Made by a program: the position numbers and the translations under genes. The notes beneath the pieces were generated by a model, which did not search any database, was not told the origin of the DNA, and saw only the letters and a program-made list of their open reading frames with translations. Shown here piece by piece: positions 1 to 64,000 of a stretch of DNA of 64,000 bases. Location: assembly GCA_037043015.1 (NCBI GenBank), contig CM073321.1, positions 38,832,420 through 38,896,419 of the forward strand, read 5' to 3'. Position 1 is the stretch's first letter. The number at the start of each line of letters is the position of its first letter. The stretch comes from Bryum argenteum (Eukaryota; Streptophyta; Bryopsida; Bryales; Bryaceae).

Positions 1-339
1 GTCTGATTGAGTTTCTCTTGTTTTTTTGCTCCATTTAAAATTAGGTCATTTTATGTAATTTCCCAAAAATTTTGGAGCCATAAATACTCAATATCTCGAG
101 ATTCGTAGGCCCTATCTGCAATTTGTTTGTTCCTTGCACCCTAGCAAATGACCCGTTTGCCACCCAATTCGGCTAGTCGTCCCTGAGATCATGATGTCAC
201 AAAACAAAGAAACAAATAAACTACGTGCCTTGTATATAATAGATTATTTGTGAAATTTTGAAGTAGATGAAGGTAATAATTCCTCAAGAACAACTTCATT
301 TCAATATTTTTAATGTAAAAATATCACTGCAAATCTTGT

Positions 340-590
340 ACCAAATTTACTTCGATATGATACATTCCAACTAGAAAGTTGGTAAATTTTACTTTAAGAT
401 CGTACTTACATAAAAAACATCCATGAAAATCTAAACTTGATCTCATAGAACATGCTTGCACCTTGTCTGTAGGCCTCAATATCAAATCTGCCTCTACTAA
501 AATGCATCTCACAAATCTACAATATGTTAATTGGATATGCAGTTGTTACCACAAAAACTAGACTTGATTTGGCATCCAACCCAACTAATT
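340..590. repeat. AT-rich dispersed repeat, copy 1
   Basis: This stretch is visibly similar, in the same orientation, to 31,090-31,310. Shared landmarks in the same order are a TTCCAAC..AGAAGTTG-like block, a CTTAAGATC-like block and the phrase TTACCACAAAAA followed by ACTTGA.TTGG and ATCCAA. The copies are clearly diverged. No coding sequence, RT domain or terminal repeat is visible, so the family is not named. It could be a SINE, a nonautonomous element or part of a larger repeat. Confidence 0.45.
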
Positions 591-999
591 TTGTCAAAAA
601 TAGACTTGAGAATAAGAAATCATGACGCTCCAAAGTCTTAGCCTTTCATCCAATTTGTCAGAGTTTGACATAAATGACATAAATGACGTTCATCAATAAA
701 CATGAAAGCGATAATTGAATGATGTATATACAAAATGAATCTCCAAAACAACAGAAACAAAATCAAGAGTTTACAATCAATGCATCGAACACTTTCTAGA
801 TTCAAAGAATCTAGAGATATTTTACCTTTGTAGTTTGTACGAGTACAAGAATGCTAGTTGGAAAATCATGTTGGGATAGTCCAATTTTTTATACTAAAAA
901 CTCAAATTGCTATACTGAAGTAATGTGCCATACACCAAAAACGAGGAAGTTTTCCATTGGATTACTTTAGCTTCCATGGACAAATTTTAGAATATGTAC

Positions 1000-2900
1000 A
1001 AAAAGCACTATCCAAGTAAAAGGAGCATAACTCCTACTTGCTAAGCATGGTCATTTAAGATAAACTTTGCTACAATATTGATAAATTTGACTAGAAAATA
1101 CCTTTTTGACTGAAATGGCCATGTTACTCCCTCCGGCTAAGCCATGACACATGCAAACGCACCAAAATGTGAGCCAGAAAACCACCATGGAGTGGCCTTT
1201 GGTCACAAGGGGATTGACAAGAACAACACATGAAGAGAGGAACAAGGGAGAAGAGAAGACAAGAAGAAATGAAGAAGAAAACCCCCGCCGGCCTCCTTTT
1301 AACCCTCTTCCGGTTTTTGGCTCACCATCGCTTCATCTTAGCTCCGATTTGGGCGTGCCATAGCTTTTTGGAAAGCTTAGTCAATTTCGCACTCACCCCC
1401 TGAAATCTCAGAAGCACAGTATCGAAAACCGGGGACTGATGGCCAAAATGCTGGGGCCTACTTCTTTTAACCCTTCAACACCCTCAACTTTGCAGGGGTG
1501 TTTCTCTCTCTCTAAAGATCGGATCGGGGCATACCATATACCCCTGGAAAGCTATTTTGGAGCTCTATCTACTCTAGAAATCTCAATAGCATCGGAGAAT
1601 ATCTCCGTGATTGATTGCTGTTTGAACACAACTGATTTGTTCACTGCCGGGGGAAACCGTTTTCGACACCCCGACTTTGGGAGCCAATTTCTCCCTCTCT
1701 ACAACTCGGATTTGAGCATGGTTACTACCGTTGGAAAGCTCTACTTACAAGCTACCTACCACAAAAATCTCAATCAATTTCAGAAAGAATTGAGCGACTG
1801 ATGGGGGGAAGACCAAGAGACATTTGATGGGGATTGAGAGAATTGAGAGAAAGGGGCCCACGGCCTCCTTCTTCTACCAACAACTAAGCAATTCAAGAAG
1901 AGATCAAGAGAAACAAAATTGAGATAGAGGTCCACCTGCCTCCCTACTCCTACTCTAACTAAGCATTACAAAGAAGAAGAGGTAGACAAACAAGATGTTG
2001 ATGAGACAAACAAGATGGAGGAGAAGGAGGCCCATGGCCTTCCTTCTCCTACTCTAACTAAATTGAGTGGGTGATGATAATTTGGAAACAAGCTATTAAG
2101 TACAAAATGAGAGCCGCCAAAGAGGCGGCTCACCCTAAAGCCTAACTAAAGCCTCCATGGATGAATAACCGCCACTCCACGCGCTCCGTCCATGAAGTCT
2201 CCATTCCATCAACCACTTCATCAATGGATGTAGCCTCACATGCTACCACAAGGTTAGATGGATGAGACTTACAACAATCAAATTTCAAACACAACATGGA
2301 CATCAAAGACTAGTTGTACAAAGCCCATGGTAAAACGCTCAATTCTAATTTAAGCAACTAACCCTATTTCTAATTTAGGATTCACTAGGAGGAATTTTTC
2401 CTCCTCTAGTTCTTCTCCATCATCAATTGGATCCACTAAGGGGAATTTTTCCTCCTCTAGTCCTTCCACACCCTAAAGCTTAAATTAGTCTTAAGCGTCC
2501 CATCAAAGGCCTTGCAACAACTAACCCCTAATATACAAATTGCATTCAAAACTAAATCATTGTATATTCATCAATCTACCTCAAGATGTCATGGTTTGCA
2601 AACACTTCAATAATAAAAGTCATTATTAACAACACTTAAACAAGAGAGCGCTCTCACGCTCTCACAACATGCACATTGGTCAAGGCAATGGGTGCGAGTA
2701 CACATCTTTGACTGGTTGAGAGTCTCCAACTCATGACCTTGCCTCCAATTCGGATGGATCCTAATGAAAGCATGGTGTTCCATGATTGAGAGTGCAACAA
2801 TCTCAACCAACGGTACTAACAAGCAAATACACATGGGGTGCTTGATCAAAATGATGGCAGACCATAGAAACTTCCGGATCTGAGCTTAGCACTGCCAAAT
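1000..2900. other. Intergenic DNA with local repeats, no gene recognised
   Basis: A 120-codon plus-strand ORF at 1,439-1,801 has no recognisable domain and lies in sequence that repeats itself imperfectly: the phrase TGGAAAGCT recurs near 1,370, 1,550 and 1,731, each time followed by a similar CAATTTC or CTC-rich stretch. I take it as noncoding repeat. The segments at 2,378-2,415 and 2,429-2,466 form a tandem pair (GGATTCACTAGGAGGAATTT and GGATCCACTAAGGGGAATTT). Confidence 0.35.
2111..2131. other. Perfect short hairpin
   Basis: GAGCCGCC and GGCGGCTC form an 8-bp perfect stem around a 5-base AAAGA loop. No T-run follows and the setting is eukaryotic, so it is listed as structure only. Confidence 0.5.
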
Positions 2901-3281
2901 TATGAGGTTGGGGGAGGTGAAGATGACTTTGACCCGGTTACTGAGGCCTTCTCCGTGCCTCTATGTAGTCCCTCGATCATACGACTGGGCAGAGTTTTAC
3001 TATCCTTTAGATAGGGCGATTCCGCAAGTGGGAATCCATCCAATCATCCATGCAAGCTGGGTGCTTTAGGGTGCAGACCGAGCTTGGCTGACTATGCATC
3101 TAAGTGTATTTATGAGTGTATTTATCGGATAGGACGTCAATGCTTGCAATCGGGTGTCGGTATAGCCTCTTCTCTAGAATTTTCAATGTCTTAGGTCACT
3201 CGATGAATCAATGTCAACTGGCTAGCTCCTGGCTACTCGTCTAACTAGCCACTATAGCCCAGATCAAGTCAATGCTCATTA

Positions 3282-3284
<3 letters not shown>

Positions 3285-3320
<36 letters not shown>
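3285..3320. repeat. (AT)n microsatellite
   Basis: About 18 uninterrupted AT dinucleotides. It follows unique-looking sequence, as some LINE or SINE tails do, but no reverse transcriptase or Pol III box was recognised upstream. Confidence 0.9.
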
Positions 3321-3323
<3 letters not shown>

Positions 3324-3699
3324 AGTATATGTCTTTTCACCACCCAATATGGCAATATTCGTTACGTTGAGACAATAGGAGCACTTTGAGACTATGAGGA
3401 TATTTTAGTTCTTTTTGAAAATTTATCCCCAGGTCGGGGATAATACTTGAATGCAACCTTTGGGAAACAAAGGTATTCATATATATTGATATGTAAAAGC
3501 CTCAAATTATCAAAAAGATTCAATATTGAACATGTGGAACAGTTTTTCTTTATCCCTGGATAAAATATGAGTCTTCAAATTGCCGTCAATGCAACAAATA
3601 TCGCCATCAATCTTGAATTATGCTATCCTAAATTCCACGGTAATGGGTACCAAGTTCCATGGTCATGGGTCAGGAATATACAAATCTGTGCTCGCAATT

Positions 3700-3760
3700 C
3701 TGAAAATGTACGCTCACCGCTCTCCGTTCTACGCTCTACGCTTGCATACTAGCAACGTCC
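3700..3760. repeat. Shared terminus-like sequence, copy 1
   Basis: The stretch GCTCACCGCTC, several further CGCTC-type words, then CTAGCAACGTC. The same arrangement is found near 39,000 (same orientation) and near 42,420 (opposite orientation). I read it as the subterminal and terminal part of a DNA-transposon family. Which side is outermost is not settled by these copies. Confidence 0.5.
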
Positions 3761-4524
3761 ACTATGGACCGTGCATTTAGACAACGCGATCTCTGACCTC
3801 TCGCGGCGTCCACATTTCGATAAAGTGATGACCCTCGACGTAGAAGATCTGAGAAATCTTATTCTGCGCCTCGTCAATCTCCCACGGATGAGACTCTTTC
3901 GGAGTCTCCGGAGGCACAGTATTCTTACAGTCGCAATTAGCATCGTAAGTTCGCATTCTGCTCAACCTAATTTCAGTTCAGCAGATGTTAATTTCGCTGT
4001 CCGATTTAGATATCCAAGGACATTGCACTGATAACATTCGCTGTCTGAGCAACTCCATTTCTACATGATCGTGTCTACTGATAAACACAAATTCGAAACA
4101 AACACGAAACACAATGTACAGTGTACAGATGAGACGCACGAGATGGTACCGCCTGCCGATAACGGTCCGAGGACGTACTGAAAATGAACGCCGATAACAC
4201 AAACACACACTTCAAACTGCTCGAAAACACACGCACACTCTTAGATGGCTTGATTCAGGAGGAGCTTCTCCTTAGTAAACCGGATTAAGTATACATATTT
4301 GTAATAAACATATGAAATCCCGAGCGGATTCAAAAATATGAAGGTCATGATCGACTGCCCACTCGAGTACACTCATTGTATCCGAAACCCGGATCTAATG
4401 AGTAAAAACGTACAAGATATTAGGGATTTGTGTCATAAAGGCGGCGCTATAATGATGGCCGTATCGATAATGACGTGAATTATGGATGAGATTGTGTAGA
4501 TGAATATAGTGACGCTGACGCGTA

Positions 4525-4629
4525 CAGACCTCACTCCGCGAGCTGGGCGATATAAGTTCCCGATAAGGAGACTGCAAACAGACCTCACTCCGCGAGCTAG
4601 GCGATATGAGTTCCCAATAAAGAGACTTC
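4525..4629. repeat. Tandem duplication of about 53 bp
   Basis: Two adjacent copies begin CAGACCTCACTCCGCGAGCT and differ at a few positions. They contain the words GCGATAT and CCGATAA or CCAATAA. CCGATAA-type words also cluster at 4,157, 4,192 and 9,786-10,015, on both flanks of the coding region between them. Confidence 0.8.
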
Positions 4630-4899
4630 AGCCAGGCACGAGGTGACAAATCAGGCTGCGATATGTGACATAGAACATCTGCAAAACGCATTATCATACT
4701 TAGGAGCAGTGTATATGTTCAGGGGAAGCATTTAAATCGTATTGCAATGTTTTATGTCTCAATTTACATAGTCATCTGAACGCACAGTTTATGTGTTCAA
4801 TATGTACGAGAGGGACCACCTATGCGACGACTAATGTACATTTCAATAAATATACCCTTTTCAGCACTTGAATCTATGGTATAGTAAGCTACACCACAT

Positions 4900-5704
4900 C
4901 ATATACTCATTTCGGGATACAAACGGGACGGTGTCTCCCTCGGCCCTTTGCCAGGCACTTCCCAAACTCGAAAGGTGGCAATTCGTACTTTCACGGTCCT
5001 CTCGATGTCTTCAGGGGAAACTCCGATATCGGTCATCCCTGCCTCAGCATTCTGCAATGTATATGCGTTGATCTGCACCCATTCGTGAGTTACAATTGGC
5101 GAGAATCCGATAGGCGGGGATACAATCCCGGTGTACAAAGCCTGCACTAACCACAACCTCAGTTTTGGCCCCCTCCAATCCCGCCACTTGTATTGCTGCA
5201 GCTGAGTTGGATCCACGCTCGCGGACCGGCCACGCACAAGCAAATATTGCCAAAAGGCAAATGAAGCTGTCAGCAAGCACTCCCAAGTCTGAAGCTGTTG
5301 TGGTACTTCAATTGGACATCGCCTTCTTCTCTGCTAGGTCGTCCATGGTTTCGTTCCCGACATGCAACCTCTCGCAAGTGCCCATGCCATCTGCATGATA
5401 TACACAAAATTATTTGTACAATTGTCTTGATGGTATTTCATCGTGTCGATGTGCCATGTAACTTTTTCCTTGAGGATGAAGATGCTCCAATGCGATTTGT
5501 ACTGGTATGGCACGATAAGGGTATTTTCAGACCCACTTCTGTCCTCAAGAATCGATATATAAATAATATCAATTCCTCCCACGTCATGTTCTTCTTCTCC
5601 AGCTTATCATGTATTACGATAGAGATCCAATAGTGCGTAAGATGGTATTGCTCCATTATAACACTCTCTGCGCGGTACAAGATATGTCGTAAGAGGAGGT
5701 CCAC
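4900..5704 (-). pseudogene. ULP1-like (C48) cysteine protease domain of element I, decayed
   Basis: Reading leftward, one frame gives VPYQYKSHWSIF followed by HIDTMK. This is the His-Trp and Asp pattern of ULP1/SENP proteases. A neighbouring frame then gives SDLGVLADSFICLL, which aligns with the Q..SDCGV..C.. block of the family but has Leu where the catalytic Cys is expected. The pieces lie in different frames, so there is either an intron or decay between them. ULP1-like domains are common passengers of plant MULE and CACTA elements. The gene is the 3' end of a minus-strand element gene that also holds the regions at 6,529-9,425. Activity is unlikely as it stands. Confidence 0.5.
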
Positions 5705-6528
5705 AAATGGGCCATAGGCCTCTCTTGCCGGAAGGAGAACGCATCCCTAATCCTGCTGCTGGAGAGATACTGGAACAACTTTCCTTATGTTCGGACCGAA
5801 AACTATCATATCGCCCATCACGTCCTCTAGTTTTGAGCCTCTAGGTCTGCGACAAAGAAATCAGATCATAACATTACTCGCACATTAATTACGAGAAGTT
5901 GCAATATGAAATATCAGCAACTTATAGAAACCAAATCTGCAAAGAAATCACCTGCGTTTGAGAATTTCACATAAAAGACCCAAGTTCACTTCCACCTCCT
6001 CCGCTGAGTGAAGCGCTACCTCGTAACACAATGTCGGCTCTTTACGCCAATTCGGCCATTTCGAAGTGCATACATTTAAACTATCCAATTCCATACATTT
6101 ATATGGTGGCTCATCGTCTCTATAATCAGACTACGGTTTCCTGAGTGCGTACAGGAGGTATCGGTGGTAAACAACGGATCATCCTTTTGCAAAGATTCCT
6201 TTCTTCACTTCTTCTTCCATTCGCTCCCTCCACTTCTGTTATAATCCCTCCTGTCAACACACGTCACCCATGGAATCCGGTAACGACGAATCAAGATGGA
6301 TTTCTACAGGCGAACGTGGCCAATCGTCATCATCGAGGAGAATGTTTGCGGGACATTCTCCAACAAACTCAGTCGTTTCAGAACCCATATACGGGGTAGA
6401 CGCCACAGATTAGGACCCATTAATAGTAGAGCCGATAAGTCTTGTGGGGGATTCCCTCGACTACGCTGTATCTCATGGCCAAGACGTTTAAGAAGAGCAT
6501 CAGAGTCTCCCTGTGATCGGGACTCCTC

Positions 6529-7848
6529 TCAACCTTCTTCACTATCTACGGCACGCACGATATCCTTGGTTTCGAGATCTTCAATTACCTGAGTCCATCC
6601 GATAGGCGTAGACATGCCGTCGTCATCTCCTAAATCTGGAGTTGATTCTGGCAGAGCCACCGGTATCGATTGTCCCTCGACTATTCCGCTAGATGTTGCC
6701 GAAACCGGTATTTGCCGTGGTTTGTGCGCAGATTTGCGTCTCCGGTCGCCGGAATTCCGTACCTTGCGTCGGCTGTACTGAAGTGATGTGGCCCTGCCTT
6801 CGATAGCAAGTCTCGCCTCGTGTGCTCGCGTCCCGCCTCCCTCAACATCGATAGCAGGTGTTGCCTCCTGAGCCGGCGTCCCGTCTCTCTCGTCATCGAT
6901 AATAGTATCTACCTGACGTGCCTCCGTCACATCCCCAGCACGCGAGTTATCACCCATTTCTGGCATCGTCTGCAGTCGGGGCTGGTTATCGCCATCAGGT
7001 GCTTGCGTCTCATTTGAGATCATGTGGACGCTCTCCAAGAACTGCGTCTCTTCTGCACCAATGTTATCGCGCTGTCCTTCTTGATTATCGCACTCTTGTG
7101 CTATCGTCACTTCCTGAGGGGCAGACCCGCCTTCCTGTATGACCGCCTCGACAGCGATAGCAGGTCTCGCCTCCTGAGCCGGCATCTCGTCTCTCTCGAC
7201 ATCAATAACAGTATCTTCCTGACGTGCCTCCGTCACATCCCCAGCACGCGAGTTATCACCCATTTCTGACATTGACTCCAGTCGGGGCTGGTTATCGCCA
7301 TCAGGTGCTTGAGTCTCAATTGTGATCATGTGGGGGCTCTCCGGTGATTGCGTCTGCTCTGCTCCGATGTTGTTGCGTTGTTCTTCTCGCGCGATGTCGC
7401 GAATGATGACGCCAAACCCGCCTTCTCCATTGGAGATAGCGTGTGTGCCAATGTCAGCGAATACATCCTCATGTCCCCTATCTGCCAACGGCATTAGCTC
7501 TTCTCGCACCGTATCCTCCACTAAACCATCACTGCAAAGATCGCCACTATGATCCTCCGTCTCAAAACCGCTCTCGGGAACACACACAGTCGACACCGCT
7601 TTCTTACTGTGATCAACAACACCCCGACCGATATCGCATTTTGCAAGTTGCATGTCCAGGTCACTTAATATGTGCTCTCTCGTCGCAGCAGTATTCCCTT
7701 CCGCGTAGTCAGCCACTTCTTGTCCATCCCGAACCGCGATAAGTGCTTTCGCACCTTCAATGTCCCTACTCCTTATCGAGACCTCTATCGCGTCCTGCTG
7801 AGCAAAAGAGCATTCACATCGATTCCAGAGTTCGAGGCATAACTGCAT
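6529..7848 (-). CDS. Acidic, internally duplicated coding block of element I
   Basis: An open frame of 439 codons, the longest in the left arm. Residues about 150-350 hold two copies of a block of about 100 residues, each starting NIGAE.TQ and containing ETQAPDGDNQPRL, MGDNSRAGDVTEARQ and PAQEA.PAI. At DNA level the period is about 300 bp. The rest is acidic and low in hydrophobic residues, as in a disordered linker, followed by a basic patch (RRKVRNSGDRRRK). No catalytic domain is visible. It lies between an upstream finger/coiled-coil segment and the ULP1-like segment downstream and is best read as one large exon of the same gene. The function is unknown. Confidence 0.5.
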   Translation of the reverse strand: MQLCLELWNRCECSFAQQDAIEVSIRSRDIEGAKALIAVRDGQEVADYAEGNTAATREHILSDLDMQLAKCDIGRGVVDHSKKAVSTVCVPESGFETEDHSGDLCSDGLVEDTVREELMPLADRGHEDVFADIGTHAISNGEGGFGVIIRDIAREEQRNNIGAEQTQSPESPHMITIETQAPDGDNQPRLESMSEMGDNSRAGDVTEARQEDTVIDVERDEMPAQEARPAIAVEAVIQEGGSAPQEVTIAQECDNQEGQRDNIGAEETQFLESVHMISNETQAPDGDNQPRLQTMPEMGDNSRAGDVTEARQVDTIIDDERDGTPAQEATPAIDVEGGGTRAHEARLAIEGRATSLQYSRRKVRNSGDRRRKSAHKPRQIPVSATSSGIVEGQSIPVALPESTPDLGDDDGMSTPIGWTQVIEDLETKDIVRAVDSEEG

Positions 7849-7984
7849 AACTGCAGTACCACAAGCCTGCGTCTAGGCTCCCTGATAGCACTCCACCCCG
7901 AGAGCAGCTTTAACATCTGCTCGGGTACCAAAACGGTGTCCATTACGAGAAGACAGTAATAATAAAATTCAACAGATTAATGAT

Positions 7985-8310
7985 TATACAGTAACACGTA
8001 CTTCCCAAGGAAGAGGACATACGTGAGAGACCGTCGACATAAAAGAGATCAAGATTTTCCCGCATGACGCACTGGTCCTCGAGCATTTTCCATGGTTTCC
8101 TAGAGCTGCGATCAGTCCGGGTCCAATTCAACATGAACTCTCCTTCATGTCTACACGCCATGTCGATGACTGTGCGAGCCCTTACGCGAGATATGAACTC
8201 GAGAACATCATCACGCAGAGACTGCCTTGAACTGTAGAGATCTCGGAGTATCATTTCTTCCCCCAGTTCGTACTCATTTGCGTCCAAGCTACCAAATAGA
8301 AACAACCTAG
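7985..8310 (-). CDS. Internal exon-like segment of element I gene
   Basis: An open stretch reading LFLFGSLDANEYELGEEMIL and on to FYVDGLSRMSSSLGS is flanked by plausible splice signals: a GT-type donor after SSLGS and an AG before RLFLF. It contains no domain I recognise. Its position between the finger-bearing segment and the long acidic block suggests it belongs to the same minus-strand gene. Confidence 0.35.
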
Positions 8311-8498
8311 AACAGTATAATTGCAATGTGCCTCCCCAGACACGATTACATTTGCGAGTCAGTAAGCCGGCCGGTGATGCCGGCAATTTGGCATGAGGAT
8401 GGCACATATTACTCCCCCTGGCAAACCGATATCAACATATCGATATACGTTAGGCGCTATTAAGCTATCGGTACTTTCATTGTTCTCCGATAATGAGT

Positions 8499-9425
8499 TT
8501 ACTGACTCGGACGAACATAAACAAAATTACTCCATACGAATATCGATATCCAAGTATGTTTCACAAACCTGGAGCTTGCATTGGTGGCGACAAACCAACA
8601 TTTGAGAAGCCTTGCTTCACGTGGAGGTCGCATAACTTCTATTCTCGCTGCCTTTAACTTCGAGACAACCACTTTCGCCTCTTCTACACTATGCGACCAC
8701 GGCATAGGCGGCAGTATCGCCCTTACGTGCGCGTTCAGAGCACAAAAGTGGAATAGAAGGTTGTGCCCCCCCTGCAGACGTTCGCAAACTATGGAGAACT
8801 CCCTATCCGATATCTCCAGCCGAGAAATCAATTCTGCTTTGGTAGCTTGGATAAGCTGCTCTAACCGCTTACTTTTGGAGCATTCCCATTGCCTAATCTC
8901 CTCTTTGCGCTTCATATACTCCCAAGCATTCTAAGTATCTATTTGATCCACAACCGCATCTTCCTGCGACCGGTGCTCTTCTTGATCCGTTGCTGGGTAC
9001 TCGTCCTCGCTCAAGTCTGAGTCCTCCTCACGTGAGATAGACTGCTGCCCAAAAGACTCTAAAGGAATAGCCACAACATATCGGGAAGTCGTTGCAGGCT
9101 TCTTGGATGACATATCTCCTTCACTATCGTGTGATCTTTCTGCACCGCCTCGCGGCTTGCGCTTCGTCTTATCCATCGGTATTGCATTCTTGAAAGCTTT
9201 TATTATATTCGCTTCCTGGTCTAAAGACATCATGGTCATGATGAAGGCCGGTTGGTTGTGAACGTCGAGATTCGGATAGCGCAACTCTTTCCGATTACCT
9301 TGGCCGTGGCAAGTTCCATGGTTGATGTGCATGTTCAGCCGATGTTTCTGACATGCCCTGCTGCAGTATGGATAATGATAAGATTTTATCCCTCCACCAC
9401 CTTCCGTGCGTTGTACGGCTGCGAC
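8499..9425 (-). pseudogene. C2HC-finger and coiled-coil N-terminal part of element I gene
   Basis: One frame runs through this segment with a single in-frame TAG at 8,931-8,933. Near the start it reads YPYCSRACQKHRLNMHINHG followed by TCHG, a zinc-finger-like array of Cys and His. A lysine-rich nuclear-signal-like patch (KTKRKPRGG), an acidic region (REEDSDLSEDEYP) and a charged helix (MKRKEEIRQWECSKSKRLEQ) follow. The finger spacing resembles CVYCGRKNFSNKMMLNWHR in the element gene at 24.8 kb, suggesting related proteins. I do not recognise the family. It may be an accessory or DNA-binding protein of a DNA transposon. Confidence 0.4.
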
Positions 9426-9620
9426 AACGTCCAGAAATTCTCAGAAACGGAGCTCGCGTACCCACTGCGTCGAAGAAAATCACCAGGGACTCCAAAGCCG
9501 ATCGCGAATGGGTAATGGAACACGCGAAAAGATGAATTCATCTTGTTAAAATTCCCTACTCAAAAACCGCGTAATGGAGCCGCCAACAATCAATTCAGCC
9601 CCGGGACATGCGTATCCATC

Positions 9621-9716
9621 ATCACCACATTGCAGCATCATGGGCATGCGTGCCCATTATCACCACATTGCAGCATCATGGGCATGTGTGCCCATCATCA
9701 CCACATTGCAGCATCA
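9621..9716. repeat. 38-bp tandem repeat, about 2.5 copies
   Basis: The unit starts ATCACCACATTGCAGCATCA and contains the near-palindrome GGGCATGCGTGCCC. Copies start at 9,621, 9,659 and 9,697, the last partial. The reading frames across it are His-rich by composition and need not be coding. Confidence 0.85.
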
Positions 9717-9779
9717 TTGTCAAATCCGTCGCCACGATATCGCAACCTGTGCTTTCGACGTCTAACTCTGATTCTACAG

Positions 9780-10100
9780 CCTAGACCCGATAAGCCCTAT
9801 CGGATGAACAGAAGCCTGGTGCACCTGGATGATATTGTTTGGATGAAAACCCGAAAGTAGGCTCATCCATGCGAGGGCAATATGAGGGGCCCACAGTCCA
9901 CGTGGAGTGCGAGACCGAGTCGTATTATCGCGGAAGGTCTTATCGACGCAGCCGATAGCACGTATGCGCAGGGCCTTATCGACATACTTCGGGCAAGGAG
10001 ATCGCGAAAACCGATAACGCGGAGAAGGAACAGACGGGCTGCGGAGCTGAGAAAGAAGCGCGCGACCTCGCGCCGCGAGGACCGGAAAGAGGCGAAATAA
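9780..10100. repeat. Cluster of CCGATAA / TTATCGG words at right flank of element I
   Basis: Within about 240 bp the words CCGATAA, TTATCGC, TTATCGA (twice), CCGATAG and CCGATAAC recur in both orientations. Similar words occur at 4,157, 4,192 and 4,560 on the opposite flank of the minus-strand coding region. Many CACTA and MULE elements carry iterated short subterminal sites bound by their transposase. No matching terminal inverted repeat was found by eye. Confidence 0.4.
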
Positions 10101-10543
10101 GGGCCTGACATCTCAAACCCTGATTGAATGTAGTGAGCGGCCTATTCGCTCGTGTTCGACCTGCACATTTCGCTACCGCGCGCGTTGCTATGCTCCGCTC
10201 CTGCTCCTCTCGCCTCGCATTTGGGACACATTCGCTTCTGCTCTTTTTGTCACGCTCTTCCATTGATCATTGTGTCTGCTAATTTCAGGTCTGCGTGGTT
10301 GGGATTTTCAGCAGCTCGTTTTGCTTGATTCTGAAGTAAAGTTTTGTGGTCGTCTCAATTGCAAGTAGTCTCATAAGGTACGCCATTGTATTTGCTATTG
10401 CATTGTGCATTTCATGTAGAAATTTGCAAATTCATGCTTCGCGCAATACATATTTTGCTGTTTAGGTTACGTCGTGCCTTTAGCTCAATGCGTGTTTAGC
10501 TCGCAAAACCTATTTTATTTCATTCTAGGAGCTAAAATCTGAG

Positions 10544-11209
10544 CTTTTAGCTTGATTCGAGCTAAATAAATTACCAGTTCAACCCAATTATTGGGCAATT
10601 AGCTGGAGCGGAGCTAAGATGACAATTGTCTCATTATCCTATGAAGGGATTCAGCTCGAGTCGAGCTAAATAGATTATTGGTTTAGCCCAATTCCTGTGC
10701 AATTAGCTCGAATCGAGCTAAGTCCCCAGCTGTTTCAATATACTTAGTAGAGAATTAGCTCGACTCGAGCTAAAAAATCTATTCTTCTATGCTTAGTTCG
10801 TCAAAATTGTAGTTCTTATGATAAAGCATTCTTTATGAACGTGAACGTGATCATTGTGAATGTGATTGCCAATTTAGTTGACTCGATCTAAATTATAAGG
10901 TTGTTTCTAACGGTTGACATGACCAAACCAGATGTTTCAGTATACTTTGCGGAGAATTAGCTCGACTAGAGCTAAAAAGTTTGTTCTCCTGTCCTTAGGA
11001 CATCACTCTCATAGTTCCTATGATTGAATACATGCTTTATGAACGCTTAGTTCCTATGATTGAATACATGCTTTATGAACGCTTAGTTCCTATGATTGAA
11101 TACATGCTTTATGAACGTGATTGTAAGGTGTGCGATTTGGTTTCAAAGTACTTCTCAAAAAATTATGGATCAGGTCTTGAATAGAACAATTTGCTCGACC
11201 CAAGCTAAG
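10544..11209. repeat. Array of eight palindromes, consensus TTAGCTCGANTCGAGCTAA
   Basis: Copies lie at about 10,544, 10,597, 10,649, 10,701, 10,753, 10,871, 10,954 and 11,188. The best are perfect or near-perfect palindromes centred on CTCGANTCGAG. The first five are spaced about 52 bp apart. Some flanks are shared as well, for example a TTTCA.TATACTT block before the copies at 10,753 and 10,954. No ORF crosses the array. It lies about 0.8 kb beyond the 3' end of the PHD/SET gene. It could be a cluster of binding sites for a dimeric protein, the end of a satellite-like element, or a hairpin-forming RNA. Confidence 0.75.
11012..11117. repeat. 36-bp tandem repeat, three copies
   Basis: Three almost identical adjacent units start TAGTTCCTATGATTGAATAC, at 11,012, 11,048 and 11,084. 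A diverged relative is seen near 10,811. The triplication lies inside the palindrome array and looks recent because the copies hardly differ. Confidence 0.9.
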
Positions 11210-12017
11210 TTGCCGCCCTTCTTTCTTAAATCACCATAAACAATCACTATTATATGGGGTGAATTGCAGACTGGCTTGCATCGAGACAATCGCTAAAATT
11301 GCTAGAATCATTCCTACTCCTACTAACTTAGAGGGAGATTTTGCTGTGGGGAGTCAGGATGAAGGTTGTGATACTGAGGTATGAATACTTCGACAGTGCC
11401 CCATTGGTTTGTGTGCGGCAATGATAAATATTTTTAGAACATTTTGTGTTTCGTACCACAATAGTGATACATGACCATTGGCAAAGTGCTTTGAAAAGTT
11501 GCCAGAACCATACGCCACATCACTTAGCAGTAATTGCTGTAGTCTGGTAAGCCTCTAATACTGAACACGTTTCGTAACATACAAGATCAGTGTTTCCTTT
11601 TCGGATGCCCTTGTCAGGTCGACTCTGAAATTGCAACTGAAATTACTACGCGGCAGTAGTTTCTGTTAATTCGATTTTAATTGGTAAGAGATGAGACATG
11701 CAACTCAGACAACTACCTTAGCACATCACAACTATCGATATACCACAGCCGAAAGATAGATAAAAGACACCAATTGGCACGGTACTCACTGTAAACATTC
11801 AGAGGTGTGCCCTTATGACACACTTGCTATCATACATTGTCACCAGGAGTATAAACAGATATTGATCGTTGACAGAGTAAGCAGAATTTACGAGCCAGCT
11901 AAGCCACACTCATTGACAGATATTCTTAGCACAATTATGTGTGCAAATTTGTAACCGTCACTTTTGATGTGATTACTACCTACAATTTCGATACAAACTA
12001 ATTAGATTCATTACGGC
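11210..12017. other. Noncoding region downstream of the PHD/SET gene
   Basis: No open frame of note and no recognised repeat. The part nearest 12,017 should hold the 3' UTR and polyadenylation site of the minus-strand PHD/SET gene, but no polyadenylation signal could be chosen with confidence. Confidence 0.4.
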
Positions 12018-15000
12018 CTAATTCAATGTTCCTCTACACTCGGGAGTACCACAAAAACATGGAATCTTATCACCAACTTCGTCACAGTTAAATTTGTAGT
12101 CATATGTGATCTCCTCTTTAGCGTAGATATCCCTCTTAGCAAAGAAAACCACCTGCACACATTTAAGCCTGACGACTGTTGAATTCTTTTCTCAACGAAG
12201 TCAAAAACTTCAACTGTACGTAGAGAAATGCATACCTTTTTAAGATTCTCCACACATATCACCTTCGCAACGCAATTAGGCTGCAGAGGACCAAAGAAAG
12301 TCAGCAAAAAAATTTGTTCTTAAATAAGCATCCAGGGAACTTTTCCATATACTCACAAGTTGATTCTGTCTATTATTGATTAATTATGGACTCACGGCTA
12401 CAGTAGATGTGACTAAGGAGTGCGCTGCTCCTCCAATCTGTACAAAGAAATGTGCCGAGAAAAATGAGGAGTTTACCGAGCAGGAATGATTTACAAAACG
12501 AGCTATGCCTCCCTTACGGGTAGCATCGATAATTTGCTCCGAGTCTATTCTAAATAGGTAGCAAGCACCCTGATATTGTACGCGCTTCCCCGTATGATAC
12601 TCTGCTTCCCGCTTATCTGCAACGCGCAAACCCACTATCTCTCCTACGTACTCAACAACCTGATTATCACAGCAACCCCCATGAGTATTTGAATATACCT
12701 TACAAGTGAGATCCTAAATCATAGACCACACAAATTGCACAACATATATTGGTCGAAGGTTTCCGGACTACAGCTACTTCTCATGGTGTTCAGTCATGCA
12801 TGTCGCAAAATGTTGAGGCCATGTGGTGGTAGTCTGAGATAAGCCAGCCACTGTAATATTGTGAACGAGATAATGAAAGTTTCAGAATCTTACAACTTCG
12901 CCCTCTGCAATGAAATCTGTAGTATAGAGCCCCAGTGCATGAATTCCCGACTTGTATACACCAAGTTTCTTCCAACCTTTCTTTTGTTTAAAACGGAGAT
13001 ATTCCTGCGTGGTCAGACACTTCTCAGTTCTCTCAAAAGTCTCGCTTAATGATGCAATTTATACTTTTAACTAAGCCTTCGAGTTACCATGGGTTGATTC
13101 AGGCACGTCACAAATTTCATACTAACACTGACCAGACTGATAATCGATTATAAGCACTCAAACTTACTCTTTGATCACATTTCATAGGTGAGCTGTGTGC
13201 TGACTTAACAATCCGACGAGTGACTAGTTTACGTTCATCGATGCGTAGCCATGCCGCAACTTGCTCGCGAATTACCGCTCCGACTCCTTCCAATACCATC
13301 CGCTGTTGAGCCTTGGCTCGCTCTTCCAACGTTAACCTGCCTTTATATTCCTTTTTAACCGTAAACAAGAAGAGTACTAAGGTTAGGAGTTCTATTCGTC
13401 GATATTGTAAATGCACGACCATGAAGGCTTTATACCAGACTCACCTCAGTACGGGCACAAACTTCCCGAGAGCAAGAATCAGGTCCCTCCTTCGCCTCCA
13501 TGCCCAACTCGCTAGCACAAACATTGGCATGCCTTTCGCATGTCCCAGAGAATCTAACCTGATTGGTGCCATCCTGTACAACTTCACTTTGCAATAAGCC
13601 CTGCACACCACTGTCGGAATTAGCAAGAAGCTCAAGCGAAGGTATCAGACATTAGAGCAAAAGAACTCGTGCACAACTTCAAATGTATCCAGGAGTAAAT
13701 AACAGAATACGACGAGAACACCCAAAACAATATACAGTCAAAATGTCCACACCCACAAACGCTCCACACACAATCCTATCTTGTAGTAAGCATACCTTCT
13801 CATGAGCGCACCAAACGTGAAATGGCGTGGAACATTTTGGCACGCGACACTCAATGCAGGCACCACCTTTCCTTTCACACATAGAACATAGCTGCCAAAC
13901 CACGAACACCATCAAGTTGAGTAGCCAATAAAAACTATTCAACTTCACGGTTAACTAAATGAACAAAACTATATACCCAGCATCCTACAACCAAAACCGA
14001 AAAGGCTCTGGGCGAAGAAGGAACTGCTGGTCCTCAACAACCAATCTCCTTACTCCTTAACAAATACAAAAATCAAAATTGCGCTTGATAAGACATCCTC
14101 CAGGAGGTATAGATCCACTTACCCAGCCACAGATTATGATACCAACAATATCAAGCAAAGTCAAGCACCATAAGATCACAACGGTTCCCTCAGAGCCAAA
14201 CTTAGTATATTGTGACTCACCGCCCTCCGTCGAGCTGTTGTCACCCCTGATACATCGAACACTCCCATCGTGCCCATGTTCAGGCACCGTGTTCCAGGCA
14301 TCCACAACGAGCATACCATGTGAACCCACTGCTTCGCTCCCGGGTCCCTATCGATGTTCCAAACCGTGTTGCTCAGCCTCCAATCTTGACGCTCCGAGCT
14401 GGACACCACTGCGTCGCCATTCCCACCAGCGCTTCCAGGTTCCGGACTGTTCTTACTCCAGGCCTTGCAGATCACAGCCTCCTCTCTGGGTTCCGCACAA
14501 TCAAACGACTCGCATTCCCTCCATTTTGCCTCCCGCTTCTTCACAGGTATTCCTGTCAGATTCCCCCCGGACCTCGCCCTTGAAGATTGATTGTTGCTAG
14601 TCGCTGATAGAAGGGCCTCGTAATCGCCGTTCTCCAACACCGACGCACGTGCATTATTCTCATTCTTCACCTCTCGCCACGTTTGTAGCAACGCCAGACA
14701 CAACTGTCGAGCTTTCTGGACCCGCGTCATAGCTCCACCTCCATATCCACACAAAACACATATCTGCATCAAAAACGAAAACCTGGTGTCAGATCCATAT
14801 TCTCTTCAACGAATTATTCCTATAGCCAACTTCATAATACGAATACAGTCAAGGAATTTATCAGGACACATTTAAACTTCCTCACCGGATTCGTCACTTT
14901 CAGCTTGCATGTTCGACAAAGCCAGAGTCGCTTCGGAACCTTCGGCACCCCATAACACGCTTGGTGGACCTTTCATACAAAGCATGCGTCTTAGCAACCG

Positions 15001-18000
15001 TCGCAGGAATCGGATTTAAAAACAGTCACGATGTCAGAAATGTGGTTCGACTGTGTAGTGGTACAATCACAAACACCTTCATGAAGCTCGACAAGGCACC
15101 GTCTATTCGGAGCCTCACGAAATATCATGTCAATACAACACACGTTCGTGAGAGAACACATCATAGCCGGTCTCACCTTCACTGGACATCCCCCACAACG
15201 CAATAGTTTGTTGTAGCTAACGGAGCTGGACGTCCCACAGACATCACAGTTGCATTTCTCGCCCTGACCTAACCGATTGCCTAGAACGCCTCCGCTCTCT
15301 CTTTCTGATTTCAGCGTCGACCCTCTGCCATTCAGGTCTGACGTTTTAGAGTGATCTTTCTTCGGTACCTGGCCACTGCCTACCAAAGTATCCTCCAATG
15401 CTTCCATCTTCTTCTGCTCTGAGTAGATTCCTCTTTGAGTAAAACTGCTCACATAGCAAACCTTAAATAAATGATTCTCAAAATCACGCACCCGCCTATC
15501 GCTCATTCCCATTACTTGGAATCACGTTAACAACAAAAGTGACAAATTCGGCAACGCCAACTCAATTGCACCGCTAATAGTCCCTATTGAAAGGTACAGA
15601 AGTCGAGATCACCTCCTGAACCGTTCTCCACTTGTTGTCGTTCCTTCGCTCGCAATAACAACGCCCTCATTTACATCCCTCAATATGTGGAACACTTTTG
15701 GTCTCTTCGAACTTTCACCAGCCAACAACATGTCTGATCTCCTCTTTATCAACAGATTCCCTGTAACTCCAACCTTCAGTTGCCCCTGCTCTCCCAATTG
15801 CACTTGCCTCACCTTGTGCTTCACTGCAGCATCTCCTACAATCTCGGCTGCACTTCCAGTTGTGTCCTTCACCTGCGACAAAGTCGCCACATTGATTCTT
15901 TGAGGCTTGCTTGAACGCACCTGCTTCCGAAAGGATAAAACCCGTCCACCAAATCCCTCCTGAAGCTTTTCCTTGGAGATGCTGCTGCCTGCGGCAGTCG
16001 TCACTTGTGACACCTTGCAGACATAAGTTCCACCATCCTCCGATGCAACTTTCTCTGCTCCGGCGCTCGGTGCATCTGCATGTGCTTCCTCACTCCGGTG
16101 CCACTCCACTTTCCTTTTGCTTGAACCCCCCGCCCTGGCAGACCTCTCGCCTCGAGGAAATGGGCAGGGCTTCGCACCCAAACGCCCTGGACCAGCAGCT
16201 GGGAAAGATATTTGCACAGCAGCTGATGGTAGTTTCTCAATGACTCTTGGCACAACTTCTTCATCTGCGAACACGAAAACGGATGGACTAGGCCCATGCA
16301 CATCATTCTTGCTGGTCAACTCCGACATGCTTCGGACTTTCCGGTCTTCCTTCCTCTGGAGTACTTTCGTCCTACCCTCTGATGCCTTCCATGCAACTCT
16401 CGTATCATGCAGAGGACGATCATACGACACATCTTTTAGTTCACTGCCCGTAGCACCACTGAAATACCCTACATGTGCCTCAGACCTCCTGTGCATCGTC
16501 ATTCTATCTCTCCTCAAATTGGACTTCATCACGCCATCTTTCACCTTCTGCTGGGTGGCCGCTCTAAAAGTTTCCAAGATTGTGGGCACCGGGGTGGCGG
16601 CAGCCGCCGCCTGATTCAGAATCACACTCAACGACATCATCCGTCCATTTCGAGGGCTGGGTCCGGCCAACGGCGTCCTAGGACGGCGAACGCTCTTCGT
16701 CACAGAAGACGGCACGGTGATCGGACCTGCGCCACCTCCTCTCTCTAAACCAAAGCCTGAGTCATCTTTCGGAGAAAGCCCTGCTCCTCGCGAGAAGGTC
16801 GACGTCCCAGCCTCGAGCTCTCTCCTACCATTAAGACTCTCCTCCCCTACGTCCACCGTCCAGTCTCGAGGTGTGCCAGATCTCGGCTGTTGTGGCAGCT
16901 TTGTCCGTATCCCCATCTTCGCTTTCTGACGGTTCACGCCTTGAGGCACTCGGATCACCAGCGTGGTCCCCGCTGTTTTCTTCAATTGGTCATCGTCGAA
17001 GCTCCTTGCTGCGACTCCGAAGTTCTCCTCCGCCATGATCGTTGCCTTCGTTTCTTGGTGCCTCCGAGGTACCAACAGCTTGCGTCTCTTTGATGAAGGC
17101 ACCATCTCACCGCTCCATGCTTTCCCCAGGTCGCGCTTCGAACCATCCGGCCTCGTCGCCAACTCCAACTTCCCTACACTCTTAGGTTTCAGTCTTGCGG
17201 TTTCAAAGGTCACTTGAGGCTCCGCTTCCTGCCCAAACGAACTCTCGCCCGGGCTGCTTTCCTTGCCGTCTCCACCATCCACACCACTCGATCCCAGCCA
17301 CTTCCACTTTGTGTTGCGTCTTTGCCTTCTCTCCACTTTGACTGCCATTCCACCAAAGCACAATTCAGTAGGGATGCCTTCCCCAGCAATAACAAAATCC
17401 AATTGCACACAAAGTGACTGCTCACATGTCGGAGAACGACACTGAAGCCGGACTACACAAATATATTCAGGGACACCACTTGCCTGTGTTTGCCGCCGGC
17501 ACAATACCCTCCTCCACCTCGTTGTCTTCTTCCATTTCTGCTGCCCCAAGAAATCCCCCTGAAATACTCCTCATTACCCCCTTCTTCACCACCAGTCTTT
17601 GCCTTATGTTGCTGGATGACGGGCACCCTAACGACGATGGAGATCCCACCACCTTACATTGATCCTCCAACGTCGCCGATGACAGTGCATTCGTTTGTCT
17701 GACCACGCCCATGTCAACACCATCCGAAGAGCAGCATTTCCCTATCTCAGACCCTTCGTCCACCACACCAGGAACACCTGTCGCACCTGAACCTTGCATC
17801 ACACCGGGCCCTCCCTTCTCGCTCAGACCGCAGCATTCGTGTGAGGGTCGGCTCGAGACATTCTCAGAGCTGTTCGAGCAAACTCTCGCGTCCAATGAAG
17901 CTTCGCCTGCTGCCAGTGGTCTGACTATTCCTGCCGCTGCTGCTGCTGCAGCCGCCGCCGCAGCAACCTTCGCACCCGACAACACGACTTCGTTTTGAGA

Positions 18001-21000
18001 AATCCTTTCGTCGTCGCACTCTGCACCATCCTCCCTTAAGCTGCTCTTTTTTCCCGTCATGTCCAACTTCGTCGGAGCACTCGGCTGTTCCACATGTGCG
18101 GGGTCTTCCATACGGATAAGTTCCCCCTCGACCAAGTTCTTCTTTGCAATGTCGATCGGGCTTGGAAGACCCGCCCTATCCTTCGAACAAACTTTTCCCG
18201 CAAACCTGCACAACAACCAATAGGCTACCTCATAAGCAACGAAGAGTCGGGGTTTACTCTCCAAGCACTAAGAGCATTGTCAGTACGCATATCACACAGA
18301 AGCAGAACCTCCCCATATTTCCGAATTCAAGCATGAACCAATAGCTCAACGTCCCCAACTCACTCCAAGCAACAACTAAAACGAGCACAAAGGACGATTG
18401 AACGGCCCCTACCTTGGCACAGCCTGCCCTCTAACCGAAGAACTCGCCTTCCTACATTTTAAGCAGCTGCATTGAGTTTCCCCACTACTCAGAGCGGGAG
18501 CTTCCAGGTCCTTCTGCGTGCTGACAGCATCCGTTGCCAAACCTCTCACATCCTGTCCTTCCAAATCTGCGACACCTGTTTCCAACTCTGTCAAACAGGC
18601 GCCAAGGCTGACTGCAAAGTTAGAGTCGCTCAAATTTCTAATCAACATTCTCAGGCACACAGCAAAGTACAAACGCATTGGAAACGCAAAAACGGACCAC
18701 ACCTACACCTATACGAGCTACATAGAACACGACCTTCAAGGCGATGAGATTGCACATCAATGCGCTCGGCTTCCTTGTCCTCAAAGGTACCTAGATCTTT
18801 GCACAACCTGCTCGAGACTATTGACCCATTTTCGGCCTTCGTTGATTTCAATGAAGGATAAGCCGCAAGCTCAACTTCAGGACCACCCAGCAGTCGCATT
18901 CGCCCTGGCCTGTCCATTAACAATCCCCGATGTTCCTCACTCTGCCACTCCGATCCATTTTTACCCGACATCAAAATCTGACGCATTTCTAGTTCCTGCT
19001 CAGCACCCAGCCCTTTTTCCAATTCTACCATGCTCCTGTCCTCAGTGCACTCTTCCAGTACCAGTCTCTGCACCGAACGCTGCTGTTTCATGGAAGTTGG
19101 GCCTGGCAGGTCACGCATCTGAAATGCACGGTGGTTCAGATCCTGCTTCACCCGAGCGTTGGAGCCATTCGAACCGACGACAGCCTGCTCCGACTCGCTC
19201 TGGCCCTCCAAAAATTTCAGGGGGCTTGCGCGCTGGCCACTGACGCAACTAGACCGTCCATACGTGTCCAACTGCGCAAACAACTCACAATCCGCTCGGC
19301 TAGCACTCGCCACTATCTCCTTCAGCTGTCCGGGCCCAGCAGTTGCACCTTGCATTCCCATCGCTCGGGACGCAAACGAAGACTGGATGGCCGTTTCCAG
19401 GAGCCTTTCCCCCGTCTTCTTGCTCAGCTGCTCCAAAGCCCCGGAACTCAGTGTATCCAATGTCGTGCCATTCTCCAACGCCACGCTCCGAGACCGACCT
19501 ACAGCTGCGTGAGGAAACAACTTCGCCGCCAACATCTCTTGCTCGGATTGCTCCCTTTGAAACTGACGATCCGCGCTCCTGCTTAACATGTTCGGCCGAC
19601 TCTGCAACGATTCCAGGGACATCAGCTTCTCTTGAAGCACCGACACGCCGTCCGCTCTGTACCCTGGAGTTTGCGAATGCTGCCGAGTGCTAGGACTAGG
19701 TGTAGGAGTAACTACTGACCCTCGCTCTTGTCCGCGCCTCTCCACAACACCATTCTCCAAGAAGTCAGCCCTTCCATAGACCGACTGCCGTGCGCCCTCC
19801 TGCTCTCTCGCCTGGCCGGAAATGCCAGAAAACATGGGAAAAATCGCCGGGTTGTACTGCTGAAGGTTGTGTTGCAGCTTTCCATACCATCCTGTAAAAT
19901 AAACACCTACATTACTACCTTAATGACTGCATCTGCCAGTCTCTTTGAACTTCCATCTCACCCAACCAACAAAACAACACAGCTTATACAGTCGCAAACA
20001 CACACGGACTGACAAGGCCTAGCAACTAAGTAGGTTCTTAATGGAAGCTCGCATTCCCGGTTGTGCCAGATACTGAGGCGAGGGGGGAAGAATTGGTTGT
20101 GCCACTCCGTTGACTATCATGAAATCCATCATGTAAGACGACAAATGAGGCAGCCCAACAACCTTTACTCATGACTTGATCAAACGAATGAGATTTTGAA
20201 TGCTCCACGCTCGAGGTTGCCATGGAGGAGAACGATGTCCCAGCAGCCTGCGTCTGCTGAGAAGGCTGTCCCAGCCGCAGTTCGAAACTCGATGAAATAT
20301 CAGCCTCTCTCATTCGAGTTTCCTGCCCTGAATGGTTCGCCCCTTTCCCATCCTCCCTCGAACCACCGCTCAACTGCTGCTGTCCACTAGAGAGATTATA
20401 TCGCGGATGCAAGTGACTGTCGTACCCGAGACTCGTGGATAAATGGCTCATGCCCTCGACCGTGTTGCTAGTCCTCATATTCACCTGAGCTCGGGAGTAG
20501 TGATTCTCGGCCTGGTAGAACTGGTTGCCCACCCCTGATGTCATGCTCTTCTGAGATTGTCCATAGCACTTCAGCACTGCCTCCCTTGCATCCAGCATGC
20601 CAGCATTGTTCCCTAACAAACCGTACTTGGTGTCCAAGATCGACTCTGTCGCATGGAGAGTCGAAGCGTTCCCGTTCGACGGAGTCGCATCCCACATCTG
20701 CTGCGTCGTCGTTCTGCTCTTCATCGTGGGAGTGCTCCCGCCGCAAGATACATTTGATTCTTTATGCCAACTCCGTGTCACTGAAACTGCAGCTTTATAC
20801 TTCCTTGCCTCCAAATGAGCACCAGCATCCATCCATTCCCAGCCCAAGCCGTCTTCAGGAACTTTCACCTGCATAACATTCAACCCCATTCGAATCAGGA
20901 AAACCGAGCATGCGGTGGAAGATGACCCCATACTCTGCGCCCCTCAGCCAGTGCTTACCCCATACTGTGAGAAAAACGACTTCCGCCACTGCACCAGATT

Positions 21001-22432
21001 TTCACCTCCCTCTATGAACACCACTTCACCATGATTGGAAGCGGTCAGCCCTGAGTGCTGCAAGAAATAACCGCATCAAGCATGACCCCTCTCATCACAT
21101 CATTATCCGCGAACCACCCCAAGCGACACAAAACAAAGATAGTAATGACTCTCGCGGAAAGGATGAAACACTACTCAGTAGCTTGTCATTACTTATAAGT
21201 GCTCTTTCGATACAGAAAATGAAAAAGAGATGATATCGATTCACGGCACTCTCATGATAAATTGAATTTGCTCAGAAAAAGGAGACCTGAGTAAACTTCG
21301 CAACGGACATGTGCTGGCCATGACATGTGCAAGTCACTCCCAGGCGCCCGAGGTCAGTCAATCCCAGCTGCCCAACTGCCACGAAAGAGGCCCATTTTGT
21401 CAGATCACTTGCATCCCTCGGTACTGGTCTCCTGAAAAGTAACACAAAGTTCTGAGGACGGGCTCACCGATAGGTACACCGAAGTAGCTGATACAGTATA
21501 CTCGGAGCCCTCCTGACGACGTCGGAGCAACGACCGACTGAGATTGGCTCAGAAAACTGGTACTCAAAGGAGCCGACGTACTGTTGCTAGGGGTAAAGGA
21601 GGTAGAGCTGCTTTGGTTCCGTTGCTGCCTCTGCCGTGCCGGCTCTGTAGACCACTGTGACGAATGTACCTGCCAGCTCCCCTCCATCCCCAGCTCCCCT
21701 GCGCCCCTGCCGAAATTCAAGCTGCTTTGCATCAGAAGCTCCGCAACCGGTGGCGCCCCAGAGCCATTCACAGGTGGTAAACTATCTTGAGCTCCTCCGA
21801 CACTGCTGAAGTTTCTGCCTTGTCCATCCATTCCTGCAGTGGACTTCGCAGCCCCGTCCCCACGAGTAGCAGCTGCCAGAACAGAAGGACTTGGCGACGG
21901 CCACCCGCCACAGCTCCCGCTATCAGGCAGAGTCATCTGACCAAAGTGAGAGAGGGACGCTGCATACGGTGATCGGCCACCATTCACGGATGATCCGTAA
22001 CTCGACCTGCCAACATGCTGCTCGGATCCCGAAACCAAGGCCAAAAGCTCCGACCTGAGCTTGTCTTGGGACTGGAGCCCCTGCAAACCGAAATTCATCA
22101 TGGAATTCGGAAGCATTGGCTCCTGTCTGAAGGTTCGCTCGATGACGCACACCTCCTTCGCCATGTAAGGCTGCGAATACTGCCCTAGGTCCATGTTGAA
22201 CTGCGAAACAGGCGCCAAACCGTCAGAAACGAGAGGATGGAATTTGAGCACCATTCTACACAAGCCTTAGCATCACCCACAGCTGCAATGAACTGCGCGC
22301 GTCTCATCATCACCACAGACGACTAATCCCTTCCTAAACATAAGTTGATACCTGATTGATTGCCGACGGACCAGGCTGCGCGGATGACTTGACTGAGGAT
22401 GCCCTCATGTTCCACATCTCCTCCATGGTCAT
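12018..22432 (-). CDS. Trithorax-group PHD/SET histone-lysine N-methyltransferase
   Basis: Predicted nuclear chromatin enzyme, about 2,412 residues, probably acting on H3K4 by family. Exons (descending): 22,432-22,352; 22,200-21,502; 21,057-20,959; 20,868-20,163; 19,891-18,734; 18,611-18,413; 18,205-17,578; 17,441-15,613; 15,444-15,177; 14,969-14,886; 14,763-14,221; 13,891-13,796; 13,600-13,445; 13,350-13,168; 13,040-12,894; 12,659-12,477; 12,280-12,236; 12,152-12,018. Joins are GT-AG and keep phase; those near 18.7 and 17.5 kb are least certain. ATG 22,432 follows an in-frame TGA. The N-terminal 1,800 residues are largely disordered, with conserved-looking FELRLGQPSQQ and DKLRSELLALVSG and an alanine tract. 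Then come a PHD finger (CDVCGTSSS..HQACYGVPKVP), an extended PHD (CVLCGYGGGAMTR..CSLWMPGTRC..CIECRVPKC), SET (YVGEIVGLRVADKRE, IARFVNHSCSPNC, EEITYDY) and post-SET (CFCGTPECRG). It resembles plant At1g77800-type proteins rather than ATX1/2: no PWWP or FYR domain was seen. No break was found. Confidence 0.9.
17930..17966 (-). repeat. Polyalanine tract in the PHD/SET gene
   Basis: About twelve consecutive Ala codons (mixed GCN) within exon 7, between a VVLSGAKV segment and GIVRPLAAGEASL. Mixed codons suggest a stable homopolymer rather than a slipping trinucleotide run. It sits in the disordered half of the protein, far from the catalytic domain. Confidence 0.8.
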
Positions 22433-23004
22433 CACCAAGCTTCAGATGCCCGCCACTATACCATCGACGCACTTGCTCTGAGACGACAAAACACAAAATC
22501 GACTCTCGTCCTTCAATCCCAAACGTACAGGGCAGGTTTCGACAAAACACAACCTCTCGCTCTGCCACAAGTGCACGTCGACCTGATTCCTCACACACAA
22601 AATCACATCTTCTAACTTTCAGAGCTCAGACCTTCTCCAACCTACACGCAGAGCACATCCCTCGCTGATTACGATGACCACTCAAGCATTCGCAACTGAA
22701 AATCCTCTCGCTCGCCTCCACAAAGTGCAAAAACAATAATGGAATTAAAATTGCAAGCGGACTCTACGCTGTCGCACTCCACGACGCAAACCTACCGCAG
22801 CTCGCTCAACTCACAACGAGCTCTGATCCCTGCAATATGGACACAAGTTATGGGAACGATTACAAAATTCGCTTCTACTACAACACCATCAAACTTTCCG
22901 TTAATTTCTGATTCCAGAAGGTTTTTGCCGTTATCAACCTTCCTAAAGCTTGCTGGTTCTCTGCCCGCTACTAGTCCTGAGACAAGTCCATTCACCCTAA
23001 GCCC

Positions 23005-23181
23005 TCAACAAGCTGCCCGGAGCAATATTCCTGCCTGCAAAAGCATCAGCAAGACGGAGAGTAGCAAAATGGCCCTAGTGGGCTCCTCCGTGCGGCCATG
23101 GCTCTGATGCTTTAATGAGCTCTCGCTTTTAAATTCTGCTTTGTTCCTCTTCTGCTGATTCAACAGCTGCTGCTGCTCCAT
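23005..23181 (-). other. 58-codon ORF upstream of the PHD/SET gene (uORF or alternative first exon)
   Basis: Starts MEQQQLLNQQKRNKAEF, in Gln-rich sequence with a CAG run. It ends at a TGA about 570 bp before the ATG chosen for the PHD/SET protein. It lies in the expected 5' leader or promoter region. It could be an upstream ORF, a separate first exon spliced into the main frame, or chance. No good donor was picked. Confidence 0.3.
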
Positions 23182-23462
23182 CGTTCCATCTCCTCGCTTG
23201 CTTGCTAGGGCTCACGCGGTTACCGCGCTACTCCTGGGTTGGTAACCGTGGGACGCCTTCGTCCGTGAGGTAAATTGGGGGAGAAGACTATATCCCTGTA
23301 GTGGGACAGCCCCGCGCGGTCTCCCTTGCAAGAGCGGTTGCGCGGTTCAGATACCGCCCGCCACTTTCCAGTTACCACGCGATAACATTCCTTGCCCGCC
23401 CGAGACACTGCGTCCGCCACAAGCCCTCTTTCCGCATGCCACCATGCGCCACGATGCCCCAT

Positions 23463-23590
23463 GCGCCACGATGCCCCCATGCCATCTCCATGCGCATGTC
23501 AAGAATCTGCCGGCGCTAGGTTTAGATGTTGTGTCACAACTTTCGAGCCGGTATTAAATCCATCACGGTATGGTTTTCGTGACACAATTG
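23463..23590. repeat. Direct repeat flanking element II, left copy
   Basis: About 100 bp, containing GGCGCTAGGTTTAGAT and GTGTCACAACTTTCGAGCCG, is matched in the same order and orientation at 30,017-30,130. The two copies bracket about 6.4 kb with the element II gene. The left copy ends some 280 bp from the region expected to hold the 5' leader of the PHD/SET gene. Confidence 0.75.
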
Positions 23591-23599
23591 TGCAGGATG

Positions 23600-24790
23600 C
23601 GGTTTGAAGGCTCAATCGACTATTGTGGAATACAGGTTTTGCGACAGAGATTCAAATTTGCAAAACCCCAACGCACGTTACTAAAGAAGCCATAACCAAT
23701 GACGAAACCTCGATTATGCAAAAACCAAGTCACACGAATGAGAATTTGAGTTTTGAGTGGTTTTGTGTGAAGCCAAGATTTTGTTTATACTTTCTGCCCA
23801 TTGAAATGATGTGATTTGACAACTTGAGTGCAGTACTCTAATTTGACGTGGTGGGAGTAAGGATGGCACAAACGGCCTTATTTCGTACCTTAATGGCAGG
23901 GGAGGTGCATTTTAAATGCCACTACGTCCATGTTGCCCTCCTTCTTCATCTGGCGCTGCTCATTTGCGATTCCTTAGAGCCGCGATTCAGGTGCGAGCTA
24001 TGATATTTCACGCGTCGTTTATTTTTCAGCCAATAATTTCGTAGTATGATCGCTTGTGAATCCGTCGACAGCGTTGGGGAGGCGGAGTCGTAGAAAGGTG
24101 CTGGATCTCCACAGCGTCCGAGGGAGGGGGTACCGCCAGAAGGTTCGGCATCTCCGGAAAGGTCTCTTTCATGCGGCTGGCAAATAATCGGCATGATTCT
24201 TCATATCAAGCACGGCGACATTACGGTATGAACCACAATGTCGCACCTCCCACATGCGAGTAGTAATTTTGTAGTGGTGGGAGTTTAGGGAACTGTGCAA
24301 CCCTCGAATTGCCGCCTTGGACAGAATTTGGAACTCCCACATGTCAATCGCTAATTAAGCGTGTCTCTAGGTCGATGCGCGGGTTTAGCAAACATCAAAC
24401 TTCAACCATCGCACCAATCTTATCAATTTTTGACCATGTTGTTTACTTCCGAACTTTGTCCTACTGCGAATCGGATGAGTTGTGGTTCTCTTCCAATAAA
24501 ATTAGGCGTCATGGTTTGAACCCACCATGTCGCAGCAAAACACTACTGTGATATCCACTCTCGTTTTGCAGAAATCTAGCCTCCTTCTTTGTTGCATTTT
24601 AGCTGTACTCTGCATCATCATCGAGCAGCTGACATCGTCATACGCTGAGGTACTTCGGTCTCTGTGACTAGAACAGCACTCGTATGCACGCATTGACATC
24701 ATCTTCACATTTTCTGCAAATACTTCATGCTTGTGAAACCATCTTCGTTGGTTTGACTAGGTGGTCTGCACATGAATCCCAAAGATTGCC
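23600..24790. other. Flank of element II without a recognised gene
   Basis: Several short ORFs of 60-80 codons occur on both strands, none with a recognisable domain. The words GGTGGGAGT and CTCCCAC.TG recur in both orientations near 23,845, 24,245 and 24,268, as could happen in the subterminal part of an element. Nothing else is seen. Confidence 0.3.
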
Positions 24791-24793
24791 GTC

Positions 24794-27700
24794 ATGGATG
24801 GAAAGTAGGAAACGGTTGACGCTCCTGTCAAAATATATGACAAAGCGTATACTGTGACATACCCGAAGGACGTATATGAGGATTTGTGCATGGAGTTCGC
24901 GCAATATTCAATGGCCGACCTCAAGCCCGGGAGTAGACGTAGATTATTCTAGTGCGTCTACTGCGGTAGGAAAAACTTCTCCAACAAGATGATGTTGAAC
25001 TGGCATAGGTTTGAGAGCGGATGCCCGGTAGTGAAATCCGACGATGGAAAACTCGCCACGCTCTACCCATATCCTGACTTTGAGCAAGGGCAAGGGAAAA
25101 CTGTGGAGGCATTTGCCAAGCACGGCAAGTCTAAGGGTGACACAGCTGGGGCAATTGTGCAAGAAGATGAGGAGTTTCTCCCAACAGTACCTACGAAGAA
25201 GAGCAAGAAAGTTGTGACACAGGGTTTTTGGGGTAAGCACGGTGAGGGTTTGCCCATCACCCCGCCTTTTATTATTGGGCCTGCACCAACAATGGTGACA
25301 AAGGAAAAAAAAAAAAAAAATGAAAAATTGGCAGATCCGGTTGGAGCTGATTGTGCTGAATCCGAGGAGATGGAGGAGCCAAAATCTAAGAAGAAGAAGA
25401 GACAGTCTGAGGCGGTCCCGGAAGGAGGAGGTGATGTCCACGAGCGGGAGGGGCCGAAGACTAGGACTACAATGAAGAGGTCTTTAAAGAAGGCGGCGGG
25501 AACGGATGGTGAAACCGACGTGGAGGAGACCCCGCTGGTAAAACGTAAACAAGCGGGTGGTATTGGGCGTGGTTTACTGAAAGTGAAGCGTGCATCAACG
25601 CAAGCCAATCCCGATTTCCTTCGTGGCACTGAATCCGTGCCCAAACGAAGTGAGGAGGATCCTTCTTTCTCGAGTCTGAGTAAGAAAACGAAGAGGAAAC
25701 GCATTAAATATGTAGTAGATGTTGTTCTCGTAGAAGATGACGCTGCACCTTCGCAGAGCATACCGCCCATTGCTGGTAAGCTCCAAATCTTCTTTTGGTT
25801 TATAAATTACTTGTTTACACCACCTTCTAAATATTTGTTCCTGCAGGTGCTGTGACACGCAGAGAGTCGTTGCTCAGACGTAGTGAACCACTCTCTGCTC
25901 GTCTTCAGGAAACTCCAACGATGCCGAAATACCTTCTGCCACCTTCGTCAGACAGGAGTTTGTCTTCTTTCGGCGATGACGTTCAATCCAACAAGGGACT
26001 CCACTCGGCAGGGCCCTCTCCGCACTCCCCTTCTGGTGCCCAGCAGTCCCATCGACCCTCCCACCACTCTCCTCCACCCTCCCTGCACTCTCCTCCATCT
26101 CAACACTCCCCTCCCTCTTTGTAGCACTCACCTCCACCCTTCCATCATTCCCCTCCACCCACGCAGCGGGCACCCTCACTCGGCGTTCCAGATGACCTAG
26201 CCAAGACGAGTGAGGTGAATGAAAAGGCCCATGTTCATAAAGAAGAAGTCCTGTCACCCGAGCTATGAGGATTGTCACCTCAGGAAGTTCTCTCACCTTA
26301 GCATTCTAGTAGAAGAAACGCGGTAAGATACACACTGTACTCTGCTATCTTTCATTACCGTATCAGACAACTAATCTCGTTCAGCTGTTTCTAGCAGATT
26401 AAATCCAAGAAAGCAAAAGGACGTCTGCTGGATTTCTAGGGATGCCCGCAGTCGGAGAAGCTCAAATCCAAGCCAAAAAAGAAGGGAAAGTCATCGGCAG
26501 AGGAGATTGCAACATCAGTGGCAGAGGGGAAGGCAACACCGGCGGCACAGATTACGCCAGCCTTTTCGGCCCAAGAAATGTTACCATCGCTACCCCATGA
26601 GCATGCATCGTAGGTGGCACAGGACGCCCAAATATCCTCCGTGCAAGAGGCACCACCGTTAATCGTCGACATTTCAACATCTGATGCACGAGAAAAGCCT
26701 GCACATGAGAAGACACTTTCTATGCGACAAGGCACTGCAGATGACGTGGTGGAGGAGAAATTGCAATCTGTAGCACAAGAGAAGGTACACTGCGTACTAT
26801 TGGATAATGCTGTGGGGGCGTCTGTAGAGGATGCCGTGACACCGTCCTCAGAAGTCATTGGTCCTGATAAGGAGGTTCATGGGAATACAGCTGTGGAGGA
26901 GTCGGCGCTAGCGGCAATCCTTCCGAATCAGGTATCAGCATCGGCTCCAGTGGTTGATGAATTTGCTGCTGGTGTCGCGAAGATGATGACCCACTCCGAA
27001 CCTCCTAAACTATGTATAACTAAAAAAAGCGCGAAAGTGACCCTGTGGAGCTTAGCGACGGCTTCCATCCCCGATTACGGGGAGGGGTGAAGCCAGCCTC
27101 CCATTCGATTTCAACCCACACTGCATTCAATACTGCAAGAAGAGGCTCCGGCATATGGAACAGTCTGAAGAACAGTGGGTCGTTGCATGTAAGTGTAAGG
27201 TTGAGGCAAAATTAAACAAATTGCCTCCCCATGTTCCGCCACTACAACCTCCCATGCCAGACTTGTGGCGCTTGCGAAGTATCAAATCGGACGTGGAACT
27301 GCAGTGGAAGTGGGATTACGTTACCGTTGAAGAATTTCGACGCGCTTGGGAGGAGTCATAATTCAAGGACGTGTTCCGACAGCACCTCCAGGAGTACGTA
27401 TTCTGGTGGACACTCAAGAAGGTGGGTGATCCTGACTTACCTTATGCACTTTATTTCTTGCAATAATCTGATTACATAATTGGTTTGGAATCATAATGTA
27501 CCGGATGTCTCGTATGTAGTGTTACAGAATGACAAGAATCTGAAAGAGGAGTTGAAGTCACAGCGAAATTCCATATCCAACGCATTGGAATCCATCGTCT
27601 ATAGCAGGTGTTCCGGAGAATCGTATCCTGAGTTTGATGCCGCTAGCGCATATCTGAAGTGGAACATGGACTACTCACGCTTCGAAGAAGATAAGACTAG

Positions 27701-29857
27701 GGATCGTGACACAATGCAAGCAGAGAAAGACTCCGCCTTGGCACACGCAAGGCTGCAGTTTTGGCAGAAAAATGGCCGCCTCCTGGAACGGATCGTGTAG
27801 GAGTGAAGTCCTCTGTACCGGGTTTTGGTCGCAGCGTGCATCATCAACGCCTTGCCACCCATGCTTTGGGTACATAATAGTGAGTGAGGCCGATCTTGTT
27901 TGCATTGAGTCTCGGGGATCTAGCCTCATTTATACGTGGCCTTTTTTTTGTATTGTGATAGGAGGATTCATTCTTATATTGTGCAATGGCGTGTCTGCAG
28001 ATTCGGAATCCGAGACAGTTTGCTTGTGGATCATACACACGAAGGCGAAACGATTGACACCACCACCGCTTCTATTGGTGTTCAAAATTGATTAGTATAA
28101 TAGTTACGGGGCGCACCGGCGTGTCACGTGCCCGGATTATGGGTTGACAACCAAAGTGATTATATCTCAGGTAGAAAGGCGTTCCTGGACCTTGTGGAAG
28201 GCGCTCCAGGATCTTCTCCAACAAGGAGACCGCTTTTTCGTTGACTTCTCCTGTGACGACCGTGACACCCTGTATGATACTATCCAAGCCCAAATTGATA
28301 AAATGAAGGAGGGAAACGGTTCAGACATCATCCGGCCATTGATGAACTGGGTTCATCGGGTGCAGTTCCGGGGACTCCAAGATTTTGCCGCTAGATACCA
28401 ACACTGTTTTCAAGAGGCTTGGACCACCACAGCCATTGATGATTGGCGAAAATATCATCATATCTGGTCAGAAGTTATACGGGTTTGTGAGGATTGGGAC
28501 CTCATGTTCACAGGGACCAGCCAGACTCCGGCGTGGAGCACTTGGGTTGTGAACCTCGTCACCGACGTCACAAAATTGTATCAAGGACTCCCAGCTGCCA
28601 TTAGGGCTGATGACGATAATTGGTGGACAACTGCTATTCGAAACGACATCGGTAGTGTTGACAATATCCTTGGAGATGTAGTTTTGCACCCCCTTGCTCT
28701 TACATTGGCAGAGGGTAAGGGCAGTCCGCCGGTGTCACGATTAGTCTTGGAAGCGGACGCGGCAACGGTTACCTTTGTGACCAGGTCACCTAGAGTTGAG
28801 GAATCAGGTACTCGTGAGTCTCTCGCCCCATGCGCGCCTTAATCAGAAGAAGTACGTTGAGTTTCATAAGTTTAACATAATGCAATTGTTTGCGGTGCAT
28901 TTTGCAGTCTCAGGATTGGAGGCTTCTGGAGCGCCTAACACAAGAGATGTCGTGGGGGCTGCTGTTTCGGGGGGTACTACTCATAAAGACCCTAATGACC
29001 TCGCCTCGACGTCGCCAATGGAGACTGATGTGGGTCCTCCTCCGAGGTAGGAAGAAGGCCTTCTTTGAACTGATGTACGTCACGCACTGCAGGATAGCTT
29101 TCTGACGCAGGAGGGAGAACTACTCGCGACCATGACACATGTCTTCAGAGGGGTGCAGGATGTGCCAGCCGTGTCTACAAAGTTGGGTGAGGTCAGCTTG
29201 TCTCAGTGGTTGGATCCCACACAAGAGACCATTTGAGAACGCGCCAAGTAAAGTGGAACTTGTGCTACAGTTGGATGAAGACGTCGACTCCTGCCGGAAG
29301 AAGTTAGAGGAGCACTTTCGAGACGGCAAAGAGTCTGATGCACTTCCTCTTGAGGTCGCCCAAAACGACTCGGAGGTCCCGGTCGTGGTTCTGAGTGCCA
29401 ATGAAGATTGCTGTATTGCCGATGCATCATATTTCGTGGACTACGACATTCCTGGGGTTTACAAGGAGCTGAGAATTGATGAAGTCATGAAGTTGTTCCG
29501 AAGGGGACAGGTCGAAACCACCGTACCGCGCAGACAGTAATTTTCAACCCTTTCAGGAAGGAGTTAATCATCACCAACAAGATGATTCGTAACTTGAAGC
29601 ACCTCAGTTACAGAACCCGGGGTGCAGCTTGTCCCGCAGTATTTGCGCTCCTTTGATCCGTCAATGATGAATAACAGATCCTTGTTCTGATTCGCAATGA
29701 ATTGGACTCGGTTAGGAGAGACACACGGTTCAAGAGACCTTTTTGCATAATGCGCTCGTCGAAAACGAATGAAACTGATGTTGACGAGGAAGACCACTGC
29801 GTGATTCTAGAGTCTCCTGCTGCCGAAGAAGAAGAATTGGATGGATTGGATGAGTGA
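24794..29857 (+). pseudogene. Element II gene: C2HC-finger, highly charged protein of unknown function
   Basis: Begins near 24,794 (PVKIYDKAYTVTYPKDVYED) and runs through two in-frame TAG codons into CVYCGRKNFSNKMMLNWHR..GCPVV, a C2HC-type finger. Residues after that are rich in Lys and Glu (KSKKKKRQSE, KKTKRKRIKYV), then acidic and Ser/Pro-rich across several likely exons. The segment 28,144-28,842 is well folded in appearance (Trp-rich: WTLWKALQDLLQ, DDWRKYHHIWSEV), and 29,139-29,540 reads PVVVLSANEDCCIADASYFV and PGVYKELRIDEVMKLF. The end is acidic (AAEEEELDGLDE). Frames change between segments, by splicing or decay. No transposase motif was recognised. The finger resembles that of element I and the gene is bracketed by direct repeats, so a mobile-element gene is the best guess. 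Confidence 0.4.
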
Positions 29858-30016
29858 ACCAATGTACTAGTACAGATGGTTCCAAACTCGTTTCGCTGTG
29901 TCTGTATAAAGTGCAAATAAGTATTGAAATAGCCTTGTGTTGTTCATGAGCGTCTGTATAATGTGAAAATATCAGAGCTATTTGTTGCTCAAAGCTCCTC
30001 GATAATCGATTTTGCC

Positions 30017-30130
30017 TGTCATGCCCCCATGCCATCCACATGCTCATGTCACAGATCTGGCGGCGCTAGGTTTAGATTATGTGTCACAACTTTCGAGCCG
30101 GTATTAGATCTAAATCTGATGTCACGGAAG
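30017..30130. repeat. Direct repeat flanking element II, right copy
   Basis: Matches 23,463-23,590 over the phrases CATGCC..CATCC, GGCGCTAGGTTTAGAT and GTGTCACAACTTTCGAGCCG, with scattered differences. It lies about 160 bp past the stop of the element II gene. Confidence 0.75.
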
Positions 30131-31080
30131 TACACATTCTCGTTATCGATGGATTTTATTATGTAGTGGACTATGATATGTGAGCAAGTGCGCTTATACA
30201 CTTGTGTACAAGTTTTGCTATTTATTCTGTTAGTCACTTTTAAATATTTGTGTTGTATATGAAGTAAAACTAAACGTAGTACATTAGAAACGGACTTCAA
30301 TTAGAAATTCATCTATTTTTATCTCATAAACATCCTGAAATCCCTATTCAGTTAAAATGGCATTATGACGCTATGATAGCACACTTCAACTTTCTGAACT
30401 GCAATTCAAAAACCATGTAATATAACAGAATATTATGAAAATAGGTGATATTGTTCGTAGAGAAATTATATACAAAGTAAAGTTGTAATATTATACAATA
30501 CACCAATTTGTAACTATGCGTACAAATGTAAGATCTGGTGGGACATAATGGCTTACAAAATAGCGCCACTTTAATGGAACTGAGGTTATGAAGATATATT
30601 ATTGGCTTGAATATTAACAAGTTTAGTATAGTAGTGAAAAGCGCCCCAAATTCTACATAGGAAAAAGTTCAACGCTAAATTACCTTATCCAACCCTATTT
30701 TGAATAGTGTGGATTTTCAATTCTTTAGTTTTAGAATATGGTCACCATGTTGATTGAAGATAAACATTGGGGGTTTGAGTCTTTTCACATTCTTGACATC
30801 TCAAAGAATCCATATTGATGATTATTTCCTATTAGTTTATAGCATGTCCACAAAGTCGTCAAGGGAGCCCCAATGTGTTACTTTTGTACTTTTGGATGTT
30901 CATAAGAAGTCAAATGTAGCACTAGACCCCGAAATGCATGTCATATCTTTCCAACCTTCTGAATTGGCTAAAATATTTTACTAAAATTAAATCTAAATTG
31001 AATTGCAACGCGACAGCAGAACGCTGAAAACTTAACCTAAAACCTTTCACAAACCTTCAGTTGTCGTTTGATTAATATGA
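30131..31080. other. AT-rich intergenic DNA
   Basis: Very AT-rich with only short ORFs. No domain, RNA gene or repeat structure was recognised. Confidence 0.4.
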
Positions 31081-31089
31081 GAGCTTTTT

Positions 31090-31310
31090 ATACAAACCTA
31101 ATAAAATATCCTACTTTAATCGATTGTAGAACTTCCAACCAAGAAGTTGTTCAACTTCATCTTAAGATCACACTCACTTTTTTAAGTACCATGCCCAATG
31201 TTTTTGAAAACACTAACAAAAAAATTTGCACAAAAGTGCATGCCATATTTTCAAAGATCTCCTATATCGATCATAGATTTTTACCACAAAAATTACACTT
31301 GACTTGGTAA
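31090..31310. repeat. AT-rich dispersed repeat, copy 2
   Basis: Diverged same-orientation counterpart of 340-590, sharing the ordered phrases listed there, including TTACCACAAAAATTACACTT with ACTTGG and ATCCAA after it. The 740 bp that follow, to 32,050, are AT-rich without a recognised gene. Confidence 0.45.
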
Positions 31311-32051
31311 TCCAATAATGCACGTTACATAAGAAGATAACAATCTACAATATAGTACCATATGTCCTATGTCAGTTTATGTATATGCAATCAAGTTTAT
31401 TGAATGAAGGTATATGGAATCAAGTTTTTCCTTGGCTAATCTTATTGTATCATGTATAAAGTATTGGATTATCATCCAAATGATCAATTTCAGCATTAAG
31501 TACATTCAACTCCTAAACAACCAAGGGTTTGAAGAAATCTTAATTCAACTATTAAATGTGCATTTAGCAACCTCAATAAAATTTTGTTCAAATGCCAAAC
31601 TAAAACCTACTCCTAGCGTTCCATTAGACTTGTTTTGTAAGTTCTAGAAAAAAATTTGAGAAAATTATAAGACAGAGGAAGTAATGCTTTTAAATTATCA
31701 ATACGGATAGATAATTCAAAATAATAATCAAACATCTTGAAATAGATTCATGGAATCAATCAAAATTTAATTTTCATGGTTATTAGTTGTAAGTTGGTAT
31801 AACTTACAGTATTATATATAAAAAATAATAGCCCCTAATAGCCTTGCAACAGAACGATTAATTTTGCAAGATAGAAATGCATCACAACCATGACTTAGCA
31901 AATATTGTGCAGTTTCAGTATTCTGCATGATAAAAACTTTTTTTATATCATCATTACATCTCACTTTGTATAATTGTACTAATCAAGAAATTGGACCGTG
32001 TTGGTACCATGGAGAATAACGAAGTCACAGTTACAGTCAAACAACCGGCAA

Positions 32052-35030
32052 TCACAAACTCCTAACTACGGACTTTTGTCTCCGTTCCAAGAAGTCCTTG
32101 CCTCGAAGAAGGGAGAAGTTATGGTCGTCTTCCACAACGCGTAGTACTGGAGAGGCAACCATAGGATGTAGCGTGCCATGCCGAATCTCTACCTTGAGTG
32201 CGCGTATGCAACCAACAACCTGGTTTAGGTTGGCCACCAGATGCTCCATCAACACGGGGTTCCCAATGACCTCATCGTGCAATGAAACTATCAGCTGCCG
32301 GAGTGATTCGGCTACAATGCGGACAACAGGTTTCCTCTTGACTGCAGTCTGCTTCGACTCGGAGACCAGAGATGGAACAGGGCACGGTGTATCCTCGTCT
32401 GTCACGGTGAGTAATATACGACCTATACCTCCTTGGGCATTACCTGCCTGGCGACTGCAAAATCTGGCAATTGTTCCCTCTGCAATATCGGGGCGTATCA
32501 TCAACAAAAGCTTAACCAAATGCTTGCAAATATTACCTCGCTGAGCGCACATGCAATTGCAACCGGCCCACTCTTTGGCGGGATTATGAACCACGTACCA
32601 AGTGTCACGATTGCTCTGCGATGTCACGAGTGCATAGTTCCCAAGGAATTGATCCAAAGAAACATCGGAGTCAGGAATGTTGCGTGCCCTAACAAGCGCA
32701 GATACGACAACATCCTGCATTTTCTTGTTGTCCACGAAACCCATCTCTTTTCGCAATCGCTTATACCAGGATTGGTCGTAGACCTCTTCCATGAGCGTGG
32801 TGATACTCCAATTGACGCGGCAACCAACTATCCGACTTCTTTCGGACTTAAGCACAATTTTAAGAAATCCGTGGTACCCTTCTATAGCCGCATTAGTGCC
32901 TTGGCCAGCGTAGAGTAAGTTTCTGTACCCTACCAACCACATGTGGACCTTCTTCAACCACTGGACGTTCATAAACTCCCAAAACTCGACCTCCATGGAA
33001 TACTTGCGACTAACGTCGTCAATCCTTGTAGCTGCCCAGGTTTAGGAGCCGGGTCCTCATGGCGAGTTACGGTCATACATCATTTGACCAATGTCACGTA
33101 AAATCGCAACACGTGTGTGCGCATCCTTGATTTGTAACATGAATATTTTTGCCAAGCACGCCGGACATGCCAAAGGGATAAGGAATATTGGGACCGTGGG
33201 CCAGATCATATTGTACACAACACAAACCACTCGTTGTGAGTGGCAAATACGATATGTGACTCTAATCAGCAATAAAATGAGGACACAATCAGAACCACCT
33301 CATGTGGTCAACTCACTTTAAAGCATTGATCTCGCTTTGAGCGCAGTCCACGATGAATGCAAAAGGCTCCCAACTGGAATTAGCCGTCCCCATCCGGACA
33401 TTCACGGCCCGCATCCATGAAGTGAGGTCTGTCTCAATACACCTCGACGTGAGTATCCAAGCCACCGGAATCCCTTGCTGCCACTTGTCACATGATTGTG
33501 TACAACAAGACCAGCGAGGAAAAAAAGATATGCATTAGCGAACTGTAACACTGACACACTATAACACCAAGACATGAAAGGTAATTAAGATAAATTTAGT
33601 CCTATAACAATAACTTTGGAGTAAAGCCACCTACAAATGGTAGCAAGATCGAGTAAGCAAGTCAAAAGCAGAATGCAGCCACATCCCAATCACAACAGAT
33701 GGCATTGAGGAATGATAGACTCCAAGAAGGCACGATGACTACGTACTTTTTTTTCATTTGTCCCGAATGTGGCGTCTATGGACACACCACCTCCGTGACC
33801 ATACTTAATCATCATCTCTTTCTGCCACGAAGTTTGTATACCAATGGTAAACGGCATGTTGACTCTTGTCAAGCTGCCCTACATAGCCTCCGGATTAGAC
33901 AAATCTGTCTCACTGTAATGGAAGACCTTGTCCATGTTTTTTTGGACCCAAATGCGTACACTCTGAGCGTCATTTGAATGCAACATCCACGTCTCCTTGG
34001 CATGCTTCCGTACAATGTTTCAAACGTCCTTCGGGCTAATAAGTGTTGAAGATTAGATTGCTTGTAGTTACTAAGGAAAACTAGAGTTTATTAGAGTATG
34101 TGGAGAGGGTTGGATGAATAGAGTCTTATCGTGTATGGAGAGGGCTTGTCCACAAGAGCCTTATTGTGTGTAGAGAAGGATGGACCACTAGAGCCTTATC
34201 CTATGTAGAGAGAGAAGGTTCTCTAGTGGTCTATCCTTTGTAGAGTGATCTTGATCACTCAAACCTTATCTTTGTTGTAGCACCTAGTGCCTTCACTTGG
34301 ATATGCAAGTTAGTGCTTGGAATGAGTGAGTATCTCATTCAAGCATTCTTTGCTCTACTACTTGTAAGCTTTGAGTGTGTTGTATTCTCTCTCTCCCTCT
34401 ATTGAATCTCAATAATAAGAATGTCACAAGTGATAACCTTTCCATCTGCCTCCTAGGAGCTTAAGAACTTAAAATGTTTCTTCATTATGTGGTGAACAGT
34501 GTAGTTCTCACGCAAGCAATGATCTACAAAATTGATTATCACCGGCGATAAGTGAGCCAATAACGCTCTACGGTCACCAAGTTTCACTCCACTGTGAACC
34601 ACCAAACCATTATTGTTCACATGCTGATCCTGAAGGACACACAACTCAGCAATGCGCGGTGCATGTAAAAGGATCTTAATCGTAAACCGAGCCTAACATC
34701 CCCGCTTTATAGACATGCCCCACTTCTTCCTCGAGTCCCTTGTCTTGACCCCAGCAGAGCCCCCAGGTACACGTACCTTTCCACCGGTGACAGTGGGAGA
34801 TTCGGATGTGGTACCTGGAATATCATTTAGAAACCAGTCTGCGTCCCTGGATCCACTATGTAACACCAACACACGCCTGATGCAACACTCCCGAAAACAA
34901 TATAACAGAGGTTGTGATAGTAGAATGCCATACAAAACATTTCGTAATATTCGATGAGATGAAAATACCTGCGTTCGCCTCATTGTTAGGCGAGGTGGCA
35001 GTGGGGAGCAAAGTGACACTTAGCTTTTAA
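32052..35030 (-). pseudogene. FAR1/MULE-like transposase with SWIM finger, decayed
   Basis: Ordered domains, reading leftward. A basic N-terminal DNA-binding part (KWGMSIKRGC..ARFTIKILL, then LVVHSGVKLGDRRALLAHLS) lies at about 34.4-34.8 kb. A DDE core follows: first Asp in GGGVSIDATFGTNEKK (about 33,770), second in FIVDCAQSEINAL (about 33,340), Glu in GTNAAIEGYHGFLK (about 32,890). A SWIM finger CNCMCAQRGNICKH lies near 32,540 in a 314-codon open C-terminal frame. The layout matches FAR1/MULE-type transposases, which cut and paste their DNA. There are in-frame stops near 34,695 and 34,001 and frame changes around 33.1-33.3 kb. A solo LTR interrupts it at 34,044-34,414. It is not functional as it stands, and its own terminal repeats were not found. 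Confidence 0.75.
34044..34414. mobile_element. Solo LTR of an LTR retrotransposon inside the MULE-like gene
   Basis: A 371-bp noncoding block starts TGTTGAAG and ends CAATA, and sits between two copies of the 5-bp target duplication ATAAG (34,039-34,043 and 34,415-34,419). It holds short reiterated phrases such as GAGCCTTAT and TGTAGAGA. Only one LTR is left, as after recombination between the two ends. TGTTG at one end is typical of Ty1/copia-type LTRs, but the family cannot be fixed without internal sequence. The intact target duplication argues for moderate age. Confidence 0.75.
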
Positions 35031-35469
35031 GGAACGCAGAATGTGGCACTTGCATATAACTGGGGCACTCATAATGTGAGAGTGGCAATGTTACAGTGAC
35101 ACCGTATTATCAGAAACCGAAATGGGCCGTTATGATGAAATACTACATAACCAAGTCCAGCACTGTGATTGAAGATGGGGATTAAATTGTAAGCATTTTC
35201 ACCATTACCAAACTCAGCGGAATTAGAGAACCCTGGCTCCTCATTAAGGTCAGGAATAGGCTCGATGATGTATAAACCCAACTCATCAACATGATTGACA
35301 CATTTTCCATTCTCTAGCGATCATCTTTGACAATGGATTACATCGGGCTTCACCTGAGGGGGGGAACGCAAATTGTGAGATATGCGTGATACGAGGAGAA
35401 TCATGAAGAACCCACCTAGGTTTCTTGCGGATCAATTTCTTTTTGGTCACAAGAAATTCATCAACAACT

Positions 35470-35695
35470 CTCCCATTCGCTGTACTTTTCAAAACTCTTC
35501 TACGCGTTGGTTTGGGAGGATGTACACACGCAGGGATTGCGTTGCAATTGATGTTGCTCGGTGGCTGTGGTTTGGGCTTGAATTTCCGCGGAGCTTTTCG
35601 TACAACTCGCTTCTGCTTGGCAGGAGACGTCTCGTGGGGTGTCCCCTGTGACACATAACTCACCTTCGAATTTACCAAACTCAGAATCGGGTTGA
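35470..35695. repeat. Direct repeat around transposase copy A, left copy
   Basis: About 200 bp, including TTGCTCGGTGGCTGTGGTTT and GCTTCTGCTTGGCAGGAGA, recur at 39,045-39,250 in the same orientation. On the minus strand both read a basic, Pro-rich segment (TPHETSPAKQKRV.RK.PRK) that could be an N-terminal part of the MULE-like gene. The pair brackets the plus-strand transposase copy A. Confidence 0.8.
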
Positions 35696-35699
35696 AACC

Positions 35700-38612
35700 G
35701 CAGAGCACAAGTAAATGAGGTGGAGTTCGAGGGCTTTACCAAGGACCCCTTCTCTGTCGGCCACGCGCCTCGTCCTTCTTCAACACTGGTCTGTAAGATC
35801 TGCAAAGAACCTCCCATTTGTGTTGCTCTATGCCCTTCTAAAATATTTTACGTATTCGGAGAGGAGAGTCAATAGCAGGCGTGTGTGCATATCGGTACCC
35901 ACAAACATCCTGTCAAGGTCGGAGACTATAGATGTGCACGTAAAATAATTGATGGGTTGATAGAGGAGCACGTACAACGTAACCTACAAGCTACCACGTC
36001 CAAAATAGTCATGGAGGCAAGCAAGGACTTACTCGGAAACTTACTTCTCCGTCAAGAAGGTGACCCTGTAACCTCCAAGCTCACCCTGCAAGAGCTAGAA
36101 CCTATCTTCGATCAGTGTAAGGAGCTTAACTCTCCAAGCGTTAGGAATCGTATTACTACTTTCAAGCACTTGCACAGATACGGTGTTCTTGATGGGATCA
36201 CCAAGCTTTGAGGCCTCAACAACTGGACTTACATCCAACGTAACCAGTTCTCGGGCCAAGGAGATGAAAGTGACAAAGTTTTCATTTCCAAGATGTCCGA
36301 GGTCGGCCCCGGAAGCGATGTTGACCTTGTTCGTCGTATGCAACCCCGAGGCGTCCTGTCCCACGCGTAGATGATGTTCGACCACATCAAGCGTGTCAAG
36401 AACTGAACCACCATGGCGTGCCACATTTATGACTCAAAAATCTGCCGGATTCTAACTATTGCATGATGTGATTTCCAATTTGAAGACGGAGAAGCTCAAA
36501 TCGTCTTCTAGAAGAACCTTAACCACGTCATGGGCAGGAACGAAGTGGAAGCGCCACAGTTTCAAGGGTTCATGGGTCACAGTGTGCAAGCCAACTGGAA
36601 CGCTGTGCGGATCATTTACGGCTCCGGAAACCCTAAAGTGCCCATGGAAGACCACGAACGGACTTGCTACTTCCATTGGACGCAATCCCTAGAGAAACAC
36701 ACCAAACAATACATCGTGCACGAGCTGCAGGATCAACATCCACATCTTTGTAAGCAATACAAAGATGTACGCACCATGGCTGAGGCGGAGACAAGATATT
36801 GGGCGATCCGAGAGTGATGGGCGTCGGCGCAGGCCACCTCCGAAGTTGGATTAGGTCACCTCGTACATTGGCTTGTATTTTGGCACTTCCAATACAAGCA
36901 GTGGGGTGGCTTCATGGAACTGGTGAGTCCGCAGCCACAGTAGCAATTATGTACACGTGCTTTTATGTCTAGTAAATCCGTAAAATATATTTACTTCTTT
37001 ATTATAGAATATTCTACTTTTTTGAACGTTTAATAACAACTATTTAAATTATTTAAAATTTTAAAACAAAATCTATCTTTAGATCAATCTTGCGGTGCCG
37101 CAAGTTTAACCCGCTCTAGATATCGTGATCAACTTCTTTCGTTTCTAAGTCAAATGTCTTTGCACCTTGCAGGAAAATAAATATTCTGCAGATGAGCTGG
37201 CTGAGATGCCTTCATGTAACCTTGCGGAATCTATCCATAACAAATGGTTGCAAGCGTCCGGCAATAAGGGTGGGGACTTGTACGTTGCAGCTGTTGATGA
37301 TTATGTTCGTGCTTTCCTCGAAGTAGTGGGTTACCACGACTTCAACGGAGGTGGCAAGGGTGGTAGTGGACCAACATCCGAAGAACTATTACTTCGTGTT
37401 GCCCACAAAGCTCAACAACCCGGCGATCCTCCGGGCCTCACAAAGGCAGTTTCTGACTATCTACGACCTGAAAAGATTTGTACCCGCGACGCCCACCTTA
37501 AAGGGGCTGAGGTGTTCGGATCTAAGAAACGTAAGGCTGATGTTCCGAGTGAAGCTGATGATGAAACGCATAGACCTGACATCGTGAGCTACTCACGTCC
37601 TCGAATTGGAAGAAGGGTGACTTCAGCCTGTGCTGAAAATCTGAGTACTATCCTTGAAGAGGATGAAGTTGAGGAGCCACCGACATTACCATCCACTTTT
37701 GCTGGACCTAGTATTGAACGTGTGACCGCTGTTCAGGAGACTAAAGTAGACGAGAGGTTGTGGCACATTGCCTGTTTGAGGGGAAATTCTGCCAAGGCTT
37801 GTTGGGGTATCATGCGAAAGAGTAAAAATAGATGTGACTCACGAATTATTCAGAAGGGGAAGGCGACAGCAGCTCCAACTTACACCGCAGTATGGCAGCG
37901 CCCACAAGATGGGCCAAAAAAAACTGATCAATTCTTTTTTTGTGCGGATGATATTGACAGGTGTGTGAAGGGTCATCGCCGCAAGGGGATCGAGCCATTC
38001 TCTCTAAGCCATGAAAGACCCCCTTTTCCATCAATATGGCCTGTTACGATAGGGACTAACCTCACACATGATGAAATGGAGGCGTTAGAGAATGCTGGCT
38101 TTCGACTACCACACTAAAAACAACTTCCTATAAATTGCAGTTTCAATAATGCTGCCACACCGAGAGACTTGTCGCATATTCCAGTCTCGGAGGAGCCGGG
38201 CGTGTTCCCTACGGCAAGGAGATCGAAGAACATGAAACGCATTCCAGCTATGACTTCAAAGCACATGAAGAATATTGAGTCTGCCACCTCAATGCAGGCG
38301 AGAATTTTGAAGGTGACCATGATCTCGCAGCCTGGTTTTGGGTGTATCGTAGACTTGGAGTCGGATTTGGGTGCAGTTTATAGACTTTCAACTAGTACAT
38401 TCCCGGATTGCTCATGCCTGGCGATGACGAAAACAATTTTTGCGTTAGGACGAAGAGATCCATACCGACCGTGCAAGCACCTATACTTCATGACGGTATT
38501 GGTTTGCAAATTTGATCCGGATGCTGGCCTCTTCATCCACGCGGCCACTCTTAGTTTCAATGAGGTGAAGAAGATTCTCGAGGGAGGAATCCTAGACCAT
38601 GCTACAGATTAG
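35700..38612 (+). pseudogene. SWIM-finger transposase family X, copy A, decayed
   Basis: From the left: a Cys/His module of WRKY/GCM1-like layout (EPPICVALCPSKIF..ACVHIGTHKHPVKVGD). Then a conserved helical block (LGNLLLRQEGDPVTS), a core with MMFDHIKRVKN and GFMGHSVQANWNAVRIIYGS, then HERTCYFHWTQSLEKHTKQ. After an AT-rich intron-like gap the frame 37,167-38,117 is open (CNLAESIHNKWLQASGNKGG, WHIACLRGN, FFFCADDIDRCVKG). The 3' part carries a SWIM finger (CSCLAMTK..PCKHLYF). Several in-frame stops lie between 36.2 and 36.9 kb. Copy B (54,533-57,918) has Asp in FMADSAQANW where copy A has His, so a probable catalytic residue is lost here. The family is MULE-like by its DDE spacing and SWIM finger. 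Confidence 0.65.
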
Positions 38613-38949
38613 AATGCTTTAAATCTCCTAATTTACATACGCTATATGTTAGTCCTATGAATCGGTGTATGTGATATTTTTTCACAACTTATTAAAATAA
38701 TTATACTATTACCTACAGCTACAGCAAACCTTGCCAATTTGTCTAACTTGGAGTACTATTCACTTAGAAATATTACCTTAGAAACCTCTTGACATTTACA
38801 AATTGTGATTTACTGTCGAGTTTTGTAGCTCAAGTCCAACGAGATTCAGGGAATGTGAGCCTTATTTCCACGGGTTTGGGTCACTAAATCCACGGTAGTA
38901 AGTCTATAATATTCGAATTATTCCCTAATAAAAAATATTAAACTATTTT

Positions 38950-39035
38950 TAGAAACTTTTTTACTAAAAGTACAAAGTCAACTCTAAAACTTCTGAAATC
39001 TTACTGCTCACCGCTCAACGCTCACACGGTAGCAA
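38950..39035. repeat. Shared terminus-like sequence, copy 2
   Basis: AAAGTCAACTCTAAAACTTC, then CTGCTCACCGCTC, CGCTCAC and GGTAGCAACGTC. It matches the copy at 3.7 kb in the same orientation and the copy at 42.4 kb in reverse. It directly abuts the right copy of the 200-bp repeat and lies 0.3 kb past the end of transposase copy A. Confidence 0.6.
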
Positions 39036-39044
39036 CGTCTTCCT

Positions 39045-39250
39045 TTTCAAACTCTCCTACGCGATGGTTTGGGAGGATGTACAAGATTCACACACGTAGG
39101 GAGTGCGTTGCAATCGATGTTGCTCGGTGGCTGTGGTTTGGGCTTGGATTTCCGCGGGACTTTTCTTGCAACTCGCTTCTGCTTGGCAGGAGAGGTTTCG
39201 TGGGGTGTCCCCTGCGACACAGAACTCACCTTCGAATTGATCAATTTCTT
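39045..39250. repeat. Direct repeat around transposase copy A, right copy
   Basis: Counterpart of 35,470-35,695 with small indels, for example GTACAAGATTCACACACGTA here versus GTACACACGCA there. The minus-strand reading (TPHETSPAKQKRVARKVPRK) stays open further left to about 39,349. Confidence 0.8.
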
Positions 39251-39806
39251 TCTAGCCCTAGGGAGGAGATCCGGTGTGATAGTTTTAAGTGTACCTGAGT
39301 AGTCTTGTGGACTATATTCGCAATGCCACCTGCAAAGACATAATAACATTTCAGGTATTGGTAAACCCTGAACATGAAGAATGTTCTAAGCATTTTAGTT
39401 CTTATCATTTGCATTAGTAAACAATGCATGAACAATGAAAGTGTAAGGAATTCCAGAAATTACTTCAAACAACTAATATTGTTCGGCCAATTCAGAGGTA
39501 ATCCTAAAGAGGTTGACTTTTGTCATCCGCTGCTGCATACTATCACGCATTGCTGCTCACAGTGAAATATTGTTGTGTTCGCACTTTTAAGAAATAGACC
39601 CAATTTTCTGATACAATAACTCTACTTATAAAATATTGAAGTGATCTGTGAACTGAAGTTTCTTGACCTTGAAAAATACAACGATGTGCGGGCGCCCTCC
39701 CTTGCATCCTCAGGGTGCTTGTCGTTCTCTTTGGTCTTACGGTAAATGCATTGTGTCCCCTTGCTACCAGCAATGAAATCTTCTGCAATGAAATCTTCTA
39801 TCCTCT

Positions 39807-40724
39807 TTGCAGGCACATAACAATATCAAACTTTGTGATCCTTACCATGTTCATGGCATTAAAGAGTATTGGGAATTTGCAGCAAAGGTATCCAACCATG
39901 CAGTGACACGACCAGATTTAGTCAAAGTGGAGCATCAGAACAAGTTGCTTGCCGTGAGGATTGTGCATCCAGGTGTTATTCGTGTTACCGCCATTCATTT
40001 AAATAAGTACCAAGGCTATACGTATTGATGGAATGGCGGGACAATTCAAGAGATGTTGGCCCTTGATGCACGGTATGAAGATGATGTTTGTGAACATTTC
40101 GCACTCACAGAGCACTCCGATAATGAGCTTACTTGAGTTTGGCAGTTGGTTCGGTTTCGCCAAAAACGAACTGAGCTTGTTTGGGCTCTAGTGCATATCA
40201 TGAGTGAGGTCCACAAGAGGAACAACCTCCACAACGATGTGTCACCAGACAACATACTTCTTCACTTCTCTCAAGATGAATCACAAGTCTACACTGGTGT
40301 ATGCAATTGGGGCTTAACGACGAGCATGGATAAAAAAATGAGGTCCTTGTACACGTTCACGAAATCTGAAGATAGAATCGATACTCTACAAGCACGATAT
40401 TGGGTGGATCCTCGGATGGCGTACTTGTACAAAGAGAGTAATGACATTGACATTATTCCCTTCTATGAAAGAGCTTCAGAGGAGTTTGTTACGGCACGGA
40501 TAGCACAACAAATCCTCAAGAAGACCATGTCCACAGCCTACGAGAATTTGCAACATACAATAGGGCCTGACCGGTGGTCAAATCAAGACTTTGCAAATAC
40601 TTTTGATCAATACATGGAGATGGTGGGAGAAAAAGAGTTTATGTTGATCCACGTTGTCAACCGCTTCATGGAATCACACCATTGGCCGGTGCCCAATGAG
40701 CACTTTTGCACCAAGTACGAATAG
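39807..40724 (+). pseudogene. Protein-kinase-like gene with atypical catalytic motifs, decayed
   Basis: A single frame, interrupted by two TGA codons (40,026-40,028 and 40,132-40,134). The N-lobe-like part reads VKVEHQNKLLAVRIVHPG and, after the first TGA, WNGGTIQEMLALDA, like a kinase hinge. The catalytic-loop equivalent is NLHNDVSPDNILLHF (about 40,224-40,268), where HND replaces HRD and the Asn is kept. The DFG equivalent is GVCNWGL, with Asn where Asp binds magnesium. The C-lobe-like rest (YWVDPRMAYLYKE, SEEFVTARIAQQI) reads cleanly to the stop. The upstream part before 39,807 may be an exon. Similar HND..SPDN proteins occur, as far as I recall, as uncharacterised repeats in seedless plants. 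Both stops fit CGA-to-TGA change. The role is unknown and the setting is transposon-rich. Confidence 0.65.
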
Positions 40725-41560
40725 TAATGCACATCTGTTGTACTTCTTGCGGCTTTATTAGGTTTTTAGATTGTTCATCGAAGTCCTAATGTAGATGTAG
40801 GCAAATTATTGGAGTCCAATGTATTACATGCTTTCTATATGGAGGCACTTTAAGTGCATTCTTGTTTTTATAATAATTTACAATGAATGCCTTCTTTTCC
40901 ATTGTATGATATTCTGGTATATAGACTAACCTATAGTTCGATTAGTTAGAAGTATCTAGTTTTCCCCTCATTAGTAACTTTTCTTCCATAATTTCTGTAA
41001 TACAAATTCAAAACACATGCATGGATTTCAATTGTATCGGACAAAATCATTTCTAACAATTCTCGGAAGTATGTTGTTAATTTGTTATTAGTGTTCAAGC
41101 CATAAAAGTCTAAAATTTACATCTCATCACCGCAACACGTACCCAATTCCAAAGATGTACCCAACTTAATACCTTCAATAAATATATCTTCAAACCTTGA
41201 CGACCAATATCAGAGAATATATAATGAACTATGAAACTTCTTCATAATATCTACCTTGGGTTGTTGCGTTAATAAAGGTTTGTCGAAAGTCAAATCAAGC
41301 ATAATATGACTTTTTTTAACCATGGCGGTTCTAGTGTAAATTAATGAATTTAGCATATGTTAGGTGGGACCTTGAGAAGAGGCTTAAAGCCAAACAAAAG
41401 AGATTTATCATCGCCAAGTGCACTCATCGTATAAATACAAGAAATCTTGACAAAATCCCTTCAAATTGCATAATATATGGTATGGTCATACATTCGAATA
41501 TTCCATTCATAAACAAATTATGGATTTCAAGATCTTCAAAATGGCCCCTAGGAAGGCAAT
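40725..41560. other. AT-rich spacer without a recognised gene
   Basis: Follows the kinase-like gene. Probably includes its 3' end. One short ORF (41,344-41,562) has no domain. No repeat was recognised. Confidence 0.35.
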
Positions 41561-41566
41561 AATGGT

Positions 41567-42255
41567 TTAAGCATCATCAGTTGCAAAAAACAACATAACC
41601 TTTACTATAATGGTATTATGTAAGATGATACGATCATTCTTCATCTGAGTTTGTGTCATCATGTTCTTGACTTGGTGCAGCGCCGTGTATATATGGTCCT
41701 CGAGAAGATTCTCCAAACAAATTTGTTTGTCTAAAGTTCCTTTCACCTTCAAGTTGTTGAATGTACTCATGTTGACTTAGTAGTCTGGCTTCTTACATAT
41801 CTCGTTCGAACTGCGCCTCTTCTTCCTCACGAGATAGGAAAGGTGCTGAAGGTATGTCGTTATTTCCGGATGCATTCTAACCAACAATTTGTATAGCCAA
41901 CGATATCTCATCTTCTATCATATTGGCTTCCATACTAGTATGTATCCTTGGGGTGTGATGGCCTTCGGTATTCGGGACTTCCGAATGCTATATCGTATTG
42001 GTTCTCACAATTATATGTGTTTATAGGATATGCTGAGGTTGAGTTGCCTTGTACATTGGATCCGCTACTCTGCTCACCTCCTAAACCATGTGTACCTCCT
42101 GTATACATTGGCGACGGGTAGTTTAAACTATATCCACCTCTACCGTATTCGCGTTCTACTCCGTACGTATTTTGCTGATGGGATGGCATATAACTCACAG
42201 GAGTACCAAATTGGTGGTTACCACTAGTAGAAATCGTGTTATTTGTGACCGGCAA
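41567..42255 (-). pseudogene. Remnant of an unrecognised minus-strand gene, Gln/Tyr/Gly-rich
   Basis: The upstream part (42,255 to 41,935) reads a low-complexity Ser/Gly/Tyr/Asn/Pro-rich chain (SYMPSHQQNTYGVEREYGRG). The downstream part reads FLSREEEEAQFERDM, then EARLLSQHEYIQQLEGERNF and an acidic end (SQEHDDTNSDEE), with stops TAG and TAA within it. This looks like a disordered region followed by the C-terminal end of a coiled-coil protein. No DNA-binding or catalytic domain was recognised. It lies inside the right terminus-like copy at 42.4 kb. Confidence 0.3.
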
Positions 42256-42409
42256 ATATATGACTGCTTGGTACCTATGACTACAAAATGAATGAAAGAT
42301 AACTAAACGTCGTAAAAATCAATTGCCTGTCATTTGCCTGTCATTGATTTCAGGTTGCGTCAAACACCGAACGTACAGTGGGCCAAAAGACTAACCGCAT
42401 CCACCACCA

Positions 42410-42525
42410 GGGTTGCTACGGTGCGTGGAATGAGCAAATTTCCATGAGCGGTGAGCAGACTTTCATGAGCGGTGGGCAGATTTTTGTGAGCGATTTTCCA
42501 TTTTTAGAGGGAAGTTTTGACTCAG
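42410..42525. repeat. Shared terminus-like sequence, copy 3 (inverted)
   Basis: GGTTGCTACGGTGCG, then TGAGCGGTGAGCAGACTTTC, a second TGAGCGGTGGGCAG and GTGAGCG, then TTTTTAGAGGGAAGTTTTGAC. This is the reverse complement of the arrangement at 38,950-39,035 with extra GAGCGG units. Together the two could be the ends of an element of about 3.5 kb holding the kinase-like gene. Alternatively each is the end of a different element facing away. Confidence 0.55.
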
Positions 42526-43448
42526 TTTGGGCTAAATAATTGGACCACATATGAGGGTCCTTCAATTTACTTAGAATAAATTAGACGTTGCTCCAATTTG
42601 GGTGGATTAATTAACGATTTGATGACAAAGAGTTTTGGAGAAGGAGTGTGTATAACTGTGCTTTAGCCTTTAGTGTGCCTATGGCTGTGAAGTATTACGG
42701 TTTTAAGTTGGAACATCTCTTACTATGTTTTCTGGAAATTAGGGCTGACGTCATATATATATATATTGTAACTAAGAAATTTAGGGCTGATGTTATTAAT
42801 GTATAATATAATTTACATAAAGGTGGGTCTTTAGAATCGCAACCTTAGTATTCCGACTTGGGGCCCTGTATAAGTTTTGTAGTGATTCAAAGTCAAGGTA
42901 TACCTCCAAATAAACTAAAATTATAAACCTTAACCCCTAAGATTTGAATCAACGAGTTTGGTGAGTTGGAAGGCACATCCAAGTTATTGAACGTCGTTTG
43001 GGATCTTAGATAATTCACAATAAGGCGACCAAAAAAATCAGCAAGGTTTTCTTGGTGTTAGGTAACCAACTGTTTGGGACTGTACTCGTGTTCGTATTAG
43101 GAAATTTGTGGCCTATTTTGGGAGGGCAGCCCAGAATGGGATCTCAACATAATTTTTACTAGGGCATTTATGAATAGCAGACTTTTGAATTTAAGCTTTG
43201 TGAATGAACCAATCAATGATGAGCTTAAAACATCCTACCAACTTCAAAATCCTTTCAAAGCAAAAAACTTACTTGAAGCAAGAGAGGTGCAAGTACCACC
43301 CCTCGGTGCGCCCGCTCGCTGGGGTCCCAAATTCAAACAGGTGTAAACAACTGAATAGCTTAAGTTCCAAGCAAAACAAAAAATATTCTTAAGGAAAAAT
43401 GTTTAAAACATAGCGTAGTCATAACGCGTTCATATAAAGCTAACTGTT

Positions 43449-46400
43449 TTATGGCGTATCAGAGTCTGACTCTGCTGCATTTAGGTCCAAATATTGCCTA
43501 ACCCGACTATGTATACGAGGTGGTGGAGTCATTCCATCACTAGAATCAGATCTGACACTCGCAAACGCTTGAGCCAGGGATGCTGCATAGCTTGGGAGCT
43601 GGAACGAAGGCGATGGGGTTTGAAATGTGGACTTAAATCCCCGCTTTCTCGATATGAATGTCAGACTCATTAAATTGCAAATAACACAAGTTCAATGAGT
43701 ATTCAGAATCACTAAGCTATGAAATTTACAGACTTCAAGAAAACTTACTTACAGCAAGATTCGAATGGCGCATCTGAAATAGGTGAATCTTCCATATCTG
43801 GTATCAATGCTCGTTGTAGAGATTCTAGTGTGTCGGACAGCGCAGCTTGAAGAGGAATGAGAATCTCCTCGAAAAGCTTGGAGTCACTCTCCATTGCAAA
43901 GATGTTGCGATTGAGAGTCATTGCAGCAATTACGGAGGATCCTGCAATAGAAGAACGTCGCTAAACATCAGTCCTTTGAATACAACATATAGGATAAAGT
44001 AGATTCAAGTATAGTAATCTTACCAACTCCAGTTTTGAAGTCCACAATTGTGCCATTCTCAGGGCAAATTCCGTGAATTAAGGCTTTCAAAAGAAGCGTA
44101 GACTTCTGCTTTGCACCTCGCCAAGGTCGCCCATCCAACTTTCTCGCACACAATGTCATCTACTCCGTGAAGGTTGAACAACATATTGTCATTGCTGAGA
44201 TCAACATCGGTACATACGATCGGGGTTAATCTCAAGTGGCTTTGGCTGCCTAGAGACCTTCTTGTCGAGAGAGTGGACAAGTAGAATAACTTTGAACATG
44301 TTTGTCTGGAATACGATATTTCAAGTTAATATACGAAACAAATAAGATGTAAACGCTTCAACAGAATTTGAGATCGACTAAAAACTTACTGTTTTTGATT
44401 TGTTAATGTGACTGGCAAGAGGTAACGTTTGAAACACGTTCCATTCGTCAAACACCTTTAGCTTGAAATTCTTGAAGTAAGTCATGATTTCCTTTTTTAT
44501 CGTCAAAGAGTCCGGGTAGAAGAGCAGTATCACCGCATCGTCATGCACATACCTCGCTGAGTATTGCATGACACTCTTCAGGAAGGAAACGTCCTGCATG
44601 TTCCAGTTTGGAATTGCGTGTGGCGGATCGGAGACACCAGGCACGCGTAATCCGTCTGGATAATCTGCAATAATCAGATCAACAGCTTGAATGGGCTCTT
44701 TATCTGGCTTCATGAGCTTCCCATCCTTGTAAAATGTCCTCCCCTGCACCACCTGAATTCCATATTTGAAGTGTGAGTAACTTGAGTTGGAAACATGTTC
44801 AATGAGTTTGGCTTTGATGTAGTACCTCAGCTATGAAGTCTTTCATGTCGTCGTATTTTTTCGGGGAAATGGCTTCTTCATCGTACTCAACTCCATCCAA
44901 CGCACAATCGAATCGTTGACAATGAGGCACTTAGATGTTGATTTTGTCCGCACCTGCTGAGGATCGACCATCATTTGCACCATGGAGCTTGGACAATGCT
45001 GCATTACGGGGGCAGGTGACTCGCTACGGGCGTGCTTCGGCCGTCTCTGCCTTGAGGACTCTCCAGGCAAGTAGGCAGGCGTCACACAACGTGGACGCTC
45101 TGCTGGGGCGACCTCATGATCATCGTCTAGATCGTCGATCAGAAGCCTTCGTTGGCGGCGGTCTACGAATGGCAAGTTGGCCTCTTCAACTTGAGACTCC
45201 GGTGGCTGGGATCCAAGTACCAATTGGCTTTGAGTAAGATCTCCCTCCTGAAGTGCAGCTCTTGTCCTTGGGTTGCCAGTGGTAGTGCTGCAGCCATAGC
45301 AGATGACGGTATTGCAAATAACGGAGCCGGAGTTTGCACATCGGGCTGACACTCGTCCTTTCTAAGGCTCTTCTTTGATTTCTTGGAGTTCACTGCCGCT
45401 GGTGGAGTGGTATCGTCGACTTTATCCAAGTCCACCACGTCCTTGCTGATGTTTGAGAAGCCAGGTTCAATGCTGTTGAGTTGATCCACCTCTCAACTAA
45501 GACACTTGTTCCTCTGGCAGTCCAAGTACCAACCACAAAAATCAAAATGTTGACGCCCATATATGGTCTGAATTGCAATTCTGTACATGCATTTGTCTTG
45601 AGTTGGATCATTCCAATTCTCAAAATACATGGGAAGCTTCGGCACAGCTTTCGCTGCAAGCAAGACGTGCTTGAAGTAGCGGTATAACACTCGACGAGTT
45701 GCCTCCATGAAACCAAGCTGGTCCTCCGGTTGGTAGCCCTTGTAGATGCCGACTGAGTTCGCGTCTTTGGGATCCACCTTCGGGCGGAATTCTCGGTAGA
45801 ATGCCGGAACCCATAGTCTGCAGCGCATTTGTTCAACGTAGTCCTGGATTTGCATGATTCGGTCTCGCCCCTCTCGTTCATAATCGACGTCCACCCTCAA
45901 TGCCTTGAGAGCACCAACTACTTGGGTTTGACAATCTTCCAAAAGCTGCAAGAAAAGGAAAAGCGACGTTTCATAAGAAGCTTGACATTCCAAAGGTTCA
46001 AATTCAATTGGGCACCGACATTTACCTGTACCCAGAAAGTAGCTTTGTTCAAGAAGGAATTGAATTGCTCATCGGAGGACTTTCGTTTTGGGAATTTGAA
46101 TTCCTCCCTAGACTTTGGGTTCCAGTTCCATATGTCCAACCAGGTGAGCTTGGAGTTGATGTCCATTGCAGAGGTTGCAAATACGTACAGCTTCTCGATG
46201 AGCATCACGAGTAGATGGAAGGTCTCGTAATGCTCCTTCACCTTCTCGATGAACTTACCTTCGTACTTCTCATCACAAATGGGAAGAAGCTTCTTCAGCT
46301 CCCGTTCTAAAGTACCTCTCTTGGCTGTTACATGTTTGTGGATGTATTCGTTAATCCCGTGTCCTGTCATTCGTCCCTATTTGGAAACATCTTCTCAAAT

Positions 46401-47691
46401 TTTTTTGCTGCAGTATCAGCAGCCTCAGATATCTCACTCTGCATTACACCAGAAAGGTGTATTAGAAGCGTTATAAAAGTGTATACTGGGAGGGACTCAT
46501 ATGTGATAACTAACCTGGTAAAGGAAGTTTGTAAGCCCAGGAACCATAAGCGAGAACCAAGTCCGAACACTTTTGGTCTCAGCTTTGATATAATCAGCCT
46601 CTGACACCAAGCCCTTGAAATATTCAAGAGGCTTCTTTCCAACTGCATACAGTCGATATAACTTATGCACAAAATTCTCCTTCACATGGCTGTTTTGATT
46701 GCGTCTGAAAATCCATTCAACGGCAAGCAATAAATGAGAAAACGGATTGACCTTAATTTCAAACTTAAATGGTTGAAAGGATTATGGGGGTATAAACTTA
46801 CTGATTTATATCATACAACATGGTAAGCGTGTCCATAACTCTACCCTTGACGTCAAGAATGATACAATCAACGGAGAAATGCCACTCAATGTCATGAGCG
46901 TGCTTTCTGTTGATGATTGGTAGCCAAGCCTGCAACCGGTGATTGCCATCCCAAACATTAAACATTTTGTTCGAGAACTATTGCAAAACTCGATCACGTT
47001 TCAATTTCGATTCGAACTCATCGTTAACAGCACGCCAATGGTCGCTTCATGACAGCATGTCCTCCTCAGTCACGTCATGGGAGTTGGCGTTGTCGTCTTC
47101 TCATGCAAGGTAGAAGACAGTCGCGCCTTCAATGTATCCTCCATTGACAAATCGACTTTGAAAAAGTTCGATATAATTATTCATTGCTGGTCTTACAGCT
47201 GTCAGTCCCTTCAGCCTGCAAAGAGGAATGTTTGGACGTGAATTTTGTTTGGGCTTCAAACGAAGCGCGTCTTTTTGGGATCCAGCGTGAACAACCTCCT
47301 GGCTTACAAGACTGTCTAATCTCTCCTCAACCTCAGCCTCTGTTAAGGGAATGCTATCGTGATCCACCAAACTCTCCTCAGATGGTTGGGGTCCTTCATC
47401 GAGATGTCCACCCTCAACCACGATCTGTGCAAAAGAGCGCCACTCTTCAGCAGGCCGTCCACCATCAAGCACGCTATGCTTATGTGAGCGCGACTCTTCA
47501 ACAGGCCTTTCTGATTCAACGACGCTCTTCTCATAGGGACCTTTGCCCTTATCCAGCCTCGAAGTCAATGTCATTTGCGCCACTCGATCAGCAACGTCCA
47601 CGGCATTTGTATGCGTTGATTGAGTTGCAGGTCGTTTCTGAGGTGCCGGTGTAGAGAAGGTTGTGTTCGTCAAAGCCGACTCCCCTTCCAT
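43449..47691 (-). pseudogene. ParB-like domain fused to a DNA amino-methyltransferase (beta-class order), decayed
   Basis: Reading leftward: a disordered N-terminus from MEGESALTNTTFSTPAPQ (47,691); a ParB/sulfiredoxin-like region (RPNIPLCRLKGLTAVRP..YIELFQSRFVNGGY) whose key motif is NVWDGNHRLQAWLP (about 46,950); a helical middle (HVKENFVHKLYRL, NSVGIYKGYQPEDQLGFMEA, YGRQHFDFCGWYLDC); VQMMVDPQQVRTKS; a methyltransferase core with AVDLIIADYPDGLRVPG at the motif IV position (about 44,640); PWRGAKQKSTLLLKALI; and motif I split by an intron, TIVDFKTGVG then GSSVIAAMTLNRNIFAMESD. Motif IV before X and I is the order of beta-class N6A/N4C enzymes. GT-AG introns are clear, for example at 44,024/43,943. 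Three in-frame stops lie between 46,978 and 47,100, and frame changes near 44.9 and 44.13 kb. ADYPDG departs from the usual DPPY or SPPY. I recall full-length uncharacterised relatives in seedless plants. Confidence 0.7.
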
Positions 47692-47768
47692 CTGACTTAG
47701 CTCATCTGTTTGGACACAGAAATGGAAAAATAGTCAAGAAAATTTATACAAGAAATGAGTTACAAATC

Positions 47769-48560
47769 TTATCCTATATCATAGTCTGCCTTCATATGAT
47801 GGAGCTCATTCAAGCGAGGGCAGACATAGGGAGCTGCTTCATTAGGTGATTGATAATTCTTGGGCGCAATGTCGACGTTGGGGTTTGAGGTAGTCGTCTC
47901 GGCTTGCTGTGACTTCACTGGCGAAGAGCGCCTTTGGGCTAAGGTCGGGGCAGGTAAGGGCGCCAAGACCCTGTCAGGCACTTGACCTTGTCCATCCTTG
48001 CCTTTGACGGCTGTGAGGCTCCGGCAATTTAAGGCTCCATTGGGCACCCGACCCCACCACGCCAGCCGCGATGGGGAGTCGCAATGCGACCAACAATAGC
48101 GCTTGGGTCGGGGTAGGTGAGTGCGACGGGACCCCATCGGGCACCGGACCCTCCTCCGGACGGCTCCAGCGCTCGAACCTCGGCCTCTGACGTCGAGGCG
48201 CCGCCGTGCGCCGGGACCCCATCGGGCACCGGACCCTCCTCCGGACAGCTCCAGCGCTCGAATTCCGGCCTCTGACGTCGAGCCGCCGCCGTGGGGCAAG
48301 TGCGGGTTTCGTGACTCCATCGGCCGCTCGACCCCCACCTGACTGGAATGCAGCCGTCAACCAGCCCACGCTGCACCCACGCGCTCCACTAAATTGGCCG
48401 CCTGATCCCTTCCATCGCAACGAATCGAATAGAAATACCCCATTGGGAACCCGATGGGCTTTTAGGTTGCCATTGGGTGTTGTGACGGGCGCTGCTGCTG
48501 TGTCGATGTGCGGTGCGCGAATCATCCACTATACCCCATCGGTGACCCGATGCAGTGTTT
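47769..48560. repeat. GC-rich repeat block with CCCCATCGGGCACC words
   Basis: The words CCATTGGGCACCCGA, CCCCATCGGGCACCGG (twice), CCCCATTGGGAACCCGATGG and CCCCATCGGTGACCCGATG recur at about 48,036, 48,133, 48,218, 48,440 and 48,534, and related words at 52,547 and, inverted, at 53,080. All three minus frames are open for 115-189 codons through it because the repeat is stop-poor. I do not call these genes. The left part (47,769-47,950) reads a Ser/Thr/Asn-rich chain on the minus strand that could be an upstream exon of the ParB/methyltransferase gene. Confidence 0.5.
48120..48290. repeat. 85-bp tandem repeat, two copies
   Basis: Two adjacent copies run from GTGCGACGGGACCCCATCGG to the CGCCGCC end (48,120-48,204 and 48,205-48,290), differing at a few bases. 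A third diverged copy lies at about 52,528-52,612 across the LTR element. Confidence 0.85.
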
Positions 48561-48644
48561 AGGGCTCATCTAGGAGGCCTTGGTTTGCATGTCGAAGTGG
48601 CAGAGAATAGGCTACAAAATCCAGAAGTCGCTAAAAGACGTGGC

Positions 48645-48715
48645 AGAACTTGCTTGGTGATTCAGCAGTCGGTCCATCAGGGTCAATATATAGTCCTGAG
48701 CACCTGGTTGCTGTA
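48645..48715 (-). pseudogene. Degraded second copy of an MMS19-like exon segment
   Basis: About 27 bp on the minus strand (GACTATATATTGACCCTGAT plus GGACCGA) match the MMS19-like exon at about 48,990-49,030 (GACTTTATATTGACCTGGAT plus GGACCGA) with three differences. Weaker similarity continues past it. In the matching frame it reads LYIDPDGPTAES against LYIDLDGPIPEC. This suggests a duplicated and decayed exon, too short to be certain. Confidence 0.35.
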
Positions 48716-48931
48716 ATCGAAAATGCATCGAACGAGTCAGTAGCATAAACTATCATAAATTTTGAGCTGAAGCAAAATTATACTAGAAACAACATTGCGA
48801 TGTAGGGAATTCTTTCAGTCGCACTCGCCAACTTCCTTAGCTCGTAAATTAAACGCATGACACGACATTTGCTAAATCTGCTCATTTAAGAAAACAGGAG
48901 ACTGCAAAAAAAAGCTGAGATAAGTACTCAC

Positions 48932-49648
48932 GGGTTTAAAAGATATCGGAAAGTATCTGCGGACAAAGTCAAAGAGTTCATCGGCACATTCAGGAATCGG
49001 TCCATCCAGGTCAATATAAAGTCTACTCAATGGTTGTATGAGCCGGAAAGCTAACAATAAGCAGCGACGATCTTTCTCTTCTTCAATAGCCGCAACAACA
49101 CCAAATATAAGGTCGCCTTCTTGCATCCTAGACTCTATGAGCACACTAAAAAGTCGGCACGATAGACATTGCGAGACCCACAAAAAATGACGAATCTCCA
49201 CACCAGTAACAAATTTTCACAAAGGAATCTTCGTACCAGTGGCGCCACGGCATCTGCATGCTTCTCCGGTGGACATTCTAATAGCTCCATACAAAGCTCT
49301 CCAAAGTGCGGATGATCAGACATCACCTGGTGAGAGTTACATCGTACGAGTACCTAAACTGAACCTTCAACTCGTAAATAGAGCATCAAGAGCCATCAAT
49401 GGATTCTCAGGACTAACAAACAGCCTTGAACGTCTTGATAACTCACCTCTAAGTTACAATGAATAAAAGGTTGTGCATGTAAGGATTACCTTGCGGTCAC
49501 GTTGAGCAAGAGTCTGAACGTGAGGATTCACTAATGCGGATTTTGCCACTGCACTAGCTTCCGCCACTTGCTCAGCTCCCACTTCTGGGCTCCTTCTTAG
49601 TAGAGTAAAGGAGCCAAGGACCGCACCTCGCAAACAGTGCCAGTCACC
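48932..49648 (-). pseudogene. MMS19: MMS19-like gene fragment, three clean exons
   Basis: Exons 49,648-49,490 (53 codons), 49,326-49,237 (30 codons) and 49,132-48,932 (67 codons) are each bounded by AG and GT, all in phase 0, and read GDWHCLRGAVLGSFTLLRRS..HVQTLAQRDRK, FGELCMELLECPPEKHADAV and GDLIFGVVAAIEEEKDRRCL..ADELFDFVRRYFPI. This is the N-terminal HEAT-repeat part of MMS19, the adaptor that hands Fe-S clusters to DNA-repair and replication enzymes. The usual protein has about 1,000 residues or more; only about 150 are here. Neither the start nor the long C-terminal part is nearby. It lies between the GC-rich repeat block and an LTR element, so a captured or relocated fragment is likelier than a working gene. 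The clean exons suggest recent origin. Confidence 0.8.
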
Positions 49649-49802
49649 CTGAGCCAAACATAGAAACGATCAGTTATATCCTCCACATCCTTCATCGAAT
49701 ATAAACGTATACCGATTGCAGATGTCTCAAACCTGCTAGACCCTTTCCAAGCTTTTCGGATAAAATCAGCCACTAAGATCTCATCCCCTTTGCGAGCTAT
49801 GA

Positions 49803-51734
49803 AGAAGCTCTCTTAAATGAGTGATCACAACAGCATTTCAGGTTCTAGGGAACAATGATTCGGTTCATATGGATGAGAACGAGCAGTAGAAACTCGCAAG
49901 TCGTGCGCTAAAGAAGTCGATAAGACTCTAGATAGCTGTATCTTCAAGAGGTTTTCCCGATAAATCGACAAGTATGTCCACTTCATATGAGTTTTGATCT
50001 GCGATGCTCAAGTAAGCATACATATGAGAAGCTGGCCAGATTTAGTGACAAAGTAGCTGATACAATAGTGTCATGGGCCAAGGCCTCGTTGATAAGCTCG
50101 GATGTTCACTCGCTATTAATTTTATAAATAGAACTTCGGCAGTAGAGCTAAAGTATAGCTTCGGCAGTAGAGCTAAAGTATAGCCTCGGCAGTAGAGCTA
50201 AAGTATAGCCTCGGCAGTTGAGCCAAGAGGTTAGTCTATAAGGGACTCTTATTCATTGTAAACCTAAGTCTTGGATCAATATATTTCATTTTGCTCTTCG
50301 AACCTCTTCGGACGCGTTTGATCCAATCTACTCATGATTCACCACTAGCAGGACATCCAGGTCGTGAGGGTACGCGTGACTTGATTGCACGTGAATATAC
50401 GTGGCTGGGTTGACACAAGATGTTCGGAGATTTGTGCGGGCGCAACGTGTGTGGAAAATCGAAGATTTGGCGGGAGCAGAAGCAAGGGTTGCTAAAACCT
50501 TTGCCAATTCCGGCACGGATTTGGACTGAGCTCTCCATTGATTTTATTACCGGATTGGCACCAAGCGCCGATCGCACAAATATCATGGTTGTGACAGACC
50601 GTTTGTCCAAATCTATCATTCTTTGTGCCTATGAAGACAATTCGTGCACTTGATGTGGCTCACAAACTTTTAGAGCAAGTTTTTCAGCATCACGGATTGC
50701 CTGCAGCAATTGCGTCGGATCGTAGTAGTCAATTTGTTAGTCCGCTTTGGGATGAAGTATGCAGATTGATGAAGATTACGCGTCGGTTGTCGACAGCTTT
50801 CCATCCGGAGACAGATGGTGCAACAGAGAGGGCGAATCAAGAGCTTGAAACATATCTTCATATTTTCACGACATTTGAGCAAGAAGATTGGGCTTTTCAG
50901 TTGCCGATCGCGATGATGGCGTTGAATAATCGTGTGTCGCGATCTATAGGTATATCCGCATTTTTATGACTCACGGTTATCATCATTCGGTCATAAATAT
51001 TACTATACCCGAGGAGGCAGGTTCTTCGTTGTCACCTGCGGAAAAAGGACGCAAGCTTGTTGAGCACTGGCGTAATTCAAGTGAACTAGCAACAACGGCA
51101 ATGGCCATTGCGCAAGAGACTCAAGAACGTCAGTCAAATACACGACGCTCGGTGGCCAAGGATTTTCGTCCGGGTGATCGTGTGTGGTTGAAGTTGAAGA
51201 ACATCAACACGTCCCGGCCAATCAAGAAGCTCTCTTAAATGAGTGATCACAACAGCATTTCAGGTTCTAGGGAACAATGATTCGGTTCATATGGATGAGA
51301 ACGAGCAGTAGAAACTCGCAAGTCGTGCGCTAAAGAAGTCGATAAGACTCTAGATAGCTGTATCTTCAAGAGGTTTTCCCGATAAATCGACAAGTATGTC
51401 CACTTCATATGAGTTTTGATCTGCGATGCTCAAGTAAGCATACATATGAGAAGCTGGCCAGATTTAGTGACAAAGTAGCTGATACAATAGTGTCATGGGC
51501 CAAGGCCTCGTTGATAAGCTCGGATGTTCACTCGCTATTAATTTTATAAATAGAACTTCGGCAGTAGAGCTAAAGTATAGCTTCGGCAGTAGAGCTAAAG
51601 TATAGCCTCGGCAGTAGAGCTAAAGTATAGCCTCGGCAGTAGAGCTAAAGTATAGCCTCGGCAGTTGAGCCAAGAGGTTAGTATATAAGGGACTCTTATT
51701 CATTGTAAACCTAAGTCTTGGATCAATATATTTC
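49803..51734 (+). mobile_element. Ty3/gypsy LTR retrotransposon remnant with both LTRs
   Basis: Two nearly identical direct repeats of about 490-510 bp (49,803-50,287 and 51,224-51,734) flank a short internal part. Only the integrase region is recognisable: a His-containing N-terminal segment (HDSPLAGHPGREG), the core (DFITGLAPSADRT, VVTDRLSKSI, HHGLPAAIASDRSSQFVS, HPETDGATERANQELE) and a C-terminal segment ending DRVWLKLKNINTSRPIKK. The rest of the usual coding set is absent, so the element is broken and could have moved only with help. The LTRs differ mainly by one 26-bp unit, so insertion looks recent. It splits the MMS19-like fragment from the ING2-like exon. Confidence 0.85.
50134..50236. 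repeat. 26-bp tandem units inside the left LTR
   Basis: Units of the form CTTCGGCAGTAGAGCTAAAG plus TATAGC, about three full copies and a diverged last one. The matching array in the right LTR (about 51,556-51,675) has one more unit. The unit-number difference is the main contrast between the two LTRs. Confidence 0.85.
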
Positions 51735-51798
51735 TTTTTGTAGTTTTTGCTTGTTTTGACAGCTAGACTCTTACAAATAGCTAGTTGTGTGAACCCAC

Positions 51799-51971
51799 CA
51801 GGTCATAAGCTTGCTGTGCAAGAAGCACTTTCTCGGTACAAAGCTTTAGTGTGTTAGTTTGATTCATCTCGATCTGTTGCCTTTGAATATCTAATGAAGA
51901 ATCCGAATCGGAGGCGTCCTTTTTCTTCGTTAAACATGCCCTCACTTGTTCTCTTGTCTGGGCCATCATAT
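51799..51971 (-). pseudogene. ING2-like exon (N-terminal helical part), orphan
   Basis: An exon of 57 codons plus 2 bases bounded by TTTGCAG and a GTGGGT donor reads MMAQTREQVRACLTKKKDAS..QQIEMNQTNTLKLCTEKVLLAQ, then QAYDL. It matches the coiled N-terminal region of plant ING2-type proteins, which tether histone acetyltransferase or deacetylase complexes to H3K4me3 through a C-terminal PHD finger. The PHD part and the following exon (expected to begin DSH) are not in the window; the sequence downstream is the LTR element. A possible upstream piece (VLDIVDDY, about 52,045-52,070) is too short and its phase does not fit. It looks like a gene fragment cut off by rearrangement. Confidence 0.65.
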
Positions 51972-52233
51972 CTGCAAACTCAAAGCAAATGTGAATCCTA
52001 AAATGCTGCATCCATCTGCCCACCGACGGATTACATAATCATCCACAATATCCAACACCTGTGAGCAAGTACTTAATACATAGTTTTTCATTTCAGAACT
52101 GATTCATGCTTCTCCAGAAGACATTCAAACAGCTTCAGACAAACATGTATCTCCAAAGTGCCGATGATCAGACCTAAACCCTGGATACTAACCCTAATGA
52201 AAATCCTTGCAATAGCCACAAAGGGCTCAAAAA

Positions 52234-52624
52234 TCACTTACCAGGCTCTGAATCGTGAGTCCGCCATGTAATAACTCCTTTACGATCGCTATTGCACTGC
52301 GCGTCTGTGATCCAATTGAACGCACTAAAATTCATGATTGCAACAATTGGAATTGAATCTTCAAATACATTGAATGAATGGTATTTTTGGCACCTGTTCA
52401 GCAGCGGGACGTTGTTTGTATCTGTACGATTTAATAATCGATTTTGAGCCATCGAAGCGGCCATCGCTTGCTTCAGCCATCGCTGCGGCCATCTCCTTGA
52501 TCTCGGCCGCGCTTGGGTCGGGGTATTTGAGTGCACCGGGACCCCATCCGGCACCGGACCCTCGTCCGACCGCGGCTCCAACGCTCGGCCCCTGGCGTCG
52601 AGGTTGAAGGCACAATCTTAGCAC
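52234..52624. repeat. Third copy of the 85-bp GC-rich unit, in a short unplaced coding-like region
   Basis: At 52,528-52,612 a diverged copy of the 48,120-48,290 unit lies in the same orientation. On the minus strand the flanking sequence is open in two frames (AAEIKEMAAAMAEASDGRFD; ITDAQCNSDRKGVITWRTHD), the second ending at a good donor (GAGCCTG/GTAAGT, about 52,240). No family was recognised. It could be a 5' exon of the ING2-like fragment or unrelated. Confidence 0.4.
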
Positions 52625-53356
52625 AACGCTCCATCACGAGCAGCTATAAACCAAAACGCTGATCCACGTTGAGCTTACAACGAGACACCATAGCTGATTT
52701 TACATTTCACCTAACAGACAGATCTAATTCATCACAATCCGAGGAGAGTAGGTCGTCATCGTACAATGCAAGTATACTTGTGTAGGTCAGGGGAAGAAAA
52801 GCCGTGCAGTAAACCCTCGTTCCTAACGCTTCAAGCGCGTGAGACGAGATGTGCACATTAAGCCTCAAACCACAGATCGAAAAACTGTACAATCACAAAA
52901 TTGTAGTTCAAAGCCGCAAACGATTAATCTGCGCGGCGCATTGCAACTCCGAATAACACCGATCCACAAGAGATATTCCACGACTTATCTGACTTGTCTG
53001 ATTTGCTCCGATTCGGTCCTTTGGCTGGAATCTCCTCATCAATTTCTTCTGCTTCAGTCCCGCGAGTATTAGGTGATTGGGTGCCCGATGGGGTTACAAA
53101 CCCCGTTTCTTTGCATCTCCGTTTACTTCCTACAACCATTCATTTCCTCTGTAAGCATGTTCTCTTTCTGTACTCATGAGAAATAAGAAAGAATGGAAAA
53201 CAAAAAACATGAAGCAAAAGAATGAAATACCTCGTTCAAGACATTCTCACGCCATGCAGCAGCTCTCTCTCCGCCCTCCGCTTGCTTTCTTAAGCTCCAC
53301 TGACAGAATGACGACTCGTACAGAATGCAAATTAGGTCACGTGTTAAGAAAATTAC

Positions 53357-53435
53357 CTTCGCTATTTTTTCGATCGGCTGTTGTGTCCTCTGATTCAATC
53401 AATGCAGTAACCACGTTGTCACTAAGCTCAGCCAT
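53357..53435 (-). pseudogene. Possible first exon of an unidentified gene
   Basis: ATG at 53,435 starts MAELSDNVVTALIESEDTTA and stays open for 26 codons plus 1 base to a donor (GAAG/GTAATT). A second exon-like piece lies at 53,225-53,290 (SLRKQAEGGERAAAWRENVL) but its phase does not join cleanly. A further piece at 52,985-53,120 reads a charged, Ser/Lys-rich chain. The family was not recognised. It may be the 5' end of a captured gene in the mosaic between 48 and 53.5 kb. Confidence 0.3.
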
Positions 53436-54530
53436 ATCCTACTGCCTCTTAACCTCACAAGTACACGTTTGAATTTAACTGCAAAAACTGCTGGAGAGAG
53501 CTATGGAGTAAGATGACAACAACGCGCAAACATTTACGGAGAGGAGTTCGGGCACAGAGAAGAGCGATCGAAGGAAATGTGAAGAGAGGTTACGGAAAGG
53601 ACGAGACAACGCTGTCGGAAGAATGGAAATGGAAGGTGGGAGAGGACGAAGGTCTTATCGGCTGCTAAAGTAGGTCACGTAGCCACTCAGCTGACCTCAA
53701 TGATGTGATTGATTTGACCTCAACTCGATTCGACGCTTCTCTAAGCTGTCAAATCAATAGGAAAAGCAAACAACAATCCAATCAAAACTCACCCGAAAGT
53801 TCTTCGCTAGTTTCATCGCCTGCTGATTCCTGCACTAAGCATTAGAATGCCAAAACAATCGCTTCAAAATCCTCTCCAAAATCAAATTTGTTTGGGGTGC
53901 ATTAATTTCTCATACATCATTACAGTCGAAGAATAAAATTCAATCGTCAGCAAAGAAAAAAATTAGTCAAGCATTCAATATCAAAATAGACTCCTTCAGT
54001 TTTTGCGTACTCCGTCGGATGGTTCTTCGATTGGTCGTGCTCGTTGAGGATCTCCTGCAGCGTCCTTAAGAATTGGCAAAAGAGTTTTTGCGGTTTCTCC
54101 CATTGCACTTCTGAGATTTCCCTTAAGCGTCACTTGTCTCCTACTACTTTTGTTCGAAAAGTATAGCCTCCCTTTTGGAACGCGCTTTCTACGTCGCTTT
54201 CTTCGTTCTACTTCTACAGCTTATGGCATCTCATAGTATGACTGTGCACCAACTCATTGGATTTGCATCAACGTTATGTCGTTATGAAGAATATAAATAC
54301 GACTACGTCGAGTTCTAACTATAGGCGGCGCTGTCTTTTGCATTTACTACTCTTCTTCTGCAATTCAAAACTGAAAAAGCATTGTACGAAATAATTACTG
54401 ATAGCCACCATTTTACGTTCAGTTCAACAAAATCAATTATTGATCCTCAATTTGATGACGACTCCAGGCTGAGACACCCCCTTCTTGTCGTCGGTCATCT
54501 TCGACTATCTTTTTCAATTTAGTACTGTCT
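53436..54530. other. Spacer without a recognised gene
   Basis: Moderately AT-rich. No ORF with a recognisable domain, RNA gene or repeat pair was seen. A promoter for the 53,435 exon could lie at the left and the 5' end of transposase copy B at the right, but no sequence evidence fixes either. Confidence 0.35.
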
Positions 54531-54532
54531 AA

Positions 54533-57500
54533 TTGTTTTTGAAATCAATACATTTCTTATGGTTGCCTACTATGGCAACAATTCGTGTGGAGGGTGGTCG
54601 AGCCCCCCTGAGGGTATCACCTCAATTTGACGTAAGAATTGCTGTCAATGCTACAATGCTCGCCTTGAAGTTTGATTTTAAACTAGACTCTATCTTTCTG
54701 GAGGAAGAGGTTTATGATGATTCAGGTGCGCTTCTTTACACTGATATTGTCATATGTAGTGCAAACTTAGAAGGTGGTGTTTGGAGCTTAAAGCCCACTA
54801 CGTACTGCATCATTGGTGAGCACATAGGAGTGATCCATCGCGCATAATTACAGACTGCGACACTTGATGCAATAGTCTTATGCTCTAAGTCAGATGCCAC
54901 TGCACCTCTCACTCATGTCATCGAACCCTCAAAGTCCGAGTTCATAAGTCTAGAAGACTCTGATGTTGAGTCAGCTTTAGGCCACACAAAATTGAGAAAC
55001 GGTCTAGGTCCTAGTGTTTGTCCACCACTAAGTAGTTCTGCTTCCCAGAAACCGCCATTGTCACCAGTGCCTGCCTCACCAGTTAGTTCTATAGCTTGCA
55101 TTCACAAACTCCAGTTTCGCAAAGGAGCCAAGAGTGAACTTAGCAAAGTAGACCTAGATTCTTTCCAACATTCGTTCGTTCACTGGTTGCTTCCAGAATA
55201 CAATGGAAACCACGGATTTGAGTTCCCTCCACCCCCAAGTGATGTTAAGTCCGGCCATGCTAGAAAGCTGTACGGGATGGACAAACCTCATGACGGCCAT
55301 GTTTGGTGCCATTCTATTACTCGCAATATTCAAAATGACTTTTAGATTAAGTTTCCGTTCTGCTCACTGTGCTTGCCACCTTCGCTGTGAAAATCCGAGC
55401 TGTCCATTTCTATTTCTCAAAGGCCATGCTGATAGTGTCAATGAAACGAAATCGGTTGGTCATGTGAAGGGACAATTCCTTGGCAAGACCCCACCATTGA
55501 ATTCAAAGTTGGTGTGTGCAATTCGTAAGGAGCCACCTATTTGCGTGAAGCTTTGTCATGCTCTTATGTACTGGGTTACGGGTGGAGTTACAACTACCCG
55601 TGCTTGTATACATATTGGGCATCATGATCACCCAGTTGGAAGAGGTGAATGCAGGGAATCTCGTGTCTTACGAGATCGTCTGATTTCAAAAGCCGTCAAG
55701 TGGACTCCAAAAGCGTCACCATCTTCTATAACGATGTCAGCAAGTTTGGAGTTCCTTGGCAACTTGCTACTGGACGAGGATGGAGAACCAATTGTTCAGA
55801 TGACGAATACGGAGATGCAAGACGTTATGCACAAGTTCGAGAGCTTTACCAGTCCGACCATTCGCCACAATATCTCTCAGTTCAAACGAATGGGGAAGCT
55901 AGGTGTGATTCATGGTGTATGCGAACTCAGGGGGACAACTCGCTAGCCATTTGTCCAAGAGAATAGATTTCCGGGCCATGGAAAGGACATGCACTGACAA
56001 AGTTTTTGTTTTCAAGATGTCTGAGATTGGACCTGGATCAGGCGTCAACCTCGTTCGACGCATGCAATCCGGAAATCTGAAGGACTCATGGATCATGTTT
56101 GATCATGTTAAACGCATCAAACATTACACTACGTTTGCCTGTCATGTTTACGACTCAAACTACGCCAAGGTGATGACAATTGCTATTTGCGACATGCAAT
56201 CTAAGACTAAGGACGCACAATCCTACCTTTGGAGGATGCTTAACGAAGTTATGGCGCATCATGGTGTCGTCAACGTCAATTTCAAAGGTTTCATGGCTGA
56301 CAGCGCTCAAGCCAACTGGAACGCTGTTCGAGAGATTTACGGTGCTGGAGACAAGACTGTGCCCATGAAAGAAAAGGAGAGATCGTGTCTACTTTACTCG
56401 ACAAAATGCATGCACAGAGTAACAAACTTATACGTAACCCGGTGCTCTGCGAAGAGCATAAGCGAATTTTCACACAATATAAGGATGCAATCAATATGGA
56501 CGAGGCCGAGACACGCTACCTTGCAATTTGGTCGTGGTGGGTGTCAAGTGAAGGTGTAAATTTGCCAGCCATGGAGTCCAGGCTGGCGTGGTGGCATTTT
56601 CGTTACAGGCAATGGGGAGGCTTCATGAATCTTGTATGCGTGCTTTAACTTTTGTTTTTGTGATATGCTTAAATAATTCTCTCGAGGTACCATCCACCAG
56701 GGCACTTTCCATTCTTCTCATATCTTTACTCTGTAGACATGCCTCCCTTGTGCCGCCACTCCCATACTTCATTTTCCTACACGATCCACATATTCTTGTA
56801 CTCGGATTTGTTTAGATTTACGTAGTAGTTGGTTTTCCATTTCGAAGTTCCAACAGTCGAAATGACCTAATTTGACTTTGTGCAGGAACTTACTGATGAA
56901 GAGAAAGCTGAAATGCCAATGTGCAATTTGGCTACAACCATCCACGGTGCGTGGTCAAAACAGTCTGGTAAAGATGTTCATGATATTTTTGAAGCATCAG
57001 TGGACGATTTTGTCAAGGCATTCACGCAATGCACACGTTACAATGCTTTTCTACACGGTAAAAGCGGTGGTACAGGACCGGACAAGGAGGTAATGCGCTT
57101 CACGCTCGCAGGTCGAAGTAGGAATCTGAACACAATGTACAAAGCCATGGAAGCCATCCCCGGTGCTAAGGACTTCCTGGTTGTGGACCCTAATTATGCT
57201 GGCGAGGAAGTTTTTGGATCAAGTAAAAGGCGTTTGGAAACGCAACTTGGTGCTGATGACGATTCCCATCGTTTTGACAAGGTTAACTTCTCTCAGCCGA
57301 AGCACTCTAGAAGGAGAACACGCTCTCAGAGATCTCCTTCTACTCCTATTCAAATAGATGACGAAGATGCTGACGATATTCTAGCGGCTGTGCCAGTTCC
57401 AGCTACACCCATTGTCCATCTAACTGAAGTCCAAGAAGATGACTGTGAGAAAGGAAAATGGCATATCCGTCTTGTTCCTGCAAATAACAATCCGACTTGT

Positions 57501-57918
57501 ATTGGAAACCGGAGCGCGTCAAAACAATGCCAGCAGAAGATCATTGGGCCTGCACCTACATTCCATGGAACTCGTCACTATCGCTCAAAGAACCTCGACA
57601 TCAAGCAATTTTTCTACTTCTCTCCGGATGATCTGAATAGATGTGTTAAAGGCCCCCGCACAAGGGGGATTAAGGATCTAACTCCTGATGTCCCAACGGT
57701 TTGGCCTGTTCAAAAAGGAACAAATCTAACTATGCGTGAGGTCTTGGCACTTTAACAAGCGGGATTCCAGCTACAACAAAAACGACCAATGCCGATGGAG
57801 CGTCAGTTTGGATATAACGTTGCCATTGCGGATCAAATTGAAAGCATCCCGATCCCAACACAACCAGATAAGTACATGACGGTGCGCAACGGCAACGGTG
57901 CACAACGGCTTTCACTTC
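54533..57918 (+). pseudogene. SWIM-type transposase family X, copy B, better preserved
   Basis: N-terminal block MATIRVEGGRAPLRVSPQFD, a Ser/Pro-rich linker, then the Cys/His module (CHLRCENPSCPFLFLKGH, EPPICVKLCHALMY, ACIHIGHHDHPVGRGECRES). The likely DDE core follows: WIMFDHVKRIKHYTTFACHV, GFMADSAQANWNAVREIYGA and KERSCLLYSTKCM. Its last part lies in the frame at 56,385-56,648 (YRQWGGFMNLV). After an intron ending about 56,884 the C-terminal exon is open for 291 codons (CNLATTIHGAWSKQSGKD, WHIRLVPANNN, FFYFSPDDLNRCVKGPRTRG). Frame changes fall near 55.33, 55.93 and 56.39 kb; some may be introns. Past 57,755 the text is weak and the SWIM finger seen in copy A at 38.4 kb is missing, so the 3' end is probably truncated. 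A Mutator-like cut-and-paste transposase is the likely role. Confidence 0.65.
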
Positions 57919-58839
57919 CGTCGGGTTTAGCGTGATAGAGAGAGTGCCTCATCTTGTCTCTGTTGCAAACTTGAATGCACACAGAAAGCACTCATTGCGA
58001 AGTGAAAGCTTAGTCGCACTGAAGTAAAAGCACTATCTTAACGTATCTTCTGAAGACACATGTTCAAATCTCAGTCATCATGACAAGATTGTGCGGCCAT
58101 GATTTCATCTCCCCCTCTACTTGACCATTAACACACTATTCAGAATTGCTGTGCACTACTCTTCTCTTTGTGTCAATCCTTGTTTTTGAATTGAGTGTTC
58201 ATCGTCTTCGTGACTTTAGTTCTCACCACCGTCGCTGCGTTAGTTTTTATCAGCGTCTCTTTCGTAAAAGCAGTGTTTTTTTAACTTCAAAGTACTGTGA
58301 CTGAACTCACTAATCAACTCTTTGTCCTAGGCCGACATTGGAAGTTTTCGCAGAGTCGAGGCGGAAGAAGTTGCGCAACGAGGAGGTCAGGACACTTTGG
58401 CGAAGTAGCCGTTTGGCTACTGCAAGTAGAACAGCAGATACCAACAAGGTTAGGGAATCAAATCAGAAACCTTCGTCCCAACATAAAGCAATGTCAAATT
58501 CGGATGGAGATAGCCATGACAACGAAGACGTCCAGACTATGGCATGTAATTGACCAACTCTAAACAAGCTATCGATTATAGTATAGTTTTTTTGTAGGCT
58601 ACATATTTATTCAAAAGGAAGCACAACTGAAGTTGCAAAGTCGATGCAGTATTGTGTGTTAGTTGTTAGATTAATGGCGACGTTTCTACAGCATAACCTC
58701 GTTGAAATTGTGAACTTTTGATTGTTAGGAATGCGCTGCAGAAATGTGGTAAGGGTGAATGAACACAATGCCGATTTTTAGTACAAGTAGTGGCACTTTT
58801 CTACAAGGGTGATATCATTTTGGTTGATTTTATGCGTAT
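57919..58839. other. Spacer between element genes
   Basis: Short ORFs at 58,297-58,563 overlap in two frames; one reads a basic and polar chain (EVFAESRRKKLRNEEVRTLW, then SHDNEDVQTMACN) that may be an exon of the next gene. Nothing else was recognised. Confidence 0.3.
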
Positions 58840-59732
58840 GTGTTTCTAGCACTGCTCCTGATCCTCCCTATGCGGCCAGATAATAATTCCGGGTCGGAAT
58901 CCGACGATGGCAGGACATCGCCTGTGGAGGACACGAAGAGGAAAGAGTTCCAGAGGACCAATAAGCGCCACACCAATCAGAACGTCATGGCACCGTACAT
59001 GGCTCCGAGTGTATGGGGTAGCCCATGACAGGCATGGCCAAGCTCTTCACAGCAACCGCCTTTCCTTCCGCCGATGGAGTTGCAGCAACTCCAGTACATG
59101 AACGCTTTTCTAATGAACTAGGCGGCGCAGCAGTACGCGCAAACAGCACCCTTCTGCGGCCAACCATCAATGTTTCCAGCGCCACCTCTGACAAAGGAAG
59201 ACCGTAAGGCACGAAGGAAGGCTAAAAAGAAGTAGGACGAACAAGTGAAGATGCGACAAGAGAAGGGCATGAAACCCCACACGCTGGGAATCAAGGAGGA
59301 CGGCAGCATCGACGCAACATGTGATTCAAAAGCTGCGTGGGACGAGACGGTACGTTCCCTCATTGACACATTACTCAATGTGAGCATCCTTTCATTTGGA
59401 AAGCAGAACAAAGATGCAGTTGAACTCGTGCGGGAGAAGCTCGACAAGGACTTCAATTACAAACCACGCACACTATGGAGTAGGACGTTCCAAAAGTGTA
59501 TTACGAACTCCTTGAAGTCTGAGCGCTATCGACTTAAGAAGGTGTGAAGGAGAGGCGATCCATGCCCTGTCAATATCCAACTTGAGCAGTGGGAGAAGTT
59601 TGTAATTTTCTGGGATAAAACATCCAGTAAAGAGAAGGCAGAGGCCATGGCTAGTGCAAGGCAAGAAGTGAAGCAGTTGGGTCCCGTAGGCAGACTAGGC
59701 AAAGACAAAGCCAAAGCTTCACAGGAAGGATA
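58840..59732 (+). pseudogene. Plant transposase-associated protein (Transposase_24 / En-Spm ORF-like), decayed
   Basis: A Ser/Asp-rich, Lys-rich start (NNSGSESDDGRTSPVEDTKR), a Gln/Met/Pro-rich stretch, then a basic helix (KEDRKARRKAKKK). A globular part follows: WDETVRSLIDTLLNVSILSF, YKPRTLWSRTFQKCITNSLK and, after a TGA, LEQWEKFVIFWDKTSSKEKA and EAMASARQEVKQLGPVGR. The last block resembles the plant En/Spm-associated domain with W..FV.FW and S.EKAE.MA.AR. At least three in-frame stops are present (near 59,026, 59,120 and 59,545). Such proteins accompany CACTA-type transposases and may bind subterminal repeats. The transposase partner is not in the window. Confidence 0.45.
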
Positions 59733-60194
59733 GCTTGACCATATTGCCATAGCCTCTCCATTGTACGCTGCATTTCCATTCAAATTCACTAACATAGGAT
59801 TGTCGCTTGTATGCAGAAGAAATCTACACCCGGCACTCGCGAAGTAGCTAATGCGGATGTTTAGATTGAAGACACCTCGGATGAGGTAATATGGATTTTT
59901 GCAATAATAAACTAAGTGCACTTTGAGTGTGAATATTAGACCTGTAGTAGTTGGGTGTTGTACGTGATATTTTCTAATTGGCAGCCATTCTTGTGAACAT
60001 CTTGATGTCAATTAAGTGGGGCACCTAATTCTACTTCTTAATCTGCTTAGAAATGTGTGATTCAACTAGCTGATACCATGTGGTTGCTTTTAATTTGGGC
60101 GGCCATAACCACATTATTTTACATGCTTAGTAATTCAATTTAGCAAAGTGTATGTTCATGTTGTCCATAACTCTTTGGTTTTGTTCCGTATTGT

Positions 60195-60718
60195 ATGCAA
60201 GGGTCCACAACGCTAAAGGCCATAGCAAAGCGCCGGGATGACATGGAGAGCAAATTTAACTCCCATTTGGAGACCACTGGCGCAATTCTAAAGCCGAGGA
60301 GGACATGCAAAGAATGCTGGCAATGTACATTTCTTAGAAGGGCGCAAAATACAGTAGCCCCTGTGCATCGACGGGTGCAGAAGAAACACTACAAAGTCCG
60401 CCGATGTTGGAGGTTTTAAAAACCTTGTATGGTCCAACCCTAGCCCCGACTGATCCGCGACAAAAAATAGCCTCTCCAGACGTTGAGGGAGCGGAGAAGG
60501 AAGACGTTGAATCGCGTAAGAAGAAAGATAAAGAGACAGGGAAAGGACGACTTCATGAAGGAAGGACAACTGGATCGAGAGGGGCAGCGCTTGAAGCTGC
60601 TGCTATTCATGAGGACACCACCAATGCCAAGCGTCATACAAAGAGACGCAAACAAACCGAGGAAGATCCCAAGTCGGGCGGAAACTTTTCGGTCACGACA
60701 TTGACAAAGAGCATATGA
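60195..60718 (+). pseudogene. Charged low-complexity coding remnant
   Basis: Two overlapping open frames. The first (60,195-60,419) reads MESKFNSHLETTGAILKPRR and a Cys pair (TCKECWQC). The second (60,404-60,718) is Lys/Glu-rich (DVESRKKKDKETGKGRL, AKRHTKRRKQTEEDP). It probably continues the element gene that begins at 58.8 kb. No domain was recognised. The 460 bp before it hold nothing recognisable. Confidence 0.3.
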
Positions 60719-60989
60719 GTTATGATGTGGGTGCAGACCTCACAATAGTACGCCTCTATAATAGTGATGACATCTAAGATGTGTTTTGTAGCGTTGCAGC
60801 AATGCCGATTTGTAGTGTCACAGTTGAGTCATATGTGTATTCACAAATGTTATATGCAAGTGCTGATTATGTAGTCATATGGAAGTGATGTCTGAGTGTG
60901 CAGTCATATTGTCTTGTGTAGTCATATAGAAGTGATGTCTGAGTGTGTTGTCATAGGAAAGTAATGGTCTTGGTTTTAATATAACTTCC

Positions 60990-62598
60990 AATGGACGAGT
61001 AGCACAACGAGGAAGTCCTTCAAAATTTTGAAGACCAGACGAACGAGGATATAGGAGACGCTGCGTTATTGGAAGATCGAGCTCCAAAGGATGCGGCTGA
61101 TCAAGTGCAGCGTATCCATGGGGCTATTGGTGACTTGGAAGTTGAAGGGGCTGGACCAATTACTATTAGAGCACTTCCGAGCTTGGCCGCTAAGACGTCG
61201 AAAGTAAGCCCTCGAACGAAACAGGCGACGGAGACAAAGGTGCCTTAGGAAGAGGCAGTGAATGCAATAATTCCGGTGGATAATACCGAGAGGATACCGT
61301 CTCCTGAGAGGTCCTTGATGAAGAGTAAGCTCGACATTGCAGAGAAATCTCCGGTGACATCACCAAAGGGTAAAAGTTGGAAGCGACTGGAAGGAACGTT
61401 GAGCTCCTACGATGCTTAAACACCGCCAAGGAAGAAAGTGAAGAAGGATGTCGTTCCGAAAGATGCTGAGGAGAAACTCACTCCAAGTGACGATATCCAG
61501 AAGACGGCCAGACATGAGACTTCTGAGTTTCAAGATGTTTGCAGGCCTATCGCAGAAGGGGAGAAATTGCCTGAGATGGCCAATGCAAGAGTACTCGACA
61601 AAACAACTGAGCCAGAGCCTGATGAGGATATTGCAGCAGAGGACATATCGCACGAGACGGTGGAATCACCCATGCATACAGCAGATCGTGCGAATGCAAA
61701 GGATAAGGCTGCCTTGGACACATTAGAGAAGCATATCGACGCAGTAGTGTACACAGAACGTCAGACGTTATCGGCGGAGGATTCCAGTGACAGTGATCGA
61801 GAGCCCTCCGAGGCTGGCACAGAAGATGACCGCAACAGTCTAGACGTACTTGTGGATACTAGATGCAAAGCAATATTAGATGCTGAAGTTCCAACGTCAC
61901 CACGCACTCTTGACCAGTTGTATGGGATAGGAAAGGATATGGGAAGCAAAGACAAAGAACCAACAACTCGTCAAGGCGGCTCAAAACCAAATGCATCAGA
62001 TGGCGCAACACAAAAACTCGTGTTGGAATCGCCAAAGGTGACATTTGCACCACTACCAAATAAGGATGCGACGTCCCACCCTTCAGAGGGTACAACCATT
62101 GAAATTGAAGATGCAAAAGCGAAAATGAGGAGACGTCTTGTAAAGATGAAGTCAGGCGCATCTCCTTCAAAAGCTGCTCGAGCTACCACGACCGAACCTA
62201 CCGAGGCTGCAACAGTAACAGCCATTGTTAACAACGTTAACGATGGAAAGAAGAAGGTTGCAACAGCTCCATCGAAAGCCGCTCGCACTACAATGAACAA
62301 ACCTGCTCCAACGGCAAATGAAGATGCATCAGGATTTCATATGAAAGGCGCTTCAAAGGCAAACGATAGCGCTTCAGTAATCCGAAAGTGGTTCAGGTAT
62401 AAAGACGACAGAGTCTCCGACAACAAAGGAGCCTTCAGAGCCACCTCCCAAGGCGACTCCGAAGATGACGAAGGCTGCAACTTCAGCAGTCGAGGGGGCC
62501 AAGAGGACCGACTCTGCTACAACTGCAGCTACGACCTCAAAGGAGCCTACAGCTCCATCGCCTCCAACTGCGAAATCAATTGCTGCGGGGAAATTTAA
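60990..62598 (+). pseudogene. Long acidic/basic low-complexity protein of an element
   Basis: From about 60,990 one frame reads DEEHNEEVLQNFEDQTNEDI-like acidic text with stops near 61,246 and 61,418. It is then open for 386 codons (61,438-62,598): MKKDVVPKDAEEKLTPSDD, an acidic region (DSSDSDREPSEAGTEDD) and an Ala/Thr/Lys-rich region with SPSKAARATTTEPTEAATVT and a second APSKAARTTMNKP unit. No folded domain is visible. In charge pattern and position it resembles the middle of the element II gene at 25-27 kb. A chromatin- or DNA-binding accessory role is possible but unproven. Confidence 0.4.
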
Positions 62599-62769
62599 GG
62601 TTCCAAGGCCGGTAAATGTAGGGGGATTGTAGGCAACAACTCCGAAGGCAGAAGCTACAACATCCAAACAACAAAATCTCTCTATACCGGGCCAGGTGAG
62701 AGGCCCATCTAAACAAAAAAACCTTAACACAGCTGCGACTAAGAGTAGTGGGAGGAAACTGATTATCTT

Positions 62770-63069
62770 TAATATTTTAGGACATTGCTAGATTGCCACA
62801 ACTTGACTATGGTAAATTCCAATAGTAATATTAGGACAACTTCAAAAGCGCATGGAAGACGGATTGTTATGAGGCCAGGGATTAATAAGTTCCTTCAGGC
62901 ATGATTTTGTCATTTCCATGTTGCCTATTGGGGAGCTAAACTGCCACAAATAATGGTAGAGTTGGTGGAAGATTTAACGGGGCACTTGGACACAGACGAA
63001 GCAAAACTAGAATTTGTGTGGTCTGTGGTAGAGCATGAACTCATTCAACTGGACCCGGTAGATGGCGAT
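62770..63069 (+). pseudogene. C-terminal-looking exon of the preceding element gene
   Basis: Reads a short folded-looking stretch: HFHVAYWGAKLPQIMVELVE, then DLTGHLDTDEAKLEFVWSVV and EHELIQLDPVDG, up to the point where the hAT-like end begins at 63,070. There are stops between 62,820 and 62,905. The family was not recognised. The reading is truncated by the next element's insertion point. Confidence 0.3.
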
Positions 63070-63299
63070 CAGGGATGTCAATCCGGACGTCTTTTGGGTT
63101 TTATTGGTCGGACGAACGTCCGTCCGTCCGGACGTCCGTCCAGGACCGTCCGGACGTCCGTCCGGGGGGTAAATCGGAATTACTATGCATGTAGTAAATT
63201 TTTTAACCGTCAGTTCGTATTGAAAGTCGCATCGTAGCCGTTCAAATAGTGTTGTGAGTGTAGGTAATTACCATTGGATTGTAAAGGGCGGCCCAGGAT

Positions 63300-63575
63300 C
63301 GTCCGATTGGCCCTGGCCGACCGACCGGTCGACGGCGTCGGATCGGTCGCAGCCGACGGATCGGTCGCTTGATCAGCCGCAGGCCGTCCGATCGGTCGCG
63401 GTTTCGGTCGGCCGTCCGATCAGTCGCGGTCGGCGTCGGCCGTCCGATCGGTCGCAGTCTCCGGCGGCCGTCCGATCGGTCGGGTCGGCCGCCAATGATC
63501 GGTCCGGCCGGTCGGCACCGGCCGTCGGATCGGTCGGGCCGGTCGGCCATCGGCCGTCCGATTTAGGTCGCCGGT
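63300..63575. repeat. CpG-rich tandem array, unit around GTCCGATCGGTCG
   Basis: Eight or nine irregular copies of GGCCGTCCGATCGGTCGCGG-like units, about 24-30 bp apart, all rich in CpG. The centre CCGATCGG is palindromic. The array ends about 20 bp before the TATA box, so it may serve as upstream promoter or transposase-binding sites. Confidence 0.8.
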
Positions 63576-63593
63576 CGGCCATGCGACCGCGGC

Positions 63594-63603
63594 CTATATA
63601 AGG
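63594..63603 (+). promoter_or_regulatory. TATA box (CTATATAAGG)
   Basis: A perfect TATATAA core lies right after the CpG-rich array and 50 bp before the first ATG (63,649). A pyrimidine-rich stretch (63,615-63,642) follows where a plant transcription start and leader would be expected. Confidence 0.6.
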
Positions 63604-64000
63604 CCGACCGGTCCTCCACTCTCCTTACTTCTTTCCTTCCTTTTCAGGATGCGGAGTGGCTATAGGTTGGAAATTTTTTTAATTTTCATCCACTGGCTTC
63701 TTATCCTGGGGAGGAAAGAAGTCTTTCCGTTTGTAAGGGGGGAGATTTTGCTTTTTTTTTCACAAAGATGCCCAAACATGGGGCTGGGGGCAGTGGGGGG
63801 AATTGAGGCCGGAGACCAAGGCCTGTTAGACATCTTGAGAAGTGGGAGCACCCATCCAACAAGTGCAAGAACTTTCTTCAGGAGAATGTAATCGTGCGAT
63901 TTCATGAGGCTAACAGTCTTTTACGTTTGTTCAGCAAGTACGTGAGATACAAAGAGGAAGCTCAGGCCAAATTCAAGGACGACATGATGGACCTCATGAT

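What the first reader, a model, noticed from the sequence alone, without database searches (positions are those of the whole stretch)
43449..47691. A eukaryotic ParB-like plus DNA amino-methyltransferase fusion gene
One minus-strand, intron-containing gene joins a DGNHR-type ParB/sulfiredoxin-like region to a methyltransferase with motifs in the order IV, X, I. In bacteria and phages, ParB-type domains fused to N6A/N4C methyltransferases are well known. In plants this architecture is, to my knowledge, not described functionally, although I recall uncharacterised relatives in seedless plants. N6 or N4 DNA methylation by a repeat-borne enzyme would be a new epigenetic player. This copy is decayed, but the family may have intact members.
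Basis: partly seen in the sequence, partly recalled or inferred. Interest (0 to 1): 0.88.

Follow-up and report, generated by a model that had tools for sequence, protein, structure and literature searches.

The report
Broken plant gene for DNA methyltransferase
In what looks like a plant's nuclear DNA lies a broken, intron-bearing gene whose end part comes from a bacterial- or phage-type DNA-methylating enzyme and whose front part may resemble a ParB-type domain; this copy cannot work as an enzyme, but working relatives, if any exist, could write an unusual DNA mark.

Summary
A minus-strand spliced gene (47691-43449) has at least six GT-AG introns of 73-97 nt; the three junctions tested restore the frame. 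Its C-terminal part descends from a beta-class DNA amino-methyltransferase, motif order IV, X, I: Pfam N6_N4_Mtase E 2.4e-5 (24.8 bits, under the curated 26.7), PHROG 5.8e-8, PADLOC 1.8e-7. A scan of 1,615 window frames ranked its exons first and second with two phage profiles; shuffles scored far lower. The ParB half is weaker: DGNHRLQAW is present, but no library gives a ParB match, ParB profiles fail, and only a DGQHR-type profile (seed chosen by eye) ranks it first, at E 0.15. So: a ParB-like motif, domain unproven; kinship to phage ParB-methylases is not shown for that half. This copy is dead: four premature stops, about five frameshifts, and no DPPY/SPPY (DYPD, or less likely DPPH, at motif IV). 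The motif may have been lost before the frame decayed. No relative was found in the collections searched; no plant genomes could be searched. Repeat-borne origin and an epigenetic role remain unshown.

The parts
46802..47691 (-). Exon 1: N-terminal low-complexity part, the stretch before DGNHR and the DGNHR motif; three in-frame stops
46924..46950 (-). DGNHRLQAW, ParB/DGxHR-like motif
   Evidence: best of 1,615 ORFs with a DGQHR-type profile at E 0.15; 1 of 60 shuffled windows reached that score
46515..46704 (-). Exon 2: continues the DGNHR region
   Evidence: frame stays open across intron 1
46026..46438 (-). Exon 3: middle region, helical by eye, one frame change
   Evidence: no family match that I would credit
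44826..45945 (-). Exon 4: rest of the middle region and a low-complexity linker; one premature stop and about two frame changes
44390..44752 (-). Exon 5: methyltransferase half with the motif IV region, open over 121 codons
   Evidence: in the top-ranked of 1,615 ORFs with the phage ParB-methylase profile, E 0.1
44654..44665 (-). Motif IV position by the ParB-methylase profile: DYPD instead of DPPY/SPPY
   Evidence: the solo-methylase profile leaves DYPD and DPPH as two insignificant choices
44618..44629 (-). Alternative motif IV position: DPPH, 12 residues downstream
44024..44305 (-). Exon 6: motif X (KQKS at 44100-44111) and first part of motif I (DFKTGV); about two frame changes
   Evidence: top of 1,615 ORFs with the solo beta-class profile, E 0.019
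43759..43941 (-). Exon 7: rest of motif I and the following strand (GSSVIAAMTLNRNIFAMESD)
   Evidence: frame stays open across intron 6; second hit with both profiles
43449..43691 (-). C-terminal tail with the natural stop; its splice border was not fixed

Best explanation
This is a pseudogene of a plant nuclear gene. Its C-terminal half comes from a bacterial- or phage-type beta-class amino-methyltransferase (N4-cytosine or N6-adenine) and carries short spliceosomal introns. Its N-terminal half has a DGNHR motif that may belong to a ParB/DGxHR-type nucleic-acid- or nucleotide-handling fold, followed by a middle region without known relatives. Inferred mechanism for an intact relative: the N-terminal and middle regions place the protein on DNA; the Rossmann domain binds S-adenosylmethionine at motif I and methylates a base flipped into the motif IV pocket. 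This copy does none of that, because the frame is broken and motif IV is altered. Shown: gene structure, methyltransferase homology, motif order, decay. Inferred: SAM binding, DNA as substrate, targeting by the N-terminal region, the plant host, and the existence of intact relatives.
For: Pfam PF01555 2.4e-5; PHROG DNA methyltransferases 5.8e-8, 3.2e-6 and 4.1e-6; 11 of 11 PADLOC families hit are methyltransferases, best 1.8e-7. The window scan ranks the exons first and second with both profiles. The joined domain scores 22.3 and 30.9 bits against maxima of 4.3 and 4.5 among 2,000 shuffles. GT-AG introns, and frame kept at the three junctions tested, one of them inside motif I. SET, PHD-like, MMS19 and a weak integrase match nearby indicate eukaryotic nuclear DNA.
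Against: No DPPY/SPPY at motif IV. The Pfam score is just under the curated cut-off. Single-frame pieces alone are weak (E 0.019-0.3 window-wide); the strong scores come from a joined model whose frames I chose. The solo-methylase profile was seeded from a phage protein that had already matched the window's motif I region, so that scan is not fully blind; the ParB-methylase profile was not chosen that way. The ParB half lacks significant support. No relative was found.
Confidence: 0.68

Rival explanations
1. Pseudo-enzyme family: the methyltransferase fold was kept without its catalytic motif, as a DNA- or SAM-binding module, before this copy decayed.
For: The ParB-methylase profile puts DPPY on DYPD, inside an exon open over 121 codons; DPPY to DYPD needs at least three base changes. 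From four premature stops in 869 codons I estimate about 3% neutral change since decay, giving P about 0.015 (range 0.0004-0.14) for three changes in 15 bases.
Against: The placement is not certain: the solo-methylase profile offers DYPD (-1.9 bits) and DPPH (-1.7 bits), neither significant, and DPPH would be one change from DPPY. The rate estimate rests on four stops in part of the gene; its upper bound does not exclude plain decay.
Confidence: 0.22
2. The N-terminal region is not ParB-like at all; DGNHR is a chance string in an unrelated domain.
For: No ParB match in Pfam, PHROG, NCBIfam or PADLOC. Canonical ParB profile rank 15 and ParB-of-methylase profile rank 643 when run with 1,000 shuffles. 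Most bacterial frames with DGNHRxxAW look like chance frames.
Against: The DGQHR-type profile ranks the segment first in the window and aligns beyond the motif, though I picked its seed by eye for its likeness. A planctomycete protein (locus L013) that looks ParB-like and has DGNHRLEAW is also missed by Pfam, so a missing Pfam hit says little.
Confidence: 0.4
3. The gene is cargo of a mobile element or of an endogenised giant virus rather than a host gene.
For: Decayed element-like frames nearby (weak integrase and SWIM-like matches) and GC-rich tandem repeats just upstream. Endogenised giant-virus DNA in a moss is mentioned in PMC12344493 (passages). A 24-nt pair of inverted arms, 75% complementary, lies around the gene, but at about chance level.
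Against: No second copy in the window. No hit in IMG/VR for the three regions, though that search sees close relatives only. Spliceosomal introns are, from general knowledge, unusual for viral genes.
Confidence: 0.25
4. Bacterial contamination or a very recent bacterial insertion.
For: Bacterial-type methyltransferase.
Against: At least six GT-AG introns, three tested junctions keep the frame; eukaryotic genes elsewhere in the window.
Confidence: 0.02

Closest known systems
Phage and bacterial beta-class DNA amino-methyltransferases (PF01555; phrog_3008, phrog_67, phrog_498)
   Same: Motif order IV-X-I; motif X and I sequence
   Different: Spliced eukaryotic gene, long N-terminal extension, no DPPY/SPPY, broken frame
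Phage ParB-methylase fusions (bacterial example: locus L084/L094; 319 phage records match it, 275 of them over at least 80% of its length)
   Same: A motif of the GHxR/DGxHR kind upstream of a methyltransferase with order IV to I in one protein
   Different: Their ParB domain does not match the window's; the window model is about three times as long, with a middle region they lack
DUF6551/DGQHR-type proteins (PF20188)
   Same: NV-DG(Q/N)HR and the following segment align weakly
   Different: Match not significant alone (E 0.15); methyltransferase fusions of this type were not looked for
Bdelloid rotifer N4CMT (PMC8885841, passages read)
   Same: Bacterial amino-methyltransferase captured by a eukaryote
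   Different: N4CMT has SPPY, a chromodomain and measured 4mC activity; 'ParB' does not occur in that paper's text
Marchantia DN4MT1a/b (mentions in PMC8566409, PMC8885841, PMC12344493; the main paper was not found in the library)
   Same: 4mC methyltransferase of bacterial origin in a land plant
   Different: Described as having no added N- or C-terminal domains (PMC8885841 passage); kinship not testable here, no sequence at hand

Membership tests
Beta-class DNA amino-methyltransferase (N6_N4_Mtase) | Motif I (SAM binding) | tested here: met
   DFKTGVGSSVIAA across intron 6; Pfam, PHROG, PADLOC
Beta-class DNA amino-methyltransferase (N6_N4_Mtase) | Order IV, X, I | tested here: met
   the motif IV end is the weakest part
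Beta-class DNA amino-methyltransferase (N6_N4_Mtase) | Catalytic motif (D/N/S)PP(Y/F/W) | tested here: not met
   DYPD at 44654-44665, or DPPH at 44618-44629
Beta-class DNA amino-methyltransferase (N6_N4_Mtase) | Score over the curated Pfam cut-off | tested here: not met
   24.8 against 26.7 bits, E 2.4e-5
Beta-class DNA amino-methyltransferase (N6_N4_Mtase) | Methylates DNA | not testable with these tools
   needs an intact relative
ParB/sulfiredoxin superfamily | Profile match to ParB_N or relatives | tested here: inconclusive
   No ParB match in four libraries; DGQHR-type profile 8.3 bits, E 0.15, first of 1,615, 1 of 60 shuffled windows as high
ParB/sulfiredoxin superfamily | Fold | tested here: inconclusive
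   pLDDT 37.6 without relatives
Phage ParB-methylase fusion | ParB domain of that family | tested here: not met
   score -1.8 bits, rank 643 among 1,000 shuffles and itself
Phage ParB-methylase fusion | Methyltransferase domain of that family | tested here: met
   22.3 bits against a shuffle maximum of 4.3
Mobile element | Terminal repeats or several copies | tested here: inconclusive
   One copy in the window; only short imperfect inverted arms at about chance level; the genome is not held

The most novel reading that the evidence does not exclude
A plant gene family in which a DGNHR, ParB-like domain and a middle region of its own guide a captured beta-class amino-methyltransferase (or its catalytically altered descendant) to chosen DNA, writing or reading 4mC or 6mA. 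It would be a further eukaryotic capture of a prokaryotic amino-methyltransferase beside rotifer N4CMT, Marchantia DN4MT1 and the fungal 6mA case mentioned in PMC12344493, with its own targeting module.
Probability: 0.25. Interest if true: 0.85.

Novelty: new variant of a known kind. Interest (0 to 1): 0.5.

Why it matters
Few captures of prokaryotic DNA amino-methyltransferases by eukaryotes are named in the passages read: bdelloid rotifers, Marchantia, and early-branching fungi. A spliced plant relative with an added N-terminal module would make another case testable, and the altered motif IV asks whether such captures can become pseudo-enzymes. The present copy is only a fossil that points to a family.

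Tried and rejected
Searches without result: the window's own genome is not held. No relative of the methyltransferase (first joined version only), DGNHR or middle region in IMG/VR; those scans need exact eight-residue stretches and see close relatives only. Phages (14 records, 11 annotated as methylases; first version) and plasmids (7 records, 5 annotated as methyltransferases) gave only short matches around motifs X and I, and one irrelevant phage record for the DGNHR region. PDB sequences: chance hits on top, with DpnA methyltransferase at E 0.63-0.66 in the second try. Pattern DGNHRxxAW: 4 viral contigs, none shown to encode a relative (best E 0.019 over 12 residues); 36 genome loci, mostly chance frames by my reading, with a few ParB-like proteins such as L013, L017, L033, L040 and L046 (L036, L037 and L043 printed no frame). 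Structure prediction failed for lack of relatives, so no fold search was run. PF02195 and PF20188 searches served to gather yardsticks.

My first joined methyltransferase string used a wrong frame before motif I, and Pfam gave only 0.013; the profile scan showed the right frame and the E-value became 2.4e-5. Profiles: 79 of 80 ParB-methylase loci and 75 of 80 solo-methylase loci entered. The solo seed had been found by its match to the window. ParB yardsticks: 10 DGQHR loci, whose seed (L092) I picked by eye for its likeness; 24 of 45 loci kept by a motif filter and not checked one by one; 56 of 79 methylase ParB parts. In one search the program reported scores for 1,160 and 1,415 of 2,000 shuffles; those it did not report are taken as lower. 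The number of shuffles reported was not printed.

Rejected: contamination (introns); the label 'member of the phage ParB-methylase family' (its ParB domain was tested and not met).

Literature: ten searches showed no paper on a plant ParB-methyltransferase protein in their listings; some held thousands of papers of which 10-20 were listed, and many journals are not held, so this is weak evidence. Passages were read from PMC8885841, PMC3493329, PMC3671162, PMC5512222, PMC8566409, PMC12695648 and PMC12344493. The 'ParB' hits in PMC3493329 and PMC3671162 were a species abbreviation.

Full report
What is there. On the minus strand between 47691 and 43449 runs a gene-like series of long open frames. 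The eight longest frames of the sense strand sum to 1,256 codons, against a maximum of 796 in 500 shuffles; the antisense strand also exceeds the shuffles, with 832. At least six introns are read: I1 46801-46705 (97 nt; the script gave a wrong I1 donor) and I2-I6 of 73-84 nt, all GT-AG. At I1, I4 and I6 the joined exons keep one open frame through the junction, and I6 lies inside the SAM-binding motif, so the join itself completes DFKTGVGSSVIAA. I take this as good evidence for a real eukaryotic gene. I2, I3 and I5 were located but their joins were not tested by script.

The methyltransferase. The first joined version gave only a weak Pfam match (0.013), with better PHROG hits in the motif I region (best 1.7e-5). 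To avoid choosing frames by eye, I built two profiles: one from 79 phage ParB-methylases, one from 75 solo beta-class methylases. The second was seeded from a phage protein that had already matched the window at motif I; the first was reached through ParB searches and a bacterial genome. I scanned all 1,615 window frames of 25 aa or more. The first profile ranked the exon with the motif IV region first and the motif I exon second; the second ranked the motif X/I exon first and the motif I exon second. Single E-values are modest (0.019-0.3), but the hits fall on one strand, in order, within about one kilobase. In 60 shuffled windows no such same-strand pair appeared; 2 of 60 reached the single best score for the first profile and 0 of 60 for the second. 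With the frame so indicated, the joined domain scores 22.3 and 30.9 bits against shuffle maxima of 4.3 and 4.5, Pfam PF01555 2.4e-5 at 24.8 bits (cut-off 26.7), phrog_3008 5.8e-8, phrog_67 and phrog_498 over the stretch from the motif IV region through motif I, and PADLOC 1.8e-7 with 11 of 11 families being methyltransferases. NCBIfam gave nothing for the first version and was not repeated.

The catalytic motif. The ParB-methylase profile places DPPY on DYPD at 44654-44665. The solo-methylase profile offers two insignificant choices, DYPD (-1.9 bits) and DPPH 12 residues downstream (-1.7 bits). I prefer DYPD because it follows the run VDLIIAD, which looks like the expected strand; that is judgement. 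On either reading this copy lacks the defining (D/N/S)PP(Y/F/W). From four premature stops in 869 codons I estimate about 3% neutral change (range about 1-8.5%), which makes three changes in 15 bases unlikely but not excluded (P 0.015, range 0.0004-0.14). The loss may predate the decay, if DYPD is the right place.

The DGNHR half. DGNHRLQAW is at 46924-46950. No library gives a ParB match; the few hits are weak and of other kinds. Run with 1,000 shuffles, the region ranks 2nd with a small DGQHR-type profile, 15th with a canonical ParB profile and 643rd with the ParB part of phage ParB-methylases. Window-wide, the DGQHR-type profile puts this frame first at 8.3 bits, E 0.15; 1 of 60 shuffled windows reached 8.3. 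I had picked the seed of that profile by eye for its likeness, so these figures flatter it. A planctomycete protein with DGNHRLEAW and a ParB-like look, L013, is also missed by Pfam, so Pfam's silence is not decisive. Structure prediction had no relatives to work with and failed. I conclude: ParB-like motif, domain unproven.

Decay. Three premature stops in exon 1, one in exon 4, and about five frame changes (one in exon 3, two in exon 4, two in exon 6), counted by eye. The copy cannot make the protein.

Surroundings. SET (7e-8) and PHD-like (3.1e-6) matches and a weak integrase-core match (7.1e-4, below cut-off), and an MMS19_N match (1.1e-14) just upstream on the same strand, point to a eukaryotic nuclear genome with decayed elements. 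Plant is the likeliest reading, partly from recalled resemblance of the SET/PHD gene to plant trithorax-type genes. The species is unknown and its genome is not held. Whether the gene lies inside an MMS19 intron was not settled. No second copy lies in the window. Two pairs of short imperfect inverted repeats were listed around it, one spanning the gene; flank-to-flank pairs of that kind number 2 against a shuffle mean of 0.4, and 6 of 60 shuffles reach 2, so I do not credit them.

Relatives and literature. No relative in IMG/VR for the three regions (close relatives only). DGNHRxxAW in viral and prokaryotic genomes was mostly chance by my reading. Plant genomes could not be searched. Known captures of prokaryotic amino-methyltransferases, from passages: rotifer N4CMT (PMC8885841), Marchantia DN4MT1a/b (PMC8566409; PMC8885841), and a fungal 6mA case (PMC12344493). 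A ParB-adenine methylase of Bacillus cereus whose ParB domain has nicking activity is cited in PMC5512222 (passages).

Verdict. A real, decayed, spliced gene derived from a beta-class DNA methyltransferase; ParB fusion plausible but unproven; epigenetic role untestable from this copy.

Noticed in passing
12387-14805, minus strand: SET domain (7e-8) and PHD-like zinc finger (3.1e-6) frames, probably of a trithorax-type histone methyltransferase gene.
   Followed up: partly
48660-49669, minus strand: MMS19 N-terminal match (48875-49216, 1.1e-14) just upstream of the finding, further MMS19-like frames by eye up to 49669, and a 36-nt piece at 48660 that is 86% like one at 48988. The rest of MMS19 was not seen by eye among the frames listed.
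   Followed up: partly
49799-50293 and 51221-51740: Near-identical direct repeats 1,422 bases apart, each with 25-bp tandem units, around a weak integrase-like frame; perhaps a short LTR-element remnant.
   Followed up: no
36512-38609 and 54848-57752, plus strand: Two series of decayed ORFs that share an 88-nt stretch at 76%, transposase-like by eye; a SWIM-like frame also at 32055-33041 (E 0.053).
   Followed up: no
40137-40721, plus strand: Weak protein-kinase-like frame (E 0.0039, below cut-off) on the far side of the finding.
   Followed up: no
48121-48293 and 52509-52603: GC-rich 85-bp tandem repeat just upstream of the finding, with a further copy at 52.5 kb.
   Followed up: no
L013 3740-5077: Planctomycete ParB-like protein with DGNHRLEAW that no Pfam model detects in the stretch tested; 5 of 294 genomes of its phylum hold a match, its own genome included.
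   Followed up: partly
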